Virus record (IMG/VR): IMGVR_UViG_3300050821_002644
Coordinates: 1-54,206 of that record
DNA length: 54,206 nt
Strand: one strand, 5' to 3'
Source of the DNA: a virus
Shown here: piece after piece, positions 1 through 54,206 of the stretch
Layout of the letters: each line of letters starts with the position of its first letter
How positions within the stretch are numbered: the stretch's first letter is position 1
The notes under the pieces: generated by a model
What the model was told of the DNA's origin: nothing
The model's input: only the letters and a program-made list of their open reading frames with translations
The model's database searches: none
Translations under genes and position numbers: made by a program

Positions 1-164
1 AATCTAATGAAGGCTTGCCTCATCCCACTATTTAGTTTTCAAGTATCAATTTTTTATAAATATTTAATTATTATTATTTTTTTATTTATTTTTTTTTTGT
101 TCTAACTATATTATAATAAAAGTTTTCAAGATCCTCTAGACCCCTGGGACTCAGACCTTGCCTA
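1..164. repeat. Left direct terminal repeat, AT-rich
   Basis: These bases recur at 54040-54206. The only difference seen is a T-run of 10 here and 13 in the right copy. The core (about 27-120) is extremely AT-rich, unlike the rest of the genome, and is bounded by two copies of AGTTTTCAAG at 34-43 and 121-130. The repeat lies immediately before the terminase genes, where packaging-linked terminal repeats usually sit. Whether it is a physical end or an assembly overlap of a circular map cannot be told from sequence. Confidence 0.9.
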
Positions 165-197
165 GGGATTTTTAAGTGTTACAGTAACTCTCTCCCC

Positions 198-227
198 TTG
201 TGTATCCGTAGGTTTTCCAGATATAAT
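198..227 (+). promoter_or_regulatory. Promoter of the terminase operon
   Basis: TTGTGT at 198-203 and TATAAT at 222-227 are separated by 18 bases. The same layout occurs at 6662-6691 and, on the other strand, at 35850, 47506, 51890 and 52556. The start codon of the first gene (235) lies only 7 bases after the -10 box, so the transcript may be leaderless. The segment TATAATnGGAAGyATG is shared with the promoter at 6662. Confidence 0.8.
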
Positions 228-234
228 AGGAAGC

Positions 235-501
235 ATGGCAGAGAAGGAGCTCGAAGACATCTTCGGCGGAGACGAGACAAACCTCGATCGCTGCAAGCGG
301 CTGCTCGATGAGAATGCGCCTTTTGCCGTCCTGGAAGTAATTGACCTGATGAAGAACAGTACTTCCGATACTGTTCGGCTTCGTAGTGCGCAGACCATCC
401 TCGATCGGACCCTCGGTCCTGTCGGCAAGGATGATCAGGAGTCGGCTCTCGACGCTTTCATCAAGGGCATGAGCGACCTAGCGAACGGCAAGTCAGCGTA
501 A
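235..501 (+). CDS. Putative small terminase subunit
   Basis: An 88-residue, mostly helical and acidic protein directly before the large terminase. The segment around residues 38-62 (VLEVIDLMKN ... QTILDRTLGP) resembles the helical region of small phage terminase-like proteins. No clear DNA-binding motif is visible. The ATG is 7 bases from a strong -10 box with no Shine-Dalgarno sequence between, so translation may be leaderless. Position next to the terminal repeat and the large terminase supports a packaging role; sequence alone is weak evidence. It could instead be an unrelated early structural gene. Confidence 0.5.
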   Translation: MAEKELEDIFGGDETNLDRCKRLLDENAPFAVLEVIDLMKNSTSDTVRLRSAQTILDRTLGPVGKDDQESALDAFIKGMSDLANGKSA

Positions 502-540
502 TCTATCGCCCTGTGGATCACTAGTAGGAAGGAGGGGCGG

Positions 541-2037
541 GTGGATAAGATGACTGAAGCCTTCTGGCAAAAGGTCGGCTACGCCCCTCACCCGCAGCAG
601 AGGCTGTATCATGAATCGTCTGCTCGATTCAGGGTTCCGTGTTGTGGTCGGCGCTTTGGCAAATCGACGATGGCAGCGCGGGATGTGACACCGCGGGTAC
701 TGCTGAAGCCGCACAAGATGGTATGGATTGTGGGGCCTACGTATGACCTAGCGGAGAAGGAGTTCCGCGTCATATGGAACGACCTCATTGTCAACCAGGG
801 GCTGGGGAAAGACAAGCGTGTCAAACGGTCGTACAGTAAGCGTGCGGGTGACATGTTCATTCAGTTCCCCTGGGATACTCGCGTTGAGTGCCGAAGTGCA
901 GAGCACCCGGAGTATCTAGTCGGCGAGGCCTTGGATCACGTCATCATGTCCGAGGCGGCAAAGCACAAGAAGGAGACCTGGGAGCGATACGTCAGGCCCG
1001 CCTTGGCTGACCGTCGTGGGTCCGCAGACTTCCCGACAACTCCAGAGGGGTTCAACTGGCTACACGATCTATGGCAGCTAGGTAGGCGAAAGAAGTTTGA
1101 GGGTATTTACGAAAGCTGGCGATTCCCTAGCTGGTCCAATAGCGTTGTTTATCCAGGCGGCAAAGAAGACGACGAGATCAAGCTGCTAGAGGACACTTCC
1201 GAGCCTGAGTGGTTCCTGCAGGAGATTGGCGCGGACTTCGCATCATTTGTGGGCAAGATCTTCCCCGAGTGGGACGAGACCGTTCACGTGATGACGGAAG
1301 ACTACAAGTTCATACCGGATTGGCCTAATTATATAGCGTTCGACTGGGGCTTCACGAACCCGCTAGCGGCGGTAGAGTTCCAGGTTTCTCCTCAGGACGA
1401 GATTTTCGTCTGGCGTGAGCACTACAAGAAGTACAAGACCATTCCGGACCACATTGCGCTGATGATGGCGCGCGAACAGCCTCCGGGATACCACATCAAC
1501 TTGACTTTCGGAGACCCTGCCGACCCGGAAGCCGCTGAGCAGGTCACACGTGAGTTCGGCAAGCGAGGGATTCACGTCCAATGTATGGCACCGAAGGAAC
1601 TGAAGAGCGACTATACTTGGCGTGATGGCATCGATCTGATGTCCGAGTTCATGAAGCCTGTCGAGATTCATGAAGACAAGTGGGGCGCGCCTATTTCCGC
1701 TCCGCGCTATCACGTTTCGTGGGAATGCAAGAACCACATCCGTGAGTTGAACAACTACCGCAGCACGGAACCGGTAAAGGGCAGGAACGTACCAGAGCTT
1801 GGCAACAAGGTCGAAGATCACACCATCGATGCCAAGCGCTACGCGTTGCTATGTCTGTTCAAGCTAGGCGCTCACAACAACCACCTGACACCCGACATGG
1901 TAACGAGCGCAGGCCCTGTGGAGCTCACACCTCAGGCGGCCGCGCGGCGGACTATGGAACGTACGGTGGCATCAGACTTCGCAGACCTAATGGCAGGTCA
2001 GACAGGCGGATACTTCAGCATGACGAAGGAGCTGTGA
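541..2037 (+). CDS. terL: Terminase large subunit
   Basis: ATPase-nuclease that drives DNA into the prohead. The Walker A-type motif CCGRRFGKST is at residues 34-43. A Walker B-like VIMSEAA follows near 134-140, with Ser where Asp is usual. The coupling motif TTPEGFNWLHD is near 166. The C-terminal RNase H-like nuclease shows AFDWGFTNP (near 266), FGDPADPEA (near 323) and HTIDAKRYALL (near 427), giving three acidic positions. Length (498) is normal. The GTG start at 541 has a GGAGG five bases upstream; an ATG at 550 is an alternative. The stop overlaps the portal start (TGATG). Confidence 0.97.
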   Translation: MDKMTEAFWQKVGYAPHPQQRLYHESSARFRVPCCGRRFGKSTMAARDVTPRVLLKPHKMVWIVGPTYDLAEKEFRVIWNDLIVNQGLGKDKRVKRSYSKRAGDMFIQFPWDTRVECRSAEHPEYLVGEALDHVIMSEAAKHKKETWERYVRPALADRRGSADFPTTPEGFNWLHDLWQLGRRKKFEGIYESWRFPSWSNSVVYPGGKEDDEIKLLEDTSEPEWFLQEIGADFASFVGKIFPEWDETVHVMTEDYKFIPDWPNYIAFDWGFTNPLAAVEFQVSPQDEIFVWREHYKKYKTIPDHIALMMAREQPPGYHINLTFGDPADPEAAEQVTREFGKRGIHVQCMAPKELKSDYTWRDGIDLMSEFMKPVEIHEDKWGAPISAPRYHVSWECKNHIRELNNYRSTEPVKGRNVPELGNKVEDHTIDAKRYALLCLFKLGAHNNHLTPDMVTSAGPVELTPQAAARRTMERTVASDFADLMAGQTGGYFSMTKEL

Positions 2038-3977
2038 TGAGGCCAGAAGACCTTCCTCATGTTTCACTCCAGGAGCTACTCAATGGCGGATACGTTCCAG
2101 TCTCAGTCAGCGACGAAGCGGGCCGAGAGTACGTGGTTGTGGCCCCTCGACCCGACGCGTATGCTCAACCTCCTCTGCCGGGTCTTGGTCCTTCAGATCA
2201 CAGCCTTGCAGGCCCGGGAACGGGAATTCCAGGGTCGGAAGATAGTGTCAGGCAATTCCGTGAGGATCGTGGAGACATACAACTGTCTGCTCCCCTACGT
2301 AGTGTTGCTAGTGGTATTGCTCACCGAGGACGACCGCAGTCTTCTGGAGGCACTATCATTGGCGGTCCGAATCCGGTCGCGTTTGATTCTCCGCCGTCAG
2401 CACGTCTTGGAATTGGAGCAGAGACTGGCGAAATCCGCCCGCACCCCCGTGTTGATCTCGCTCAGGGAGTCGGGGCCGGACTCGGCAGCCCTATCGGCGG
2501 CATTGGTAATGAGCTCGGTTCGGCAGTCCCGTCTCCGTTCACGTCGTGGGTAAGGCGTGAGTACAACAAGGACCTGTACGGCATCAAGGGTCTGCGCATG
2601 TACGACAAGATGCGCAAGAGCGACGGCACTGTACGTGGAACGCTTCGTCTAGCGAAGACGCCGGTCCTTGCGGGGCAGTGGAGCATGACTCCTGCCTCTA
2701 ACAGTGACAAGGACAAGATGATCGCTGACTTCGTCTGGCGTAACCTGACGAAGTGGATGTCTACTAGTTGGCCGCAGATGCTGACTGAGACGCTGTTGAT
2801 GCTCGACTTCGGCTATTACATGTTCGAGAAGGTCTTTGTACCAGGCGAACAGATCACCAACGACCCTATGGCTCGAGGCAAGATCTGCTGGAAGAAGATG
2901 GCTCCACGGCATCCGATGGATGTGAAGGAATGGTTCTTCGATTTCGAAGGCGGACCTATGTCCGTCGATATGTGGGGCTCTCCCGCGCAGATGGCTGGGC
3001 TGCAAGGCGGCATCTATCAGGGCTTTGGTCAGTGGACGAACATTCCGATCAACAAGTTGCTGGTGTTCAGCTTCGATAAGGAGGCTGGTAACATTGAGGG
3101 TATCAGCTTGCTGCGATCGGCGTATAAGCATTGGTACTACAAGGACAATCTATACAAGATTGATGCCATCCAGAAAGAACGTCACGGCATCGGTGTCCCA
3201 GTCATTCAGCTCCCAGCGGGGTATAGTCCTCAGGACCTCACACTCGCGGACAATCTCGGTCGGAACCTACGTACAAACGATCGGGCTCACGTCGTATTGC
3301 CCCCAAACTGGATCCTCACTTTCGCAGAGCTGAAGGGTCAGCCGGTCAATGTTATCCAGTCGATCGAGCACCACGACAACGAGATCGAGAAGCAGATCCT
3401 CGGCCAGTTCCTGGGACAGAATCAGAAGCAGGATGAGGAGAGCCACACGCTCTTCCTGAAGGCGACAAGATTCACTGCGGACATCGTCACGGATGTAGTT
3501 AACTCCTACGGCATTCCGCAGCTCGTAGACATGAACTGGATAGGTGTCGGATATCCAACACTCACAGTCAAGCGAATCGGCGAACAGGAAGACTGGCGAA
3601 CCGCTTCCTTCACGATCCGCAACTACGTCGGCGCAGGTGTCATCGTCCCGGACCAGCCGCTGGAAGATGCACTTCGCGCTGAGCTTGGTCTACCTCCGTC
3701 AGACCCTGAGACTTCGCGGCTAGCTAACACGCCGTTCAACAAGAATGATGCACAGCAGCCTCCGATTGAGCTTCCAGGCAACGCGGAAGACCTCAAGGCC
3801 GCACTAGACGATGGCAGTATTACGATTCAGCAACTGCAGCAAGCGATGGGACAAGGACAGAGTGGGCAGCAGCAAGGGGCGCAAGCAGGTGGGCCCCGTC
3901 AGACGCCTCCTGGGGCGACTAATCCTTCGACTGGTCAAGGAGACGGAAGCGGCAACTCGGGACGTAGAGGCCAATGA
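2037..3977 (+). CDS. Portal protein (DUF935/Mu gp29-like)
   Basis: Dodecameric ring at the capsid vertex through which DNA passes. The core, about residues 175-560, carries the pattern of DUF935/Mu gp29-type portals: MYDKMRKSDGTVRGTLRLAK, then LLMLDFGYYMFEKVF, then LLVFSFDKEAGNIEGISLLR. The N-terminal 170 residues are Pro/Gly-rich and the C-terminus is a Gln/Gly-rich tail. I start it at the ATG overlapping the terL stop (TGATG), preceded by AAGGAGC; the frame is open further upstream, but that stretch lies inside terL. 646 residues. Position after terL fits. Confidence 0.9.
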   Translation: MRPEDLPHVSLQELLNGGYVPVSVSDEAGREYVVVAPRPDAYAQPPLPGLGPSDHSLAGPGTGIPGSEDSVRQFREDRGDIQLSAPLRSVASGIAHRGRPQSSGGTIIGGPNPVAFDSPPSARLGIGAETGEIRPHPRVDLAQGVGAGLGSPIGGIGNELGSAVPSPFTSWVRREYNKDLYGIKGLRMYDKMRKSDGTVRGTLRLAKTPVLAGQWSMTPASNSDKDKMIADFVWRNLTKWMSTSWPQMLTETLLMLDFGYYMFEKVFVPGEQITNDPMARGKICWKKMAPRHPMDVKEWFFDFEGGPMSVDMWGSPAQMAGLQGGIYQGFGQWTNIPINKLLVFSFDKEAGNIEGISLLRSAYKHWYYKDNLYKIDAIQKERHGIGVPVIQLPAGYSPQDLTLADNLGRNLRTNDRAHVVLPPNWILTFAELKGQPVNVIQSIEHHDNEIEKQILGQFLGQNQKQDEESHTLFLKATRFTADIVTDVVNSYGIPQLVDMNWIGVGYPTLTVKRIGEQEDWRTASFTIRNYVGAGVIVPDQPLEDALRAELGLPPSDPETSRLANTPFNKNDAQQPPIELPGNAEDLKAALDDGSITIQQLQQAMGQGQSGQQQGAQAGGPRQTPPGATNPSTGQGDGSGNSGRRGQ

Positions 3978-4738
3978 GCGTACTCGCCCAGCAGGACTTC
4001 GAGGAGGGGACCAACGGCACAACGGTCTCCACCGGTAACTCCGGGGGCGGGCCTGGTTCCTCAAATGCCTTCAACGGTATCGGATCCGGTACTGGTACGA
4101 CAGAGGTATTTGACAGTTCAACTGCACTCAATGGTTCCCTATCGGGCAAAGTAGCTGTAGGAACAACAAGCGCTGCAGCCAACTTCCAATGGTCATCGAC
4201 GCAGCTGGGGACGATCTCAGCAGTCAGCTTCGGACGTGCTGCGTTCAACATCTCGTCGCTCACCATGACTGGCGATGCGTTGATCGCGTTCCTTACCGGT
4301 ACTACGTTCGGTGGCGGTATTCAGCTCGGTGGCCTCACATCTGGCAAGCTCAACTTCCAGAACACAGCGTTCAGCCAGACTAACACGTTCACGACGACGA
4401 TCTCGATCAACACCTGGTACAGGATTGAGTGGCAGATCACACCTGGGGCTAGCGCTGCGGGTAACTTGGTAGCCAAGCTGTTCCTGGGCAATAGCACGTC
4501 ACCTCTGGAGACGCAGACAAGCACGACAGGCGTGTACGGTAGTGCTACGACCTGGAACGCTGCCAGATTTGGTTGGGGCGCTGCGGGTGCTAACCACGCA
4601 AACCAGCCTGCACTCAACTTCGACGACCTGCAGCTCAATACGGACGGCTTCCCAGGTCCTAATCTACCAGCTGCAACAGCATCTACACGTCCTGTTGTAG
4701 CACCTTCAACGGCCTGCGTGCAGGCTTCTACCTGGTAA
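3974..4738 (+). CDS. Virion protein with jelly-roll-like fold
   Basis: 254 residues, rich in Gly, Ser, Thr and beta-forming segments, with almost no charge. The pattern of alternating strands, including ISINTWYRIEWQITPG near residues 137-152 and LNFDDLQL near 216-223, recalls concanavalin/LamG-like sandwiches of phage surface proteins. ATGA overlap with the portal gene shows translational coupling. Probably a capsid- or tail-surface decoration or carbohydrate-binding protein. No catalytic signature is seen and the family is not firmly recognised. Confidence 0.55.
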   Translation: MSVLAQQDFEEGTNGTTVSTGNSGGGPGSSNAFNGIGSGTGTTEVFDSSTALNGSLSGKVAVGTTSAAANFQWSSTQLGTISAVSFGRAAFNISSLTMTGDALIAFLTGTTFGGGIQLGGLTSGKLNFQNTAFSQTNTFTTTISINTWYRIEWQITPGASAAGNLVAKLFLGNSTSPLETQTSTTGVYGSATTWNAARFGWGAAGANHANQPALNFDDLQLNTDGFPGPNLPAATASTRPVVAPSTACVQASTW

Positions 4739-4746
4739 GGAGAAAC

Positions 4747-5220
4747 ATGTCTAAGGCAGGCTATTCGGTTCAGACGGGTGCTGCTGTCGCGCTCGTAGCT
4801 GCTACGGCGAAGACGGCGCTGTTCGCGGTCAGTGGTACCGGCTACGGTCTGGACCTGAAGAAGTTCCGTATCGGCTTCGACGGTGTGACGGCTTCGGCCA
4901 TTCCCGTCTTCTGGGAGGTCAACTACCTCACAGCAGCGACGAACTCCACTGCTGGTACGGGTAACACCTCTGCAACGATCAACCAGGCGTACGGTCGTGC
5001 AATCTCTGCAGGTTTCACTGCCGGCTACAACTGTACCTCTGAGCCAACTGTTCAGAGCAACATTGACTCCGATCTGCTGACTCCCAACGGCGGTCTGCTG
5101 GTCTACGACTTCCCCCTCGGCGACGTTCCTGACTCTGCCGCGTCTCAGGGATTCGCCATTCGGCTGACAGCTCCTGCTGCGGTCAACGTCCGTGTGAGCA
5201 TGTTCCTGGAGAGGATGTAA
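4747..5220 (+). CDS. Beta-rich structural protein, unknown
   Basis: 157 residues, low in charge and rich in Ala, Thr, Gly and Val. It begins MSKAGYSVQTGAAVALVAAT and ends in a beta-strand-like RVSMFLERM. AAGGAG lies five bases before the ATG. Similar short beta-rich proteins in phage head modules act as capsid stabilisers or head fibres. That role is inferred only from composition and position between the portal and the fibre-like gene. Confidence 0.5.
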   Translation: MSKAGYSVQTGAAVALVAATAKTALFAVSGTGYGLDLKKFRIGFDGVTASAIPVFWEVNYLTAATNSTAGTGNTSATINQAYGRAISAGFTAGYNCTSEPTVQSNIDSDLLTPNGGLLVYDFPLGDVPDSAASQGFAIRLTAPAAVNVRVSMFLERM

Positions 5221-5221
5221 C

Positions 5222-5437
5222 GTGGCAGAACGCATTTTCAACGAAGACAACATCAACTACGGCGTCGACGGTATCACGACAATCGGGGATCTCAACCTCG
5301 TCGAAGGTGCTGCACACGATGACATCCCGCTGGTCATCAAGGTCGACGGACAGACTGTCAAGACAATCGGTGCGTCAGGTCTGGTCCTGAATGACGAGGG
5401 CGCACAGGACCACTTCGAGATCAACTGCACTTCCTGA
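5222..5437 (+). CDS. Small acidic protein, unknown
   Basis: 71 residues, acidic, with a GTG start one base after the previous stop, so translation is probably coupled. Residues 15-50 suggest a compact beta domain (GVDGITTIGDLNLVEGA, then PLVIKVDGQTVKTIGASG). No family recognised. It sits in a run of surface-type proteins, so a virion accessory role is likely. Confidence 0.55.
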   Translation: MAERIFNEDNINYGVDGITTIGDLNLVEGAAHDDIPLVIKVDGQTVKTIGASGLVLNDEGAQDHFEINCTS

Positions 5438-5443
5438 CTAGTT

Positions 5444-5505
5444 CGCGGGAGATGACATGGCGATTGCAGGGCGTTCTTATACGAACACGCCTGTCATCTC
5501 CCGCG
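5444..5505 (+). promoter_or_regulatory. 14-bp hairpin over the ribosome site of the fibre-like gene
   Basis: CGCGGGAGATGACA (5444-5457) is perfectly complementary to TGTCATCTCCCGCG (5492-5505). The left arm holds the Shine-Dalgarno GGGAG, and the ATG at 5457 sits at the stem edge. The 34-nt loop can extend the pairing (GGCGTTC with GAACACGCC). In RNA this should hide the start site of the gene at 5457, suggesting translational control. Confidence 0.65.
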
Positions 5506-6641
5506 GCTCGTTGGAAGACCCGACTGACTTCAACACCAAGAAGCCAGTAGTTGTCACAGCACCTCCTGGCCGCTGTTACTTCAGTGTCAATACACCGCAG
5601 CAGGTGTATCGTAACACGCTTCAAGATCCACCGGTACTGACGACAGCTCCACCTGTTGTTCAGACCTCTCAGCCTTCTCCGTTCTACTCATGGCGGCAGA
5701 ACAGCTGGACTATCACTCCACAGATTCCAGCTCCTCCTCCTGCGACCGCGACTCCTGAGCCGAACATCTCCACAGAGCAGCCAGATCCTCGCTGGTTCCG
5801 TTCTGGTTCACAAGTCATACGCGCTCCTCAGACGCCTGTACAACCAACGAAGCCTACGGTTCGGACTTCACAACCAGCGCAGTCGTACTTCAAGACCAGC
5901 GCCCCACAGATCCTGCAAGGTCCTCAAGCTCCACCTGCTATAATCGGACCTCCAGCTACCGCCCCTGTGGTGATTTCAGAATCGTCGAGGCGGTACTTCC
6001 GACCTGGCTATACGTTCATAACCAGTACGGGTGAAGGTGTTCTACCTCCTCGTACGCCGCAACATCTGGGCGGTACGGTTACTATAGCTGGGCTCGGTGG
6101 TAACATTGTTGTAGCTGCGAATACGCTGGGTGGTAATACGGTTGTTGATACGAGCCTCAATGCTGCTATTTCCATATTGGCGCTCAGTGGTTCTATAACG
6201 GTTGACTCTTCACTAGCTGGCTCCGTTGCCAGTGATAACGGCCTCGGCGGCAATGCTGCCCTGATAACGCCTAACCTCGGAGGCGGAGCGGATGAGTGGA
6301 CTATGCAAGAAGTAGACATTACCCTTAACGAGTTCAACGACATGTCGTGCGCTCTGACGCTTACCAAGAACAGTGTCGCGTACAACATCACTGGTCTTGA
6401 GATCGACATGTTCCTTAAGACCCAAGCAGGCCAGCAGGACAGCGATCCAGGCACGATCAAGTTGTCCACCACGACTGGTGAGATTACCATCACTAACGGT
6501 GCTGGAGGTCTTGCTACGGCGATCATCCCTGACTCCGACATGGACAGTACTAGCATCGGGTTCTATCGAGTCGATGTCCTAGATGGTAGTGGTAACCGAA
6601 ACACTGCACTGTTCGGCAAGGTAACAATCATCCCTCTGTAA
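5457..6641 (+). CDS. Fibre-like repeat protein with BppU-like C-terminal domain
   Basis: 394 residues in three parts. Residues 10-190 hold about four degenerate Pro-rich units of roughly 40-46 residues, each with a PVV-x-T/S-x-P element, a YF/WF pair and a Q-x-P tail. Residues 195-280 carry short LGG repeats (GLGGNIVVAANT, TLGGNTVVDTS, GLGGNAALITP) typical of extended beta structures. Residues 283-394 resemble the N-terminal domain of baseplate BppU-like proteins (VDITLNEFNDMSCALTLTKN, then GFYRVDVLDGSGN). Probably a receptor-binding or head-fibre protein. It lies in the head module, which is unusual for a tail fibre. Its ribosome site is inside a strong hairpin. Confidence 0.6.
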   Translation: MAIAGRSYTNTPVISRGSLEDPTDFNTKKPVVVTAPPGRCYFSVNTPQQVYRNTLQDPPVLTTAPPVVQTSQPSPFYSWRQNSWTITPQIPAPPPATATPEPNISTEQPDPRWFRSGSQVIRAPQTPVQPTKPTVRTSQPAQSYFKTSAPQILQGPQAPPAIIGPPATAPVVISESSRRYFRPGYTFITSTGEGVLPPRTPQHLGGTVTIAGLGGNIVVAANTLGGNTVVDTSLNAAISILALSGSITVDSSLAGSVASDNGLGGNAALITPNLGGGADEWTMQEVDITLNEFNDMSCALTLTKNSVAYNITGLEIDMFLKTQAGQQDSDPGTIKLSTTTGEITITNGAGGLATAIIPDSDMDSTSIGFYRVDVLDGSGNRNTALFGKVTIIPL

Positions 6642-6661
6642 CAAAGCGGAAAACTTGCCTC

Positions 6662-6691
6662 TTGTGCAACCGAGTGGTTCTGCGATATAAT
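6662..6691 (+). promoter_or_regulatory. Promoter of the capsid operon
   Basis: TTGTGC (6662-6667) and TATAAT (6686-6691) lie 18 bases apart. The segment TATAATCGGAAGTATG matches the first promoter closely. Here the conserved ATG at 6699 is followed at once by TAG, then GGAG and the true ATG at 6713. The transcript would therefore begin at or next to a one-codon start-stop reading frame. Confidence 0.8.
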
Positions 6692-6712
6692 CGGAAGTAT
6701 GTAGGAGCTTAA

Positions 6713-7003
6713 ATGTCAGTCTACAGCCCGAGTGGATCAGGAAACGTCCACGTCGACCGAGTTATGGGAGGTGGGAAGAAAGTGGCAGGCAAAAAGCCAG
6801 CAGCCAAGAAGGGTATGGGATTCGCGGCTGCTGCGAAGTCAGCCGGCCGTAGCTCGGGTCAAGGGCCAAAGGCTGGCGCTGCGATGGTAGCGGCCGCTTC
6901 TCGCAAGGCTTCCCCCGCCGCCAAGAAGGCCAACCCCAACCTGAAGAAGGTGGCAGCCAAGTCTGCTAAGGCTAAGGTTGGTACGAAGGGCGGGAAGAAG
7001 TGA
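6713..7003 (+). CDS. Lys/Ala-rich basic protein with capsid-like N-terminus
   Basis: 96 residues. Residues 1-17 read MSVYSPSGSGNVHVDRV, nearly the start of the major capsid protein (MAVYNPSGSGNVHIDVV). The rest is a histone H1-like low-complexity tail of Lys, Ala, Gly and Pro (KKVAGKKPAAKKG, then NLKKVAAKSAKAK), expected to be unstructured and to bind DNA. TAGGAG lies upstream of the ATG and the gene is first after its own promoter. The stop overlaps the protease start (GTGA). I infer a DNA-condensing or capsid-interior protein whose N-terminus copies a capsid segment. The biochemical role is not established. Confidence 0.7.
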   Translation: MSVYSPSGSGNVHVDRVMGGGKKVAGKKPAAKKGMGFAAAAKSAGRSSGQGPKAGAAMVAAASRKASPAAKKANPNLKKVAAKSAKAKVGTKGGKK

Positions 7004-8154
7004 GTCACCAGTTCGGGTACTGGATCGAACTCCAGGGTACCAAGTTCGGCGAGGAAGAGGAGCAGTGGATTCATGCACTGCCTCTCGGCGAGTACGAACA
7101 CCCGGTGTACGGGAAGATGAAGTTCGATCCTGACACTGTCAAGCAGTACGCTGACAACGTCAACAGCAAGGTTCGTGGCATCGATCTCGACATCGACTAC
7201 GACCACAAGGAGAAGACCTCCAAGGCAGCTGGCTGGGTCAAGGAAGCCAAAGTTCAGCCTGACGGTCTTCACCTGCGAGTGAAGTGGACGCCGGAAGGCG
7301 CGAAGGCTGTCAAGGACGGTGAGTACCGTTACTTCAGCCCCGAGTTCCAGGATGCTTGGAAAGACGCGCACGGCGTCGAACACAAGAACGTCCTCTTCGG
7401 AGGCGCACTGACCAATCGGCCCTATCTCAAGGACCTGATGCCGGTCAACCTGTCCGAGATCAACGAACCTCCCAAGGAAGAAGGAGACGGGATGGACCCA
7501 GCACTGCTCCGTCAGCTGCTCGGTCTCGAAGCCAACGCCACGAACGACCAGGTCACGGCGAAGATTGCCGAGCTGCAGAACGGGCCTACGCCGCCGAGTC
7601 CGCCGGCGCCTCCCGCTCCTCCCGCTCCAGTCGAGCCCGCGAAGGACGAGCCGGTTCTTACCGGTGCTGCCCTGACTGAAGCGTTCGCCAAGATGCTGGA
7701 TGAGCACCCGATGTTCAAGGCGCTCAAGGAGTCCGTTGAGATTACTCAGCGGAACCAGCAGCTGGCTGAGGTTCGAGGTCGGCTCGAGAAGGTGACCAAC
7801 AAGCAGGGTGGTCGTGCCTTCGTACTTCCTCCGTCGGTGATCGATGCCGTCGCTGAGGCCAGCGTGAGCGGCGACCCTGTCAAGCTGTCCGAGGGCATGG
7901 TGACCGCCTTCGAGCAGTTCGCACGGACAGGCATGGTCGAGCTCGGCGAGCGTGGACGAGTCAACGGCGGGTCCAACGAGAAGGATGCCACTCAGGTGCT
8001 CGCCGAGCGTGTGCAGGCCAAGATGGCTTCGCATCTCCAGGCGACCGGGAAGCCTCTGCACCAGACCGAAGCGATTCGGATGGTGTGTGCTGAGGACCCC
8101 GAGCTCTACATGAGCTACCGCGAGGACTCCTACGCTGGCGGGAAGGGAGAGTAA
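7000..8154 (+). CDS. Prohead protease/scaffold (Mu I-like)
   Basis: The N-terminal 155 residues match the Mu I-type head maturation protease pattern: EQWIHALPLGEYEHP, DIDYDHKEK (likely catalytic His), EYRYFSPEF (likely catalytic Ser) and GGALTNRPYL. The rest (about 165-384) is a Glu/Lys-rich helical segment with a Pro-rich linker (PPSPPAPPAPPAP), as in fused internal scaffolds. It would cleave scaffold and perhaps capsid N-termini during maturation. GTG start at 7000 in a GTGA overlap. Followed directly by decoration and capsid genes, as usual for this module. Confidence 0.85.
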   Translation: MSHQFGYWIELQGTKFGEEEEQWIHALPLGEYEHPVYGKMKFDPDTVKQYADNVNSKVRGIDLDIDYDHKEKTSKAAGWVKEAKVQPDGLHLRVKWTPEGAKAVKDGEYRYFSPEFQDAWKDAHGVEHKNVLFGGALTNRPYLKDLMPVNLSEINEPPKEEGDGMDPALLRQLLGLEANATNDQVTAKIAELQNGPTPPSPPAPPAPPAPVEPAKDEPVLTGAALTEAFAKMLDEHPMFKALKESVEITQRNQQLAEVRGRLEKVTNKQGGRAFVLPPSVIDAVAEASVSGDPVKLSEGMVTAFEQFARTGMVELGERGRVNGGSNEKDATQVLAERVQAKMASHLQATGKPLHQTEAIRMVCAEDPELYMSYREDSYAGGKGE

Positions 8155-8157
8155 CCC

Positions 8158-8619
8158 ATGCCGGGTATGGATCACATTCTCAGCAAGGGCTTCCTCGCCA
8201 CGGGGTCGTCCGCCTACACCTTCGGTCAGGTTGTCCAGCAGGTCAACCTCACTACTGGCCCGCTCGCCACGATCAACCAGGCGCAGTGCCAGATCTGTCC
8301 GACGTCGGCAGGTACTGCAGGTGCTAACTCCGTCGTGCTCGGTGTCTGCCAGGAGAACCTCGACCTCGTCAAGGTTCAGACTGGTAAGGCGATCATTGGC
8401 GTTGCGATCGAAGGCAACTGCAAGGTTGTCTGGGACGGTACGGGTACTCCTGCTGTCGGCTCGTACATCGTACCTTCTGGAACTGTCGCTGGCCAGGTCA
8501 AGTTCGTGAGCAGCGTCACTACGTTCCAGGGATTCGCAGTGGTCGGTACGCCTCTGACGCTCCCTGCAGCGGCGAACGACTTCTTCGACATCTCGCTGGC
8601 AATCGGCGACCGAATCTGA
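8158..8619 (+). CDS. Head decoration protein (DUF2190-like)
   Basis: 153 residues, low charge, rich in Gly, Val and Thr. Segments such as VVLGVCQENLDLVKVQTGKA and GNCKVVWDGTGTPAVGSYIV follow the strand pattern of small capsid-cement proteins of the DUF2190 type. It lies between the protease and the major capsid gene, the standard place for decoration proteins. Family membership is by pattern only. Confidence 0.7.
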   Translation: MPGMDHILSKGFLATGSSAYTFGQVVQQVNLTTGPLATINQAQCQICPTSAGTAGANSVVLGVCQENLDLVKVQTGKAIIGVAIEGNCKVVWDGTGTPAVGSYIVPSGTVAGQVKFVSSVTTFQGFAVVGTPLTLPAAANDFFDISLAIGDRI

Positions 8620-8636
8620 GAGGAGGATAGTCCAGC

Positions 8637-9758
8637 ATGGCAGTTTACAACCCTTCTGGTTCGGGCAACGTCCACATTGATGTTGTTCTCACCAACATCT
8701 CGGTCGCATGGCCGAATGAGGGTCTCGTCGGTAACGTCCTCTTCCCCGCGGTGCCGGTTCGGAAGCAGTCCGACAAGTACTACATCTACCAGGGCCGTGA
8801 AGGCTGGTACCCCGCGCTCGACGACGCTCGCGCGCCTGGTGCTGAGGCCAACGAGGTGCCGGGTCTCACCGTGTCGGTCGGTTCGTACTACGCTCAGGAG
8901 CACGCACTCCAGATCGCAGTGACCGACGAAGAGCGGGAGAACGCCGACGCTCCGCTGAGCCCCGACGTCGACGGTGCGGAGATGCTCGCGTCCAGGATCG
9001 CTCTGGGCAAGGAGTACCGCATCTACAACCTGGTCACGACTGCTGCGAACTTCAACAGCGGCCTGACTGCTCAGCCTGGTACTACCGTGGGCTTCGGTCC
9101 GCAGTGGGACAACTACGCCAACAGCACACCGATCCGAGACATTCGGACCGCATACCGGTTGGTGCACGCGATCAGCTTCCTGAACCCCAACCAGGCAATC
9201 ATCCCCTACCGAGTGATGTCGGCTCTGGAAGACAACCAGGACTTCATCGAGCGGATCAAGTACACCGAGCGTGCGATCCTGACGCCGGACCTGGTCGCCT
9301 CGCTGATGAACCTGAACAGCGTGGTTGTTCCGGGCTTCGGCATCGCGACCAACAACCCTGGGCAGACGCTGGCGCTCAGCTACCTCTGGAACAAGGAGGT
9401 GCTGCTTGCCTACAGCCCAGGACGGCCGGGACTCAAGGTTCCTGCCTTCGCCTACCAGTTCACCTGGGGCTTCGGCAACGGTGGCGCTGGTGGCCTCGGC
9501 TTTGGGTCTGGAGCCTTCAGCGGTCAGGGAATCCCCAACGGCGGTTCCGGAACCACGCTCAACCCTGCTCAGGGCACTGGAACTGACAACGCGCTCGGTG
9601 GTGGCATCGTCGACCGCTGGCGTGAAGAGCGTCGGGCCTCCGACGTGATTCGGTTCCGGCAGCGCTACGACCTCGAGTTCATCGGGCTCGACTCGAACAA
9701 CAAGTCCATCTGCGGCTTCCTGTTCACCAACGTCCTCAGCAACGCCTTCATCGGTTAG
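8637..9758 (+). CDS. Major capsid protein
   Basis: 373 residues, the expected size for an HK97-fold capsid subunit without a delta domain. Typical segments are GNVLFPAVPVRKQSDKYYIY, an AEANEVPG loop, VTDEERENAD and a long spine helix; residues 278-328 form a Gly-rich loop. Position after the protease and decoration genes and the strong GAGGAGG support the call. The first 17 residues are almost repeated at the start of the basic protein at 6713, so this N-arm may be a recognised assembly signal. Confidence 0.9.
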   Translation: MAVYNPSGSGNVHIDVVLTNISVAWPNEGLVGNVLFPAVPVRKQSDKYYIYQGREGWYPALDDARAPGAEANEVPGLTVSVGSYYAQEHALQIAVTDEERENADAPLSPDVDGAEMLASRIALGKEYRIYNLVTTAANFNSGLTAQPGTTVGFGPQWDNYANSTPIRDIRTAYRLVHAISFLNPNQAIIPYRVMSALEDNQDFIERIKYTERAILTPDLVASLMNLNSVVVPGFGIATNNPGQTLALSYLWNKEVLLAYSPGRPGLKVPAFAYQFTWGFGNGGAGGLGFGSGAFSGQGIPNGGSGTTLNPAQGTGTDNALGGGIVDRWREERRASDVIRFRQRYDLEFIGLDSNNKSICGFLFTNVLSNAFIG

Positions 9759-9766
9759 GAGGGAAC

Positions 9767-10207
9767 ATGGCAACCTGGGTAGCGTATACCCCGCTTGGCG
9801 ATCTTCAGCCGGGTGACGAGATCAGCCCTCTGAACTACAGCGAAGAGGACTGGAACTACAACGTCACTCACGGCGTCTTCGTCCGCAAGGGTGGTCCGCA
9901 CGACCCTAGCGTCCTGGCTGGTCCGCAGGACGACGACGAGGATCCGGATCCGAAGGACCTCCGCATCCGAGAGCTGGAACGGCAGCTCGAGCTGATGCAC
10001 GGTCGTCAGGGCACTCCTGCTCCTGGCACGATGGATCCTGACGTGCTGCAGGCTCAGCAGGATCGTGACGCCGAGCATGAGTCGGCTAGCGAGGAAGGCG
10101 CCGACGACAAGAAGAACGCCGACAAGCAGACGAGCACTGGTGGCTCGTCCTCGTCTGGCAAGACCAACTCGCCGTCGAGCACTTCCACGGGCAACAGCAA
10201 CAAGTAG
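9767..10207 (+). CDS. Head-associated protein with low-complexity tail
   Basis: 146 residues. The first 55 form a small folded part (WVAYTPLGDLQPGDEI, then DWNYNVTHGVFVRKGG). This is followed by an acidic linker, a short helix (LRIRELERQLELMHG) and a Ser/Thr/Asn/Lys-rich disordered tail from about residue 100. AGGAGG lies upstream. It is probably a minor capsid accessory or head-fibre anchor; function unknown. Confidence 0.6.
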   Translation: MATWVAYTPLGDLQPGDEISPLNYSEEDWNYNVTHGVFVRKGGPHDPSVLAGPQDDDEDPDPKDLRIRELERQLELMHGRQGTPAPGTMDPDVLQAQQDRDAEHESASEEGADDKKNADKQTSTGGSSSSGKTNSPSSTSTGNSNK

Positions 10208-10224
10208 GGTTGGAGGGGAGCTTA

Positions 10225-10701
10225 GTGGCGCACATCAACGCGAGCGACGCACAGGCGTGGGTCGAGTCTACTAAGCTCCCCATCAACTCGATCGACACGA
10301 ATCTGGAAGCTCAGGTCGCTGGTGAGGTGCTAGGTAACCTAACCGAGACCTACGGCGAGTTTGTTCCTGAGTGGACCGACGCTACGAACACTCCACTGAT
10401 CGTGCGTCAGGTCATTGCAATGATCTACACGTCCTGGATCTACGACCGTGCGTACTCCGAGGTCGAGACCAACGGACAGATGACTTCCTACGGAGCAACG
10501 CTCCGAGGCTGGGCAGAAACGCTTCTTCAGAATATCATCCGAGGCTCCGTCAGCATTGCTGAGATCACCCCCAACGAGCCTGCTGTCGCTCCTGTGTTCT
10601 ATCCGAACGATGCTTCTGACGCTCTGGACCCCAGATTCTACTCCTGGTGCGGTGACCAGTCCGTTGGACCTGCGAAGTTCACGATCGACCAGGTGTTCTG
10701 A
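10225..10701 (+). CDS. Head-tail connector protein
   Basis: 158 residues, starting at a GTG (10225) six bases after GGAGGGGAG. Helical segments (VRQVIAMIYTSWIYDRAYSE, then YGATLRGWAETLLQNIIRG) match the style of gp6/gp15-type connector adaptors. It is overlapped by the next gene (TGATG). Its order after the capsid and before a gpG-like gene fits a neck adaptor. Confidence 0.6.
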   Translation: MAHINASDAQAWVESTKLPINSIDTNLEAQVAGEVLGNLTETYGEFVPEWTDATNTPLIVRQVIAMIYTSWIYDRAYSEVETNGQMTSYGATLRGWAETLLQNIIRGSVSIAEITPNEPAVAPVFYPNDASDALDPRFYSWCGDQSVGPAKFTIDQVF

Positions 10702-11309
10702 TGGTCGATCAAATCAACTTCCCCTCGGGGCTAATCGCCTCGCAAGGCTTGATGCAGTTCAACTTCAAGCCTAGTCTGGCTCTCTCTGCTAGGCAGTTCG
10801 ACACGCTTGATATCGACATCCGATCCTTCAAGGTGCCGTTGAGACGTGCTATCAAGGATGTCATTGCACCGTCCTTCGCACAGAACTTCATCGCCAATGG
10901 TCGTCCTGATGGCTGGCAGCCCTACGCTGATGACACCATCCCGATGAAGGCGAACGACCCCAAGAACAAGTACGGTCCGGAGAATCTGCTCCGTCGGTCT
11001 GGTTTGCTGTTCAAGACAATGCAGCAGATCAACATCTGGACCATCACGCAGACCCAAGCTGCTATCCTTGACCTGCCTGACAAGATCTGGTATGGGAAGG
11101 TTCAGCAGTCTGGATTCGGTATGGCTGCGTCAGCGTTCAAGGATCCGCTCCACATTCCACTAGACCAGCTGAAGAGTCTGGGCGCTGCAGGTTCTATGCA
11201 CGTTCCGGCTCGCCCATTCGCGCTTCTGCAGGATGAGGATCTCGACAAGATTCAAGATGTCTTCTCCCTGTGGCTGAACGAGCGAGTGATCGCGAGGTTG
11301 GAACTATGA
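10701..11309 (+). CDS. Virion morphogenesis/tail completion protein (Mu gpG-like)
   Basis: 202 residues. The pattern PLRRAIKDVIAPSFAQNFIA, GWQPYA, LLRRSGLLFKTM and VPARPFALLQDEDLDKI follows the phage virion-morphogenesis family, whose members close the neck or tail end. It starts at ATG 10701 (TGATG overlap) and ends in an ATGA overlap with the next gene, so it is part of a coupled connector block. Confidence 0.75.
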   Translation: MVDQINFPSGLIASQGLMQFNFKPSLALSARQFDTLDIDIRSFKVPLRRAIKDVIAPSFAQNFIANGRPDGWQPYADDTIPMKANDPKNKYGPENLLRRSGLLFKTMQQINIWTITQTQAAILDLPDKIWYGKVQQSGFGMAASAFKDPLHIPLDQLKSLGAAGSMHVPARPFALLQDEDLDKIQDVFSLWLNERVIARLEL

Positions 11310-11749
11310 CGTATCCGCTAACCCGGAGCGAAGAGGTTGTAGCTACCGCGATCATGTCTGCGATCGAGGCAGGTGCTTCTGGCCTTCAGATCCAGGACGT
11401 GTTCTATGGTGACCAGACTCAGCTTCCTCGTACGCCTGCGGTTTGCGTAGCACCGGGTAACAAGAGGCGTAACTGGTCAGGGGCTACGCTTCGGACCGAG
11501 AACACTTTTGAAACCTACGTCTACGTCTACTATGGTAAGGTGCAGGATGTTCAGGCTAACACGCATGCTGCGCAGACTCTCGCTGACGCTGTCGAAGACT
11601 TGGTCATGCAGGACATCAGGCTGGGAGGCATCGTCATTTGGACCTTGTGCACTCAGAACGAGCCTGGCATGATTAACAAGATGGGATCTCTGCTAGTTGG
11701 GAACCGTCTTACGTTTGAGTCCATGAGCAAGACCCCATTCACAGGGTAG
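11306..11749 (+). CDS. Tail terminator-like protein
   Basis: 147 residues, starting at the ATG of an ATGA overlap; an upstream in-frame extension lies within the previous gene and is rejected. A helix-rich N-terminus is followed by strands (TENTFETYVYVYYGK) and a helix with AAQTLADAVEDLVMQD. This alpha/beta layout and its place between the completion protein and the tail tube match tail terminator proteins. Assigned mainly by synteny. Confidence 0.6.
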   Translation: MTYPLTRSEEVVATAIMSAIEAGASGLQIQDVFYGDQTQLPRTPAVCVAPGNKRRNWSGATLRTENTFETYVYVYYGKVQDVQANTHAAQTLADAVEDLVMQDIRLGGIVIWTLCTQNEPGMINKMGSLLVGNRLTFESMSKTPFTG

Positions 11750-11757
11750 GAGGTGTA

Positions 11758-12051
11758 ATGCCGTACAAGGTGAAGGTCGACATCCCTGAGCGTGGCGAGC
11801 AGGATGTGTATGTTCATGGGCTCGGCACGTTTCCCAACGGTTCAGAGAACGAAGTCGACGATGATCAGATCATGCGGTTCGCAGCTGCAAATGCCGTCCA
11901 GAAGACATCGTCGTTCGGATCGAACGGTGAATTCTCGATCCACAACTCGTCTCCGGACCCGACACGCGTGAACATCTACGGCGTCACGGTCACCAAGGTT
12001 GAAGACCAGAGTGACAAGGACAACGAGTCCACAGGGGAGGAGGCTAAGTAA
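11758..12051 (+). CDS. Small tail-module protein, unknown
   Basis: 97 residues, acidic C-terminus (DQSDKDNESTGEEAK). Residues 1-80 look like a small alpha/beta domain with a DDDQIMRFAAANAVQK helix. The stop overlaps the tail tube start (TAATG). A CCACAGGGG motif (12029) lies just before the tube gene's GGAGG. Function unknown; similar short genes before tube proteins act in the neck or tail. Confidence 0.6.
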   Translation: MPYKVKVDIPERGEQDVYVHGLGTFPNGSENEVDDDQIMRFAAANAVQKTSSFGSNGEFSIHNSSPDPTRVNIYGVTVTKVEDQSDKDNESTGEEAK

Positions 12052-12986
12052 TGGCATACGGCATTGGTGCAGGCGGTATGGTTGGTGTCGCCTTCGAGAC
12101 AGTAGTAGGCACCTACGTCGCTCCTACCAAGTTCATTCCGATCCTCTCCGAGACACTCGAGTACAAGGAGATGAACAACTACCGTCGGCCGATTCGTCAG
12201 ACTGCAGGCCAGGTCGGTGTTGTTGCTGGTGACTTCGACATCGAAGGTACCATTACTATGGAGGCTACGGAAGACACGTGCCTCTACTTCACTGAATGTT
12301 CCCGAGCGCTCGGTGTTAAGACCGGTACTACGAACCTGGTCTACACCTACAACCCGACTTCGGTTGCTGTGCCTCCGCGGACGATGTCGATCACTGTCGT
12401 GCGAGACGGGATCGTGTTCGGGTACACAGGTTGCTGTGCGACCAAGCAGACCTTCAGCGTCAACAACAACCTGCTCCAGTACGACGTCGACATCATCGGG
12501 CTCGCTGAAGCGACTCAGAGCCTTCCGACGCCAACCTGGCCGACGAGCGTGCCTTACGGTCCGGGTTGCTGGACTGTTTCGATTCCGAACGGTACTCCGG
12601 TCTTCGACTTGGACACGTTCTCGTTCGAAGTCGACGACGCTGGTCAGGCGAACTACCGACTCAAGGCGTCGCGTGGTGCGCAGTTCGTCAACTACGGCGA
12701 GCGCTCCGTGCAGATGACGGCTTCTCGAGACTTCCTCGACAAGACTGACTACACCGCCTTCCAGAATGTTACTGGACAGAAGATCACTGTGCTTGCTTCG
12801 AACGGAGCGAACAACAGCATCCAGTTCGACATGTTCAACGGTATCAAGGATGTGTATCAGGTTCCGCTCTCCGGTCAGGGCGACCTGGTTCGTGCGAGCA
12901 TCACCTACCAGAGCACGTTGGACAGCTCTGGTAACGAGTACGACCTGATTTACAAGACGCAGGAAACGATCACTCCCCACACGTGA
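12051..12986 (+). CDS. Major tail (tube) protein
   Basis: 311 residues. Opening with YGIGAGGMVGVAFETVVGTY and then PTKFIPILSETLEY is typical of siphovirus tube proteins, as are the repeated beta segments and the position just before the chaperone genes. The C-terminal third (VQMTASRDFLDKTDYTAF, then DLVRASITYQS) fits the tube fold. Strong codon quality and GGAGGAGG suggest high expression. Confidence 0.85.
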   Translation: MAYGIGAGGMVGVAFETVVGTYVAPTKFIPILSETLEYKEMNNYRRPIRQTAGQVGVVAGDFDIEGTITMEATEDTCLYFTECSRALGVKTGTTNLVYTYNPTSVAVPPRTMSITVVRDGIVFGYTGCCATKQTFSVNNNLLQYDVDIIGLAEATQSLPTPTWPTSVPYGPGCWTVSIPNGTPVFDLDTFSFEVDDAGQANYRLKASRGAQFVNYGERSVQMTASRDFLDKTDYTAFQNVTGQKITVLASNGANNSIQFDMFNGIKDVYQVPLSGQGDLVRASITYQSTLDSSGNEYDLIYKTQETITPHT

Positions 12987-12993
12987 GGTAGGA

Positions 12994-13338
12994 ATGGGAC
13001 TCAAGCAGGATCAACTCACTCTCGCCACGCTGGCGGCACAGTCCTCCAACTTCACGGGGACTGTTGTCGACCTCAGCGGCTACACCGGCGGCACGATCTA
13101 CGTCAACACCACTGTCGCGGGTACAACGATGACCCCCGACCTTCAGATGACGATGGACGGAACCAACTTCCTGTCGGTTCCGACTGCCATCCTGTCTGCT
13201 CGGTCGGCGATCACGGCTGTCGGCCTGACCGCGTACACCTTCACCAACGGCATGGGAATCGGCAAGGTCCGGTTCGTCGCCACTTCGTTCACCGGCGCTT
13301 TCACGGCTACGGTGACTGCCATCCTGAACCACGCGTAA
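12994..13338 (+). CDS. Tail-associated beta-rich protein
   Basis: 114 residues, almost uncharged, alternating Thr/Val/Ala strands (GTVVDLSGYTGGTIYVNTTV, then VRFVATSFTGAFTATVTAIL). It lies between the tube and chaperone genes, so it may decorate the tail tube or be a minor tube subunit. No family recognised. Confidence 0.6.
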   Translation: MGLKQDQLTLATLAAQSSNFTGTVVDLSGYTGGTIYVNTTVAGTTMTPDLQMTMDGTNFLSVPTAILSARSAITAVGLTAYTFTNGMGIGKVRFVATSFTGAFTATVTAILNHA

Positions 13339-13364
13339 CAACTTCGATCCTTGAGGGAGGATCT

Positions 13365-13829
13365 ATGCCTAAGGCAACTACGAGTACGAAGCCACAGCGC
13401 TTCGAACTCTCGTCATGTCCTGGCGGTTTTGTCGAACTGAAGCGGATGACTCATGGTCAGCGACTTCATCGCCAGGACATCTCGATGAACATCATGGCAA
13501 CGCAGGACCAGCGAAGCCGCACAGCCGAGATGAACATCGCACCTACTCAGACTCGAGTGGCGCAGTACGAGTTCCAGGTGTGCATCGTCAGCCACAACCT
13601 CGAGAAGGACGACGAAGGCACGCTCTTCAACTTCGACTCGCCTGCCGACTTCGCCGCTCTTGACCCTCGTATTGGTGAGGAGATCTCTTCCTACATCGAG
13701 ACGCTGCATGACTGGCAAGCGAGCCTCCCAAACTCCGAGTCGAGGTCCATCGTGCCGTCTACGGTGGTAATCGACCACTCGACGGATCAGAGTACTCGGA
13801 CGACGCCAGAATCGCAGCACAAGCAGTAA
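13365..13829 (+). CDS. Tail assembly chaperone (G-like)
   Basis: 154 residues made by in-frame translation. Chaperone that keeps the tape measure soluble during tail assembly. Strong GGGAGG before the ATG. The last third is overlapped by a -1 frame open from 13712 to 14005, with a slippery site at 13727-13733. The 31 residues after the site are Ser/Thr-rich and low in complexity, as often seen in the unshifted form. Position directly before the tape measure is diagnostic. Confidence 0.85.
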   Translation: MPKATTSTKPQRFELSSCPGGFVELKRMTHGQRLHRQDISMNIMATQDQRSRTAEMNIAPTQTRVAQYEFQVCIVSHNLEKDDEGTLFNFDSPADFAALDPRIGEEISSYIETLHDWQASLPNSESRSIVPSTVVIDHSTDQSTRTTPESQHKQ

Positions 13830-14005
13830 GCATTGCTAGTATGTGTGAGGCACTACATGTGCTCCCACACGCTGGCGGGCTGCTAGATCAGGACAGCTTC
13901 CTTATCGACCTGATCGATATGGTCGTGACAGAGAAGAAGGCAAAGGAAGCTGAAGAGCAGCACCAGGCAGAGTTGCGTCGGAATAGGCCAGGAGGGAAGC
14001 GCTAA
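13365..14005 (+). CDS. Tail assembly chaperone, -1 frameshift fusion (GT-like)
   Basis: The ribosome is predicted to read 123 codons, slip -1 on CCCAAAC (13727-13733, read C CCA AAC in frame 0), and go on for 90 codons to TAA at 14003-14005, giving about 213 residues. The -1 extension begins LRVEVHRAVYGGNRPLDG and ends in a Lys/Glu-rich helix, clearly protein-like. Its stop overlaps the tape measure start (TAATG). Such a fused second chaperone is near universal in siphoviruses. An ATG at 13841 could also give a short separate protein. Confidence 0.85.
13727..13783 (+). other. -1 ribosomal frameshift signal
   Basis: The slippery heptamer CCCAAAC (13727-13733) is followed by a 5-base spacer and a possible stem GTCGAG (13739-13744) with CTCGAC (13778-13783), whose loop holds GTGGT-aatcg-ACCAC. 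An alternative stem is TCCGAGT (13734-13740) with ACTCGGA (13794-13800). Both would stall a ribosome just after the slip site. Confidence 0.8.
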
Positions 14006-17000
14006 TGCCACTCGGCGTGCGTGAGGTCCTCCTGGTCGTTCGCGCACAGAACTTGTCGTCGGGTGTGTTGAGGAACGTTGCGGGAGACTTCAACAACCTC
14101 AATGGCAAGGCAAAGGCGGCGGCCCAGCAGCAGTTGAAGACCGGTACAGCCTTGATGGCTGTCGGAGCGGGAATCACTGCTGTTGGCGCCGCTGGCGTTG
14201 CTTTCCTAGCCAAGGCAACGTCCATGGCGGTGGACTACAATAGGGAAGTAGCTCTAACCAAGACCCAGATGTACGGCGTTAAGGCAAGCTTTGACCAAGT
14301 CGCACAAGCTGGTATTGACGTTGCAAGAAAAGTAGCCGTACCACTTGATCAGGTACAAGCTGGACTGTATGACATCTTCTCCTCGATGGATGTCAACATG
14401 TCCCAGGCCAAGTTCCTTCTGGCCAACTTCAGCAAGGAAGCTGTAGCAGGACAAGTCGACCTTTCAACTGCCGAGCGTGCCACCATTGGTGTCATGAACT
14501 CGTACCAGATGAAGGTTAAGGACGTCACCAAGGTTCAGGACATCATGTTCAACCTTGTGAAGTATGGCGTCGGCACTTATGGAGACTTTGCTAACTCCAT
14601 TGGACGTGTTACTCCGTCCGCAGTGCGAGCGAACCAGACGTTTGAAGAGACCGCGGGCATCATGGCGTTCCTGACCCGCAACGGTCTGTCAGCATCGAAT
14701 GCAGCTTCCTCAGCAGGTCGAGCTCTCGATGCAATCGGCAAGTCTCGTGACAAGATTCAGGACTACGGTAATATAGTCAACGATGCTCTAGGCCCTGCTA
14801 CTGCTAAGAAGCTTGGCATCACTGCGGGTGCTACGATCAAGGTCGTTGACTCTGCAGGCAAGTTGCTTCCTGTCAATAGGATCATGACAGAGCTGGGTAC
14901 GGCGCTCAAGAACTTGAGTCCGACGCAGTTGAACGACGTGCTCAATGAAATGTTTAAGGGCACCGGTGGAACGATTCAGGCAATGCGGTTCTTCAACATT
15001 GCCATCCACAACTTCGGCCAGCTCAACAAGCTGACGAACGACATGTATACTAGTCGCGGTGCTCTGCAGCAAGCGTACAAGATCATGTCGAATACACCTG
15101 CGGCTAAGATCCAGCTGCTGAAGAACAACTTCCAGGCGTTGATGATTACGCTTGGCGACCAACTGCTACCGATCCTTGGCAAGATCGCAGGCGGCTTGGC
15201 TACGATGTTCAACTGGATCGGTAAGATGCCGAAGACGCTTCTGACCGTCATAGCGATTGTCATAGCGACGACTTCGGTACTACTAATCCTTGCTGGTATC
15301 ATCACTATGGTCATCGGTGCCTGGCTAGTCTTCTCGGCTATCATGGCTGCTACCGAGATTGCTCTAGCTCCGATCATCATCACGGTCGGCTTGATTATTG
15401 CCGCGATCGTCGCTCTAGCCGTTGCTGCTTACTTCATCGTCAAGTACTGGGGACCAATCTCCACTTGGTTCCACGACATGTGGTTCGACATGTGGCACTG
15501 GATCGTTCAGGTCTGGGGCAACATCACGAACTACCTGCACGGTGCTTGGGCTTCGTTCATCAACACGTGGACCAAGTTCGGCCATGACATAGAAGCTGTA
15601 TGGGATGCGATCTGGCCTTGGATTCTGAAGATTCTCAAGATCGGATTGGCCATCCTGCTGATCCCCTGGGTCATCTTCTGGGATCAGTTCGGCGGTCCTA
15701 TCAAGGCCTTCGTCAAGTGGGTTAAGCCGTATCTCGAGGCGCTCTGGAACTTCCTCGTCGGTGACTGGAAGGCGTTCTCCGGCACCATCTCCCACGCCTG
15801 GAGCGTTACTTGGAACTTCGTCAAGTCTACTGCTCAGGGCATCTGGTCGACGATCACTAGAGCCTGGCACGTGTTCACTAGCGGGCTGAGCAGTGACTGG
15901 AGAGCCTTCGCAGGAACCCTCGAGAACGCTGCCAAGGCGCTTTGGAATGCACTCGTGCGAGGTGTCAAGAGCAACTTCTGGACACCCATGAAGGATGCGT
16001 TCCGCGATGGCAAGAATGATCTAATTGCCCTGTGGAATCTTATCAAGAAGCCCCTGGCGGTACCCATCAACTGGGTGATCACACGCCTTTACGACCAGGG
16101 CATCCGAGGTATCTGGAACCAGGCAGCTAAGATTGTCGGAGCGCCTCAGATGCCTTACGCAGGACCAGTCAAGCTTGCTCAGGGCGATGTGATCAACCGT
16201 CCTACGTTCGCCATGATCGGTGAAGATGGTCCTGAAGCAGTTCTGCCGCTGAGTAAGCCGAACCGCATGAAGCAGATCTTGAACATGATCGGTCTGCCAA
16301 TGTTTGCTAATGGCGTTGTCTTCCCTGGAGCTGGATCGCGACTTGGTCCTATCCCAGGAGTTGGCGGAGTCACGAGCCAGCTCTCGAAGTGGTTCAGCGA
16401 AGGTGTCAGTGACCTAGGTAGTCTGGCGTTTAAGCCTATCCAGGCACTGCTGAAGCACATACCTGGTGGCGGGCTTGCTAAGGACCTTGCACTAGGCCTT
16501 GGCGGTACCATTGTTAAGGACCTGATCAAGAAGCTAACAGGCATCGGCAAGAGCTCTGGAGGCAGTGGAAGTGGCGGCCTCGGAGGTGTCAAGGGTGCGT
16601 TTACGCATTCGGCATCAGTTGCGCAGGCTTATGCACGTTCACTATTGAGCATGTACCACTGGGGTCCTGATCAGATGGCTCCGCTGATCAAGCTCTGGAA
16701 CGAAGAGTCGGGCTGGAACGCTTACGCAGTCAACGCAGCTTCCGGCGCTTATGGTATTCCTCAGGCACTTGGTAAGGGCCACCCGTTCAACCTTGGTGAC
16801 TACAAGAACCAGATCATCTGGGGACTGAACTACATCAAGGGCAGGTACGGCAACCCTGCAGCTGCGTGGGCCTTTGAGACTAGTCATACTCCGAACTGGT
16901 ATGAGCAGGGTACCAACTACGTTCCAGAGACCGGCCTGGCTATGCTGCACAAGGGTGAAGCGGTCGTGCCTGCTCAGTACAACACGCCAGGTGGTATGGC

Positions 17001-17091
17001 TCCGCAGATCATTAACGTTTACACGCATGAGATCGATCCCCGTAGGCATGCAGCCGAGCTGGGCTTTGAACTGAGTAGGAGGAGCCGATGA
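14005..17091 (+). CDS. Tape measure protein with transglycosylase-like domain
   Basis: 1028 residues; sets tail length and is ejected with the DNA. The N-terminus matches TP901-type tape measures (residues 1-330). A long hydrophobic region with several possible membrane spans is at about 412-480. GEDGPEAVLPL (near 737) and KGEAVVPAQY (near 990) are tape-measure motifs. Near residues 885-965, WNEESGWN and GAYGIPQALG resemble a lytic transglycosylase domain with a catalytic Glu, suited to local wall opening at entry. The ATG overlaps the frameshift product stop. The tail tip genes follow by ATGA overlap. Confidence 0.95.
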   Translation: MPLGVREVLLVVRAQNLSSGVLRNVAGDFNNLNGKAKAAAQQQLKTGTALMAVGAGITAVGAAGVAFLAKATSMAVDYNREVALTKTQMYGVKASFDQVAQAGIDVARKVAVPLDQVQAGLYDIFSSMDVNMSQAKFLLANFSKEAVAGQVDLSTAERATIGVMNSYQMKVKDVTKVQDIMFNLVKYGVGTYGDFANSIGRVTPSAVRANQTFEETAGIMAFLTRNGLSASNAASSAGRALDAIGKSRDKIQDYGNIVNDALGPATAKKLGITAGATIKVVDSAGKLLPVNRIMTELGTALKNLSPTQLNDVLNEMFKGTGGTIQAMRFFNIAIHNFGQLNKLTNDMYTSRGALQQAYKIMSNTPAAKIQLLKNNFQALMITLGDQLLPILGKIAGGLATMFNWIGKMPKTLLTVIAIVIATTSVLLILAGIITMVIGAWLVFSAIMAATEIALAPIIITVGLIIAAIVALAVAAYFIVKYWGPISTWFHDMWFDMWHWIVQVWGNITNYLHGAWASFINTWTKFGHDIEAVWDAIWPWILKILKIGLAILLIPWVIFWDQFGGPIKAFVKWVKPYLEALWNFLVGDWKAFSGTISHAWSVTWNFVKSTAQGIWSTITRAWHVFTSGLSSDWRAFAGTLENAAKALWNALVRGVKSNFWTPMKDAFRDGKNDLIALWNLIKKPLAVPINWVITRLYDQGIRGIWNQAAKIVGAPQMPYAGPVKLAQGDVINRPTFAMIGEDGPEAVLPLSKPNRMKQILNMIGLPMFANGVVFPGAGSRLGPIPGVGGVTSQLSKWFSEGVSDLGSLAFKPIQALLKHIPGGGLAKDLALGLGGTIVKDLIKKLTGIGKSSGGSGSGGLGGVKGAFTHSASVAQAYARSLLSMYHWGPDQMAPLIKLWNEESGWNAYAVNAASGAYGIPQALGKGHPFNLGDYKNQIIWGLNYIKGRYGNPAAAWAFETSHTPNWYEQGTNYVPETGLAMLHKGEAVVPAQYNTPGGMAPQIINVYTHEIDPRRHAAELGFELSRRSR

Positions 17092-17966
17092 GTCCTCCCG
17101 CTGCGATGACGGACTACACGTACTGCTTTGGCGACACAGGGTTCGTCCTCAACACGGACTTCAACAACACGTTCCCGTTCTTCGATGTCACCGATGTTTC
17201 CGGGCTGGACAGTGCTCCTCCTAGAGTCACGACGAACGAGCGTAGCCAGATGGATGGCACCTACATGGATGCGCCGTTCACCTCTGGTCGTACGATCATA
17301 GTCACTGGCGACATGTACACGAAGCCTTCTGATCCAGAGTCGCAACTGAAGCTGCTCAAGCGTGACTACGGAGCAGGATCGGGAATCAAGCCATTCTACT
17401 TCCAGATCCCCGGAAGTACGATGCAGTTCGTCAATGGCATCGGTGGCGGCTGTAAGTACGATCACGACACCAACAGGTCGATCGGCAAGACTGCAGGCGT
17501 ACAGCTGACAGTGCTAGCCTCCGACCCCTACATCTATGACTACCCAGGTCAGGCTGTAGGAATTCAAATCCCGACTGTCGTAACTGGTATCGGGATGGGC
17601 TTTAACACCGGCTTCAACTTGGGCTTCGGCGGAACCATCGCCGGCAACTCTGCCACAGTGCAGAACCTCGGGACGCATACGGCATTCCCGATCATCACGC
17701 TGTACGGTCCGCTCGTGAACCCTGTACTGGTAGATGGTTACACGGGCTACACGATGTCGTTCAGTATCAGCCTGCAGGCAAGCGATGCTCTAGTCATCGA
17801 CTGTAGGAATCGGTCAGTAGTCCTGAACGGAACGGCTAGTCGTAGATCGACGTTGACTGGTGCGCAGTGGCCTTACCTGCCTGCAGGCTTCTCATCGTCA
17901 ATTCAGTTCTACGCAGACTCGGGAGCTGGGAGTGCTATGGTCCAGCTCTGGAACACGTACTACTAG
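17088..17966 (+). CDS. Distal tail protein (Dit-like)
   Basis: 292 residues, next after the tape measure with an ATGA overlap. Siphovirus Dit-family layout: an N-terminal beta belt domain (SGLDSAPPRVTTNERSQMDG, then GRTIIVTGDMYTKP), and a C-terminal galectin-like part with NLGTHTAFPIITLYGPLVNP and SDALVIDCRNRSVVLNG. It forms the hub ring joining tail tube and tip. Confidence 0.85.
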   Translation: MSPPAAMTDYTYCFGDTGFVLNTDFNNTFPFFDVTDVSGLDSAPPRVTTNERSQMDGTYMDAPFTSGRTIIVTGDMYTKPSDPESQLKLLKRDYGAGSGIKPFYFQIPGSTMQFVNGIGGGCKYDHDTNRSIGKTAGVQLTVLASDPYIYDYPGQAVGIQIPTVVTGIGMGFNTGFNLGFGGTIAGNSATVQNLGTHTAFPIITLYGPLVNPVLVDGYTGYTMSFSISLQASDALVIDCRNRSVVLNGTASRRSTLTGAQWPYLPAGFSSSIQFYADSGAGSAMVQLWNTYY

Positions 17967-17974
17967 GAGCAAGC

Positions 17975-18997
17975 ATGAGTGCAGTCAATCCTGCAGCCTT
18001 CAGTCAGGGTCGAACTGATCACCCTGCTGTGCTCTTCCGCATGATGCTAGCAGGTCTCAACCCAGGCATGATGGCAGCAGGCGGAACGGCACCAGGCGGA
18101 GGTGTCAACCCCTACTTCGGTTCTCGACTCGGTATCACTGGTAACGCAAGCATGAACGTTACCGTCGGTACTGGTCTCGTCTACATTCCGGCTTCGACAG
18201 CCTGGAACGGAATGTATGCAGGCTACAACAACGCAACGTTCAACGTCAGCATCGCAGCTGCATCTTCTACGCAGTGGCGTACGGACCTGATCTACGCACT
18301 GATGACGGACCCTGGTGACAACACAGCTGCCTGGAGCGTGAACGCAGCCACAGGGACGAACTCGTCTACCTCGCCTGGAACGACTCCGACTCTGCCTTCG
18401 AACGCTGTGCCTCTAGCTCTGGTTCGTGTGACTCCGAACATGACTGTCACTAACGGTGGCGGTACGATCGTTGACGCTCGCACGTACTCGGCACTCGAGG
18501 GTACGTTGATCACGACATCCTCTGCGCAGCCCTCTACCTCGATGCCCAATGGGACAACGTGGTACGAGACTGACACACAGGCGCTTGGTGTCATCATCAA
18601 CGGTGCTCGCCAGTACATTCCCACGATGGCTCAGGTCAGGGACAGCTGGCACAACTTCAACCCGTTGATCTCGGGCTGGGGTGTCAGCACTGGTTATGGC
18701 AAGTACCGCAAGACGCTTGACAACGAGACGCAGCTAACTGCTAACATCCAGACTACGGTCGGTACAGGCATCAGCAGCTGGACCAACATCCTCCAGAACA
18801 ACCTGCCAGCTGGTTACCGACCTCTGCAGGCTCACCCGTTCCCTGTCGGTGCTGACATCATCTCGATCTCGTCGGACGGTACGCGATCCGCTGGCGCTCG
18901 AGGCTATCTCGGTTCAGACGGCAGTCTCAACCTCATCGCGATCGCTCCGGACGCTACTGCTGTTCAGTTCGAAGTCCGCTGCCCCTTGGACGTGTAA
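17975..18997 (+). CDS. Minor tail protein
   Basis: 340 residues, starting at ATG 17975 after AGGAGC. Rich in Gly, Thr, Asn and Ser. The segment TQWRTDLIYALMTDPGDN and then VPLALVRVTPNMTVTNGGGT, DARTY is a module common in minor tail and tip proteins of actinophages. The C-terminal 100 residues form a separate beta domain, possibly for receptor contact. TAATG overlap with the next gene. Confidence 0.75.
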   Translation: MSAVNPAAFSQGRTDHPAVLFRMMLAGLNPGMMAAGGTAPGGGVNPYFGSRLGITGNASMNVTVGTGLVYIPASTAWNGMYAGYNNATFNVSIAAASSTQWRTDLIYALMTDPGDNTAAWSVNAATGTNSSTSPGTTPTLPSNAVPLALVRVTPNMTVTNGGGTIVDARTYSALEGTLITTSSAQPSTSMPNGTTWYETDTQALGVIINGARQYIPTMAQVRDSWHNFNPLISGWGVSTGYGKYRKTLDNETQLTANIQTTVGTGISSWTNILQNNLPAGYRPLQAHPFPVGADIISISSDGTRSAGARGYLGSDGSLNLIAIAPDATAVQFEVRCPLDV

Positions 18998-20106
18998 TGG
19001 TTGCCGCTTACAACTACCTCGTGACTGACTTGGCGAGTGGAGTTGTGCTAGGTGACATTCCCTGCAACAACGTCTCGCTGAGCACACAGTTGAACTCTGC
19101 AGGTAACATGTCTGCAGGTATCAACCTCGACGACACGCGGATCGATAACGACCAAGTCCTGGCGCTGACGAACCCTGGCCGTTGTGCCTTCTGGGCCTAC
19201 AGGGAGAACGCCATCGTCTGGGGCGGTCCAGTGATGACTCGAGAGTTCCAGTCAGACGGTAAGTCACTATCGTTCACTGGGCAGACGTTCGAGATCTTCG
19301 CCACGCGTAAGTATCCACGAGCAGTCTTGGGTACGTCGGTCGTGAACTGGACATACAACATGTGTCAGACGATCGACAAGCTATGGCAACAGCTGCAGAG
19401 TGTCACAGGCGGATACATCGGCGTGAACCCGATGTCTTCCTACCCAGCGAACGACGCTGCTACGACTTTGACAATCAACGGTTGGGATCTCTCGACCTCG
19501 TACGATGACCTGATTCAAAGTGTCATCGCGCTGCAAGGCGGGCCTGACTACACGATCGTCTGGCTCGAAGATGGCAACGGAAATCCGTTCGCTCAACTGT
19601 CCTGTGGAATCCCTTTGGGGAACCCTGTCGGGTACGCCGACATGACGGTTGACTTCCCAGGGCCTGTTCAGTCGTATATCTATAACGAATCAGCCTCAGC
19701 AGGCAACAACCGTTGGTGGTCGGTAGGCGATGGCGACGGGGCAGCAGCTGTCGCTGGGGAGATCACCGACTTCAATAGTCTCACTTCAGGTTACCCGATC
19801 TGGGAAGGCGTTAACAACTACCAAGGCGTTACTGACAACACGACGATCGAGAACCACGCAATTCAGGACTTGAAGTCGTTCCCGCTACCGCTAGTGACGC
19901 ACAACATCGACCTCGCAGGGAATGGCTTCCCAGAGTTCGGTACCTACGGCATGGGCGACTACGTTGTCTGTAACATTCAGGACTCACGCTTCCCAGATGG
20001 TGAGCAGTTCGACGTTCGTGCCGTTGGTTGGACTGTTCAGCCACCTGATGAAGGTAACGGCACTGAGATGGTCACATTGGTTCTAGACGAGCCGAGTGCG
20101 TCATGA
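18997..20106 (+). CDS. Tail tip/baseplate hub protein (Gp37-like)
   Basis: 369 residues. The N-terminal belt (YLVTDLASGVVLGDIPCNNV, then RCAFWAYRENAIVWGGPV) and the LSFTGQTFEIFATRKYPRA segment match the Siphovirus Gp37/gp27-like hub proteins that follow Dit. It would form the central tip plug or tail-lysin platform. ATGA overlap with the next gene. Confidence 0.75.
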   Translation: MVAAYNYLVTDLASGVVLGDIPCNNVSLSTQLNSAGNMSAGINLDDTRIDNDQVLALTNPGRCAFWAYRENAIVWGGPVMTREFQSDGKSLSFTGQTFEIFATRKYPRAVLGTSVVNWTYNMCQTIDKLWQQLQSVTGGYIGVNPMSSYPANDAATTLTINGWDLSTSYDDLIQSVIALQGGPDYTIVWLEDGNGNPFAQLSCGIPLGNPVGYADMTVDFPGPVQSYIYNESASAGNNRWWSVGDGDGAAAVAGEITDFNSLTSGYPIWEGVNNYQGVTDNTTIENHAIQDLKSFPLPLVTHNIDLAGNGFPEFGTYGMGDYVVCNIQDSRFPDGEQFDVRAVGWTVQPPDEGNGTEMVTLVLDEPSAS

Positions 20107-20609
20107 CGCACACTACTAGACAGTCACAGTACAGGAAGCCGCCTCTGGTACCAGGTGCTCCTCCCGGAGATATCATCCAGACGATTCTGGATTTGCAGAA
20201 ACAGATCAAGACGTTGATGATTCAGAACCCGGGTATGCAAGACCCCTGGCACTATGTCGGAGACCCTACCACAGGGCTCGGGACTACGTTCTTGACAGGT
20301 AGTTGGGGCAACAGGGGCGGCGGATGGATGAACCTCGCCTTCAGGTTGGTGTCGCCTAACGAGGTCGAGATACGCGGTGGGATCACTGTCGGCACTGCTG
20401 GTACGGCTGTCTTCGCTCTGCCTACTGGATACCAACCCGTCAGTACGCAGGCACTCAACTACTTCGTCGTCGCGGGCAGTACTAGCACGCTGACGAACGA
20501 GCCACTGCTGAATGTCGCAGCTACCACAGGGACTGTTCAGCAGAACGGAGTTAGCACAGGCGGAGCTACTGCCGCTTGGGTTAATGGTACTATCAGCCTT
20601 GATGGGTAG
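20103..20609 (+). CDS. Minor tail/tip protein
   Basis: 168 residues. A Pro-rich start leads to a helix (DIIQTILDLQKQIKTLMIQN) that could trimerise, followed by a beta domain (NEVEIRGGITVGTAGTAVFA, LPTGYQP). This short helix plus beta-sandwich design is common at siphovirus tail tips. Coupled to the hub gene by an ATGA overlap. Confidence 0.7.
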   Translation: MTHTTRQSQYRKPPLVPGAPPGDIIQTILDLQKQIKTLMIQNPGMQDPWHYVGDPTTGLGTTFLTGSWGNRGGGWMNLAFRLVSPNEVEIRGGITVGTAGTAVFALPTGYQPVSTQALNYFVVAGSTSTLTNEPLLNVAATTGTVQQNGVSTGGATAAWVNGTISLDG

Positions 20610-20617
20610 GAGGTGGT

Positions 20618-20860
20618 ATGACCCTTAGTGAGGTGGCCTCACTGATCGGCGGAGGAACTGGTGGAACGGCAGTCATCTTCTTCTGCCTCTGGATGACGGG
20701 GCTTATTCACACCAAGGGAGAGATGGAGGACAAGAACAAGCAAATTGCCGAATACAAAGAGGCACTGAAAGAAGAGCGGGCCAGAAACGACAGTCTTCAA
20801 GCTACAGGGATGATTGTCAGAGATGTACTCACCGGGCTCCGAGAGGAGCTGAAGAAGTAA
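20618..20860 (+). CDS. Membrane protein with coiled coil, lysis-associated
   Basis: 80 residues: one membrane span near 15-33 (GTAVIFFCLWMTGLIHT), then a charged coiled coil (EDKNKQIAEYKEALKEERAR). This layout fits a spanin-like or lysis-regulator protein. AGGAGG upstream; the stop overlaps the next gene (TAATG). Function inferred from topology and position before the lysis genes. Confidence 0.6.
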   Translation: MTLSEVASLIGGGTGGTAVIFFCLWMTGLIHTKGEMEDKNKQIAEYKEALKEERARNDSLQATGMIVRDVLTGLREELKK

Positions 20861-21054
20861 TGAACTGGCCATGGAGGCGAAAGTTGAGGAGGAAGACAGG
20901 ACTAGAGGAAGCGCATAGGGAGCGCGAAATCTCTACGGCAAAGAGAGTTGAGGCGGAGCCGCTTGCGGTTTCACTTCGTGACATGCGAGACGAGAACCAC
21001 ATCCGGCCTCTGCTGAGGACTCTCATCCAAGGAACGAACGACACAAAGGAGTGA
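20860..21054 (+). CDS. Small basic protein of the lysis cassette
   Basis: 64 residues starting MNWPWRRKLRRKTGLEEAHR. The Arg-rich amphipathic start and charged helix resemble short proteins found near actinophage lysis genes. Function unknown. It overlaps the previous gene and is one base from the next. Confidence 0.6.
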   Translation: MNWPWRRKLRRKTGLEEAHREREISTAKRVEAEPLAVSLRDMRDENHIRPLLRTLIQGTNDTKE

Positions 21055-21055
21055 C

Positions 21056-21460
21056 ATGACTCAATTGCAGTTCCTACTCGACTGGATACAATACGCGGTC
21101 GTAGTGGCGTTCTGCGTGTCGCTCCTACTACCCTTTGCTCTGATGCCTATCTGGAAGTGGTGGAAGGATAGCTTCGGCGTTAACCTGCAAGTCAAGGACT
21201 TCGCCATCGCTGCCGCTCTGCTCGCTGCATTCTTGCACTACGTGTTCGGAGTTGATCCGAGCGAGTTGTGGTTCAAGTACTTGCAGGCAGTAGCTATCAC
21301 ATCCATACCGATTGTTCTGGTTTGGCGGTTCCAGATCATCTATAGGGAGCAGAAGCAAGGGGCTAGACACAGACGTAGTACCGATGCAAAGCATTCGAAC
21401 GGCGGTGAAAATGCTACTACCAGACGTAAGCGAGTTTCAGTCCGGAGCAAGCGCTCCTAA
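21056..21460 (+). CDS. Membrane protein, holin candidate
   Basis: 134 residues with three likely membrane spans (about 10-32, 47-63 and 77-92), and a basic tail (residues 100-134, RRKRVSVRSKRS at the end). Located directly before the endolysin, which starts inside its last 50 bases, so a holin or holin-accessory role is plausible. A second small membrane protein follows the endolysin, leaving the assignment open. Confidence 0.6.
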   Translation: MTQLQFLLDWIQYAVVVAFCVSLLLPFALMPIWKWWKDSFGVNLQVKDFAIAAALLAAFLHYVFGVDPSELWFKYLQAVAITSIPIVLVWRFQIIYREQKQGARHRRSTDAKHSNGGENATTRRKRVSVRSKRS

Positions 21461-22340
21461 CTGGGCTGGTATCAAGACACAGAATGGCGGAGCGGGTATT
21501 ATCCGCGTCTGCTACGGAACGTCACACCTCGACAAGATGTTTGTGACGAACAAGAACGCACTGCAGAGTAATGGGTTCCAGTTCGCTCTGCTCTACCAGT
21601 ACCTTCGAGCGGACCAGGATGCTGGATCTCAGGCGGTAGCGTTCTGCAACTACATAGGCGCTGGGAACCTGAAGCCCTGGATGAAGCCTTGCCTCGACCT
21701 CGAAGAGGGAAGCGGCGACCAGACTGGACGAGCTGCGACGTGGTTCAGCTACGTTGACCACTTCTTCGGTCTCGACAATCAGGCGCTTCCACAGAGGAGC
21801 TGGCTCTACACGGGCCAGGCGTTCGGTGCAGGCGCTTCGAACCTAGACACGATCTGCAACTCGGCGAGGCACACTTGGGTTGCTGCTTACCAGAGCAGCC
21901 CGCCTTCGCTTCCTCACACCCTCTGGCAGTCGACAGATGGTTCGTCAGGAAGCCACATCACTAGTTGGCCTGGCTGCGGCAAGGTCGACACCAACTACAC
22001 CGGACTGACTCTCAGTCAGCTCGTAGCGTCTATCGCATCAACGACGGAGGATGACGACGTGCCACTCGCAGCCGTAGCACACTGGGTCGACGGTTCTGGG
22101 AACACCTACCGGTACCACGCTCGTATCGACCCGAGCAGCAACGACCTTCAGTACATGGGTCCTGACACCAGCTACGCCTGGGTCAACATCACCGGCTCGA
22201 ACGCTTCAAGCGGCGTGAGCATGTCGGTGAGCGACACTGGCGAGAAGGTGATCTGCTACACGAACCTGGCGGGTCACACGTGTCAGTACGTCGCCGCGCC
22301 TGGTGCTACTACCTGGACCTGGCAGGATCTGGACAGCTGA
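21411..22340 (+). CDS. Endolysin, GH25 muramidase
   Basis: 309 residues. The catalytic GH25 fold has LLPDVSEFQ at the N-terminus and PCLDLEEGSG near residues 89-98, giving the DxE pair. DGSSGSHITSW and KVDTNYTGL lie near the barrel end. Residues about 215-309 form a beta-rich C-terminal part with aromatic turns (YMGPDTSYAWVNITG, then TTWTWQDL), probably wall-binding. The start chosen is ATG 21411, within the preceding membrane gene; GTG 21405 is possible. No signal peptide, so release depends on a holin. Confidence 0.9.
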   Translation: MLLPDVSEFQSGASAPNWAGIKTQNGGAGIIRVCYGTSHLDKMFVTNKNALQSNGFQFALLYQYLRADQDAGSQAVAFCNYIGAGNLKPWMKPCLDLEEGSGDQTGRAATWFSYVDHFFGLDNQALPQRSWLYTGQAFGAGASNLDTICNSARHTWVAAYQSSPPSLPHTLWQSTDGSSGSHITSWPGCGKVDTNYTGLTLSQLVASIASTTEDDDVPLAAVAHWVDGSGNTYRYHARIDPSSNDLQYMGPDTSYAWVNITGSNASSGVSMSVSDTGEKVICYTNLAGHTCQYVAAPGATTWTWQDLDS

Positions 22341-22555
22341 TGGTCACCGGCGGAGGTGTAACCATTCCTAACAACGTCACAGGTGCGACTGTCGGAGCTC
22401 TAGTAGCGACGGTCGTCGTGTGGCTACTCACGCTCATTCCTGGGCTACAGCATATGCCTGACGATGTGAGACAAGCAATCTTCTCCCTCATCATCGTCGC
22501 TACCACTGCACTCGGTGGCTGGATAGAGCATAGATCGAGGTCGAAGACCTCCTAA
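22340..22555 (+). CDS. Small membrane protein, holin candidate
   Basis: 71 residues starting at the ATG overlapping the endolysin stop (TGATG). Two hydrophobic segments (GALVATVVVWLLTLI and AIFSLIIVATTALGGWI) and a short basic tail (EHRSRSKTS), the classic small holin layout. Last gene before the convergent terminator. Confidence 0.7.
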   Translation: MVTGGGVTIPNNVTGATVGALVATVVVWLLTLIPGLQHMPDDVRQAIFSLIIVATTALGGWIEHRSRSKTS

Positions 22556-22561
22556 CAAACT

Positions 22562-22615
22562 CCTGGCCCGGTCTCCGTGTGATCCGCCGCACACGTCCCT
22601 CGAGACCGGGCCAGG
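22562..22615. terminator. Convergent hairpin terminator
   Basis: CCTGGCCCGGTCTC (22562-22575) pairs perfectly with GAGACCGGGCCAGG (22602-22615), with an inner CGTGTG/CACACG stem. It lies between the end of the rightward late genes and the end of the leftward genes, so it can stop transcription from both sides. There is no clear U-run. Confidence 0.85.
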
Positions 22616-22621
22616 ACTCTG

Positions 22622-23119
22622 TTATCGCTTCATCTCCTGCAGAACATGACTCTTAAGTCCTGGAAGGTATTCCTCGAACACGCCATTGACAACAGCGAAG
22701 AGCATGTGACGTCTGGCATCGTTGGTATCTTTCCACGCCTTGATAGGACTGAGCTCTAGACTCAGACGCTTGAAGTGCTGCTCGGCAAATTTCTTCGCCT
22801 GGTCAGGTCCCTGCATGACTAGCGGAGTGTTGTAGACGGCGCACCAGGCCTTGATGATGCCGATGTACTCGTTCGATATCTGCCTTGCGAACTCATTCTC
22901 GCGAGGGTCGAAACGTTCACAGATGACGAGCTGGGGCGTCTCCTTCTCCAGGAACTGCCACAGGGCAGCGTGATGTAGTTCCTGTCCGAAGCCTAGGCGT
23001 CCGAAACGGACCATGTGCTGCCTGAGGTGACCTCCCCATATGAAACCGTCGGGGAGTGTAAGCACTTCGAGTGCGGTCCAGCCAGTACAACCTCCGGGGT
23101 CAAACGCTAGAGCCTTCAC
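22622..23119 (-). CDS. RuvC-like Holliday junction resolvase
   Basis: 165 residues from GTG 23119 (GAGAG upstream); a TTG at 23143 is the longer option. The RNase H-like fold shows KALAFDPGGCTGWTAL (first Asp), VICERFDPRENEF (Glu) and DTNDARRHMLFAVV (last acidic cluster). Resolves branched DNA made in replication and recombination before packaging. Last gene of the leftward arm, ending just before the shared hairpin. Confidence 0.75.
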   Translation of the reverse strand: MKALAFDPGGCTGWTALEVLTLPDGFIWGGHLRQHMVRFGRLGFGQELHHAALWQFLEKETPQLVICERFDPRENEFARQISNEYIGIIKAWCAVYNTPLVMQGPDQAKKFAEQHFKRLSLELSPIKAWKDTNDARRHMLFAVVNGVFEEYLPGLKSHVLQEMKR

Positions 23120-23171
23120 CAGTGTCTCTCGCTTTCTATCCAAGATAACAGACTTTGTTAGACTGCTTGAG

Positions 23172-23197
23172 TCTCGCGCGCGCGTAAAGGGGCGAGA
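23172..23197. terminator. Possible hairpin after the HNH-like gene
   Basis: TCTCGC (23172-23177) and GCGAGA (23192-23197) flank a CG-repeat loop in a 128-base non-coding gap (23120-23247). It is short, so only a weak candidate. Nothing else is recognised in this gap. Confidence 0.35.
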
Positions 23198-23247
23198 GCT
23201 ATGGTTTAAAAGCTTCTATATCTCTCCGATCGCGTCTGAGCTGGGTT

Positions 23248-23580
23248 CTATAAAGAGCTCGCACTTTCTCTCGCGATCACTTGACGTAGTTCCTCGGCTT
23301 CTGCTTGAAGCTCTTCGATGCGAGCTTCGACTGCGGCCAGACGGGCCTTAGGAGACTTGGCGTCTCCTCTAGTTCGGAGCTCCAGGTTCGAAGGATCCAG
23401 ATTACTTCGCCTGCCGTCTTTGAACTTGACGAACTCGTTCGGCTCGAGCTTCCTGCCGAGCATCGTCTCCATGACGAGAACATGTACTGCTACCCAGCCT
23501 CTATCTTCCGTCTTCCTCTGGCGGTAGCCATTCTGGTTGACCGTCTCCGTCCCTACCGGCGACGCTGTTCCCTTGGGCAT
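23248..23580 (-). CDS. HNH-like protein, degenerate motif
   Basis: 110 residues; AAGGAG eight bases before the ATG. Residues 18-72 follow the HNH/AP2-associated pattern GYR...VHVLVMETMLGRKL...VKFKDGRRSNLDPSNLELRT, but the usual NHKDG is KFKDG, so catalytic His is missing and activity is doubtful. A C-terminal coiled coil (AAVEARIEELQAEAEELRQV) follows. It may be a DNA-binding relic or regulator. Its first 80 bases overlap the gene upstream. Confidence 0.7.
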   Translation of the reverse strand: MPKGTASPVGTETVNQNGYRQRKTEDRGWVAVHVLVMETMLGRKLEPNEFVKFKDGRRSNLDPSNLELRTRGDAKSPKARLAAVEARIEELQAEAEELRQVIARESASSL

Positions 23581-23743
23581 TACCCAACTCCTTCACTCTT
23601 GCTATCTCCTCGTCAGTTACTGTGTAGTCGCAGCCTTCTCCATCGAAGCCCACACATATCCACATACACGCAACGAGTACGTACTTCATCTGCCCATGAA
23701 CAGAACACACAGGCTCGCAAATATCGTCAGGTCCGAAAATCAT
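23501..23743 (-). CDS. Small putative zinc-binding protein
   Basis: 80 residues from ATG 23743. The pattern CEPVCSVHGQMKYVLVACMW and then CVGFDGEGC suggests a metal site. The Shine-Dalgarno-like AGGGG upstream is part of a CCACAGGGG motif at 23751-23759. A GTG at 23764 is an alternative start without ribosome site. The 80-base overlap with the next gene is unusually long. Function unknown. Confidence 0.6.
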   Translation of the reverse strand: MIFGPDDICEPVCSVHGQMKYVLVACMWICVGFDGEGCDYTVTDEEIARVKELGNAQGNSVAGRDGDGQPEWLPPEEDGR

Positions 23744-23772
23744 TCGAGCGCCCCTGTGGATCACAGAAGAAA

Positions 23773-23794
23773 GGGCCGGTCCCTCAACCGGCCC
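23773..23794 (-). terminator. Hairpin terminator
   Basis: GGGCCGGT (23773-23780) pairs with ACCGGCCC (23787-23794). Read leftward the stem is followed by TTTCTTCT, a good intrinsic terminator shape, directly after the stop of the 41-residue gene. Confidence 0.75.
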
Positions 23795-23799
23795 CTCTC

Positions 23800-23925
23800 C
23801 TACTCCTTCGTTACCTGCGTATCCGACACTATGATTTCAGTCTCCGCCGTGATGACTTCATCTCCACTCTTGATCTCAACTGTGACGTTGTAGATCTGAG
23901 TGCTAGTGTCGACTTCCTCGGGCAT
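23800..23925 (-). CDS. Small beta-rich protein, unknown
   Basis: 41 residues, MPEEVDTSTQIYNVTVEIKS and onward, an acidic strand-rich peptide. The ATG overlaps the stop of the Ig-like gene upstream (TGATG), and a terminator follows, so it ends an operon. Its Thr/Val pattern resembles the neighbour, so the two may act together. Confidence 0.6.
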   Translation of the reverse strand: MPEEVDTSTQIYNVTVEIKSGDEVITAETEIIVSDTQVTKE

Positions 23926-24224
23926 CAGACCGTGGTGGTAGCGGTGGCGCTCAGGCCATCGTCACCCATCACGACGTCCCAGGTGTGGTTGCCATCGTCG
24001 TTCACGCTGGCTTCGAAGGTGTCCGTCGCAGCCGAGGTCGTGACCGAGATCGCAGCAGAGGCGGTAGCCTCCTCCTGGTCCTGGTTCTTGATCGACACGG
24101 TGACGTTGAACTCAGTGGTCGAGACCTGCTCGCCACTCGCCCAGCTGATCGACAGCTTCACCGTGTCGCCCGGGTTGTACTGGGCCTTGTCAGCGCTGAC
24201 CTGAACGTTGGTTGCCTGAGCCAT
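23925..24224 (-). CDS. Ig-like beta-sandwich protein
   Basis: 99 residues from ATG 24224. Thr/Ser/Val-rich alternating strands (VQVSADKAQYNPGDTVKLSI, then TEFNVTVSIKNQDQEE) form an Ig/CARDB-like sandwich. Such domains decorate phage virions, yet this gene lies in the replication arm away from the structural genes. GGGA lies nine bases upstream. Function unknown. Confidence 0.65.
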   Translation of the reverse strand: MAQATNVQVSADKAQYNPGDTVKLSISWASGEQVSTTEFNVTVSIKNQDQEEATASAAISVTTSAATDTFEASVNDDGNHTWDVVMGDDGLSATATTTV

Positions 24225-24292
24225 GTGTTTAATCCCTACTTCCTGTTCGAACCATGCGATCGGATGATGGAAGAACCTGCTATGGTGCTGTG

Positions 24293-26674
24293 TCACAATT
24301 CGCCCCAGTTCTCGCCTCGGGTAATGTCGACGTCGATCTTGACGAAGTCGCCTACGACAGCTCGACCTGATCTAACCATGTACGTGCGAAGCATTGCAGC
24401 TACTTGATCTGCATTGTCCTTATGGCATTCGACCATGATGCTGTCGTGAACGAGATTGCGTACCCATCCAATCCCCTTCAGTGCGGGGCGAAGCCACGTG
24501 AAGGCTTGAAGGCAGATGTCCGAGGCGGTGCTCTGGGGCAAGAAGGCCAATGCTTCATTCATTACCTCGTGCCTGTTCTCGTTGGTGATGAGGTAGAACC
24601 GACGGTGCCTACCGAACACTGTAATGAGGTCTTTGCCATCGAGGACAGCGCGACGTGTCTCTTCGCGGAACTCGACGATGTTGGGGATTACTGCGAAGAA
24701 GGCCGCCATTGCTCTCTGAGCTTCCGAGATACTGAGATCATGCTCCTCGGCGATCGATTTGGCTTCACGGCCATAGCCGAGTCCGTAGAAGTAGGCCTTG
24801 ACTCGGATCCGGAGCTCTTTGAGGGCTGCCTTGCTGAGTCCGGCCACGTCACCGTAGAGGACTGGAGTGAGCTCGTCGAATAGGTCACGGCTAGGGTCAT
24901 TGAAGATCTCGGCAAGATAAGACTCTTGAGCCAACCAGCAAAGGATTCGGGCTTCGATTTGACTATAGTCGGCCTGAACGAATACGTTGTCGGGGTGTAC
25001 GACCTTGAACTGACGGCGTAGCGAGGAGAGTCGTGGGATGTTTTGAAGGTTCGGGTTACGTGAACTGAGTCGACCTGTCGTCGTCCCATGAAGAAGGAAG
25101 GTCGAGAATACTCGACCTCGATAGCAACGTTCTCGTATGCCTTTGACGTAGGTACCATATGCTTTAGCCTCAATACGATGTTCTTGCAAGATGGTTAGGA
25201 AGTCGTAGTACTCGCCCCAAGGCTCTTTGCACTTGTCAATCAGGAGAGCAATGACATCCTTGTCGGTGCAAGGTCGATACTCTCCCTTCTGGTTCCTCTT
25301 CTTAGGAACGACGACCTTGAAGCGATTCGTTAGGACGTCGACAATCTGCATCGGTGAGTTGGGATTGAAGATGGGTCGGCCGGTAGTGACTGCCATATCC
25401 TTGCGGAGGAACTCAAGCCGCCGCGTGTAGAAAGATGCCAGCTGTGCGTTGTACTCCAGGTCCACGCCGATTCCGTTGAGCTCCGGATACATGAGTTCGT
25501 TGGATGCACGGACCAGAAAATCGTGTAGTGCACGCAAGCCAGCTTCCTGATCAAGTAGCCGACTGAACAGCTTCCACAAGAGGTACGTAGCGTGGCAGTC
25601 GAAGGCGTTGTACTTGTACAGGATGTCACGTGGAATTGTACCGTAACCGTGGCCAGGCCGAAGATAGCGCTTGATCTCATCGTCGTACTTCGGTGACCCT
25701 AGCAGCTCGACAGCGTTGTACTTCAGTCCGTGTATACCTCGCCGTTCATCCAATACGTACGAGGCCAGCATTGTATCGAACCAAAGACGTACGGGTCCGA
25801 ACTTCTTGGCGATGAGTCCCTTGAAATCGAACTTGCCGTTCTGAGCAACGATTCGATTGTGCCTACACAGATACTTTCCGAGTGCGGCGACGACATCAGG
25901 ATCGTTAGAGGCATTCTCACCAAACACACACACCTTGCCTTCGGCGTATCCGATTCCCACACAGAGAAGGTGATGGCGCGCGGCTTGTTCAAACGAGACG
26001 TCTTTGTCGACGTCAGTTTCAATATCCAGGGTGATGGGAGTCCATGGTAGCTCAGCAATGGCTCGCAGAGCTGACTCACGGTCGTCCACGACAACGAATA
26101 CAGGTTCGTACCACACGAGGTCCGCACTGAACAGCTTCCCTATGTCGTTGACGATTGAGGGGAAGAAACCGTCGCCTTTTGGCCGCAGACATGCTGCTGG
26201 GTGGAAAGTAGGTATGACCTGAAACTTACCGTCAACCGACGGCCGCGGGGGTCCGACTCGGAGTTTAGTGATACCCTCTGAAGTTCCCAGCAGCGATCGG
26301 GCCGCCGAATTACCGAGAGCGACAACATTGTCAACTCCTCGGTCTTCAAGCTCTGCAAACAGACGGGGCCGACATGCCGACATTGCTGTTGCGGAAGGCG
26401 TAGCATTGTCAGTGGGTCGACAAAGGCAGGCGTTGGTGAGGAAGGTTTTGCTTCTGTCGATGTGGTAGTGGTCGAAGACTTTGTCAAGTAGCTTTCCCGA
26501 GGCCCCCACAAAAGGCTGTCCACGGCGAGCTTCATTTGCTCCCGGCGCTTCTCCCACCACAGACAGAGACGCATAGCTGGGTCCACAACTTGGTACAAAT
26601 CGCCCAATTTCATACAGGTCGCACTCCTCACATTTAGCCAGTGGATGCTTGCGCTTGACTTCACTGTCCACCAT
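24293..26674 (-). CDS. polA: Uracil-DNA glycosylase / DNA polymerase I fusion
   Basis: 793 residues with two enzymes in one chain. Residues 1-205 match family 4-type uracil-DNA glycosylases: KCEECDLY cysteines, VVGEAPGANEARRGQPFVG, TNACLCRP and TFHPAACLR. Residues about 215-400 are a 3'-5' exonuclease with LDIETDVDK, NGKFDFKGL and YNAFDCHAT. The polymerase shows motif A (QADYSQIEARIL), motif B (RIRVKAYFYGLGYG) and motif C (VHDSIMVECH). All key residues seem present. It would replicate phage DNA and scan for uracil. It overlaps the DpdA gene by 14 bases. Confidence 0.92.
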   Translation of the reverse strand: MVDSEVKRKHPLAKCEECDLYEIGRFVPSCGPSYASLSVVGEAPGANEARRGQPFVGASGKLLDKVFDHYHIDRSKTFLTNACLCRPTDNATPSATAMSACRPRLFAELEDRGVDNVVALGNSAARSLLGTSEGITKLRVGPPRPSVDGKFQVIPTFHPAACLRPKGDGFFPSIVNDIGKLFSADLVWYEPVFVVVDDRESALRAIAELPWTPITLDIETDVDKDVSFEQAARHHLLCVGIGYAEGKVCVFGENASNDPDVVAALGKYLCRHNRIVAQNGKFDFKGLIAKKFGPVRLWFDTMLASYVLDERRGIHGLKYNAVELLGSPKYDDEIKRYLRPGHGYGTIPRDILYKYNAFDCHATYLLWKLFSRLLDQEAGLRALHDFLVRASNELMYPELNGIGVDLEYNAQLASFYTRRLEFLRKDMAVTTGRPIFNPNSPMQIVDVLTNRFKVVVPKKRNQKGEYRPCTDKDVIALLIDKCKEPWGEYYDFLTILQEHRIEAKAYGTYVKGIRERCYRGRVFSTFLLHGTTTGRLSSRNPNLQNIPRLSSLRRQFKVVHPDNVFVQADYSQIEARILCWLAQESYLAEIFNDPSRDLFDELTPVLYGDVAGLSKAALKELRIRVKAYFYGLGYGREAKSIAEEHDLSISEAQRAMAAFFAVIPNIVEFREETRRAVLDGKDLITVFGRHRRFYLITNENRHEVMNEALAFLPQSTASDICLQAFTWLRPALKGIGWVRNLVHDSIMVECHKDNADQVAAMLRTYMVRSGRAVVGDFVKIDVDITRGENWGEL

Positions 26675-27440
26675 TCGCCCACGCCTTCAGAGTGTCGATG
26701 TTCCGATTCACGATAGTCAGGTTGAACTCCGGTCCTGGTACCTGGAAGTAGTCAGGCACCTCGAAGTGGAGCGCCACTTTGAAAGACTCGAGCTCCCTAT
26801 TGTGATAGGCCCAAACGAACGGCGCGCTAGTGTCGATTGATCGAATCGAGCCCCTGTGGTATTTGTGCGCAACGGCGAAGTCCTGCAGCCACATGCGGTT
26901 GAGTCCGAGGAAGTGGAACTTGACGTCTGGGTACTCGTTCAAGATCATATCGACCATCCGAACTCGAGCGGATGGGATTATGTCTTCACCAAGGCGACGA
27001 GGAAGTCCGAAGACAACCTTGCCGTGAGTCACCATGGGCTCGAGTTCGTTCATGTAGGCCTTGAAGCATGTTAGCAGCTCGGGGAGATCTGCACCCTGGA
27101 GCACTGCCATGTAGTTGAAGTACTTGAGGTCGATTCCTCCGATGTCGAGGAACTGACGCATCAGGTCGAGCGATGCTCTGAAGTCGCCGCGCACGTCAGG
27201 AATGACAATCTCGTTGACCTTGTACTCAGAAGCCAGCGCGATGACCTGCTCATGGGAGCGAGGCTTGTCTTCCTCGAACATCCCGTTGTCCATGATCACG
27301 TACGATCCATCCCACTGTCCCAGGTACTGGTAGCAGGAGCGGTAGGTCTCGTACTTCAAAGCTGAAGGCAGCATCATCTGGAATCGAGCATTCATGATGC
27401 TGCTGATCCTGCCTACCGGTGGGATAAGTGCGATGTCCAT
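26661..27440 (-). CDS. dpdA: DpdA-like DNA 7-deazaguanine transglycosylase
   Basis: 259 residues of the tRNA-guanine-transglycosylase-like superfamily in its short phage form. YVIMDNGMFEE holds the likely catalytic Asp. EIVIPDVRGD, KVVFGLPRRLGED, FHFLGLNRMW and RSIDTSAPFVWAY mark the barrel. Such enzymes swap guanine in DNA for preQ0 or a derivative. The genes for preQ0 synthesis lie within 4 kb upstream on the same strand, which strongly supports this role over a tRNA enzyme. It should protect DNA from restriction. Confidence 0.88.
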   Translation of the reverse strand: MDIALIPPVGRISSIMNARFQMMLPSALKYETYRSCYQYLGQWDGSYVIMDNGMFEEDKPRSHEQVIALASEYKVNEIVIPDVRGDFRASLDLMRQFLDIGGIDLKYFNYMAVLQGADLPELLTCFKAYMNELEPMVTHGKVVFGLPRRLGEDIIPSARVRMVDMILNEYPDVKFHFLGLNRMWLQDFAVAHKYHRGSIRSIDTSAPFVWAYHNRELESFKVALHFEVPDYFQVPGPEFNLTIVNRNIDTLKAWANGGQ

Positions 27441-27456
27441 TTCTTTCCTCCGCCGA

Positions 27457-27483
27457 GGGGGCAGGATCCTTCGTCCTGCCCCC
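27457..27483. terminator. Hairpin before dpdA
   Basis: GGGGGCAGGA (27457-27466) pairs with TCCTGCCCCC (27474-27483) around TCCTTCG. It lies between the stop of the Acb2-like gene and dpdA and may partly terminate or process the transcript. No U-run follows on the minus strand. Confidence 0.7.
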
Positions 27484-27491
27484 GAATCGTC

Positions 27492-27758
27492 TCAGCTGTC
27501 GGTGTTGCTGAAGAACTTCAGTTCCTTCTCAGCGGCGTGCAGCTTGGCTCGCACTGCCTGGTCCTTCGCCTCGACGAGCTTCTGCATGGCAAGCGTCAGC
27601 TCGGGAGAGGAGGGAACCTGATGAAGCACGTTCGCTGCCAAGTCTTCGTACATCTCGACGATGAACTGGAGTTCAGGCTTGAGATGAGTTGCGTCGAGGA
27701 AGCGAACCTTGTCTCTGACAGGCTGTGCGTGCTGCTGAAGGATGGACTGGTCAATCAT
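27492..27758 (-). CDS. Small helical protein resembling Acb2/Tad1 hairpin family
   Basis: 88 residues from ATG 27758 (ATGA overlap). The helical hairpin VLHQVPSSPELTLAMQKLVE followed by AKDQAVRAKLHA follows the pattern P-x3-E-x3-A-x2-KL-x-EA-x3-A of phage Acb2-type cyclic-nucleotide sponges, which block CBASS and Thoeris signalling. This is by remembered pattern only; the resemblance is partial and the usual Trp after EAM is absent. Otherwise it is an unknown helical protein. Confidence 0.5.
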   Translation of the reverse strand: MIDQSILQQHAQPVRDKVRFLDATHLKPELQFIVEMYEDLAANVLHQVPSSPELTLAMQKLVEAKDQAVRAKLHAAEKELKFFSNTDS

Positions 27759-28059
27759 GCTTACCGAACATCTCCCTTGTTGATACGAACCCCTGAGCGT
27801 CTGCTGCAGGATGCTTTTCGACCAGCTTCTGCACTGAGGCACGAAGCATGTACAGCTTGATGTATAGCATGCGAGAGTAGTTGTTCAGGTCAAGAAGTTC
27901 CTGCATTGCCTCTTCGAAGGTGTCTACCTCAAGGAACTTGAGGGGGCCGTATTTCTTGGCCCCCATGTCCATTCTCTCGGCCGACTGAGTCACGAAGTCT
28001 AGGTCGGCCGCCGCTAGCAGCTCGGCCAAATCGAATTTCGTTGACTCGTCGTTTGGCAC
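27751..28059 (-). CDS. MazG-like nucleotide pyrophosphohydrolase (small)
   Basis: 102 residues from GTG 28059 with GGAGG six bases upstream. GAKKYGPLKFLEVD and then FEEAMQELLDLNNYSRM give an EExxE-like helix pair typical of all-alpha NTP pyrophosphohydrolases. It may adjust the dNTP pool, for example around deazaguanine nucleotides. The first 131 bases overlap the MazG-like gene before it. Confidence 0.6.
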   Translation of the reverse strand: MPNDESTKFDLAELLAAADLDFVTQSAERMDMGAKKYGPLKFLEVDTFEEAMQELLDLNNYSRMLYIKLYMLRASVQKLVEKHPAADAQGFVSTREMFGKHD

Positions 28060-28384
28060 GGTAGGCCTCCAAGGGGTCTGTATCGAGTTCGGCGAAGATG
28101 TTCATGAGGTAGACGAAGACGTCGGTGGCTTCGTCCCGAGCCCGTTCCTTCATCTGGCTCTCGGAGGATGTGCCCCTAGCCCACTTCTTGACCTCGTTGG
28201 CAAGCTCGCCTACCTCGCCAGCGAGTGAGAGGACTTGGAACACGAGGTCGTCAGCAGTGTCGGGGAACCAGTCATGCGAGTCCTGCTGACACTCGAGTGC
28301 GATGCTTCTCAGGTCCGCAGGCTGACCTGGAGGCTTGTTGAGCTGTCGGGTCTGTTTACTTCCTGCCATGTAAGGTTCGTTCAT
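27929..28384 (-). CDS. MazG-like NTP pyrophosphohydrolase
   Basis: 151 residues; start in an ATGA overlap with folE. LSLAGEVGELANEVKKW and DEATDVFVYLMNIFAEL supply the metal-binding ExxE and ExxD of MazG-type enzymes. AYRAKRRVNEIRFG ends the domain near residue 118. The last 30 residues (RAASGGRPRLRDSV and on) look like chance readthrough inside the next gene. It would hydrolyse nucleotides to pyrophosphate and NMP. Confidence 0.8.
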   Translation of the reverse strand: MNEPYMAGSKQTRQLNKPPGQPADLRSIALECQQDSHDWFPDTADDLVFQVLSLAGEVGELANEVKKWARGTSSESQMKERARDEATDVFVYLMNIFAELDTDPLEAYRAKRRVNEIRFGRAASGGRPRLRDSVGRENGHGGQEIRPPQVP

Positions 28385-28989
28385 TTGCCTATCGCTCTCA
28401 GGAATTCGTCCTTGGCTGTTCGGTCGTGCTCACCGAAGTGACCACGCATGGTTGCTGTGTACGTAGTAGTACCCGGAGCTTGCACCCCCCTTATAGTCAT
28501 GCACAGATGCTCACACTCCATGACTACTGCGACGTGTTCGGTACCGAGATGCTTTGTCAGCTGCTCAGCGATCTCGGCGGTGAGCTCTTCCTGGACGGAA
28601 AGCCCCTTGCTAAGTGCCTTGACCAGTCGAGGGATCTTACTCAGTCCCGCTACCGTCTGCTCAGGGATATAACCGACCTGAGCGTATCCTCTGAACGGGA
28701 TGATATGGTGAGCACACACGCTGATGACAGGAACCTGCTTGATGACGACCATGTCACGACTCGTTGCAGGGAAGGTCGTGAACTCGAACTTGTCAGGAGT
28801 CGTTAGCTCCCGAAGCATCTGGACGAAACGCTTCGGAGTGTTCTTGGCGTGAGGACTCGAAGGATCCATCTTCGCTACGTCGATAAGCAGGTACTCTGCT
28901 AGTCCGTAGACGTTGGCGAATCTGGTGTGCGCAAGTTCCTCGTCCCACTCGTCACGATCAGGTTCCACGTGTGTGCGCTCCATATACAT
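28381..28989 (-). CDS. folE: GTP cyclohydrolase I
   Basis: First step of preQ0 synthesis: GTP to dihydroneopterin triphosphate. SVCAHHIIPFRGYAQVGYIP and ECEHLCMTIRGVQAPG hold the zinc Cys/His and catalytic His; SKIPRLVKALSKGLSVQEEL is the usual substrate helix. About 202 residues from ATG 28989; an ATG at 28983 is close. Lies between queE and the MazG-like gene in one overlapping operon. Confidence 0.95.
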   Translation of the reverse strand: MYMERTHVEPDRDEWDEELAHTRFANVYGLAEYLLIDVAKMDPSSPHAKNTPKRFVQMLRELTTPDKFEFTTFPATSRDMVVIKQVPVISVCAHHIIPFRGYAQVGYIPEQTVAGLSKIPRLVKALSKGLSVQEELTAEIAEQLTKHLGTEHVAVVMECEHLCMTIRGVQAPGTTTYTATMRGHFGEHDRTAKDEFLRAIGK

Positions 28990-29659
28990 AGTTGTGAACC
29001 TGGACGTTGAGGATCCAGGGAAGTCGTCGAAGCTTGATCCACTCAACAAGCTGTGATGCAGGAAGCTTGTCCCAGACAGGACCTACGTACACAGGAAGCT
29101 TAGGTCCGCCGTCAACGTACTTCTGCCAGATGGTAAGAGCCTCTTCGAAGTCGTTCCTACCTGCGATAGTGAACTTGAGTGCGCCCTGGCCGTATTGCAT
29201 CATCTGCTCTACGTTGTCAACGCGTACTTGGCTGAACTTGCCTTCACCTGAACCTGAGAGCTTCCAGTCCATCACTGGCTGAAGACCTCGGTCCATCATC
29301 TCCAGATCAAAGGGAAGTGTCCCATTCGTAAACGCTTCGAACGTGAAGGCCTCTCCGTCTAGCTCGGTCATTGTCTGACGTAGATTCGCCCTCGGTTGAA
29401 GAAAGGGCTCGCCGCCGGTGAAGACGATGTTGCGAGCTCCATTGGCGCCCTCCATTCGTCTGATGCGGCTGGCGAGCTCCTGGGGTGAAACGCTGATGTA
29501 GCTGTCTTTGAACAGCTTCGGTTCGATAGCGAACTGCGAGTCACAAGGCCACAGGGGGCAGCGAAGGTTGCAGCCTGCGAAGCGCACGAACTGACTCATG
29601 ACGCCGACACTAGGGCCTTCACCTTGTGTCGACGTGTAGTGCTCAAGCAGTCTCAGCAT
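28958..29659 (-). CDS. queE: 7-carboxy-7-deazaguanine synthase
   Basis: Radical SAM enzyme contracting the carboxytetrahydropterin ring. HYTSTQGEGPSVG and VFTGGEPFLQP are family hallmarks. The cluster reads GCNLRCPLWPCDSQ, a CX3CX4C spacing instead of the standard radical SAM CX3CX2C. Length 233 from ATG 29659; an ATG at 29680 is an alternative. It overlaps queD upstream and folE downstream. Confidence 0.9.
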   Translation of the reverse strand: MLRLLEHYTSTQGEGPSVGVMSQFVRFAGCNLRCPLWPCDSQFAIEPKLFKDSYISVSPQELASRIRRMEGANGARNIVFTGGEPFLQPRANLRQTMTELDGEAFTFEAFTNGTLPFDLEMMDRGLQPVMDWKLSGSGEGKFSQVRVDNVEQMMQYGQGALKFTIAGRNDFEEALTIWQKYVDGGPKLPVYVGPVWDKLPASQLVEWIKLRRLPWILNVQVHNYVYGAHTRGT

Positions 29660-30107
29660 CCCAGTCCCAACTCGCTGCATTGACAGCTGTTTCCTGAACG
29701 GTCAGAGTGATCGCTGTGATCCCGTTAGGCTGCCACATCTTCTGACACCACTCGCCGATCCAGCGCGCTAGGTTCTCCGTTGTCGGATCTCCGTCGAGCT
29801 TCATCAGACCTGGTAGGAGACGTTCACTACCATCTCCATATCGCTGTTCAGGGTCCTGATCCTGAGCCCAAGGGTCTTCTCGGTTGAGGAGGAGTCGATG
29901 ATCGAACCATGTGTCGAGGTGGTTTCGGTAGTTGAGCTTGACGCCGCCGAAGTCGAGTCCGCAGACCATTCCCTTGTCGTCGACAGGTCCGACCATCTGC
30001 AGGAGAGCGTTGAAGGAGTGTCCGTGAATTGCCTCGCACTTGCCTTCAGTGAGGTACAGCCGATGGGCTGCCTCGAAGTTGTGAATGACAGCGATTGACT
30101 GCGTCAC
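29643..30107 (-). CDS. queD: 6-carboxytetrahydropterin synthase
   Basis: Converts dihydroneopterin triphosphate to 6-carboxytetrahydropterin. NFEAAHRLYLTEGKCEAIHG and HSFN supply zinc His residues and the catalytic Cys; DHRLLLN, DPTTENLARWIGEW and LTVQETAVNAA are standard. 154 residues; GTG start in a GTGA overlap with queC. Confidence 0.93.
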   Translation of the reverse strand: MTQSIAVIHNFEAAHRLYLTEGKCEAIHGHSFNALLQMVGPVDDKGMVCGLDFGGVKLNYRNHLDTWFDHRLLLNREDPWAQDQDPEQRYGDGSERLLPGLMKLDGDPTTENLARWIGEWCQKMWQPNGITAITLTVQETAVNAASWDWDAETA

Positions 30108-30832
30108 TTAGTGCTCGCCTTCTCGATCTGGGTACGCCAGTAGTTCTCGTCCTCGTATGCGGTCTCGTCGTACACGAACGCTCCTGAGTCGTGAATGGCT
30201 TCGAGCCTCTCGACACAGGTACCGCATCGCCCGCAGTGAATCTTGTCGCCCTTGTAGCACGACCAGGTCAGTGCGAGAGGAACCTGAAGACGCATCGCGA
30301 CCGAAGCAATGTCGGTCTTCGACATCTTGATGAATGGAGTCAAGAGACCCCACTCACGGGGCACGAACCCTTCGTTTGCTAGCTTCATAGCAGCTTCGAA
30401 CTCGCGCCAGAACGCCGGACGACAATCAGGGTAGATAGCCGCGTCTCCATTGTGCGGCGCCAAAGCTACGTACTGGCCTCCTCGCGCAACGCATACCCCT
30501 GTGGCGATCGTTGCCATGATGGCGTTCCGGTTGGGGACCACCGTCTGCTTCATGTTCTCTTCAGCGTAGTGACCCTCAGGCACTTCTGAGTGGGCGATGT
30601 CGACAAGAGCCGATCCACCCTCAGCAAGGGCTTCACCGACTCGGCCGATATCGATACAGTCCCATCGAAGGTTGAGTCGCTCTGCCGCTGCCTGTGCGTA
30701 GTCCAACTCCTTACGGTGCCGCTGAAGGTAGTTGAAGCTAATCACGTCGGGGTTGTAACCCATCGCGACCAGATGATACAGCAAAGTCACGCTGTCGAGC
30801 CCGCCACTGACGACAGCGATACCATCACTCAT
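30104..30832 (-). CDS. queC: 7-cyano-7-deazaguanine (preQ0) synthase
   Basis: ATP-dependent conversion of carboxydeazaguanine to preQ0. VVSGGLDSVTLLYHL is the PP-loop; VPNRNAIMATIATG and WSCYKGDKIHCGRCGTCVER give the zinc cysteines. 242 residues, normal length. No amidotransferase domain is fused, so preQ0 rather than archaeosine base is the likely end product. Overlaps the primase-helicase by ATGA. Confidence 0.95.
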   Translation of the reverse strand: MSDGIAVVSGGLDSVTLLYHLVAMGYNPDVISFNYLQRHRKELDYAQAAAERLNLRWDCIDIGRVGEALAEGGSALVDIAHSEVPEGHYAEENMKQTVVPNRNAIMATIATGVCVARGGQYVALAPHNGDAAIYPDCRPAFWREFEAAMKLANEGFVPREWGLLTPFIKMSKTDIASVAMRLQVPLALTWSCYKGDKIHCGRCGTCVERLEAIHDSGAFVYDETAYEDENYWRTQIEKASTK

Positions 30833-32988
30833 GCCTTTACCTCTTCCAGGCTGTTGTATGAAGTAGAGCGGCCCTCTCCGCCCTTAGTGATCAAGCCACG
30901 TGCTATGAGGGTCTTTTCGATGTCGTCCATCTCTCTTGCCATGAGATGGTACGTCTGCATGAGCCGCGATCGAGACATGCTACCCTTCTTCTGGATAGCC
31001 TTCAGTACCAGTCCGATCTTGTGCTCAGCGCTTCCTTGACCAACGTTGACAATGATGTCTTGAGCGTATCGTCGCCACACATCTCCATAGGCAGCAGCAC
31101 GGGCGATATCAAGCGCACCAACCACCACCTCCTCCTCGCATCTAGTCGCCGCAAGGAGGCAAGACGCCTTGAGTATGCTTCCGGCGAGGCGGACGTACAT
31201 AGGCACCAGAGTCTCAGCCCGCTCGGGTCCACTTTCAACTCCTAGGTGCGTCAACGTCTGCTCGACCTTGTTGTAGCGATCCCACGCCTCTGGTGTCAAC
31301 GTGACCTCTTTGACAACACGCTGCACACCGACGACCTTGCCTCCTAGCTCGATCGGTGCAGTAACGTCGTGTGTCTTGGCAATCTGTTGTAGTTCCATGA
31401 TGATCCGGTCGCGCCCCTGAGTTTGAGCAGCCACAGGGGGACCTAGAGGCCTTACGCGCTTTGGATCAGAGTCAGCTGTGATGAAGACGAATCGAGGAAG
31501 GAATCCTGACTCTACGTCAGCATGGTCAAGGATGCGTAGCATTTTAGATTTGATCCCGCCCGCGAAGATAATCAGACGTGGCTCGCGGATGGTAATCTCT
31601 TCCTTACGGAGCAGACGCTTCTGCAACTTGCCATCGTAGAGCTTGGTGAAGAACTCCTTCATTCCGGACATGTAGTCTTTCTTGTTCATCTGCTCCATCA
31701 GACCTGTGAACTCGTCACGAAGGAACAGACTTGGCTTGTTAGGACGAGCTGCCATCGCGGTCATGAGACCTTCGATCGATCCGTCCGTAGCCATTAGCGC
31801 TGTGTCATCAATCTCCGTAAGAATGTCTGTCGCCAAGTCCATCGCAGTAGACTTTCGGGTCAAAGTCGTATCTGCGAGGATCATGAACCAAAGATTTGGA
31901 GTTAGCGATCCGTACTGCGTCAGGAGTTTGAGCGAACCAGATAGCAAACATGAAAGAAGAACGAATGCGCCTGCTTCGTGATACTGCACTGCCGCGTCGC
32001 CAACTGACTTGGCCCAATCGATGTACCGTTCTATGAATGATGGGTGCTTGTCGAGCCAGGCCTTCTCTTCTGGGGTGACGAGAGCGGGCTCATTACTAGG
32101 CGGCGCCGTAGCGAGCCGTATCTGGTCCGCATGACGACTAGATGCGCGACATACGTCTTTCCAGAGTCGAAGGTCATTGTCACTGAACTTGTTACAGGCG
32201 GCGTCTCTACATACTTGGAACGTCTCCGCCAGGCTGAGGTTAGCCTCGAGACAATACATCTCCAGGCGGAAGAGTGCTGAGCTCCTGTCTCCCTCTGGTG
32301 CTTGGAAGTAAAGGTGGTGTGCTGCCCCGTTGATCTTGTATGAGAACCGCTCAAGGATCTCACTTCCCTTCTCAGGGATCATATCGTCAGGGAACGGAAT
32401 GTCTAGATATTCATATCCCTCGACGGGAGGATAAGCACTGAATTCCTCAAGGGCGTGTACGTCATCATTCCAGACCAGGATGCTGACCTTAGGAGCATCG
32501 CCTCCGGATCCGTACTTGAAGTTTTTAGTACCAGGTATCCTGAGTAGCTGAGTGAGGTCCCATCCCGATCGATCACTACCCTGACCCGCATGACCATACG
32601 CGACTCGTCTCGAAGCGTCTTCAGCATCTTCCGCTTCGATGGGCTCATCCAAAGCCCAAATCGCCTGATATCGTCCAGGGCTTGTTTCCCAAGCGCAGGT
32701 AGGAGGGAACAGCAGAAGATCAGGACTGCAATCGTCGAGATCGCTCCAAACACACTGGACCAGTCCCACATTTGATTTGATTCGCCTCCTATCGGTCAGT
32801 AGCTGCGGGCAGAAGTAGACGTTCTTGTACAGCCCCTCGTTCCTGATGTGACTAAGCATCGCGTCGGACTGTTCTGGCCATTTGAAGAACTGTTCCTCGA
32901 AGACACCGCCAGTCTTGCGCGTCGCTATACAGGCATAGCCAGTTGTCTGCCCATACGATGATGCGAAGAAGTCTCCGAGACCCGCCAT
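30829..32988 (-). CDS. Primase-helicase
   Basis: 719 residues from ATG 32988 (AGAGGA upstream; GTG 33003 is longer). The N-terminal 200 residues look like an archaeo-eukaryotic primase/RepB-like domain with VWSDLDDCSPD supplying the acidic pair. From about 320 a DUF3987-type helicase domain has ILADTTLTRKSTAMD, a Walker A without the usual glycines, and SLFLRDEFTGLM as Walker B. A C-terminal winged helix (KKGSMSRSRLMQTYH) follows. It should prime and unwind DNA for PolA. Confidence 0.8.
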   Translation of the reverse strand: MAGLGDFFASSYGQTTGYACIATRKTGGVFEEQFFKWPEQSDAMLSHIRNEGLYKNVYFCPQLLTDRRRIKSNVGLVQCVWSDLDDCSPDLLLFPPTCAWETSPGRYQAIWALDEPIEAEDAEDASRRVAYGHAGQGSDRSGWDLTQLLRIPGTKNFKYGSGGDAPKVSILVWNDDVHALEEFSAYPPVEGYEYLDIPFPDDMIPEKGSEILERFSYKINGAAHHLYFQAPEGDRSSALFRLEMYCLEANLSLAETFQVCRDAACNKFSDNDLRLWKDVCRASSRHADQIRLATAPPSNEPALVTPEEKAWLDKHPSFIERYIDWAKSVGDAAVQYHEAGAFVLLSCLLSGSLKLLTQYGSLTPNLWFMILADTTLTRKSTAMDLATDILTEIDDTALMATDGSIEGLMTAMAARPNKPSLFLRDEFTGLMEQMNKKDYMSGMKEFFTKLYDGKLQKRLLRKEEITIREPRLIIFAGGIKSKMLRILDHADVESGFLPRFVFITADSDPKRVRPLGPPVAAQTQGRDRIIMELQQIAKTHDVTAPIELGGKVVGVQRVVKEVTLTPEAWDRYNKVEQTLTHLGVESGPERAETLVPMYVRLAGSILKASCLLAATRCEEEVVVGALDIARAAAYGDVWRRYAQDIIVNVGQGSAEHKIGLVLKAIQKKGSMSRSRLMQTYHLMAREMDDIEKTLIARGLITKGGEGRSTSYNSLEEVKA

Positions 32989-33011
32989 TGCATTCCTCTT
33001 CACCTCTCAAA

Positions 33012-33077
33012 GGGTGGGGCCTACTGCTCGCTTGTCTCTGCCGGCGAGACTGCGCCTGTATCCAGTAGACCCCACCC
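33012..33077. terminator. Long hairpin before the primase-helicase
   Basis: GGGTGGGGCCTACTG (33012-33026) pairs with CAGTAGACCCCACCC (33063-33077), with an inner CTCGC/GCGAG stem. It lies between the ssDNA-binding-like gene and the primase-helicase, and could attenuate transcription or separate the two messages. Confidence 0.8.
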
Positions 33078-33084
33078 AGTTCAG

Positions 33085-33582
33085 TTACGGAAGGATCCCA
33101 CCAGCCGCGGCAGCCTTACGCTGGCCACCAGTGGTGTTGGCTTCGCCTTCCTTGTACGGAGAGAACCCACGCACCTCGATCCACGATGCGGGGTCGTCCT
33201 CGGGGTTCTTGGCCTTCGTCTTCTTGTTCAGACCGCGTCGCACCATCAGACGCCTGCCGATGTAGAACTCAGGAGCGTCGGGGATGTCGAGACCATCACC
33301 CTGGGTCGCGTTCTCGTACTCGTCCAGAGCCTTGAGCATCCCGACGATGGTGTAGAGAGCGCCGTCCCAGCAGCACGCGGTCCACTTGATCTGACTGTCA
33401 GCGTGCTCGCCCGACTGGACGTCCGCCGTGAACTTCAGCAGCGGCTTGCCGGGGTTGTTCTCCGACTGCGAGTCAGCCGGCTCGACCTCAGTGATGATGC
33501 AGTCGTACAGGCCCGACGGAAGTCCAAATCCACCCTCACCGGACTTGGCTTCCTGGTCTGACATGTTGACTTTGATTGCCAT
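33085..33582 (-). CDS. ssDNA-binding-like protein (DUF669)
   Basis: 165 residues. FGLPSGLYDCIITEVEPADS and then NPGKPLLKFTADVQSG follow the DUF669 pattern found beside phage recombination ATPases, thought to act as SSB. RRLMVRRGLNKKTKAKNP is basic and could bind DNA. It lies directly downstream of the Sak4-like ATPase, the usual pairing. Confidence 0.75.
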   Translation of the reverse strand: MAIKVNMSDQEAKSGEGGFGLPSGLYDCIITEVEPADSQSENNPGKPLLKFTADVQSGEHADSQIKWTACCWDGALYTIVGMLKALDEYENATQGDGLDIPDAPEFYIGRRLMVRRGLNKKTKAKNPEDDPASWIEVRGFSPYKEGEANTTGGQRKAAAAGGILP

Positions 33583-33595
33583 GTGTGTTCTCGTT

Positions 33596-34648
33596 TCAGC
33601 TGTGAATGAGTTCGTAGATGTTGTGCATGTTGGGTTCGGTTACGACCAACGGCAAGTTGCCTGAGCGGTCCTTAGTGACGTAACCCTCTAGCGCACCGGT
33701 CAGCAGGTACCGGTTGATGACTGTAGCCTTGCTTTCGTCTCCCTTCTCTCCTTCCTTGGTGTAGAGATACATTACCTGGTCGAACAGGCCTGCTACCTGG
33801 TTCGCCTGCTTGCCGGGCAGGTCAGGACGCTTCCACTGAATGCCCTTGTTGTCCCGCTCGACAGTCTCGTGGCAGAGGAAGATGAAGTTCATCGGCAGGT
33901 TGCGGAAGAGCCTCATGTACTTCCTCATTGCATTACCCGAAGCTCCCCAGTCGTGGAGGTCGGGCACGTCAGGATCGTGATCTGGTCGGCGCTTGATCGC
34001 ACGAGCCATCACGTCGTCCATGTTGATCTTCTGTAGCTCAGTGCCAGTGTCAATCGTCACCGTGCGGAAGTCAGGCTTGTCCTTGCTGTTGTAGCACTGG
34101 CGATCGAGCTCGTCGTAGACGGCTTCGAACTGGTCCCATCGAATACCTGACTGCAGCATTGGATCGGGAATCACCATCAGGTTGTCGCCGACTTTTGCTC
34201 TGAACTTGAGGAGAGTGTTCGCACCAGCTTCGGCGTTGACGTACAACATGGGCGCAAGATGCTTACTCAACGCCCCTGTGGCTGCTACGTGAGTCTTGCC
34301 CGCACCAGGCTGGCCGTAGATCATGTTGTTGACGAACGGCTTCACCTGAGCGACGGTAGCCATCGGAATGCCTGCGAAGGTCAGTGCGCCAACCTTCTGT
34401 TCGACGAAGGTCTTCGGCTTCTCTCGAGCCTGGTGGTCCTCATGTACGATCTGCTCGTGTGACGGACCACCTTCTTCATCAGGCATCGGAGCAGGAGCTG
34501 CAGGCGGAGCGAGCGTCTGGTTCTCAGTCACGGAGTCGCTAGCAGCAGTGTCGTTGTCCGCAGGTCCTTCAGACTGTGACTCTTCTGCATACTTCGACTT
34601 CTCTTCAGGCGTCGCCATGAGGTCGTCGTCTGGGATGATATCAGGCAT
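33596..34648 (-). CDS. Sak4-like RecA-family ATPase
   Basis: 350 residues. The first 100 are acidic and disordered. MIYGQPGAGKTHVAAT is Walker A (its codons hold a CCACAGGGG motif), FRTVTIDTGTELQ is Walker B, and NFIFLCHETVERD is the sensor strand. Phage Sak4-type proteins aid single-strand annealing with an SSB partner. TAATG overlap with the nuclease gene. Confidence 0.8.
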   Translation of the reverse strand: MPDIIPDDDLMATPEEKSKYAEESQSEGPADNDTAASDSVTENQTLAPPAAPAPMPDEEGGPSHEQIVHEDHQAREKPKTFVEQKVGALTFAGIPMATVAQVKPFVNNMIYGQPGAGKTHVAATGALSKHLAPMLYVNAEAGANTLLKFRAKVGDNLMVIPDPMLQSGIRWDQFEAVYDELDRQCYNSKDKPDFRTVTIDTGTELQKINMDDVMARAIKRRPDHDPDVPDLHDWGASGNAMRKYMRLFRNLPMNFIFLCHETVERDNKGIQWKRPDLPGKQANQVAGLFDQVMYLYTKEGEKGDESKATVINRYLLTGALEGYVTKDRSGNLPLVVTEPNMHNIYELIHS

Positions 34649-35829
34649 TAGTTGCTTAGTCCTTTGTCAGTTGAGGGTGCGTTGAGGACGTAGTACCTTG
34701 GTTTGATTTCGAACATTGTGTCAAGTGCGTACTGGTAATCGTTACCCTGATCCATGTCGATACACGGCTGCTGGAAGGCACAATCGCTACAAGCGAATCG
34801 TCCTGGGGACTTGTAGCGAGCGGTTGCAGGGTCGATCATCTCGCGTGCCTGCTCAAGTAGTTCCTTCTGGAACATGTCGAGCTGCTTGTCAGTCTTGTAG
34901 ATAGTGTGCGTCTCGATGTACTTGGTGCCCTCGTCCTTCAGCCAGGCAATGAACTCGTTGTACAGTCCTGCCTTGTAGGCTTCGGGATCGCCTGCCTTGA
35001 CAGTCTCGATGTAGGTGTCGACGTCGGTCGTCTGGCTCTGACTGACTGAGTACGCTCGACCAAGACGAGTCACCTTCAGCTTCTGCGGTGGCTCTGGGTA
35101 ACCCTTCCGAAGCTCGATGTACTTGAACCCGCGGATGCCTAGCTTCAGCTTCCTTCGTAGGGCCCATACGTAACCTGTGACCTGATCGTCAATCTCGAGG
35201 ATGATGTCAGCGTCCTCTGTCATCATCCGAGCTGTCGTCTTCCAGTCACCGATCCAGTAGTTGCCCCACTTGTCCCGAAGGATGATGTCGATCCGACCCT
35301 CGAAGACGACTGGCAGTCCTAGCCAAGTCTGTCGACCATGATTGCCGAATGCTTGTACATGCTTCTTCCAGCACAAGTCGCACTTGCACATGAGCTGGTT
35401 ACCCTGCTCATCGAGAATCGGGACCTGGAACGTCTCCTCGACCCTCACCACTGTGAACTCAGCCACAGGGAGCTGCTCGTTGACGTACCAGTAGATCATC
35501 CCTACGCCGAGCTGGACGAGCTTCTCGTAGTCGCGCTCCTTCTCATCGTCAGGTCCGTAACGCTCAGTGACTCGAAGGTAGTTCGACTTCTGTTTGGCGC
35601 ACTCTTCACGGAACGCTGCCTCTGCGAACTGAGCGATCAGGGTACGTGGAGCTCCCCAAGTCTCAGGGTTGTACATCGCTTCCATAGCCTTATGGAAGGC
35701 GATTCCGAACTCGAGAGGTATCGCAGTTCTGACTGGCTGACGGTTCTCGTTGAATGCCCAGTTGTGCCTACGACGGCAGCCGCGGTACGACCGGAGCTCA
35801 GTCGTATGTATCTCATGCACAAGGTCCAC
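34648..35829 (-). CDS. Cas4/RecB-like PD-(D/E)XK exonuclease
   Basis: 393 residues from GTG 35829 with AGGGGG eight bases upstream. VVFEGRIDIILRD and NYWIGDWKTTARM provide the D...DxK active site. C-terminal FACSDCAFQQPC plus an N-terminal YRGCRRRH Cys suggest an iron-sulfur cluster as in Cas4 and AddB. It would process DNA ends for the Sak4 recombination pathway. First gene after promoter 35850. Confidence 0.85.
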   Translation of the reverse strand: MDLVHEIHTTELRSYRGCRRRHNWAFNENRQPVRTAIPLEFGIAFHKAMEAMYNPETWGAPRTLIAQFAEAAFREECAKQKSNYLRVTERYGPDDEKERDYEKLVQLGVGMIYWYVNEQLPVAEFTVVRVEETFQVPILDEQGNQLMCKCDLCWKKHVQAFGNHGRQTWLGLPVVFEGRIDIILRDKWGNYWIGDWKTTARMMTEDADIILEIDDQVTGYVWALRRKLKLGIRGFKYIELRKGYPEPPQKLKVTRLGRAYSVSQSQTTDVDTYIETVKAGDPEAYKAGLYNEFIAWLKDEGTKYIETHTIYKTDKQLDMFQKELLEQAREMIDPATARYKSPGRFACSDCAFQQPCIDMDQGNDYQYALDTMFEIKPRYYVLNAPSTDKGLSN

Positions 35830-35849
35830 TGATAACCCCCTAGAGATTA

Positions 35850-35879
35850 AGTATATCTCAGGTCACTCGGGGAACACAA
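35850..35879 (-). promoter_or_regulatory. Minus-strand promoter of the replication genes
   Basis: Read leftward: TTGTGT (35874-35879), 18 bases, TATACT (35850-35855). The flanks CTTGTGTTCCC match the promoter at 47506-47535. It lies about 20 bases before the nuclease start. Confidence 0.8.
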
Positions 35880-35889
35880 GAGGTTCCTA

Positions 35890-36024
35890 TTACTCTGTAT
35901 TACTTGGCTTCTTGCCTGTGTACTTCGCTACCAGTACCTCTCGAATGGAGAAGACGAGTATGGCGAAGGCTACGAGGCTGAAGAAGGCTACTATGCCCCA
36001 GAGGGCTACGTCGTTGTCAGTCAT
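35890..36024 (-). CDS. Small single-span membrane protein
   Basis: 44 residues: short polar start, one membrane span (LWGIVAFFSLVAFAILVFSI) and a basic end. GGAGAAGG precedes the ATG at 36024. Coupled to the upstream gene by an ATGA overlap. Function unknown. Confidence 0.7.
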   Translation of the reverse strand: MTDNDVALWGIVAFFSLVAFAILVFSIREVLVAKYTGKKPSNTE

Positions 36025-36176
36025 TGTTCCTTCTCCGTCGCGTTTCCTAGGTCGCGCAGAAGTACGGCTGTCTGGTAGTTGGTCGTGTACCCGTGCTTGC
36101 GTAGCTCTTCCCATACCTCGCGGAAGCTGTCGGCGTCAGCCTCTGTCGGGAACTCCACTAGGACTAGATTGTTCAT
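36021..36176 (-). CDS. Small alpha/beta protein, unknown
   Basis: 51 residues, MNNLVLVEFPTEADADSFRE and onward. A strand, an acidic turn and a helix resemble the first half of a ferredoxin-like fold, similar in plan to the two genes before it. ATGA overlaps on both sides show coupling. Confidence 0.7.
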   Translation of the reverse strand: MNNLVLVEFPTEADADSFREVWEELRKHGYTTNYQTAVLLRDLGNATEKEQ

Positions 36177-36418
36177 AGTGGATCTCGCTCAGCGAGTTCT
36201 TCCGGGCTGACAACGACCATATCTGGTCCCTGAAGCAGCTGGCGGATCTTGCCTTCGAGCTTCTCGGCCTGTTCGTCATCTTCGAAGGCGATCTCGAACA
36301 TGACACGAGATCTAATTGGTGTCGCTAGGTAGGCCGGTGGACTGCCTGGGTACAGTCTCTCCAGCTTCAGATCGAACTGAATCATCCCCGGTATCGGAGG
36401 CGGGTCGTCGATCGGCAT
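36173..36418 (-). CDS. Small alpha/beta protein, unknown
   Basis: 81 residues with a Pro-rich start and VMFEIAFEDDEQAEKLEGKI, a pattern repeated in the upstream gene (AVILDFKDDQAAEKLMELL). AAGGGAG lies nine bases before ATG 36418. The start lies 107 bases inside the upstream gene. Confidence 0.65.
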   Translation of the reverse strand: MPIDDPPPIPGMIQFDLKLERLYPGSPPAYLATPIRSRVMFEIAFEDDEQAEKLEGKIRQLLQGPDMVVVSPEELAERDPL

Positions 36419-36851
36419 TGTTTAGGCTCCCTTCAGGAGTATCAGTAGCAGAAGTGCTCCCTGCAGAGTCAGCACTATCAGCCACTTCAGGGGGATTGGC
36501 TTCAGCAGCCAGTCGATCCTTGATCGCTTTGAGTTGATTCCTGGACTGCATGCAGAGGTTGACGTACCAGTTTCTGACAACAGTCTTGTGCGGACGGAAG
36601 CACTGGGGACAAACGAACCAGCCAGTACCCACTGCTCGTGTCCAGCCCTGTACTCTTCCTTTACGACGGCATTCGCAACCACGCACAGGACGAGGAAGCA
36701 GAGCCACTGGCTTTGCGTGTGCTGCCAGAATGGTTGCCATGGCAGTTGGTGTTCCATCTTCATCAGGTGTTTCCTGAGTCCTGATGAGCAGCTCCATCAG
36801 CTTCTCTGCTGCTTGGTCGTCCTTGAAGTCGAGAATGACTGCTCTGGCCAT
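36312..36851 (-). CDS. Putative zinc-binding protein, unknown
   Basis: 179 residues. MARAVILDFKDDQAAEKLME forms a small alpha/beta unit; CECRRKGRVQGW and FVCPQCFRPHK form a Cys4-type zinc site at about residues 59-84; the rest is Ser/Asp-rich and low in complexity. The end of the frame runs into the next gene, so the last 35 residues may be non-functional. Confidence 0.6.
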   Translation of the reverse strand: MARAVILDFKDDQAAEKLMELLIRTQETPDEDGTPTAMATILAAHAKPVALLPRPVRGCECRRKGRVQGWTRAVGTGWFVCPQCFRPHKTVVRNWYVNLCMQSRNQLKAIKDRLAAEANPPEVADSADSAGSTSATDTPEGSLNNADRRPASDTGDDSVRSEAGETVPRQSTGLPSDTN

Positions 36852-37011
36852 ACTTCTTGTCTTCCTTCCCTATGAGGAACTGAATTTCGCCTAGCTCCTG
36901 ACATACGCTGTCATAGTCGTATTCCTCTAGGAGTCTGAGTATGTTTTCTAGGTGCTCCTTCTTCTGCATAAGCTCGCCAAATGTCATATAGCGAACCGGT
37001 ACGCTAGGCAC
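36763..37011 (-). CDS. Small helical protein, unknown
   Basis: 82 residues, helical coiled segment YMTFGELMQKKEHLENILRL. The last 25 residues are Ser/Arg-rich chance-like coding within the next gene. Start GTG 37011 is uncertain; an ATG is at 36987. Confidence 0.5.
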   Translation of the reverse strand: MPSVPVRYMTFGELMQKKEHLENILRLLEEYDYDSVCQELGEIQFLIGKEDKKYGQSSHSRLQGRPSSREADGAAHQDSGNT

Positions 37012-37261
37012 CCTTGAACCAGATGTGAATCGCTAGTACCACTGCGACGATGATGTAGACGCCGAAGCTTGCGTACCAGGAGATTGTCGGTACGAAGTGC
37101 TTGTGCACGCCGAGTTCGAACCAGCTGTAGTCCGACAACGTGTTGTTGGGGTTGGTGATGAGCGCGAAGATCTCAGGTCCACCGATGATGACGGAAACCA
37201 AGAGCATCGCGAACGGCCAGTAATACTTACCCCAGGTCATCACTTGCTGGACTTTGTCCAC
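37004..37261 (-). CDS. Two-span membrane protein
   Basis: 85 residues with membrane spans near 17-37 (FAMLLVSVIIGGPEIFALI) and 61-80 (SFGVYIIVAVVLAIHIWF). GTG start at 37261 with GGAG upstream. Unknown role; could sit in the host membrane early in infection. Confidence 0.65.
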   Translation of the reverse strand: MDKVQQVMTWGKYYWPFAMLLVSVIIGGPEIFALITNPNNTLSDYSWFELGVHKHFVPTISWYASFGVYIIVAVVLAIHIWFKGA

Positions 37262-37451
37262 GATGTTTCATCTCCGTTCCGCTAATCGCTACGAAGTCGA
37301 GATCGACCTTCTTCCACTTACCAGTGGGTTGTCCATCTGTGTCAAGGACTTCATAGGCGAGCTTCTTGACATGCTGCATCGAGTCCAGAGCGAGCCGTGC
37401 TGCTGCGTGATCTTCAGGCGAGCCGTTCTGGAGTGCTACGATAAGCATCAT
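37227..37451 (-). CDS. Small protein, unknown
   Basis: 74 residues, MMLIVALQNGSPEDHAAARL and then KKLAYEVLDTDGQPTGKWKK. Compact alpha/beta pattern. ATGA overlap with the upstream gene and a 35-base overlap with the membrane gene. Not recognised. Confidence 0.6.
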   Translation of the reverse strand: MMLIVALQNGSPEDHAAARLALDSMQHVKKLAYEVLDTDGQPTGKWKKVDLDFVAISGTEMKHRGQSPASDDLG

Positions 37452-37600
37452 GACTCATGCCGTCCTGACGCTTCCACCGACACCTCGACGCCCTTCTCGA
37501 AAGCTCGGTGCTTGATGTCTTCGCAAGAATCGGCGGCCTTGTGGTAGTGGATGATCTCGATGCACTCGTCCCGACGCGTAGTCGCAGCAGCTTGTGCCAA
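37448..37600 (-). CDS. Small helical protein, start uncertain
   Basis: The convincing part is ATLAQAAATTRRDECIEIIH followed by HKAADSCEDIKHRAFEKGVE, helical and Cys-containing. I propose TTG 37600 (50 residues) since the frame upstream to 37747 runs inside another gene. No strong ribosome site is seen. Confidence 0.45.
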   Translation of the reverse strand: MAQAAATTRRDECIEIIHYHKAADSCEDIKHRAFEKGVEVSVEASGRHES

Positions 37601-37646
37601 GGTAGCCTGTTCATTGATTTCCCTCTCGTCGTAGACGTAAGAGTGT

Positions 37647-38222
37647 CTAGGCCTTACGACCCTCGCGGAGGGCGACGTTGAACGCCACTCCGACGAGATG
37701 GCAGAAGGTCCGGATTCGCTTGAAGTGCTTCCGATTGGCTCGAGCATTGATTCGCTCCTGCTCCTCGTCCCAGATCTTGATTAGTTCGTCGGTCTCGTCG
37801 CCTGGCTGGTCGAACAGCTGAGTTGCGTGCTCTGGCTCTCGGATGACCTCGCCGCGGTGAATTGTTCCCATCGGCTTCTCGAGGTATGGCTCAGCGACAG
37901 GCTTGAGGTTGTATCGCTTCTCTCGTTGGTCGAAGGCCGTCTGCAGAGCTGCCATCGTATCGGCGACTGGATCGAAGCGCATCGGGATACGGCAGGTGAA
38001 CTGATCCTTCATACGCACGATAGTCCGATCGACAGTCGCGCGCATCTTGTCTCGATTGACCCGTGCGTACATGTCACGGGTGAACTCTGGAGCCAGTACC
38101 CCTGTGGACTTTGTCATAAGGTCGTCGAACATCGGCATGCGGAACGACCCAGTGGATTCGAGGTCGGGCTTGTACTCAGGGTCGAGAGGACAGGGACCTT
38201 CATAAGTCTGGTAGACCGTCAT
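37647..38222 (-). CDS. Hypothetical protein
   Basis: 191 residues, charged. VNRDKMRATVDRTIVRMKDQ and AALQTAFDQREKRYNLKP are helical. A basic stretch and a weakly hydrophobic end (FCHLVGVAFNVAL) close it. ATGA overlap with the gene before it. Not recognised. Confidence 0.6.
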   Translation of the reverse strand: MTVYQTYEGPCPLDPEYKPDLESTGSFRMPMFDDLMTKSTGVLAPEFTRDMYARVNRDKMRATVDRTIVRMKDQFTCRIPMRFDPVADTMAALQTAFDQREKRYNLKPVAEPYLEKPMGTIHRGEVIREPEHATQLFDQPGDETDELIKIWDEEQERINARANRKHFKRIRTFCHLVGVAFNVALREGRKA

Positions 38223-38605
38223 GAGTTGTCTCCGAACTGCTTGAGGTCAAGATTGTTGAGGTCGAGCTTGCCGTTACCTGCTACGAGCTGCATCGCGATC
38301 GCGTCGCGAAGGGCCTTGCATCCCTGCTCGATCTGCTCGTCGATGAATTCCTGATCACGCACGTACTGGGGGATCATCGTGATCTGAGCAGGATCGTGTT
38401 CCGGTCCGATGAGTCGCCCCTTGGCGGTGTAGATGCAAGCCACCATAGGCATCGGACCGTGAGGTGTCTGACCTATCTGCATGTTCACGTCGACACGGAT
38501 GATCTTGATCCCGAAGCTGAGTCGCTTCAGAGCATCCATGAACATCGGCTCGAGAGCGTCGACGGAGGACTCGACGTTGTCAGCTAGCAAGGTACTGCTC
38601 CTCAT
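38219..38605 (-). CDS. Hypothetical protein
   Basis: 128 residues. Strand-rich middle (FGIKIIRVDVNMQIGQTPHG, then MVACIYTAKGRLIGPEHDPA) and an acidic Asn/Asp/Leu end. Starts 26 bases inside the helicase gene. Function unknown. Confidence 0.6.
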   Translation of the reverse strand: MRSSTLLADNVESSVDALEPMFMDALKRLSFGIKIIRVDVNMQIGQTPHGPMPMVACIYTAKGRLIGPEHDPAQITMIPQYVRDQEFIDEQIEQGCKALRDAIAMQLVAGNGKLDLNNLDLKQFGDNS

Positions 38606-40064
38606 CTACGTTGTCGCCCAGGATAAGAGCGAGCTGGCTCCACTTGTTCGCGATGCGCTGCATGCGTCCAAGGTCTACGGTGTTGCGCGCAACGATGTCA
38701 ATGATCTGGACAGGATTTTTCTGACCGATGCGATGAAGCCTGTCCTCTGCTTGTCGGTTACGAGTTGGATTCCAAACTCGGTCGAGGAAAATCGCGGTCG
38801 ATGCACGGTGGAGCGTGATACCTTCACCGCCAGCAGCGATGGTACAAGCCAGAACCTGTACGTGTCCAGACTGGAACTTTTGAACCGCGTCATCACGGTC
38901 ACGTTGTGACACGTCACCCGTGTATGCCCTAGTCTCGATTCTCTTACTACGAAGGGTCCGAACTGTGAGGTTGACCATAGATTTCGACTGGGTGAAGACG
39001 ACAAGGGGTTCGTTGGGATTTCCATCGATGATCTCCTCAAGAGCATCTAGCTTGGCTGATGGTAGTGTCATCTCGCGGACGTGTCCATCCGTAGTAACCA
39101 CAGGGGAAGCTAGCGCCATTTGCTGTAGTCTGACTAGCTGGGAAATCACCGCAGTAGCCACAAAGGGCACGTCTCTTTGCTCTCCCATCCAAGCAAGCAT
39201 GTCCTTACGCATTTCATCGTAAGTCCGACGCTGCTGGGATCCGAGGTCGATGTATCGGGAGGTATATGTCTTCGGCGGAAGATCAATACCCACATCCCTC
39301 TTCTTACGGCGAACGTAGTGCGGGGCGATGGTAGAGAGCATACGTTCGGCACCTTCGGGATTCACCCCCTGGATCTTCTTGAAGGTTCTTCCGTACTTGA
39401 GCTTCTGCAGTTCAGTGTCTTCGAACACGCACGTCTGGTTGACGAACTTCCAGTACGAACGGTAGGTCTTCGGCCAGAGCCAGTTCAGAACCGACCAAAT
39501 GTCTTGCGGTTTATCATCCGCGGGAGTGCCGGAGAGACCTGTCTTGTACTTCGTATCCAAAGCCTTGAGAGCTCGAGTCTGTTGCGATGCTCGATTTTTG
39601 ATTCGGTGTACTTCGTCTGCGATGATGTGGAACCACTTGACATATTTCAGCTCATCAATCAGCCGTAGGCCCTCGTAGTGCATGATGAAGTAACATGCAG
39701 TTGCTATGTTCGGATCAATACGCCAGTCTTCCCAGTCCTTGAGGGCGTTGATGAAGGGCTGACGGTTCTTCCGATCGATGATTCGGATTAGAGTAGGACG
39801 GTTGTCCTCGAGCCAGCTGTCGTTGTAGGCCATGATCGAATCAGCCCAATCAGGATGCGTACCTGAGGGCGCGACGATCAGAGTAGGACGACGGTAGGCG
39901 TACTTGTCCTTGCGTAGGTCTCCGTCTACGGCAAGACCCTCATATGTCTTTCCTAGGCCCATATCGTCCGCGATGAGACGTGACGTCCCCATCGCCGTGT
40001 TCTGAGTGTATGTCTTCCACCCAACCTTCTCGACGCACTGGATCTGGTGTTCGTAGAGCTTCAT
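38580..40064 (-). CDS. SNF2-type helicase/translocase
   Basis: 494 residues with all core motifs: ADDMGLGKTYEGLAV (I), FHIIADEVHRIKNR (II), TGLSGTPADD (III), VVFTQSKSMVN (IV) and RQAEDRLHRIGQKNPVQI (VI). Short phage SNF2-like enzymes remodel or translocate on duplex DNA, perhaps in replication or recombination. CGAGG lies before the ATG, which sits inside the upstream membrane gene. Confidence 0.92.
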   Translation of the reverse strand: MKLYEHQIQCVEKVGWKTYTQNTAMGTSRLIADDMGLGKTYEGLAVDGDLRKDKYAYRRPTLIVAPSGTHPDWADSIMAYNDSWLEDNRPTLIRIIDRKNRQPFINALKDWEDWRIDPNIATACYFIMHYEGLRLIDELKYVKWFHIIADEVHRIKNRASQQTRALKALDTKYKTGLSGTPADDKPQDIWSVLNWLWPKTYRSYWKFVNQTCVFEDTELQKLKYGRTFKKIQGVNPEGAERMLSTIAPHYVRRKKRDVGIDLPPKTYTSRYIDLGSQQRRTYDEMRKDMLAWMGEQRDVPFVATAVISQLVRLQQMALASPVVTTDGHVREMTLPSAKLDALEEIIDGNPNEPLVVFTQSKSMVNLTVRTLRSKRIETRAYTGDVSQRDRDDAVQKFQSGHVQVLACTIAAGGEGITLHRASTAIFLDRVWNPTRNRQAEDRLHRIGQKNPVQIIDIVARNTVDLGRMQRIANKWSQLALILGDNVDEEQYLAS

Positions 40065-40251
40065 TCGGGTACCTCGGCAGAATGCTTGGGGTAGAGATGT
40101 GGAGCACTTCGATCCCTAGCCAGATGAATAGGATTACACATCCGATCATTATCCGTGTGTAGATGTTGTTCCAGCAGGCAAAGCCCACTACTACGCCGAT
40201 GATGACTGCTGCTCTGAGTAGCAGCGCGTATGCTGCATTTTTGGTGGTCAT
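39940..40251 (-). CDS. Membrane protein overlapping the helicase
   Basis: 103 residues; two spans near 8-27 (LLLRAAVIIGVVVGFACW) and 33-50 (MIGCVILFIWLGIEVLHI). Only the first 62 residues are outside the helicase gene; the last 40 overlap its start by 125 bases and look random. Unknown role. Confidence 0.55.
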   Translation of the reverse strand: MTTKNAAYALLLRAAVIIGVVVGFACWNNIYTRIMIGCVILFIWLGIEVLHISTPSILPRYPNEALRTPDPVRREGWVEDIHSEHGDGDVTSHRGRYGPRKDI

Positions 40252-40267
40252 GATTCACCTCCTCAAG

Positions 40268-40323
40268 GTCGTCCCAGGACCGCCAAGGCTCGCGGCGAAA
40301 CGTTCCTGCTGCCCTGGGACGAC
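40268..40323. terminator. Hairpin terminator
   Basis: GTCGTCCCAGG (40268-40278) pairs with CCTGGGACGAC (40313-40323). It separates the secreted-protein operon from the helicase operon. Confidence 0.75.
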
Positions 40324-40336
40324 GTTCAGGGATGGA

Positions 40337-40471
40337 TCAGAACTTCCATGGGTTGAAGCCTACCGCGCCAGTCACTCGAGACATCAGCATGTCCCAAGTG
40401 TGCTTCGGCGCGTCAGTCTGGACGCCGATGCAGGTGCTCGACCCACCGAATGAATTGCCGTTGCTGAACAT
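40337..40471 (-). CDS. Small protein after the secreted gene, unknown
   Basis: 44 residues, MFSNGNSFGGSSTCIGVQTD and onward to GFNPWKF. A near-perfect TAGGAGGAAA precedes the ATG, so it is very likely expressed. No family recognised; it lies eight bases after the secreted protein gene and before a terminator, suggesting joint expression. Confidence 0.7.
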   Translation of the reverse strand: MFSNGNSFGGSSTCIGVQTDAPKHTWDMLMSRVTGAVGFNPWKF

Positions 40472-40478
40472 TTTCCTC

Positions 40479-41075
40479 CTAGTTGGTCCAGATGAACGAC
40501 TCGACCGAGTAGCCGTACGGGGCGACCTGGTCGGTCACGCCTAGGCCATCGGCGTACAGGTACATGCCGTGACCAGCGGCGTTGGACGCTCCCACGTTCA
40601 CCCAGGAGCTGTGACCCGTCTGGCCATCGACCGCGTTCTGCGTCTTGACCCAGGCCGAGTACCAGTGCGACCCGCCGCACGCTCCGGTGCCGTATCCGGT
40701 CACCGTCCAGCTTCCGCTCATGCTGACGCAGTTGCTGGATCCGGTGTAGTACATCACGTAGATCGGATCGCCGTCGTACGTGGCGTTCATGCCCGACCCA
40801 GGGGTGAACGGGTACTGACTGGAGGCGCTGACCACCGAGCCGTTGTTGATCAGGTCCAGCCGGTCGTAGGTGCCGTCGTCAACGAAGTTGCCGTTGCCGT
40901 CGCCGCCCTGGTACGCGTCGTAGTGAGTGTTGTACAGCAGACTGTTCAGTGGGTTGTGCTTGGCCGACACAGAAGCGGGAGCGTGCCCGACCGACGTCGA
41001 CGCACTTGCTGCCACAGGGGCGATCAGACCGAGGGCTGCACCCACGATCCCGAGCAGCAAAACCAAACGTTTCAT
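40479..41075 (-). CDS. Secreted protein with signal peptide
   Basis: 198 residues. MKRLVLLLGIVGAALGLIAP with AASAS at about 22-26 is a typical Sec signal ending in AxA-type cleavage. The mature part is Gly/Ser/Asn/Tyr-rich with one likely Cys pair (SNCVSMSG, GTGACGGSH), like small exported actinobacterial proteins. GGGAGAAGAG precedes the ATG. A phage product exported by the infected host might block superinfection or act on the wall; function unknown. Base use is richer in GC than its neighbours. Confidence 0.75.
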   Translation of the reverse strand: MKRLVLLLGIVGAALGLIAPVAASASTSVGHAPASVSAKHNPLNSLLYNTHYDAYQGGDGNGNFVDDGTYDRLDLINNGSVVSASSQYPFTPGSGMNATYDGDPIYVMYYTGSSNCVSMSGSWTVTGYGTGACGGSHWYSAWVKTQNAVDGQTGHSSWVNVGASNAAGHGMYLYADGLGVTDQVAPYGYSVESFIWTN

Positions 41076-41121
41076 TCTCTTCTCCCAACCGAGGGACCAT
41101 CCCTCAGAGCCAGACTCGGAA

Positions 41122-41137
41122 CACGACTCCTGTCGTG
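41122..41137. repeat. Short hairpin upstream of the secreted gene
   Basis: CACGAC (41122-41127) and GTCGTG (41132-41137) around TCCT, in the 240-base gap 41076-41317 between the two secreted-protein genes. It may end the upstream message. Nothing else convincing is seen in this gap. Confidence 0.5.
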
Positions 41138-41317
41138 CTTAACCCGAAAGCACCGAGCCTGACTCTCAGAGCTAGTCCTGATGAGGTCTACGACCGTATC
41201 GTGCGGAGGTTAGGGCCCGCGGCATGGGTAGACCTTTGGCACTCAGGCGACATATGATGTGACCGCGTACTCTCATCTTCGCCGACCTTTTACAGCAGGA
41301 CAGAACGCGCTCTGAAG

Positions 41318-41860
41318 CTAGGCGGCCGCGGACGAGAAGGTCCAGGTGGTGTGGTCGTTGTCGGTGCCCGCGTCAGCGTGCTCGAGCAGGTTGCTCTTGC
41401 CGTCGGTGTTGGAGCTGATGGCGCAGCCGCTCTTGGCGTTGATCCACTCACCGTCGGTGTAGGTGAAGCCCTGGTACATGCTGCCGTTGCAGGAGCGCAG
41501 CTGGTAGGTCGCCGCACCCGACTGCTCGGGGTCGCTCAGGCAGAGGCTGGTCGGCACGCCGTTGGGCGCGTAGATGGCCTCCTTCTGGCCCGCGGGAGCG
41601 TTGCCCTGCTGCAGCCAGATGAAGTCCTCGTTCTGAGCGGCCGAGAGCGCGTAGCCGATGACCGGCTGACCCGACTTGGCGACGTTCTGCTTGACGTTCA
41701 TCGCGAGGTGCAGGCCGTTGGTCTGGGTACCGCAGTAGCCCTGGAAGGCACCCGAGTCCTGACAGCCGACGGTAGCGGCACCGGACATGGTGGCGCCCGC
41801 GACGATGGTGCTGGCAGCGACGAACGCAGTAGCGATGCCGCCGATGAGACGCTTGTTCAT
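41318..41860 (-). CDS. Second secreted protein, possible lectin-like fold
   Basis: 180 residues from ATG 41860. MNKRLIGGIATAFVAASTIV then SGAATVGC is a Sec signal. The mature part has four or more Cys (VGCQDSGAFQGYCG, SLCLSDPEQSG, LRSCNGSMYQG, KSGCAIS) and a QGFTYTDGEWINAKSG pattern reminiscent of ricin-type beta-trefoil repeats. Likely exported from the infected cell. Strong GC codon bias suggests high expression or recent capture from the host. Confidence 0.75.
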   Translation of the reverse strand: MNKRLIGGIATAFVAASTIVAGATMSGAATVGCQDSGAFQGYCGTQTNGLHLAMNVKQNVAKSGQPVIGYALSAAQNEDFIWLQQGNAPAGQKEAIYAPNGVPTSLCLSDPEQSGAATYQLRSCNGSMYQGFTYTDGEWINAKSGCAISSNTDGKSNLLEHADAGTDNDHTTWTFSSAAA

Positions 41861-41940
41861 TTGAATCCACCGTTTCTGTTTGGAGGGATCTTCTCCCCTG
41901 GACGACGCGCCTTCGCCGACGCGCCGACTCAGGAAGAAGG

Positions 41941-42108
41941 TCAGTGTATGAACCAACCTATGTTGATACAAACTTTGAGTACTGCTCCGAGACATACATC
42001 TGTCAGTAGCATCAGCCAGAACATGTCGAAGAAGGCTTCTCTGTACCGTACTATCTCTTTTGCACAATCGTGCCAGAATGTCTCGAATGGTTCTATTTGC
42101 GGCGCCAA
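41941..42108 (-). CDS. Small membrane-like protein, start uncertain
   Basis: About 55 residues from TTG 42108: APQIEPFETFWHDCAKEIVR then AFFDMFWLMLLTDVCLGAVL. One membrane span near the end. The frame is open further upstream inside the previous gene, where it looks random. No good ribosome site. Confidence 0.4.
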   Translation of the reverse strand: MAPQIEPFETFWHDCAKEIVRYREAFFDMFWLMLLTDVCLGAVLKVCINIGWFIH

Positions 42109-42506
42109 GTTGTCGTTGTTGGTATTCCTACGACGCGGTCTCCGTCGCGAATCCAATGCCCACCAAGCCCCGAACATTCCTGACATGACCTCGTATTTGC
42201 TTGATTCGGTTGAAAGTACCCGCCGCTCTGCGTGTGCATCATTGAGAGCGTCTTCTTGTCGAACTTGCCGTAGTAGGTCGTCTTGGTCTCGTTGTCCCAA
42301 CCGAGAACCTGGACTCCGCCATTGCAGTATTCACAGCTCTCGAAGTGACTGTTAACTCCGAAGTCTTTCCATCCGTATCTGAATCGTTGCGTCTTCCAGA
42401 TCAAGACGGTTATTGCGATGGCGTTGATGGCTATGAGGATGGCGATGATGATCCAGAGCCACCCAACAAAGGATATTCCTTCTGAGGCGTTGACTGATCC
42501 AGACAT
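42093..42506 (-). CDS. Membrane-anchored putative zinc-binding protein
   Basis: 137 residues: one span near 12-36 (FVGWLWIIIAILIAINAIAI), then SCEYCNGGVQVLGW and RSCQECSGLGGHW, two CxxC pairs like a DnaJ-type zinc knuckle. GGTGAG precedes the ATG. The zinc part would face the cytoplasm or outside; role unknown. Confidence 0.65.
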   Translation of the reverse strand: MSGSVNASEGISFVGWLWIIIAILIAINAIAITVLIWKTQRFRYGWKDFGVNSHFESCEYCNGGVQVLGWDNETKTTYYGKFDKKTLSMMHTQSGGYFQPNQANTRSCQECSGLGGHWIRDGDRVVGIPTTTTWRRK

Positions 42507-42664
42507 AGCTCACCGATCACGTCGTTGTTGATCGGACACAGCCAGAGTATCTTCCACCGGCCGTTCGAAGATTTCTCGAAGGAGCGTTTCACCCTGCTCT
42601 TGCCGTTGTACGGGTGTCTGATCCTGTGCGCTCTGCACCAGACTCCCGCTCCCACGTCTTGCAA
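42431..42664 (-). CDS. Small basic protein, start uncertain
   Basis: About 77 residues from TTG 42664 (GTG 42655 possible): LQDVGAGVWCRAHRIRHPYN, then SSNGRWKILWLCPINNDVIG. Codon quality is better in this frame than in the overlapping frame of the previous gene. The frame may be joined to that gene by a frameshift or an indel in the sequence. Confidence 0.45.
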   Translation of the reverse strand: MQDVGAGVWCRAHRIRHPYNGKSRVKRSFEKSSNGRWKILWLCPINNDVIGELCLDQSTPQKEYPLLGGSGSSSPSS

Positions 42665-42848
42665 GCCTGGTGGGGTCCACTCCCTGCCGATTACGCTTCT
42701 CTTTCGTCTTCGCCAGGTTCGCGCGCGCCTGCTGCTTTCGTCGCTCACGGATGCACCTCGCATGTCCTTTGTGCTTAGGACCGTGATAGTCAGGGATATT
42801 GCAGCCTGCTCCTTCACCAATGAGGCCGGGTACGACTTTTGCCTTCAT
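42510..42848 (-). CDS. Small basic Cys/His protein, unknown
   Basis: 112 residues. The N-terminal half, GAGCNIPDYHGPKHKGHARC then a Lys/Arg-rich helix, is convincing and may bind metal or nucleic acid. The second half has poor codon quality and overlaps another frame, so the protein may end early or continue by frameshift. GGTGAAGAAGG precedes ATG 42848. Confidence 0.5.
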   Translation of the reverse strand: MKAKVVPGLIGEGAGCNIPDYHGPKHKGHARCIRERRKQQARANLAKTKEKRNRQGVDPTRLARRGSGSLVQSAQDQTPVQRQEQGETLLREIFERPVEDTLAVSDQQRRDR

Positions 42849-43050
42849 CCTTCTTCACCTCTTCCTCTTCAGGGGTGACGTCGATCACCTTGGTCACATG
42901 CTTCGGATCGAAGCCGAGGTTCGTAGCTAGATTCGATGCGTAGTTGACAGCATCGACGATGCCATCGGCCTGGATCCAGATCTCCATCGCTCGGATGGTA
43001 GTCACGTCTGTAGCAGGCTTTGGAGGTTCGATACGTGCCTTGAAGATCAT
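42814..43050 (-). CDS. Small protein, unknown
   Basis: 78 residues: IRAMEIWIQADGIVDAVNYA, then a Glu/Lys-rich end. Alpha/beta pattern with a helix. ATGA overlap with the upstream gene. Not recognised. Confidence 0.6.
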   Translation of the reverse strand: MIFKARIEPPKPATDVTTIRAMEIWIQADGIVDAVNYASNLATNLGFDPKHVTKVIDVTPEEEEVKKDEGKSRTRPHW

Positions 43051-43205
43051 GTTGCGTCCTTTTCGTCCTCGACGAAGGCAATGAACTTGTCTACGACCTC
43101 GTTTACTTCGGTCAGCTCGTCAGCTGTCACCTGGGGATTGGTCTTAGCTACCTGCAGACCTGTACCGACAAGCGAGAGGATGATGTCCCACTCAGCCTTA
43201 GTCAT
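43047..43205 (-). CDS. Small helical protein, unknown
   Basis: 52 residues from ATG 43205 (GAGGAGGG upstream): EWDIILSLVGTGLQVAKTNP then VTADELTEVNEVVDKFIAFV. Amphipathic helices. ATGA overlaps on both sides. Role unknown. Confidence 0.7.
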   Translation of the reverse strand: MTKAEWDIILSLVGTGLQVAKTNPQVTADELTEVNEVVDKFIAFVEDEKDAT

Positions 43206-43762
43206 GAAGCCCTCCTCATACACAGAGGGCACATACGTCGGCCCTCGATGACATGGCTGGCGAACAGGTAGCTAGGCTCTCCTGCTTCGTGGTAGAGGCG
43301 CTTGTACAGCGGCTTGCAGTGGGAGAAGAGTCTGAGCTCGAATTGACCTGTATGCGGATACCACCGTACGGCGGAGCGCTTCCTGTCCAAGTAGTGAACG
43401 ACTTGGGCTGTCTTGGCGGTGGAGTACACGAAGTCGTAGTGCCACTCTGAAGGCAGATTGATCCAAGCTGGTCGACGTCTCTCGACAACTTCCAACCTGG
43501 GACGCGGCGGCAGCTCCTCCCGGAAGCCCTTGAGCATGTGCTGCCCCTGTGGATCACTACGCATGCAGTTGAGCACCCCTCGAGTCATCGCCACAGGGAG
43601 AGGACCTCGTATCTCGAGGAACGACTTCGCCCCTGTGAGGAACTCGAAGTCGCCTCCGTAGCTTCGAAGGAACTCCTCTGCGCACCGTTTGAGACTGTGA
43701 CGCTCACGCACCATTCGGTCGGTGAACCGGTAGCCGTAGTCGTCACTAGCTGGCTGGCTCAT
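43202..43762 (-). CDS. Hypothetical protein with C-terminal CxxC
   Basis: 186 residues. DFEFLTGAKSFLEIRGPLPV and AMTRGVLNCMRSDP form a helical unit, followed by WINLPSEWHYDFVYSTAKTA and an end with RMCPLCMRR. It contains two CCACAGGG motifs in opposite orientation (43545 and 43591) 46 bases apart, plus a CCCCTGTGA variant near 43630. Function unknown. Confidence 0.65.
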   Translation of the reverse strand: MSQPASDDYGYRFTDRMVRERHSLKRCAEEFLRSYGGDFEFLTGAKSFLEIRGPLPVAMTRGVLNCMRSDPQGQHMLKGFREELPPRPRLEVVERRRPAWINLPSEWHYDFVYSTAKTAQVVHYLDRKRSAVRWYPHTGQFELRLFSHCKPLYKRLYHEAGEPSYLFASHVIEGRRMCPLCMRRAS

Positions 43763-43896
43763 GATCGCCTCATCAATTCTGCCTCGTGAGCGACGATCCC
43801 CGCTTTTGTCTTGAAGCGGTCTGTGGTTCTATCGTCGTTGCAGAACTTGTTGAGTAGGTCTTGAAGCTGGCGAATCTCCTCGTCAGTCATGTTCAT
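43759..43896 (-). CDS. Small helical protein, unknown
   Basis: 45 residues, MNMTDEEIRQLQDLLNKFCN and onward, helical. Start and stop both in ATGA overlaps with the adjoining genes. Function unknown. Confidence 0.7.
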   Translation of the reverse strand: MNMTDEEIRQLQDLLNKFCNDDRTTDRFKTKAGIVAHEAELMRRS

Positions 43897-44291
43897 GGGA
43901 GTATTCCCTTCTGCTTGGCTTCAAGCACCTCTGGACGGTTCCAGCTCTCTTCTCGAGCATGGGTCTCGAGCGCCTCAGATATTAGCTTGGCTTCTGCCTT
44001 CTCCTGTTCGGTAGGACCGTCTTCGATCCCAACACACTGATTGCCCTCGAAGTCGATAACGTCCTGGAGCTCACCGTTCCACTGGTACCAATCGCCCTCG
44101 TAGTAGCAAGCCACAGGGAGATCAAGACTCTTCGGGTTGTCCAGTTCCATCGCGTGGAGTTTGTTCAGCAAGTCTCTAGCCGTGGGATTCCTCTGTTCCC
44201 GGTACTTCTTGTCCAGCTCCGGTGTCCACCAGCTCGGACCCAAGCGAGCCTTCGGGTCGGGGGAGCTTCCCGGTTGATCTGAAGAGCTCAT
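43893..44291 (-). CDS. Acidic protein, unknown
   Basis: 132 residues. GPSWWTPELDKKYREQRNPT, then VACYYEGDWYQWNGELQDVI (its codons hold a CCACAGGG motif), then an acidic helix. AAGGAGG lies seven bases before ATG 44291, which is 116 bases inside the upstream gene. Confidence 0.65.
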   Translation of the reverse strand: MSSSDQPGSSPDPKARLGPSWWTPELDKKYREQRNPTARDLLNKLHAMELDNPKSLDLPVACYYEGDWYQWNGELQDVIDFEGNQCVGIEDGPTEQEKAEAKLISEALETHAREESWNRPEVLEAKQKGILP

Positions 44292-44484
44292 CTGCTGCCT
44301 CCTTATCGATGCACTTGCGCCCGCAGTTGCAGTGGACGATCTCCAACTTGCGGGTTCTTATGTAGTAGTAGACGAGTTGAGGGGTGATGTTGGCGTAGAG
44401 TTTGGCGTAGTTGACTGGTGTAATGAGAGGTGCATCGGCTATTTCATCGAGTTGGATCTGTTCTATGAGTTCGTCTGTGTTCAT
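44176..44484 (-). CDS. Putative DNA-binding HTH protein
   Basis: 102 residues. VNYAKLYANITPQLVYYYIR followed by TRKLEIVHCNCGRKCIDKEA resembles the MerR/excisionase-type winged helix used by small phage regulators. The last 35 residues are probably readthrough in the next gene. It lies just downstream of a repeat-rich control region (44522-44626), a possible self-regulated site. Confidence 0.65.
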   Translation of the reverse strand: MNTDELIEQIQLDEIADAPLITPVNYAKLYANITPQLVYYYIRTRKLEIVHCNCGRKCIDKEAADELFRSTGKLPRPEGSLGSELVDTGAGQEVPGTEESHG

Positions 44485-44521
44485 GTCATTATCTGAAATC
44501 TTTTGAGCAAGCTCGAAATAT

Positions 44522-44626
44522 AGACTTTATAGACCGAAGTCTGTTAGCGTCTAACAACTTTAGTCCATTGCTCTCGTATCCTAACAAGGGCGCAAGATCT
44601 TTTTTGTTAGACGCTTTTAGACGCTT
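44522..44626. promoter_or_regulatory. Repeat-rich control region before the HTH gene
   Basis: Palindrome GTTAGCGTCTAAC (44543-44555), inverted pair AGACTT/AAGTCT (44522-44527, 44537-44542), and tandem TTAGACGCTT repeats (44607-44616, 44617-44626). GCGTCTAAC (44547-44555) is the exact reverse complement of GTTAGACGC (44606-44614). Likely operators or a leader hairpin; the last repeat overlaps the stop of the next gene upstream. Confidence 0.6.
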
Positions 44627-44919
44627 AGGAACTCGTCGTAGACCTCTTCGGAGATCGGCTCACGCTTCCTAGCGAATTCGTGTATCTCCTTCAGCTGTTG
44701 CTCGGTGATTTCACCGTTGACCAACGCGTCACCGTAGTAGGCACGTGCCATAATCATCTCGTGTGCACGCCGACGGAACGCATCGACTCCGAAGTTGCCG
44801 TCGCGCAAAGCGGCCTCGTAGAGTTCCGCGATGTCGTCGGCAGCGGCGCTGATCGCCTTCTGTACACGCTCCGCGATCGAGTCGTGGTTGTGTGCTTGGA
44901 TAATGCGACAGCCGCTCAC
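44617..44919 (-). CDS. Hypothetical helical protein
   Basis: 100 residues from GTG 44919 (TAGTG overlap). IAERVQKAISAAADDIAELY, FRRRAHEMIMARAYYGDALV and EEVYDEFLSV are helical and charged. Not recognised. Confidence 0.65.
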   Translation of the reverse strand: MSGCRIIQAHNHDSIAERVQKAISAAADDIAELYEAALRDGNFGVDAFRRRAHEMIMARAYYGDALVNGEITEQQLKEIHEFARKREPISEEVYDEFLSV

Positions 44920-45263
44920 TAGTGCTCCTGTAGGTATTGGTAGACTTGCTGTTCTGACCAGGTCGGGTGAAGACTCCAGATCTCCAGCATCTTCAGATAG
45001 TCCCGAGCACCCTGTGCTGCGTTAGTGTCCTGGCCTGGTAGCGCTGCGAAGGCCTTCGGACCGCGGTGACCCGGTGTTGGGATACTTCCGTCCGGGTTCG
45101 TTTGCACCAGCCATCGACCCTCATGGTCGGCGCAGCGGGTGTTCTTGCATTCGAATGTGTGCACCACAACACCTGGACTCTCTCCTCTCTGTGTCTTCAC
45201 CTCCTCTCCTGGCTCGCCGCAGACCGTATGACGCTTGGCTTCTTCGTAGGTCGTCTCAGCCAT
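44919..45263 (-). CDS. Putative zinc-binding protein, unknown
   Basis: 114 residues. HTVCGEPGEEVKTQRGE and then HTFECKNTRCADHEGRW give four Cys/His groups like a small zinc ribbon. C-terminal helix ends in WSEQQVYQYLQEH. TGATG overlap with the previous gene. Confidence 0.65.
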   Translation of the reverse strand: MAETTYEEAKRHTVCGEPGEEVKTQRGESPGVVVHTFECKNTRCADHEGRWLVQTNPDGSIPTPGHRGPKAFAALPGQDTNAAQGARDYLKMLEIWSLHPTWSEQQVYQYLQEH

Positions 45264-45457
45264 CAGGTGATGCGCTCCACCTTCACGTCGACCTTGAGTT
45301 CGTTCGCGTCCAGCATCAGCTCGACGAGGTCATCGTGTCCGTCTCGATCGACTTCCATCTCTTGGACCTCGTCGAGCTTCGCACTCGCGGGGTACTCGAT
45401 CACGTTCGTCAGATGAATCGTCCGAACGACCTTGTAGCCCTGTTGCTTGCTACTCAT
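45263..45457 (-). CDS. Small protein, unknown
   Basis: 64 residues, MSSKQQGYKVVRTIHLTNVI then DLVELMLDANELKVDVKVER. Alpha/beta, acidic. Coupled to neighbours by short overlaps. Not recognised. Confidence 0.6.
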   Translation of the reverse strand: MSSKQQGYKVVRTIHLTNVIEYPASAKLDEVQEMEVDRDGHDDLVELMLDANELKVDVKVERIT

Positions 45458-45740
45458 CGGGAGCGTCTTCCACGGTGACGACCTTGGTCAGGTTGTCGCA
45501 ACCCTCGAGCTGCTCGTCGAGGGAGATGTCGGCGGTAGTCTCTTCGTAGTGCTTGATCGCGTCGTTGGTCCAGTTCTTCTCGCCGGACTCTTCGTCGTCG
45601 TAGTCCGAGCGCGCTATCGAGATCACACCCGTTGCCACGATGGTCACCTTGACGCGGCGGCTGAGCTCCTGGTTGCCGCTGAAGGGCTCGTTCGTTCCCG
45701 GACCAGTAGTGAATCCAGGACCGCTATTGCCTTCGCTCAT
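45450..45740 (-). CDS. Small acidic protein, unknown
   Basis: 96 residues. Gly/Pro-rich start, then SRRVKVTIVATGVISIARSD and an acidic helical end. ATGA overlap upstream. Not recognised. Confidence 0.65.
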   Translation of the reverse strand: MSEGNSGPGFTTGPGTNEPFSGNQELSRRVKVTIVATGVISIARSDYDDEESGEKNWTNDAIKHYEETTADISLDEQLEGCDNLTKVVTVEDAPDE

Positions 45741-46159
45741 GATGCTGCCTCCTCTAGAAGGATTTGTACCTGCTGCTCCAGCGTGTCGATGCGCTGCAGC
45801 ATCGCTCGCTGAATGTCGTCAACACCTTCTCGCCAGGTGTTGGGCTTCTTCTTCTGACTCTCTACACGTTCGAAGGCCTCGATGTCAGGCTCGTGCATGA
45901 GCTCCCAGAGCGATGGAGTCGGTCCTCCGCCTCGAGCGAGCTGACGAACACAACCCATAGCCTTCAGGTAGTGCATGACGCTCGTGTAGTACGGAGTAGC
46001 CAGACCTAGGTCTTCGCAGATCAGCTTGGTCAAGAAACCTTCGTACACCAAAGCATGACTGCCTTCGACCTGTCGTGCCTTGCTCTGTGCCTTCATCTTC
46101 TCGAAGACTGCAGAGCAGTGCAAGAACAGCCTAGGAGGGGCTTCAGTCCGGTTGTCCAT
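45737..46159 (-). CDS. Putative winged-helix regulator
   Basis: 140 residues. ALVYEGFLTKLICEDLGLAT followed by YYTSVMHYLKAMGCVRQLAR looks like a winged-helix pattern for promoter control. The C-terminus (QRAMLQRIDTLEQQVQILLE) is a coiled coil for dimers. Inferred from pattern; no close family recalled. Confidence 0.55.
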   Translation of the reverse strand: MDNRTEAPPRLFLHCSAVFEKMKAQSKARQVEGSHALVYEGFLTKLICEDLGLATPYYTSVMHYLKAMGCVRQLARGGGPTPSLWELMHEPDIEAFERVESQKKKPNTWREGVDDIQRAMLQRIDTLEQQVQILLEEAAS

Positions 46160-46361
46160 CTTCGATTGCTTCCTTAATGCGTTTGATCGAGGTGATGATC
46201 TCGCTGTACGAGCCTGCTCGCCCTAGAAGGTCTTCCCAACCTTTGGCTGGTTCCTTCGTGTCGTTGTGCATCGCGTCCGTGAACGCTTCTTCTTCTAGGT
46301 CCAGCACATCGTTCAGAGTCTGGATGTCATCATCTCGGACCTTGATGTTAATGATGTTCAA
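46143..46361 (-). CDS. Small acidic protein, TTG start
   Basis: 72 residues. I choose TTG 46361 because GGAGGT lies seven bases upstream; the open frame further back runs through the stem-loop at 46389-46446. VRDDDIQTLNDVLDLEEEAF and then YSEIITSIKRIKEAIEDGQ are acidic helices. Role unknown. Confidence 0.6.
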   Translation of the reverse strand: MNIINIKVRDDDIQTLNDVLDLEEEAFTDAMHNDTKEPAKGWEDLLGRAGSYSEIITSIKRIKEAIEDGQPD

Positions 46362-46388
46362 TGTATTACCTCCATAGGCCAATTGAGA

Positions 46389-46446
46389 GGCCGTCGCAGC
46401 TGCTGCCCCAATGGGGGGGGGTATTAGGGCGCTAGCTGCGACGGCC
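46389..46446 (-). terminator. Strong hairpin after the tRNA-like RNA
   Basis: GGCCGTCGCAGCT (46389-46401) pairs with AGCTGCGACGGCC (46434-46446). The loop has nine G in a row on the + strand. It lies about 90 bases downstream of the RNA at 46533-46658 in the leftward direction, and just before the next gene. Confidence 0.75.
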
Positions 46447-46532
46447 CCGTGCATATCGTGGACACCTCAGGACAAGTCACTCGGAAGTGAGTGTCAAGCC
46501 CTATAAGGTCTTCCTCATCCACCTCTGCACGT

Positions 46533-46658
46533 GGGAGTAGCTGGTCTCGAACCAGCCCTTGCGGCTTGTCGCGGCAAGTGGGCCTCCAGTACGTCTAGGC
46601 TGCCTCGCCGACCCGAAGGTCCAGGCATGCTCCTCTGTACTGTCTATCCGATACTCCC
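46533..46658 (-). ncRNA. tRNA-like RNA with atypical body
   Basis: Read leftward: GGGAGTA (5' acceptor) pairs with TACTCCC (3' acceptor, then discriminator A). Directly before the 3' acceptor is GCTGG-TTCGAGA-CCAGC, a perfect five-base T-stem and seven-base T-loop. The rest does not fit a D-arm or anticodon arm. It holds a CAGTAC/GTACTG stem, with GACC-TTCG-GGTC inside, and a CTTGC/GCAAG stem. At 126 nt it is longer than any normal tRNA. No CCA is encoded. It may be a tRNA mimic, a tRNA with an insertion, or a decayed tRNA. Confidence 0.6.
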
Positions 46659-46699
46659 TACCCATGGACGAGAAAAGGGATTAAATCGCCCACGAGGGT

Positions 46700-46797
46700 G
46701 TGAACAGGGACACCAGTGCCTGGTTTGGACGTTCCGTACTGCGGGTGCCTCCGATGACGGAAACTAGCCGACACTCAGCAGCGTTGTCCCTGTTCAC
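46700..46797. repeat. 13-bp inverted repeat
   Basis: GTGAACAGGGACA (46700-46712) is the exact reverse complement of TGTCCCTGTTCAC (46785-46797), with a 72-base loop. Together with neighbours at 46389-46446, 46533-46658 and 46805-46853, it makes this gap (46447-46930) rich in RNA structure. Probably a terminator or part of a structured transcript. Confidence 0.75.
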
Positions 46798-46876
46798 GTT
46801 GACAGGTGAAGGTCTCGTACTCAACTATGGCAAATCTTTCTGAGACCTTCACCACGCGGATACGCCCGACTTGCAT
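46775..46876 (-). CDS. Possible 33-residue protein, or readthrough tail
   Basis: MQVGRIRVVKVSERFAIVEY then ETFTCQREQGQRC looks protein-like. It is in the same frame as the gene at 46931-47440, after its TAG stop, with no further stop for 51 codons. The ATG (46876) has no good ribosome site. Either a short separate gene, or an extension made when TAG is read through. Confidence 0.35.
   Translation of the reverse strand: MQVGRIRVVKVSERFAIVEYETFTCQREQGQRC
46805..46853. repeat. 12-bp inverted repeat
   Basis: GGTGAAGGTCTC (46805-46816) pairs exactly with GAGACCTTCACC (46842-46853), with a 25-base loop. It lies 78 bases after the stop at 46931, in the leftward direction, so it may end that transcript. 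Confidence 0.75.
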
Positions 46877-46930
46877 CTCGGCTGGCGGCGACGGTGCTCC
46901 ACTTCCGTTCCGCGGTATCCTCCAGTCGAC

Positions 46931-47440
46931 CTACTCGACTTCGGCGAAGTCTCCGTCCTCGACTTCGTCGCCGGCCTGCTCCGAGACACTGCCTGCCGCA
47001 GCGGTCTGGGCGGCCTCCACCTGCGCATCGTCGGCCGGGGCAGCAGCTTCCGACGTGGCGGCGGATCCTTCAGTGGTGCCCTTGTTCGCCAGACGCTCCT
47101 TGCGGCGCAGGAACCAGGCGACGGCGTCTTCGAGAACCAGACCCGGTCGGGTGACCTTGTTGCCGTCCGGTCCACCCTTGACGTCGTGGGCGGTGCCGTC
47201 CTCCTCGTAGTGCTTGACGGGGAAGGGGTCGGCCTGCTTCGGGCTCGAGCTGTTCACGAAGGTGTAGAACACCTGCGGCTTGGTGTCCTTCGGCGCGTGA
47301 CCCTTCTGGACCAGGTGGTTCTTGACCTGGATCGGCGTCACGATGCCGTCGGGCAGCGGGAAGCGGGTGTTGCCAGTCGCGTTCGCCGCCGGGGCTGCCG
47401 CGGTCTCAGTCTCCTGAGTCTCCGTCTCGGTCTCAGCCAT
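46931..47440 (-). CDS. Acidic/Ala-rich protein with own promoter
   Basis: 169 residues. A middle folded part (FPLPDGIVTPIQVKNHLVQK, then PQVFYTFVNSSSPKQADPFP and LVLEDAVAWFLRRKERL) is flanked by low-complexity Glu/Thr/Ala tails. Strong promoter at 47506, a GGGGAA/TTCCCC leader hairpin and GAGGGAG before the ATG suggest high expression. Function unknown; possibly an abundant early host-interaction or DNA-binding protein. Confidence 0.7.
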   Translation of the reverse strand: MAETETETQETETAAAPAANATGNTRFPLPDGIVTPIQVKNHLVQKGHAPKDTKPQVFYTFVNSSSPKQADPFPVKHYEEDGTAHDVKGGPDGNKVTRPGLVLEDAVAWFLRRKERLANKGTTEGSAATSEAAAPADDAQVEAAQTAAAGSVSEQAGDEVEDGDFAEVE

Positions 47441-47505
47441 TGTGATTACTCCCTCTGTTCGGTTGCGGGGAACCTTTTTCCCCTCACTTTTTTGCTTGTA
47501 CTTAT

Positions 47506-47535
47506 ATTATATCGGGGATCCAGATGGGAACACAA
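47506..47535 (-). promoter_or_regulatory. Minus-strand promoter
   Basis: Leftward TTGTGT (47530-47535), 18 bases, TATAAT (47506-47511). Downstream it reads ATAAGTACAAGCAAAA, almost the same as after the promoter at 51890. About 65 bases before the start at 47440. Confidence 0.85.
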
Positions 47536-47565
47536 GTGGTTTCCAAAAGAATTTTTGGGCAATTT

Positions 47566-47748
47566 TTAGTCCCCGTGGTATCGCTGGTTGTGCCTGGTAG
47601 CGTTAGCTTTAGCACGGGAGGGATTAAAGACATATTTGCCTAGTGGTTCTGGGCAACCTGGAACTTTGCAGACGAATCGCGTGTACTTGTCCTTCGGGGA
47701 AGGATGTGTAGAACCGTCTTCTCGCGTCCTGGACTGCTCAAACTCCAT
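47566..47748 (-). CDS. Small C2H2-type zinc-finger-like protein
   Basis: 60 residues from ATG 47748. FVCKVPGCPEPLGKYVFNPS followed by ARHNQRYHGD-like spacing (C-x4-C ... H-x4-H) resembles a classic zinc finger, rare in phages. The charged start (RTREDGSTHPSPKDK) may be flexible. It overlaps the end of the previous gene by 11 bases. Confidence 0.65.
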   Translation of the reverse strand: MEFEQSRTREDGSTHPSPKDKYTRFVCKVPGCPEPLGKYVFNPSRAKANATRHNQRYHGD

Positions 47749-47941
47749 AGGTCTTCTTCTTCTCCAGACGGCCAGTCGAGAAACGTAGGCCTTCATCGAC
47801 CATGATCACGTCGTAGCGGTTGCGGATCCTGAGCTTGTGAGTGCGTAGGACTTCGACTTCAACGCGCGGAGCCCAGATGCGTCGAATATCGACTACATTC
47901 CCACTCGTCTTGCGCGGATCGATTGCTAGGTAGGTTTCCAC
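47738..47941 (-). CDS. Small protein, unknown
   Basis: 67 residues from GTG 47941 with GGAGG six bases upstream. LAIDPRKTSGNVVDIRRIWA then VEVEVLRTHKLRIRNRYDVI are strand-rich. Not recognised. Confidence 0.65.
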   Translation of the reverse strand: METYLAIDPRKTSGNVVDIRRIWAPRVEVEVLRTHKLRIRNRYDVIMVDEGLRFSTGRLEKKKTYGV

Positions 47942-47942
47942 T

Positions 47943-48071
47943 TCATTCCTCCTTCAAACTCTGATCTGCTATGAGCTGCAGTGCCTTCTCATACTCCTGG
48001 GGACCTCCTGCTAGTGCAGTCATAGCGACTTCGTGGATGCTTTCGAGTACTGCATCGGAGTTCTCAGGCAT
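47943..48071 (-). CDS. Small helical protein, unknown
   Basis: 42 residues, MPENSDAVLESIHEVAMTAL then GGPQEYEKALQLIADQSLKE. The ribosome site AGGGAGG overlaps a CCACAGGGA motif (48079-48086). Ends two bases before the next start. Confidence 0.7.
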   Translation of the reverse strand: MPENSDAVLESIHEVAMTALAGGPQEYEKALQLIADQSLKEE

Positions 48072-48100
48072 TTTACCTCCCTGTGGAGGGTCTCATCAGT

Positions 48101-48133
48101 GCAGGCCTTACCTGCAGACGCCCCGAAGGGCGT
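48101..48133 (-). terminator. Twin hairpins with UUCG loop
   Basis: GCAGG/CCTGC (48101-48115) and ACGCCC (48118-48123) with GGGCGT (48128-48133) around CGAA, which reads TTCG on the minus strand. It sits between the 139-residue gene and the 42-residue gene. Confidence 0.7.
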
Positions 48134-48142
48134 TTCGACCTG

Positions 48143-48562
48143 TTAGGGGTGCTGCATATTCTCTCGGTGAGGTCCGTCGACGACCTGAGCGACTGGATGC
48201 TCGTTCTCTTCCTTCCACTTGCGGTTGACGCCCTGTCGACGATAGACCTCGCTGCTCACGACGTCAGCGACGCGCTCCTCGTACGGCTTGAGTCGCTTGC
48301 GTACGAGGCCCGATCCGTACTCGATCTCGAGGAAGCCAGCACCCTTCATCATCGAGCACATCTCACCGAACTTGATGATCTCGGCAGCGCAGGTCTGCTT
48401 GTCGATCTTGAGCTTGGCTATCGTCTCGAACGCATTGTAGTCCGAGAGCTCGTTCACCTTCTGGTCGAGCATGTGCGCGTAGTCACTGTCAGATTCCTGT
48501 GCGCGCAGCTCCTGCTCGACGACTTCGCTTGTCAGCTGCTCTTTGCTGTACGGCTCGCTCAT
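48143..48562 (-). CDS. Hypothetical protein
   Basis: 139 residues, helical and charged: YAHMLDQKVNELSDYNAFET, then KIDKQTCAAEIIKFGEMCSM and LVRKRLKPYEERVADVVSSE. GGAGAG precedes ATG 48562. Not recognised. Confidence 0.65.
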   Translation of the reverse strand: MSEPYSKEQLTSEVVEQELRAQESDSDYAHMLDQKVNELSDYNAFETIAKLKIDKQTCAAEIIKFGEMCSMMKGAGFLEIEYGSGLVRKRLKPYEERVADVVSSEVYRRQGVNRKWKEENEHPVAQVVDGPHRENMQHP

Positions 48563-48752
48563 ACTTCTGCTCTCCTAGCTGCCCTTGTTTCAACATCATG
48601 TAGTTCTTAAGTGGTCTACATCCGAAGATGATCAGTGCCACTCCTAGAGGCGCGGTAAAGATTCCGATAATGAGTACGATTCCGACTGTAGTCGAGAAGA
48701 ATGCCAGAAGGAACCGCCATGCTATCTGCCAGTCGAAATCGTTTATACTCAC
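48489..48752 (-). CDS. Small membrane protein
   Basis: 87 residues from GTG 48752. Two hydrophobic segments around 11-47 (FLLAFFSTTVGIVLIIGIFT, then PLGVALIIFGC). The last 25 residues overlap the next gene by 74 bases and look random (ADKRSRRAGAARTGI). Confidence 0.6.
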   Translation of the reverse strand: MSINDFDWQIAWRFLLAFFSTTVGIVLIIGIFTAPLGVALIIFGCRPLKNYMMLKQGQLGEQKYERAVQQRAADKRSRRAGAARTGI

Positions 48753-48955
48753 CTCACACCCTTTTCCTTCAAGTGCACGTTGTACCGCGTGTTGAGTGTG
48801 CCTAGAGCCTTCCCGACCGAATCACACCTAGCTTGGTCGCTATAGTCTCCACATTCACACTCAACTGCAAGACGCTTCTTCGTCTTGCCCCTGAAGACGA
48901 CTTCCTCGTTCGCTGTCGTCGTCAGCTTGTGACCTTCCGGTTCCGTCTTGAACAT
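48749..48955 (-). CDS. Small Cys-containing protein
   Basis: 68 residues. RLAVECECGDYSDQARCDSV suggests a metal site; ALGTLNTRYNVHLKEKGVR is a helical end. GTGA overlap downstream; starts 95 bases inside the previous gene. Confidence 0.6.
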   Translation of the reverse strand: MFKTEPEGHKLTTTANEEVVFRGKTKKRLAVECECGDYSDQARCDSVGKALGTLNTRYNVHLKEKGVR

Positions 48956-49106
48956 CCCAGTTCAGGTCCTCGTTGTACTCGACTGTTCTAGTCCCGTTGT
49001 CCCACTTCACAAGCATCTCTTCGTCAGAGGCTTGACCAACTGTGACACCTAGGACCTTGGGCGTCGGTTCGCTTCTGAGGCTAACTCGCCTACCTCCGAA
49101 CGCCAT
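48861..49106 (-). CDS. Small SH3-like protein, unknown
   Basis: 81 residues. VLGVTVGQASDEEMLVKWDN and GTRTVEYNEDLNWDV form a small beta barrel-like unit often seen as a KOW/SH3-type domain. The last 27 residues look random inside the next gene. Confidence 0.6.
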   Translation of the reverse strand: MAFGGRRVSLRSEPTPKVLGVTVGQASDEEMLVKWDNGTRTVEYNEDLNWDVQDGTGRSQADDDSERGSRLQGQDEEASCS

Positions 49107-49381
49107 TACTGCCCCATCTCTAGTTCCTTGATGAGTGTGAAGTCTCCCTCACGCTCAACTTGCAGATGTTGCCAGCTCGAGACACACTTCGTAGCCTCTT
49201 CGTCGTAGGCCTTGATCTGCTCTTCGGTCGCGACATCTGGATACTCAGGCATCTTCGGACAGCTCATCTCCGATAGATCGAGTTCCCACTCGTAGATGCG
49301 CTCTGACATGGAGAACTCAGGTTCTCCTATCAGTACTGCTTGATGGTGCTCACACTTGAACTTGTGGGTTATGGTCGGCAT
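49106..49381 (-). CDS. Hypothetical protein with Cys/His
   Basis: 91 residues from ATG 49381, six bases after GGAGGTGAAT. FKCEHHQAVLIGEPEF and LSEMSCPKMPEYP hold Cys/His residues; an acidic helix follows. First gene after a hairpin at 49405. Confidence 0.65.
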   Translation of the reverse strand: MPTITHKFKCEHHQAVLIGEPEFSMSERIYEWELDLSEMSCPKMPEYPDVATEEQIKAYDEEATKCVSSWQHLQVEREGDFTLIKELEMGQ

Positions 49382-49404
49382 ATTCACCTCCTATCGCTCA
49401 AAGC

Positions 49405-49422
49405 GAGGCTCCGAAGAGCCTC
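49405..49422 (-). terminator. UUCG hairpin
   Basis: GAGGCTC (49405-49411) and GAGCCTC (49416-49422) around CGAA, TTCG on the minus strand. It lies just after the stop at 49428. Confidence 0.75.
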
Positions 49423-49427
49423 CCCTT

Positions 49428-49700
49428 TCAACGACGGATCTGTGCGTTGTCGATCTGCCACTCGACTGACATCTCCAGGTTACAGAGACCGATCTGTCCG
49501 CCCCTACTCAGAGCTGTCAAGTAGTTCTGTACTACGATTTCGCGATGCGCGTGCTCTTGCTCGCTTTGTCCTGCCTGTCGCAGGTACGCTTTCAGGCACG
49601 TCAGCTTGACTGCTGTCGTCCGTCCCTTCAGCGCCTTCCTCTGTTCCTGCCAGTTCGCTTCGTGCACGTGCTCCTGAACTGTCTGCGGACTCAGGTGCAT
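49428..49700 (-). CDS. Helical protein, unknown, long overlap
   Basis: 90 residues from ATG 49700: VQEHVHEANWQEQRKALKGR, then VKLTCLKAYLRQAGQSEQEH and VQNYLTALSRGGQIGL. Codons in this frame end in G/C more than those of the overlapping gene over the shared 197 bases, so this frame is likely real. GGAGTGAAGAAGG lies upstream. Confidence 0.55.
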   Translation of the reverse strand: MHLSPQTVQEHVHEANWQEQRKALKGRTTAVKLTCLKAYLRQAGQSEQEHAHREIVVQNYLTALSRGGQIGLCNLEMSVEWQIDNAQIRR

Positions 49701-49971
49701 CCTTCTTCACTCCGAACTTCGCATTGAACTCTTCGGCGATCGGCTTGGCGATCGTCTCGAGGAAGATGTCCTGCTGCTTCTCTTCCTTGAAGTAGAACAC
49801 GATCGTGTCTCGACCATCGTCTCCGAGTCGCAGACCGACGCGTTCGATGTTGTGAACGACTTGGTCAGGCCCGCAGATCTCGATGCCGATCTTGTGTTCG
49901 TCGGTGTTGTCTGGCCAAGCCTCTTCCATCTCGCCAAGCAGATCAGCGAGCGACTTGATCACTTCGTTCAC
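49504..49971 (-). CDS. Hypothetical protein with low-complexity tail
   Basis: 155 residues from GTG 49971 (GGAG upstream, TAGTG overlap). NEVIKSLADLLGEMEEAWPD, VHNIERVGLRLGDDGRDTIV and FLETIAKPIAEEFNAKF look folded. The last 66 residues (Ser/Ala/Glu/Arg-rich) overlap a better frame and may not matter. Confidence 0.55.
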   Translation of the reverse strand: MNEVIKSLADLLGEMEEAWPDNTDEHKIGIEICGPDQVVHNIERVGLRLGDDGRDTIVFYFKEEKQQDIFLETIAKPIAEEFNAKFGVKKDAPESADSSGARARSELAGTEEGAEGTDDSSQADVPESVPATGRTKRARARASRNRSTELLDSSE

Positions 49972-50276
49972 TACAACTCCACATGTGTGTGCGGAACTCT
50001 TGTCCTTGGATCGCCGTGAAACTGGTTGCACTCGACTTCCAGCTTGGCAACTTTCTCGTTCGGATCGTGCTCTCGTGGCTTCCAGATCCCGTGCCCCGGC
50101 ATCTCACCAGGCTCCACAGGGACACTGAGCTCGTGCTTCAAGTCGACTATGAGTCTCACGAGTGCATCTGGATCGTAGCACTCGACGAGCGCCTCTGTTA
50201 CTGTCGTGATATCTACTCCGACAAACGCGGCTCGAAGTGCGTTGATGTCTCGCTCGCGTCGCTCTTCTGGAGTCAT
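49971..50276 (-). CDS. Hypothetical protein
   Basis: 101 residues from ATG 50276 (ATGA overlap). ERRERDINALRAAFVGVDIT, EALVECYDPDALVRLIVDLK and a His-containing end. Helical. Not recognised. Confidence 0.65.
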   Translation of the reverse strand: MTPEERRERDINALRAAFVGVDITTVTEALVECYDPDALVRLIVDLKHELSVPVEPGEMPGHGIWKPREHDPNEKVAKLEVECNQFHGDPRTRVPHTHVEL

Positions 50277-50416
50277 GAATCGATCAGCTCCTCGATCATG
50301 TACCAACCTTCTGGCAACTCCTGGTAGGAGGGAAGTAGCTCAAACTGAGCCTTCGTGCACGTGAAGGTACTTTGCTCGATCCCGTCGTCATCGTAGACGA
50401 TGACCTTCAACTTCAT
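50273..50416 (-). CDS. Small protein, unknown
   Basis: 47 residues, MKLKVIVYDDDGIEQSTFTC then FELLPSYQELPEGWYMIEEL. Strand-strand-helix. Both ends in ATGA overlaps. Not recognised. Confidence 0.65.
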   Translation of the reverse strand: MKLKVIVYDDDGIEQSTFTCTKAQFELLPSYQELPEGWYMIEELIDS

Positions 50417-50658
50417 GACATACTCACCGGTGTGAACCGGTACGGTGGAGCGAGCACGAAGCCGTGATTGTCCGTCTTCTCGAAGGCGAACACGTACAGG
50501 TGACCACACTCGAGTACACCTGTCTTGGTGTTGCCCGTGAGAACTTCCTGCTCACCGTGGATGACGCAGTTACGCGTCTCGGTCTTGATGATCTCCACCT
50601 TCGGCGCTTCGTCCGCTCGTCGGTCGACGCTCGACATTCCCTTGCGCTTTGCCATCAT
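50413..50658 (-). CDS. Small Cys/His protein, unknown
   Basis: 81 residues; AGGAGGAGA precedes the ATG pair at 50658/50655. TRNCVIHGEQEVLTGNTKTG and LECGHLYVFAFEKTDNH give Cys/His pairs that may bind zinc. Starts 89 bases inside the upstream gene. Confidence 0.65.
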   Translation of the reverse strand: MMAKRKGMSSVDRRADEAPKVEIIKTETRNCVIHGEQEVLTGNTKTGVLECGHLYVFAFEKTDNHGFVLAPPYRFTPVSMS

Positions 50659-50818
50659 TCTCCTCCTCGAGTAGGAGGCCGATCGATAGCTGCGACCGAC
50701 CTTCCTCGTTGAAGTGCTCTCTCAGCACCCCAATGATGTCTTCCGTGTTCATGCGGTTGAGGACGCGGCCCAGCTCAGCCTTGTTCACGGCAAGCTGTGC
50801 CTCTTCGTTGGAGTACAT
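50570..50818 (-). CDS. Small helical protein, unknown
   Basis: 82 residues from ATG 50818 (TAATG overlap, GAGGAGG upstream). NEEAQLAVNKAELGRVLNRM and IIGVLREHFNEEGRSQLSIG are helical. The last 28 residues look like chance coding in the next gene. Confidence 0.6.
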   Translation of the reverse strand: MYSNEEAQLAVNKAELGRVLNRMNTEDIIGVLREHFNEEGRSQLSIGLLLEEENDGKAQGNVERRPTSGRSAEGGDHQDRDA

Positions 50819-51201
50819 TACTCCTCCTCTAGTACATCTCGTGCGTAGTAGATGAAGTCGTACAGATCCGAGAGGCTGTTGTAGTGGAACTTCAGGTCCT
50901 CGTCTGCGTCGTACGGCGTCGTACTGCATGAGTGAGGTACGTACTTGTCACCCATCATTGCCTTGTCTACTTCATCACGCGTAAGACCTAGCGCAACGTA
51001 CTTCCGAGTCTCGTCAAGCGTACGCTCAAGTTCCGCAACGCTCTTCCGTGCTGCCCGAAGAGCCTTCATCAGCTCTCCCAGAGTCATGACGAAACGCTTG
51101 GGCTCCTCTTCAGGAAGCGCGTACACGTCGAGCCACATCTGTATCGACGTGTGCTCGAGCTCTACGAAGTACGCCTTGCCAATCTTGACAATCGGTTTCA
51201 T
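50818..51201 (-). CDS. Hypothetical protein
   Basis: 127 residues from ATG 51201 after TAGGAGGTGAAC. GKAYFVELEHTSIQMWLDVY, LMKALRAARKSVAELERTLD and SDLYDFIYYARDVLEEE. Alpha/beta with helices. First gene after the hairpin at 51220. Confidence 0.7.
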   Translation of the reverse strand: MKPIVKIGKAYFVELEHTSIQMWLDVYALPEEEPKRFVMTLGELMKALRAARKSVAELERTLDETRKYVALGLTRDEVDKAMMGDKYVPHSCSTTPYDADEDLKFHYNSLSDLYDFIYYARDVLEEE

Positions 51202-51219
51202 GTTCACCTCCTAGTCTAA

Positions 51220-51268
51220 CTACCAAGGATGAGTAGCTCTGAAAGGAGCTACTCAAACTTGGTGGTAG
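51220..51268 (-). terminator. Hairpin terminator
   Basis: GAGTAGCTC (51231-51239) pairs with GAGCTACTC (51246-51254); outer CTACCAAG (51220-51227) with CTTGGTGGTAG (51258-51268). Directly after the stop at 51278. Confidence 0.8.
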
Positions 51269-51277
51269 GACTCCTTG

Positions 51278-51598
51278 CTACTTGCTGAACTGCTCCGCCA
51301 GCGCGTCGTAGTCGTGACGCTCGCCCTCGACGATGCCGTTGCGACGCTGCTCGACGTACTTGTCCAGCCAGGCCTTGAAGCCAGGACCGTCGAGCTTGCC
51401 GTCTTCGGTGGTGCCGATCGTCTTCCGCTTGGCATACATCGCCTGCGGCTTGATCTCCTCGTCCTCACTCATGAGGCCCTCGGTGCGCAGGATGCGCGTG
51501 GTCACCTTCGCCGCCGCGTACGCGGTCAGACTCGGGAAGTTCGGGTTCTCGACCTGCGAGCCCTCGACGACTTCGGTGTTGATGTTCTGCTCGGTCAT
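51278..51598 (-). CDS. Paralogous HTH-like protein A
   Basis: 106 residues. LTAYAAAKVTTRILRTEGLM, EEIKPQAMYAKRKTIGTTED and RNGIVEGERHDYDALAEQFS align end to end with the gene at 53668-53985. IKPQ-x-MY resembles the recognition part of small phage winged-helix proteins. A strong promoter (51890) lies upstream. Probably an early DNA-binding regulator; target unknown. A CCACAGGGG motif at 51651 lies in its leader. Confidence 0.7.
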   Translation of the reverse strand: MTEQNINTEVVEGSQVENPNFPSLTAYAAAKVTTRILRTEGLMSEDEEIKPQAMYAKRKTIGTTEDGKLDGPGFKAWLDKYVEQRRNGIVEGERHDYDALAEQFSK

Positions 51599-51678
51599 GA
51601 TTCCTCCATTGAGTTTTTGACGGAACTGCTCCGCCCCTCAACCTACAGCTCCACAGGGGCTGCAGATCGAGGTACCGA

Positions 51679-51858
51679 TCAGTTCGTTTCTTGCATCCAC
51701 TTCTCGAACTCGTAGATGGTCGCGAGCTCCTCGTCTTTGAAGCTCTCTTGTCCGCCTCTTGCCTCGACGTACATAGCTACGAGCCCCACTGCTGTCTCGT
51801 TGACTGGACAACATCCGCAATCGACGATTTTCCGAATCCGCTCCTTCAGAGCTTCCAT
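51679..51858 (-). CDS. Small Cys-containing protein
   Basis: 59 residues from ATG 51858: MEALKERIRKIVDCGCCPVN then VAMYVEARGGQESFKDEELA and TIYEFEKWMQETN. AGGAAAGG lies upstream, and the promoter at 51890 starts about 25 bases before. Helical with three close Cys. Not recognised. Confidence 0.75.
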   Translation of the reverse strand: MEALKERIRKIVDCGCCPVNETAVGLVAMYVEARGGQESFKDEELATIYEFEKWMQETN

Positions 51859-51889
51859 CTTTTTCCTTTCCTGTTTTGCTTGTAATTTT

Positions 51890-51919
51890 ATTATACATGG
51901 GCTCCAGGGGCAAATGCAA
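51890..51919 (-). promoter_or_regulatory. Minus-strand promoter
   Basis: Leftward TTGCAT (51914-51919), 18 bases, TATAAT (51890-51895). The start of the transcript reads AAAATTACAAGCAAAACAG, close to that after the promoter at 47506. Confidence 0.85.
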
Positions 51920-51939
51920 GTGAAATTTGAGGGGAATTT

Positions 51940-52182
51940 TCAATCGTAAAGTGTTACGACATCGACTCCCAAGTACACCATAAACCAACGCATGACTGCA
52001 CCTGAGCGCACAGGAGGCGTTGGCTTCGGCTCGTGGTACGCTTCTAGCCTACTCGTGTGTATGACCAGCGCAGGCAGACCCTTCCAGGTTCTACACGGTC
52101 TGCCTGCGTTCTCGTGGCAGTGCGGACAGTCTGTTGTTTTGACGACAGGGTTCCGCTCTTTGTTCTCCGCCCAGTTAGCCAT
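51940..52182 (-). CDS. Small zinc-finger-like protein
   Basis: 80 residues. DCPHCHENAGRPCRTWKGLP followed by HTSRLEAYHE is a CxxC...C...H pattern common in short actinophage and actinobacterial zinc proteins. Its start overlaps the upstream stop by eight bases. Confidence 0.75.
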   Translation of the reverse strand: MANWAENKERNPVVKTTDCPHCHENAGRPCRTWKGLPALVIHTSRLEAYHEPKPTPPVRSGAVMRWFMVYLGVDVVTLYD

Positions 52183-52471
52183 TGGGCAGCTCGAGCTCGA
52201 TATCGGGCACCTGTCGGTAGGTGACCTTGAGGAACTCTCGGTCCCCCTCGTGTTCGATTCGAGTCGACGCTACGCCATCTCGCCGCTCCGCTGCCTTGTT
52301 GACAACAATTCGGAAGTGCTCGGTCTCGATGGAGTAGTCCTCGCCCTTCTCCAGTCGGAGGGTAGTCTCAACTGCTCCATCTTCCAGTGTGAACCACTCG
52401 TCCCAAGGGTACTTCGCAGGACGTCCCCGCTTGTTCATTGGGATAGCGTGTTCCTTCGTCAAACGTTCCAC
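52175..52471 (-). CDS. Putative DNA-binding protein with RGRP motif
   Basis: 98 residues from GTG 52471 (AAAGGAG upstream). MNKRGRPAKYPWDEWFTLED then LEKGEDYSIETEHFRIVVNK fits a family seen in actinophages, with an AT-hook-like RGRP and a small wing. Likely regulator of early genes. Driven by the promoter at 52556, whose start region carries an inverted repeat. Confidence 0.75.
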   Translation of the reverse strand: MERLTKEHAIPMNKRGRPAKYPWDEWFTLEDGAVETTLRLEKGEDYSIETEHFRIVVNKAAERRDGVASTRIEHEGDREFLKVTYRQVPDIELELPNG

Positions 52472-52531
52472 TTTTTCTCCTTTACTAGTTGGTGCTTAGA
52501 GTTCACAAGCTGAGTCCCCTAATTGTTAGGG

Positions 52532-52585
52532 TCCGTGATTGCAATCTCTTTAGTAATTATATCACGGATCGATAAAGGAAATCAA
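52532..52585 (-). promoter_or_regulatory. Promoter with operator-like inverted repeat
   Basis: Leftward TTGATT (52580-52585), 18 bases, TATAAT (52556-52561). TCCGTGAT (52532-52539) and ATCACGGA (52561-52568) are perfect inverted copies that flank the -10 box and start point, a good site for a repressor. The downstream gene has an RGRP DNA-binding motif. Confidence 0.8.
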
Positions 52586-52909
52586 GGGATAATCAAAAAT
52601 TGCCCATCGGAAAATATCTGTAAACCGACACGCTTGTTTTTCTCGGAGACCAACTCGTAAATAATTGCAAAGAGGGAAATCAACATGTAAAACCAATGAA
52701 CCTTTGTTGCGTCCGACATGTGTCCAACCCTTGCCGTTAGGATCTTATGATTGTATATATTTTAGCTAATATATAACTACTTAAGGAATATTCGTTACTC
52801 GTGTAACTTGCGCATCTCTATAAGCGTTTGCTTAACTCTCGAAGTATAACCGTATTCCAACTGTTTGTTCCGCCGGCTATTGAGGCTTTCGTAACACGTA
52901 GGATGAACT
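52586..52909 (-). other. AT-rich non-coding segment
   Basis: No convincing gene in 52586-52909. It is AT-rich with runs such as TATATATTTTAGCTAATATATA near 52755-52775 (shown in part), a short GTTAC/GTAAC hairpin near 52793, and a possible rightward TTGCCG-17-TATATA. Such segments hold early control sites or a replication origin; nothing here decides. Confidence 0.5.
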
Positions 52910-52929
52910 GGGCAGCCCGAAGGCTACCC
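52910..52929 (-). terminator. UUCG hairpin
   Basis: GGGCAGCC (52910-52917) with GGCTACCC (52922-52929), one mismatch, around CGAA (TTCG leftward). Just after the stop at 52933. Confidence 0.65.
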
Positions 52930-52932
52930 TAT

Positions 52933-53091
52933 TCACTCGGCGTGTTCGCACCCAGCTGTCCACTCGTGTAGGTCCACGTAGCAGTAGCTGTTGTTAGTCC
53001 CGACTGATGGACTCCATATCGGCTTGAGATGCACGTAGAACATCCCACATATCGCCAACCCGACGATGAGTCCTGCGATGAAGGCTTTCAT
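52933..53091 (-). CDS. Small membrane or exported protein
   Basis: 52 residues from ATG 53091 (GAGG upstream). MKAFIAGLIVGLAICGMFYV is a membrane anchor or signal; the rest has two Cys (NSYCYVDLHEWTAGCEH). Role unknown. Confidence 0.65.
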   Translation of the reverse strand: MKAFIAGLIVGLAICGMFYVHLKPIWSPSVGTNNSYCYVDLHEWTAGCEHAE

Positions 53092-53123
53092 TTCGTCCTC
53101 TTTCCGGCAATTTGTCGTCTGAA

Positions 53124-53432
53124 TCACTGCTTATTGTCGGACTCGTCTATCGAGCGATAGCTCGTCCGAGATCCTGTCGGAGCTCCGTTCTTATCCTCAG
53201 CGTTTCCGCCCAGATCACGAGTTCCAACGAAGCCTTTCGGCGCTAGAGGTGTAGCCCTATTGTCTTCTTTGTAGACACTGTGGACGAAGTTGTTACTCTG
53301 TCCACTCACACCTCTCTGACGGGCAGACTGGTGCCTTGCGATTTTGGGCTTTTGCCGCTTTGTCGGATTCGGAGCTCGCTTGATCTCCGCCTCTTTCCGG
53401 GCAAGCCACACTTCCCACTCTTTGGGTAGCAT
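53124..53432 (-). CDS. Basic protein, unknown
   Basis: 102 residues. EWEVWLARKEAEIKRAPNPT then a Lys/Arg/Gln-rich disordered segment. GGAGAGGGA precedes the ATG. Not recognised; may bind nucleic acid. Confidence 0.55.
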   Translation of the reverse strand: MLPKEWEVWLARKEAEIKRAPNPTKRQKPKIARHQSARQRGVSGQSNNFVHSVYKEDNRATPLAPKGFVGTRDLGGNAEDKNGAPTGSRTSYRSIDESDNKQ

Positions 53433-53441
53433 TCCCTCTCC

Positions 53442-53588
53442 TTACTTCATGTTCCGACGCTGCAGATACATTCCGAAGTCGCGAGCGAACTCTTCATCTG
53501 TGCCTTTGGCGCCTTCGTCTTCGGAGATGTACTCCGAGAGGACAGCTTCGACATACTTCCGAAGTCGTTCCGCTTGCTGTGCATCCAT
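53442..53588 (-). CDS. Small helical protein, unknown
   Basis: 48 residues from ATG 53588 (AAAAGGGA upstream): MDAQQAERLRKYVEAVLSEY then EEFARDFGMYLQRRNMK. Acidic helices. Not recognised. Confidence 0.65.
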   Translation of the reverse strand: MDAQQAERLRKYVEAVLSEYISEDEGAKGTDEEFARDFGMYLQRRNMK

Positions 53589-53609
53589 TTCCCTTTTCCT
53601 CTCTTTGGG

Positions 53610-53636
53610 GGTTTGATTCTCTTTGTGAGTCAAACC
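53610..53636 (-). terminator. Hairpin after the last leftward gene
   Basis: GGTTTGA (53610-53616) and TCAAACC (53630-53636). It lies between the HTH-like gene and the next; partial terminator. Confidence 0.6.
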
Positions 53637-53667
53637 TACATTGGATTGCTGCTGTCGAATTGCCTAG

Positions 53668-53985
53668 TTAGCTGAACAGGCTCGCGAGCTCGTTGTAGTC
53701 CTTACGCTGTCCGCTCTCGATCGTTCCGCTGATGTACGCGTCCATGAACTTCTTGATCGCTTCGCCTTCGAAGAGGACTTTCTCGTCGTCTCCGCGAGTC
53801 TTGTAATTGCTGGCGATCTTCCCACTCTTGGCGTATCCGTACATTTGCTGGGGCTTGATTCGCTTCTCGGAGCCTGACTGCTCGAGGAGGATGTTGAGAA
53901 CCTTGGAAGCCTCGTAGGGCGTAAGGTCCGGAAGCGTAACTTCGACGTTGCCATTGCTGCTGCTGCTGATGTTGGTGTCAGTCAT
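53668..53985 (-). CDS. Paralogous HTH-like protein B
   Basis: 105 residues, first gene of the leftward arm. LTPYEASKVLNILLEQSGSE, KRIKPQQMYGYAKSGKIASN and IESGQRKDYNELASLFS match the protein at 51278 along its length. RIKPQQMYGYAKSGKI looks like a helix-turn-helix recognition part. Likely an immediate early regulator, as it starts about 55 bases from the terminal repeat. AGAAAGAT precedes the ATG; no clear promoter of the TTG-18-TATAAT type is seen there. Confidence 0.7.
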   Translation of the reverse strand: MTDTNISSSSNGNVEVTLPDLTPYEASKVLNILLEQSGSEKRIKPQQMYGYAKSGKIASNYKTRGDDEKVLFEGEAIKKFMDAYISGTIESGQRKDYNELASLFS

Positions 53986-54039
53986 GATCTTTCTCCCTTT
54001 TCAGAATCTTTTCTAGTTGGATTCATCGAAGACAGCAGC

Positions 54040-54206
54040 AATCTAATGAAGGCTTGCCTCATCCCACTATTTAGTTTTCAAGTATCAATTTTTTATAAAT
54101 ATTTAATTATTATTATTTTTTTATTTATTTTTTTTTTTTTGTTCTAACTATATTATAATAAAAGTTTTCAAGATCCTCTAGACCCCTGGGACTCAGACCT
54201 TGCCTA
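54040..54206. repeat. Right direct terminal repeat
   Basis: Repeats 1-164 with three more T in the long T-run. See the left copy. The last bases (TTGCCTA) match the end of the left copy exactly. Confidence 0.9.

Follow-up and report, generated by a model that had tools for sequence, protein, structure and literature searches.

The window, meaning the whole stretch of viral DNA that was analysed, is 54,206 bases long and holds the two genes compared in an earlier sequence-only reading: a small open reading frame (ORF) at 6713–7003 and a capsid gene at 8637–9758. The gene order is terminase (starting at 541), portal (1851), further ORFs, small protein (6713), Mu-like prohead protease (7000), a 153-residue protein (8158) and major capsid protein (MCP; 8637); profile searches group the MCP gene with those for terminase, portal and protease. 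The small gene, conserved in relatives, lies on the plus strand, as do all features of the locus described below, and encodes a 96-residue protein with a pI of 11.5 and a net charge of +21. Its start is unambiguous because a TAA stop immediately precedes the ATG. The protein divides into an N-terminal peptide that copies the start of the MCP (codons 1–18, 6713–6766), a variable Gly/Lys-rich linker (residues 19–32, 6767–6808), a core module that is predicted to be helical (residues 33–80, 6809–6952; KGMGFxAA...ASPAAKxANPNLKKV) and a variable basic tail (residues 81–96, 6953–7000).

The neighbouring gene (7000–8154) encodes a prohead protease related to Mu gpI (PF10123, E = 1.4e-27, 97.6 bits against a curated cut-off of 25.2; phrog_328), and the long C-terminal part of its product is likely to act as a scaffold. 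No family match was found for the 153-residue protein (8158–8619). Its position between protease and MCP, and the annotation of the gene preceding the MCP in Arthrobacter phage Ottawa as a head fiber protein, make it a candidate decoration or head-fibre protein. The MCP (8637–9758; phrog_1005, E = 2.3e-57) has an HK97 fold, with 3bjq as best structural match to its model (VIA-align Z = 24.9); many other phage capsids and also encapsulins match it structurally. Its codons 1–18 (8637–8690) carry the shared N-arm peptide. Elsewhere in the window, on the minus strand (24293–26674), a family A DNA polymerase is fused to an N-terminal uracil-DNA glycosylase domain (Pfam UDG, residues 34–166).

A TATAAT box resembling a promoter −10 element (6686–6691) precedes the ATG of the small gene by 21 nt. 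Of 21 non-redundant relatives, 20 have the same hexamer 11–30 nt ahead of the start, and Shine-Dalgarno sequences lie between the two. A sigma-70 promoter scan did not list the box at 6686–6691, and a good −35 element is absent, so that the box is supported by conservation rather than by promoter score. At the other end of the gene, its stop and the first codon of the protease overlap (GTGA), as they do in most relatives; with the TATAAT box, this places the small gene at the head of the protease and capsid unit. Over the whole window TATAAT occurs 11 times (4.3 expected). Boxes cluster near both record ends (110–227 and 54152–54159), two of them as overlapping copies on both strands, and these are possibly promoters around the genome ends.

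The sequence-only reading had reported that 13 of the first 17 residues are shared by the small protein and the MCP, and direct comparison bears this out: MSVYSPSGSGNVHVDRV (6713) and MAVYNPSGSGNVHIDVV (8637) are identical at 13/17 positions and co-linear from residue 1. To place this likeness against background, we scored the first 20 MCP residues against every other six-frame ORF, locus by locus (BLOSUM62, local alignment). In the window, the small protein scored 75 and the runner-up ORF 36; in relatives with the pair, scores were 62–79 and the best other ORF in any locus reached at most 38. A second peptide-bearing ORF was therefore found neither in the window nor in the other loci, leaving one tagged protein per genome. 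The same test of the MCP N-terminus in Arthrobacter phages Ottawa and Wheelbite and Microbacterium phage ValentiniPuff returned no second copy (scores ≤38).

We compared the two copies codon by codon in 20 genomes (15 codons, pooled). Pooled pS was 0.75, which means that silent sites are saturated, as between unrelated codons, and pN was 0.22; the silent differences seen in the original pair thus extend to its relatives. DNA identity of the copies within genomes was not above the between-genome level (P = 0.34). Together with silent-site saturation, this means that neither recent duplication nor gene conversion accounts for the match. Along the small protein, pN/pS was lowest in the peptide (0.15) and rose through the core (0.30) and linker (0.57) to the tail (0.84). 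All 62 MCPs and all 21 small proteins compared have G8, H13 and D15, and Y4 and P6 are nearly invariant. Selection on the peptide, as claimed in the earlier reading, is thus well supported by its low pN/pS, its saturated silent sites and the constraint on its residues. That the same residues are constrained in both proteins is what one shared binding site would require. At the amino-acid level, the small-protein peptide also tracked the MCP of its own genome (P = 0.009, permutation test uncorrected for relatedness), a result that is suggestive only.

Beyond the peptide, the sequence-only reading saw a histone H1-like tail. The Lys/Ala-rich composition agrees with that description, but residues 33–80 form a conserved, predicted helical module that matches no Pfam, PHROG or NCBIfam family, and searches of the small protein as a whole against the same three collections gave no family match either. 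Against Pfam, the window's protein had no match up to E = 0.1, PF07432 included, and the small proteins of 21 relatives gave only chance-level matches to other family models. AlphaFold2 placed helices at residues 35–48, 52–64, 68–73 and 75–88 after a disordered N-terminus, at low confidence (mean pLDDT 62). Across relatives the net charge stayed between +19 and +26 although linker and tail vary freely; charge, therefore, and not sequence, is what is kept in these parts.

A profile built here found the core module (about 48 residues) without the peptide in other phages. It forms a separate small protein in four loci (L079, L095, L150 and L241), with stand-alone versions of about 55–60 residues in freshwater phages, and longer basic proteins of L030 and L035, encoded directly before the protease, end in it. 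These long proteins (L030:2073-3215 and L035:2618-3334) share a motif, H-x-FA[TS]STIPR-x-DG, that is absent from the window's protein and is perhaps a different linear tag. Basic or Lys-rich ORFs also lie between portal and protease in L046 (3061-3339), L050 (3238-3366), L054 (2982-3389) and L064 (2859-3293), some of which have the segment HARNALARVAQxGTPEEK in common. Among 84,980 bacterial and archaeal genomes, one contig carried the core alone, in a Jatrophihabitans MAG; this contig is phage-like (core module at L241:1919-2158), a hint that some members of the family infect actinobacteria.

Among relatives, every phage whose MCP is at least 73% identical and whose DNA spans the site carries the pair; L001, L011, L018 and L021, in which the DNA starts too near the MCP, were left out of this count. 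Two loci with MCPs only about 48% identical have it as well: L088 (MSVYNPTGSGDVHVDRVMS against its own MCP, VSAYNPSGGGNVHVDQIMS) and L225 (SVYNPTGSGNVHTDKVIS against its own MCP, PAYNPSGGGNVHVDKILS). The search of related phages proposed in the earlier reading thus recovered peptide-sharing pairs, and the free divergence of the two N-termini by which that reading could have been refuted is not what is seen. In L100 the same small protein is encoded upstream of the terminase gene, on a contig from which the MCP is absent, and has therefore survived rearrangement. Many related phages, L027, L028, L032 and L036 among them, have neither peptide protein nor core at the site, so the function is dispensable or met otherwise; in L046, L050, L079 and L150 this position is taken by other Lys-rich small proteins. 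Searches with tblastn of the small protein and the stand-alone core against 50,697 annotated phages gave no match, and hence no cultured relative. The phages carrying the pair are a family of soil phages.

The peptide and the basic part behind it do not always travel together. In L023 and L024 the peptide precedes a different Lys-rich tail and the core is absent. In the MCP tree, the peptide protein falls in two separate clades, with core-only relatives near each. In the core tree, a single clade of peptide-bearing cores was rejected (p-AU = 0.005) and well-supported branches force at least three changes, the details being soft with an alignment of only 48 columns. Gain, loss or transfer has thus coupled the peptide to cores, or uncoupled it from them, more than once. 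Such behaviour, with the N-terminal peptide constant and the basic part behind it exchangeable, is that of an address tag.

What the tag might address is suggested by the MCP itself. Residues 1–28 have a pLDDT below 50 in the monomer model, and an arm that is disordered in the monomer yet conserved suggests partner binding. In the procapsids of 80alpha, P22 and phi29, the N-arm touches the scaffold on the inner side (PMC12749128, PMC9965877). A second protein with the same arm could use either pocket, on the scaffold or on the shell. From these observations we infer an internal location, a docking partner and DNA contact for the small protein, and we lean, if only slightly, towards its being a strongly basic, probably DNA-contacting cargo of the capsid interior, recruited during assembly by mimicry of the MCP N-arm. 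This capsid-directed reading, already raised from the sequence alone, is the best supported by the comparisons above: the peptide is kept where the module is swapped or lost, the charge is conserved and the capsid unit starts with this gene. The different Lys-rich small proteins that some relatives have at this position also favour it.

Under the favoured mechanism, the small gene would be expressed at the head of the capsid unit, its translation coupled to that of the prohead protease. The N-terminal 18 residues of the small protein would dock, during assembly, in a pocket normally filled by the MCP N-arm. The likeliest docking partner would be the scaffold part of the protease gene product, inside the prohead, or else a neighbouring MCP subunit. 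Many copies of the small protein would thereby enter the prohead, and their Lys-rich module and tail would neutralise or organise the incoming DNA there, or leave with it at ejection. In a bolder form, which we offer tentatively and think possible rather than probable, N-arm mimicry would be a modular loading code in which unrelated basic cargo is addressed to the prohead interior by fusion to the phage's own MCP N-arm. Such fusions would have arisen or been reshuffled more than once, given that peptide-bearing cores do not group together and that the peptide is found in two distinct clades of the MCP tree.

Alternatively, the shared N-terminus might be a signal that the prohead protease recognises or cleaves, a propeptide removed from both proteins at maturation. 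In phage T4, the capsid-targeting sequence is clipped by gp21. The overlap of the small gene with the protease gene would suit such a role, as would the part that the T4 sequence of the internal proteins plays in encapsidation (PMC3012670). We nevertheless think a protease signal unlikely. The likeness of the two proteins stops at residue 18, after which the small protein continues with MG-GGK and the MCPs with LTNIS, with no common scissile motif, and the invariant G8, H13 and D15 lie inside the peptide and not at its border.

The small protein could instead regulate assembly, competing with the MCP N-arm for the scaffold or the MCP and so tuning nucleation, shell size or MCP solubility. There is a precedent in CpmB of SaPI1, which shares a short capsid-binding motif with the 80alpha scaffold and acts by competition (PMC5644958), and a position before protease and MCP suits an assembly factor. 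However, CpmB is encoded by a parasite whereas the small protein is the phage's own conserved gene, and competition alone leaves the strong conserved charge (+19 to +26) and DNA-binding-like composition unexplained; we rate a purely regulatory role slightly lower than cleavage. Action outside the virion, for example in condensing host or phage DNA in the cell, with the peptide tying the protein to capsids or MCP for another reason, would fit the DNA-condensing activity of Lys/Ala-rich proteins of such composition, for instance Chlamydia Hc1 (cited in PMC12619734), and the presence of the core module alone in other phages. It accounts neither for the conservation of an MCP-like peptide nor for co-transcription with capsid genes, and seems to us more doubtful again. 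If the peptide were a passive relic, left by gene conversion between the two genes or by a recent duplication of the 5' end of the capsid gene, the co-linearity of the two N-termini from residue 1 would be explained, but this reading is ruled out by silent-site saturation, by within-genome DNA identity no higher than between genomes and by the strongest purifying selection in the small protein falling on the peptide.

As a proposed capsid cargo addressed by the N-arm peptide, the small protein would resemble the T4 internal proteins in function. The T4 capsid-targeting tag is common to several T4 proteins and, to our knowledge, is not a copy of the MCP N-terminus. In IPI, IPII, IPIII and Alt, this short conserved N-terminal tag loads diverse proteins into the prohead core (PMC3012670). 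The small protein is alike in its short conserved N-terminal tag (pN/pS 0.15 against 0.30–0.84 in its other parts), in a core that is swapped or lost and in the location of its gene in the head region. However, several proteins of one phage are tagged in T4, and here there is one per genome, whose tag is the N-arm of its own MCP. Because several tagged proteins are not found, we do not place the small protein among T4-type internal proteins.

Other systems share parts of the arrangement. SaPI1 CpmB is likewise an accessory protein with a short motif homologous to another assembly protein and directed to the same binding site (PMC5644958), although CpmB mimics the scaffold C-terminus and the small protein, encoded by the phage itself, the capsid N-arm. 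Encapsulin cargo-loading peptides are likewise short and linear, as proposed here for loading into an HK97-fold shell, but involve no phage assembly or DNA; the shell gene here adjoins terminase, portal and protease genes, which is not the arrangement of an encapsulin operon. We know of no encapsulin cargo peptide that copies the shell protein's own terminus. The moraphage histone H1-like proteins (PF07432) are Lys/Ala-rich, and genome compaction has been proposed for them (PMC12619734). They are similar to the small protein in composition, but the latter has no Pfam match and its core is a different helical module. A search of the open-access full-text literature found no earlier account in which another protein carries a copy of the MCP N-arm, and an accessory protein bearing the capsid's own N-arm is, in that literature, undescribed.

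The finding names a previously undescribed helical module with members in several phage groups. Only in a few model phages is it understood how small internal proteins are selected for uptake into HK97-fold proheads. A tag equal to the capsid N-arm points to a binding pocket, reducing the question to a short peptide and to H13 and D15, and a capsid-derived tag may be a simple route to load foreign proteins into phage heads.

What the first reader, a model, noticed from the sequence alone, without database searches (positions are those of the whole stretch)
46533..46658. 126-nt RNA with tRNA T-arm and acceptor stem but no normal tRNA body
The 3' half is a perfect T-arm and acceptor; the 5' acceptor pairs over all seven positions. 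Between them there is a different set of stems, one capped with UUCG. The antisense frame (GVAGLEPAL...) is the false protein typical of tRNA complements. It is followed by a strong hairpin. It could be a tRNA mimic, perhaps charged or acting on host tRNA enzymes, or a decayed tRNA.
Basis: partly seen in the sequence, partly recalled or inferred. Interest (0 to 1): 0.7.

Follow-up and report, generated by a model that had tools for sequence, protein, structure and literature searches.

The report
Anticodon-less tRNA-like RNAs in phages
This uncultured phage carries a small RNA that keeps the top half of a transfer RNA but has lost the part that reads codons, and related phages carry many different RNAs of the same kind in the same part of their genomes, which suggests a real and easily missed class of phage RNA rather than a chance fold.

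Summary
On the minus strand, 46658 to 46533, there is a 7/7 Watson-Crick acceptor stem, a 5/5 T-stem with a TTCGAGA T-loop, and a 95-nt body with no normal anticodon arm. Chance gives about 0.015 such sites per shuffled window. ARAGORN and Rfam do not call it. It lies in a 569-nt noncoding island between two conserved phage genes.

Related IMG/VR phages carry other elements of this kind in the same region. A descriptor scan of 39 phage records (1.85 Mb) gave 33 hits, 29 on the strand of the neighbouring genes; shuffles give 0.75 per strand. After duplicates, 25 elements remain in 16 of 37 contigs, 61 to 129 nt long, with 21 different acceptors. Only 2 of 25 have an ordinary decoding arm. Two others are near-complete cloverleaves with about 45 nt or more in place of the anticodon loop. 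Features the descriptor did not use recur: ACG after the acceptor (12 of 25, window included), T at position 60 (20 of 25, not the window). Homologous pairs show compensatory changes.

Best reading: tRNA-derived, non-decoding RNAs whose top half is kept as a handle for host tRNA-maturation enzymes while the rest varies. Cargo, decoy or processing site: undecided. No transcript or charging was shown.

The parts
46533..46658 (-). tRNA-like RNA, 126 nt (RNA 5' end at 46658)
46652..46658 (-). 5' strand of the acceptor stem, GGGAGTA
   Evidence: 7/7 Watson-Crick with TACTCCC
46533..46539 (-). 3' strand of the acceptor stem, TACTCCC
46540..46556 (-). T-arm GCTGG-TTCGAGA-CCAGC
46530..46532 (-). ACG directly after the acceptor (discriminator A73 plus CG); the same trinucleotide follows 12 of 25 elements; no CCA encoded
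46587..46642 (-). Long arm in the place of the anticodon arm: CAGTAC/GTACTG closing stem, inner stems, UUCG tetraloop at 46614-46617; no 7-nt anticodon loop
   Evidence: predicted fold
46558..46578 (-). Small arm CTTGC...GCAAG in the place of the variable arm (a 7-bp alternative CGGCGAG/CTTGCCG exists)
   Evidence: predicted fold; alternative stem
46661..46696 (-). Hairpin directly upstream of the acceptor
   Evidence: -15.0 kcal/mol, z -3.1
46387..46448 (-). Strong hairpin downstream, before the next small gene
   Evidence: -46.7 kcal/mol, z -7.7
46700..46797 (-). Second structured RNA module next to the tRNA-like element (12-bp closing stem in the predicted fold, motifs GACAACGCTGCTGAG and CCAGGCACTGGTG), shared with relatives
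   Evidence: (z -3.4)
46362..46930 (-). Noncoding RNA island that holds these elements
46931..47440 (-). Conserved 169-aa gene of unknown function upstream of the island (A1)
   Evidence: no Pfam or PHROG match
46143..46361 (-). Conserved small ORF (72 codons) downstream of the island
45737..46159 (-). Conserved 140-aa gene (A2) used to find relatives
   Evidence: no Pfam or PHROG match

Best explanation
The element is a tRNA-derived, non-decoding RNA, one of a varied set in this lineage of uncultured, probably actinobacterial phages. Shown by sequence: the top half of tRNA (acceptor stem plus T-arm) is intact, and the codon-reading half is enlarged, replaced or reduced; in relatives the forms run from ordinary tRNAs, through cloverleaves with a greatly enlarged anticodon loop, to strongly remodelled forms such as the window's. 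Inferred: the RNA is made as part of the leftward operon transcript, its top half is recognised by host RNase P, 3'-end processing and CCA addition as a pre-tRNA would be, and it accumulates as a stable RNA. The top half then works as a natural version of the laboratory 'tRNA scaffold': a maturation and stability handle that carries a changeable structured cargo where the anticodon arm was. What the cargo does is not known.
For: Descriptor hits are far above chance and nearly all on one strand: 29 against 4 in 1.85 Mb, 0.75 per strand in shuffles with a maximum of 3 in 40 shuffles; in the 16 syntenic gaps 7 sense hits, 0 antisense, 0 in 1000 shuffles. Features outside the descriptor recur: ACG after the acceptor 12 of 25, P about 2e-14 if independent, and T60 20 of 25. 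Homologous pairs keep pairing through two-sided changes: G016/G019 7 of 12 top-half pairs, G037_5788/G038_28154 3 of 12, none broken. Relatives link the odd forms to true tRNAs: canonical tRNA-Met(CAT) beside a 129-nt odd element in L068, canonical tRNA-Asp in L094, and cloverleaves at 52.6 and 40.6 bits with 45 and 53 nt where Rfam expects 6 and 13. Rfam tRNA hits in 18 whole records fall only in this region (4 of 18). Only 2 of 25 have a 5-bp stem, 7-nt loop and U33 at the tRNA place.
Against: No transcript, processing or charging data. No close homologue of the window's own copy, so its body could not be tested by covariation, and its body alone folds only slightly better than shuffles (z -1.34). 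Its T-loop has A60, 1 of 25. 21 of 37 contigs have no strict element, so it is not essential. The descriptor demands top-half pairing, so intactness of the top half is partly built in; relaxed searches of 16 gaps added only two elements with 6 of 7 acceptor pairs and doubtful fragments.
Confidence: 0.42

Rival explanations
1. Decoy or sponge. The RNA presents an acceptor, T-arm and (after CCA addition) a 3' tail to a host protein that attacks or modifies tRNAs at the top half, and soaks it up, while the missing anticodon keeps it out of translation and out of reach of anticodon nucleases.
For: Phage tRNAs are proposed or shown to counter tRNA-targeting defences (PMC10264068 passages; PMC11555353 start of abstract in the listing). 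[quoted passage not shown] Rapid turnover and up to six elements in one locus look like an arms race.
Against: No target known; no defence system was linked; the phage tRNAs in the passages read are ordinary decoding tRNAs. Hosts are unknown.
Confidence: 0.23
2. RNA punctuation. The element is a cleavage signal: RNase P and 3' processing cut the operon transcript at it and separate neighbouring mRNAs and structured RNAs, as tRNAs and t-elements do in mitochondria; the body has no role of its own.
For: Elements sit between open reading frames, some in gaps that just fit them, e.g. L095 512-628 between ORFs ending 498 and starting 637, L106 298-385 between 267 and 405, L114 1181-1249 between 1097 and 1272.
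Against: Position within the island is not fixed (nucleotides 8-68 of 691 in L013, 591-839 of 968 in L068), 21 of 37 contigs have none, and one subfamily conserves part of the body.
Confidence: 0.12
3. Decayed tRNA. The phage once had a working tRNA; the codon-reading half has decayed and the copy is now neutral.
For: Working tRNAs exist at the same place in relatives; the window's body is not strongly structured (z -1.34); no close homologue shows constraint; cultured Arthrobacter phage Molivia has annotated tRNA-OTHER genes, and ARAGORN reads abnormal anticodon loops in two of its tRNAs.
Against: Decay should break acceptor and T-stem pairs as often as the rest, yet top halves are complete and compensate; bodies gain well-paired arms (L068 4180-4308, body z -2.77); ACG follows in 12 of 25.
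Confidence: 0.15
4. Chance fold or attachment-site copy of a host tRNA 3' end.
For: A single 54-kb window has a 1-2% chance of one such site.
Against: Clustered, strand-biased elements in relatives. An attachment site copies only the 3' end, while here the 5' acceptor strand is present; the 21-nt 3' end is absent from the one-genome-per-species collection of 84,980 species.
Confidence: 0.03

Closest known systems
Canonical phage-encoded tRNAs (e.g. tRNA clusters of mycobacteriophages; PMC10264068, passages read)
   Same: Acceptor stem and T-arm; true tRNAs occur in the same slot of relatives
   Different: No usable anticodon arm in 23 of 25 elements; ARAGORN of 25 and Rfam passes 5 of 25
tRNA-OTHER / undetermined tRNAs of cultured actinophages, e.g. 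Arthrobacter phage Molivia (NC_042001.1)
   Same: tRNA genes with abnormal anticodon loops in a phage with a distantly similar primase
   Different: Loops off by about one base, cloverleaf kept; no large replacement of the body as in the window
GOLLD and ROOL RNAs (PMC12286853, passages read)
   Same: Large structured phage noncoding RNA regions near tRNAs; GOLLD sometimes has tRNAs in its linker
   Different: No Rfam match to GOLLD or ROOL in the window island or in 14 relatives' loci searched at E<=10; island made of short hairpin modules
Laboratory tRNA scaffold (PMC3753655, listing only; idea otherwise recalled)
   Same: RNA cargo put in place of the anticodon arm of an intact tRNA top
   Different: Engineered, not natural
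Mitochondrial t-elements / tRNA punctuation (listing; otherwise recalled)
   Same: tRNA-like top that needs only RNase P and RNase Z recognition
   Different: Organelle, not phage; elements here are not at a fixed place
tmRNA (recalled)
   Same: tRNA-like acceptor and T-arm with a body that is not a tRNA's
   Different: No ARAGORN or Rfam tmRNA call

Membership tests
tRNA (Rfam RF00005) | 7-bp acceptor stem and 5-bp T-stem with TTCRANN loop | tested here: met
tRNA (Rfam RF00005) | Score over the family's gathering cut-off | tested here: not met
   no match in the window, none at E<=10 in 46400-46950; 5 of 25 elements of the set pass
tRNA (Rfam RF00005) | D-arm at its usual place | tested here: not met
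   window element
tRNA (Rfam RF00005) | 5-bp anticodon stem, 7-nt loop with U33 | tested here: not met
   window element; met at the tRNA place by 2 of 25
tRNA (Rfam RF00005) | Aminoacylation and decoding | not testable with these tools
   needs RNA work
tmRNA | tRNA-like domain plus tag reading frame recognised by ARAGORN or Rfam | tested here: not met
GOLLD / ROOL | Match to the Rfam covariance models | tested here: not met
   window; 14 relatives' loci
The tRNA-like set described here | Complete acceptor and T-stem, sense strand, intergenic place near genes A1/A2, abnormal body | tested here: met
The tRNA-like set described here | ACG after the acceptor (12 of 25) | tested here: met
The tRNA-like set described here | T at T-loop position 60 (20 of 25) | tested here: not met
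   window has A60
The tRNA-like set described here | Covariation with a close homologue | not tested
   no close homologue of the window's copy found; tested only for other pairs

The most novel reading that the evidence does not exclude
These phages keep a fast-changing set of natural tRNA-scaffold RNAs: the tRNA top half is retained only to be matured, tailed with CCA and stabilised by host enzymes, and the anticodon half has been turned into a changeable RNA device (decoy or binder) used in the contest with the host. Gene finders miss most of them because they require a cloverleaf.
Probability: 0.3. Interest if true: 0.85.

Novelty: new variant of a known kind. Interest (0 to 1): 0.66.

Why it matters
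Why phages carry tRNAs is a long-standing question, usually put in terms of codons or of resistance to anticodon nucleases. A lineage in which 23 of 25 tRNA-like elements have no ordinary decoding arm, yet keep the top half, points to functions of phage tRNAs that do not involve codons and makes them testable. It also shows that counts of phage tRNAs based on cloverleaf finders can miss a class: ARAGORN called 5 of the 25.

Tried and rejected
DNA similarity to cultured phages: none for 46400-47000 or 20000-40000; tblastn of A2, of the L047 A1 protein, and of A2 from L106 and L114: no match. Primase matches are mostly actinophages, the main basis for the host guess; DNA polymerase matches are mixed.

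Attachment-site idea: rejected (the 21-nt 3' end has no match in genome contigs; a 5' acceptor strand is present).

Known RNA family: none for the island. Hits to miRNA, snoRNA and similar families below cut-off in relatives were treated as noise.

Prophages or hosts: the A1 alignment found no relative in genome contigs. A search with A1 of the window alone found none in viral contigs; alignments did.

Tying the window's body to another element by sequence: no BLAST match to it among the 25.

Queuosine genes as an explanation: the window encodes a preQ0-type pathway, but such genes in phages usually serve DNA modification (recalled), so no link is claimed.

Descriptor choices: the first form was fixed from the window and general tRNA knowledge; G at T-loop position 54 and the 55-140 nt length range were set after some relatives had been seen, so the counts are not fully blind. 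Duplicate contigs G039 and G047 were left out of the 25; near-duplicates G023, G024 and G048 were not scanned whole. The four antisense hits were not counted as elements.

Papers: passages read in PMC10264068, PMC12286853 and PMC12851939; all others seen only in listings (one search listed none). I saw no description of anticodon-less phage tRNAs in these listings; that is all that is claimed about print.

Full report
CHECK. The window is an IMG/VR virus record of 54,206 bases. The feature is on the minus strand. Reading from 46658 to 46533, the RNA begins GGGAGTA and ends TACTCCC (7/7 Watson-Crick), with the T-arm GCTGG-TTCGAGA-CCAGC directly before the 3' acceptor strand. Between them lie 95 nt that the constrained fold arranges as a long arm in the anticodon position (closing stem CAGTAC/GTACTG, inner stems, a UUCG cap) and a small arm in the variable-arm position. 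There is no D-arm at the usual place and no 5-bp stem with a 7-nt loop. Free folding gives -53.1 kcal/mol, z -2.62, with mean pair probability 0.89 for the acceptor and 1.00 for the T-stem; the body alone is weak, z -1.34. The same descriptor occurs once in the window and 0.015 times per shuffled window. ARAGORN and Rfam call nothing.

SURROUNDINGS. The element lies in a 569-nt noncoding stretch, 46362-46930, between a conserved 169-aa gene (A1, 46931-47440) and a small ORF (46143-46361) that precedes a conserved 140-aa gene (A2, 45737-46159). All read leftward, as does the RNA. Neither A1 nor A2 has a Pfam or PHROG match. The island holds further hairpins: 46696-46661 (z -3.1), 46448-46387 (-46.7 kcal/mol, z -7.7), one in 46806-46855 (z -4.1), and a module at 46700-46797 (z -3.4) shared with relatives.

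RELATIVES. No cultured phage matched the A1 or A2 proteins tried, so relatives were taken from IMG/VR with A2, A1 and their alignments. In 16 syntenic gaps (9,248 bases), strict elements occur in 6 of 16 contigs, 7 in all, all sense; antisense 0; 1000 shuffles 0. Relaxed criteria add one in L047 and a second element in L052, so 7 of 16 contigs carry at least one. Whole-record searches with the Rfam tRNA model at E<=10 found matches in 4 of 18 records, one each, all in this slot, and in 12 of 24 further records.

CENSUS. Overlapping pieces of 38 further contigs plus the window (39 records, 1,852,448 bases) were scanned (regions). There were 33 hits: 29 on the strand of A2 and 4 on the other. 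Shuffles gave 0.75 per strand, maximum 3 in 40 shuffles, so a few of the 29 may be chance; G041_12570 is the least convincing to me. Leaving out near-duplicate contigs G039 and G047, there are 25 elements in 16 of 37 contigs, 61-129 nt long, with 21 different acceptors and 16 different T-stems, and none encodes CCA. ARAGORN called 5 of 25 and Rfam passed 5 of 25.

WHY THEY ARE REAL. The descriptor demanded pairing and TTCRA (or GTCRA), so those cannot serve as evidence. Three other things can. First, the strand bias of 29 to 4 and the placement between ORFs. Second, features not asked for: ACG follows the acceptor in 12 of 25 against a background of 0.020 (P about 2e-14 if independent, which related elements are not), and T60 in 20 of 25. 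The window has the ACG but not T60. Third, homologous pairs: G016_47873 and G019_29920 differ on both sides at 7 of 12 top-half pairs and on one side at 1, with none broken; G037_5788 and G038_28154 differ on both sides at 3 of 12, with an 88% identical match of 42 nt that takes in part of the body. That G016_47873 and G019_29920 are homologous rests on position and on short stretches read by eye; BLAST did not join them.

WHAT THEY ARE. The set runs from true tRNAs, tRNA-Met(CAT) in L068 (68.9 bits; ARAGORN) and tRNA-Asp(GTC) in L094 (69.2 bits), through cloverleaves whose anticodon loop alone is abnormal, to forms in which all but the top half is new. G038_25914 (52.6 bits) has acceptor, D-arm, anticodon stem and T-arm of a normal tRNA, and 45 nt where the model expects 6; G037_7597 (40.6 bits) has 53 where it expects 13. 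L068 4180-4308 is 129 nt long, close to the window's 126, with a 7/7 acceptor, three well-paired arms and body z -2.77. Two of 25 have an ordinary decoding arm; a third nominal match, in G022_15936, lies at the wrong place. I conclude that the window's element belongs to a tRNA-derived set in which the top half is held and the codon-reading half is free to change.

MECHANISM. The top half of tRNA is what RNase P, 3'-end processing, the CCA-adding enzyme and EF-Tu use (established knowledge). Keeping exactly that half while changing the rest suggests that these RNAs are matured and stabilised as tRNAs are, and then do something that does not involve codons. The analogy is the laboratory tRNA scaffold, with cargo in place of the anticodon arm. 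Alternatives are a decoy for proteins that attack tRNAs at the acceptor and T-arm (Cas12a3 shows that such enzymes exist), a processing signal between genes, or decay. Sequence cannot decide between them. Decay fits the set poorly but is not excluded for the window's own copy, which has no close homologue, a weak body and an unusual A60.

KNOWN OR NEW. Phage tRNAs with altered anticodon loops are known (PMC10264068, passages), cultured Arthrobacter phage Molivia has annotated 'tRNA-OTHER' genes, and ARAGORN reads two- and four-base anticodons in two of its tRNAs. GOLLD and ROOL are large phage RNAs near tRNAs, but their models do not match here. What I did not find in the listings is a phage set in which most tRNA-like elements lack a decoding arm. 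I therefore file it as a new variant of a known kind, and give the bolder reading separately.

Noticed in passing
window 46700-46797 (-); L015, L016, L020, L021, L030, L068: A second conserved RNA module of about 100 nt with a long closing stem and the motifs GACAACGCTGCTGAG and CCAGGCACTGGTG, next to the tRNA-like element; no Rfam match.
   Followed up: partly
syntenic gaps of L013, L015, L016, L018, L019, L020, L021, L030, L047, L052, L068: A recurring motif like TTGACAACTnAATAGA in 11 of 16 gaps, not in the window; it recalls boxA-type antitermination sequences of rRNA leaders (recalled, not tested).
   Followed up: partly
L038 2305-2368, L028 1762-1820: Type II hammerhead ribozymes over the Rfam gathering score upstream of gene A1; a weak one in L013 574-626.
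   Followed up: no
window 28381-30832 (-): GTP cyclohydrolase I, a radical SAM protein, a PTPS/QueD-like protein and QueC in a row: a preQ0-type pathway, probably for modified DNA (Pfam; purpose recalled).
   Followed up: no
gaps of L016/L021, L015, L019, L020 and of L013, L028, L038: Other conserved structured stretches, e.g. around 'GCAGTGCGAGTCGCGGCG' and 'GTAAGTCGTAGGGCATACCT...AGGTCTAAAAGTGC', read by eye.
   Followed up: no
L121 1501-1568 (G036 37550-37617): A 39.1-bit tRNA-like match with only 4 nt where the Rfam model expects 9 in the anticodon loop region: a shortened rather than enlarged loop.
   Followed up: no
L241 41024-43076 (Molivia), L242 31479-33496 (Yappy): Cultured actinophages with distantly similar primases carry RNA ligase and polynucleotide kinase genes as well as tRNAs, a combination known for tRNA repair in other phages (recalled).
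   Followed up: no
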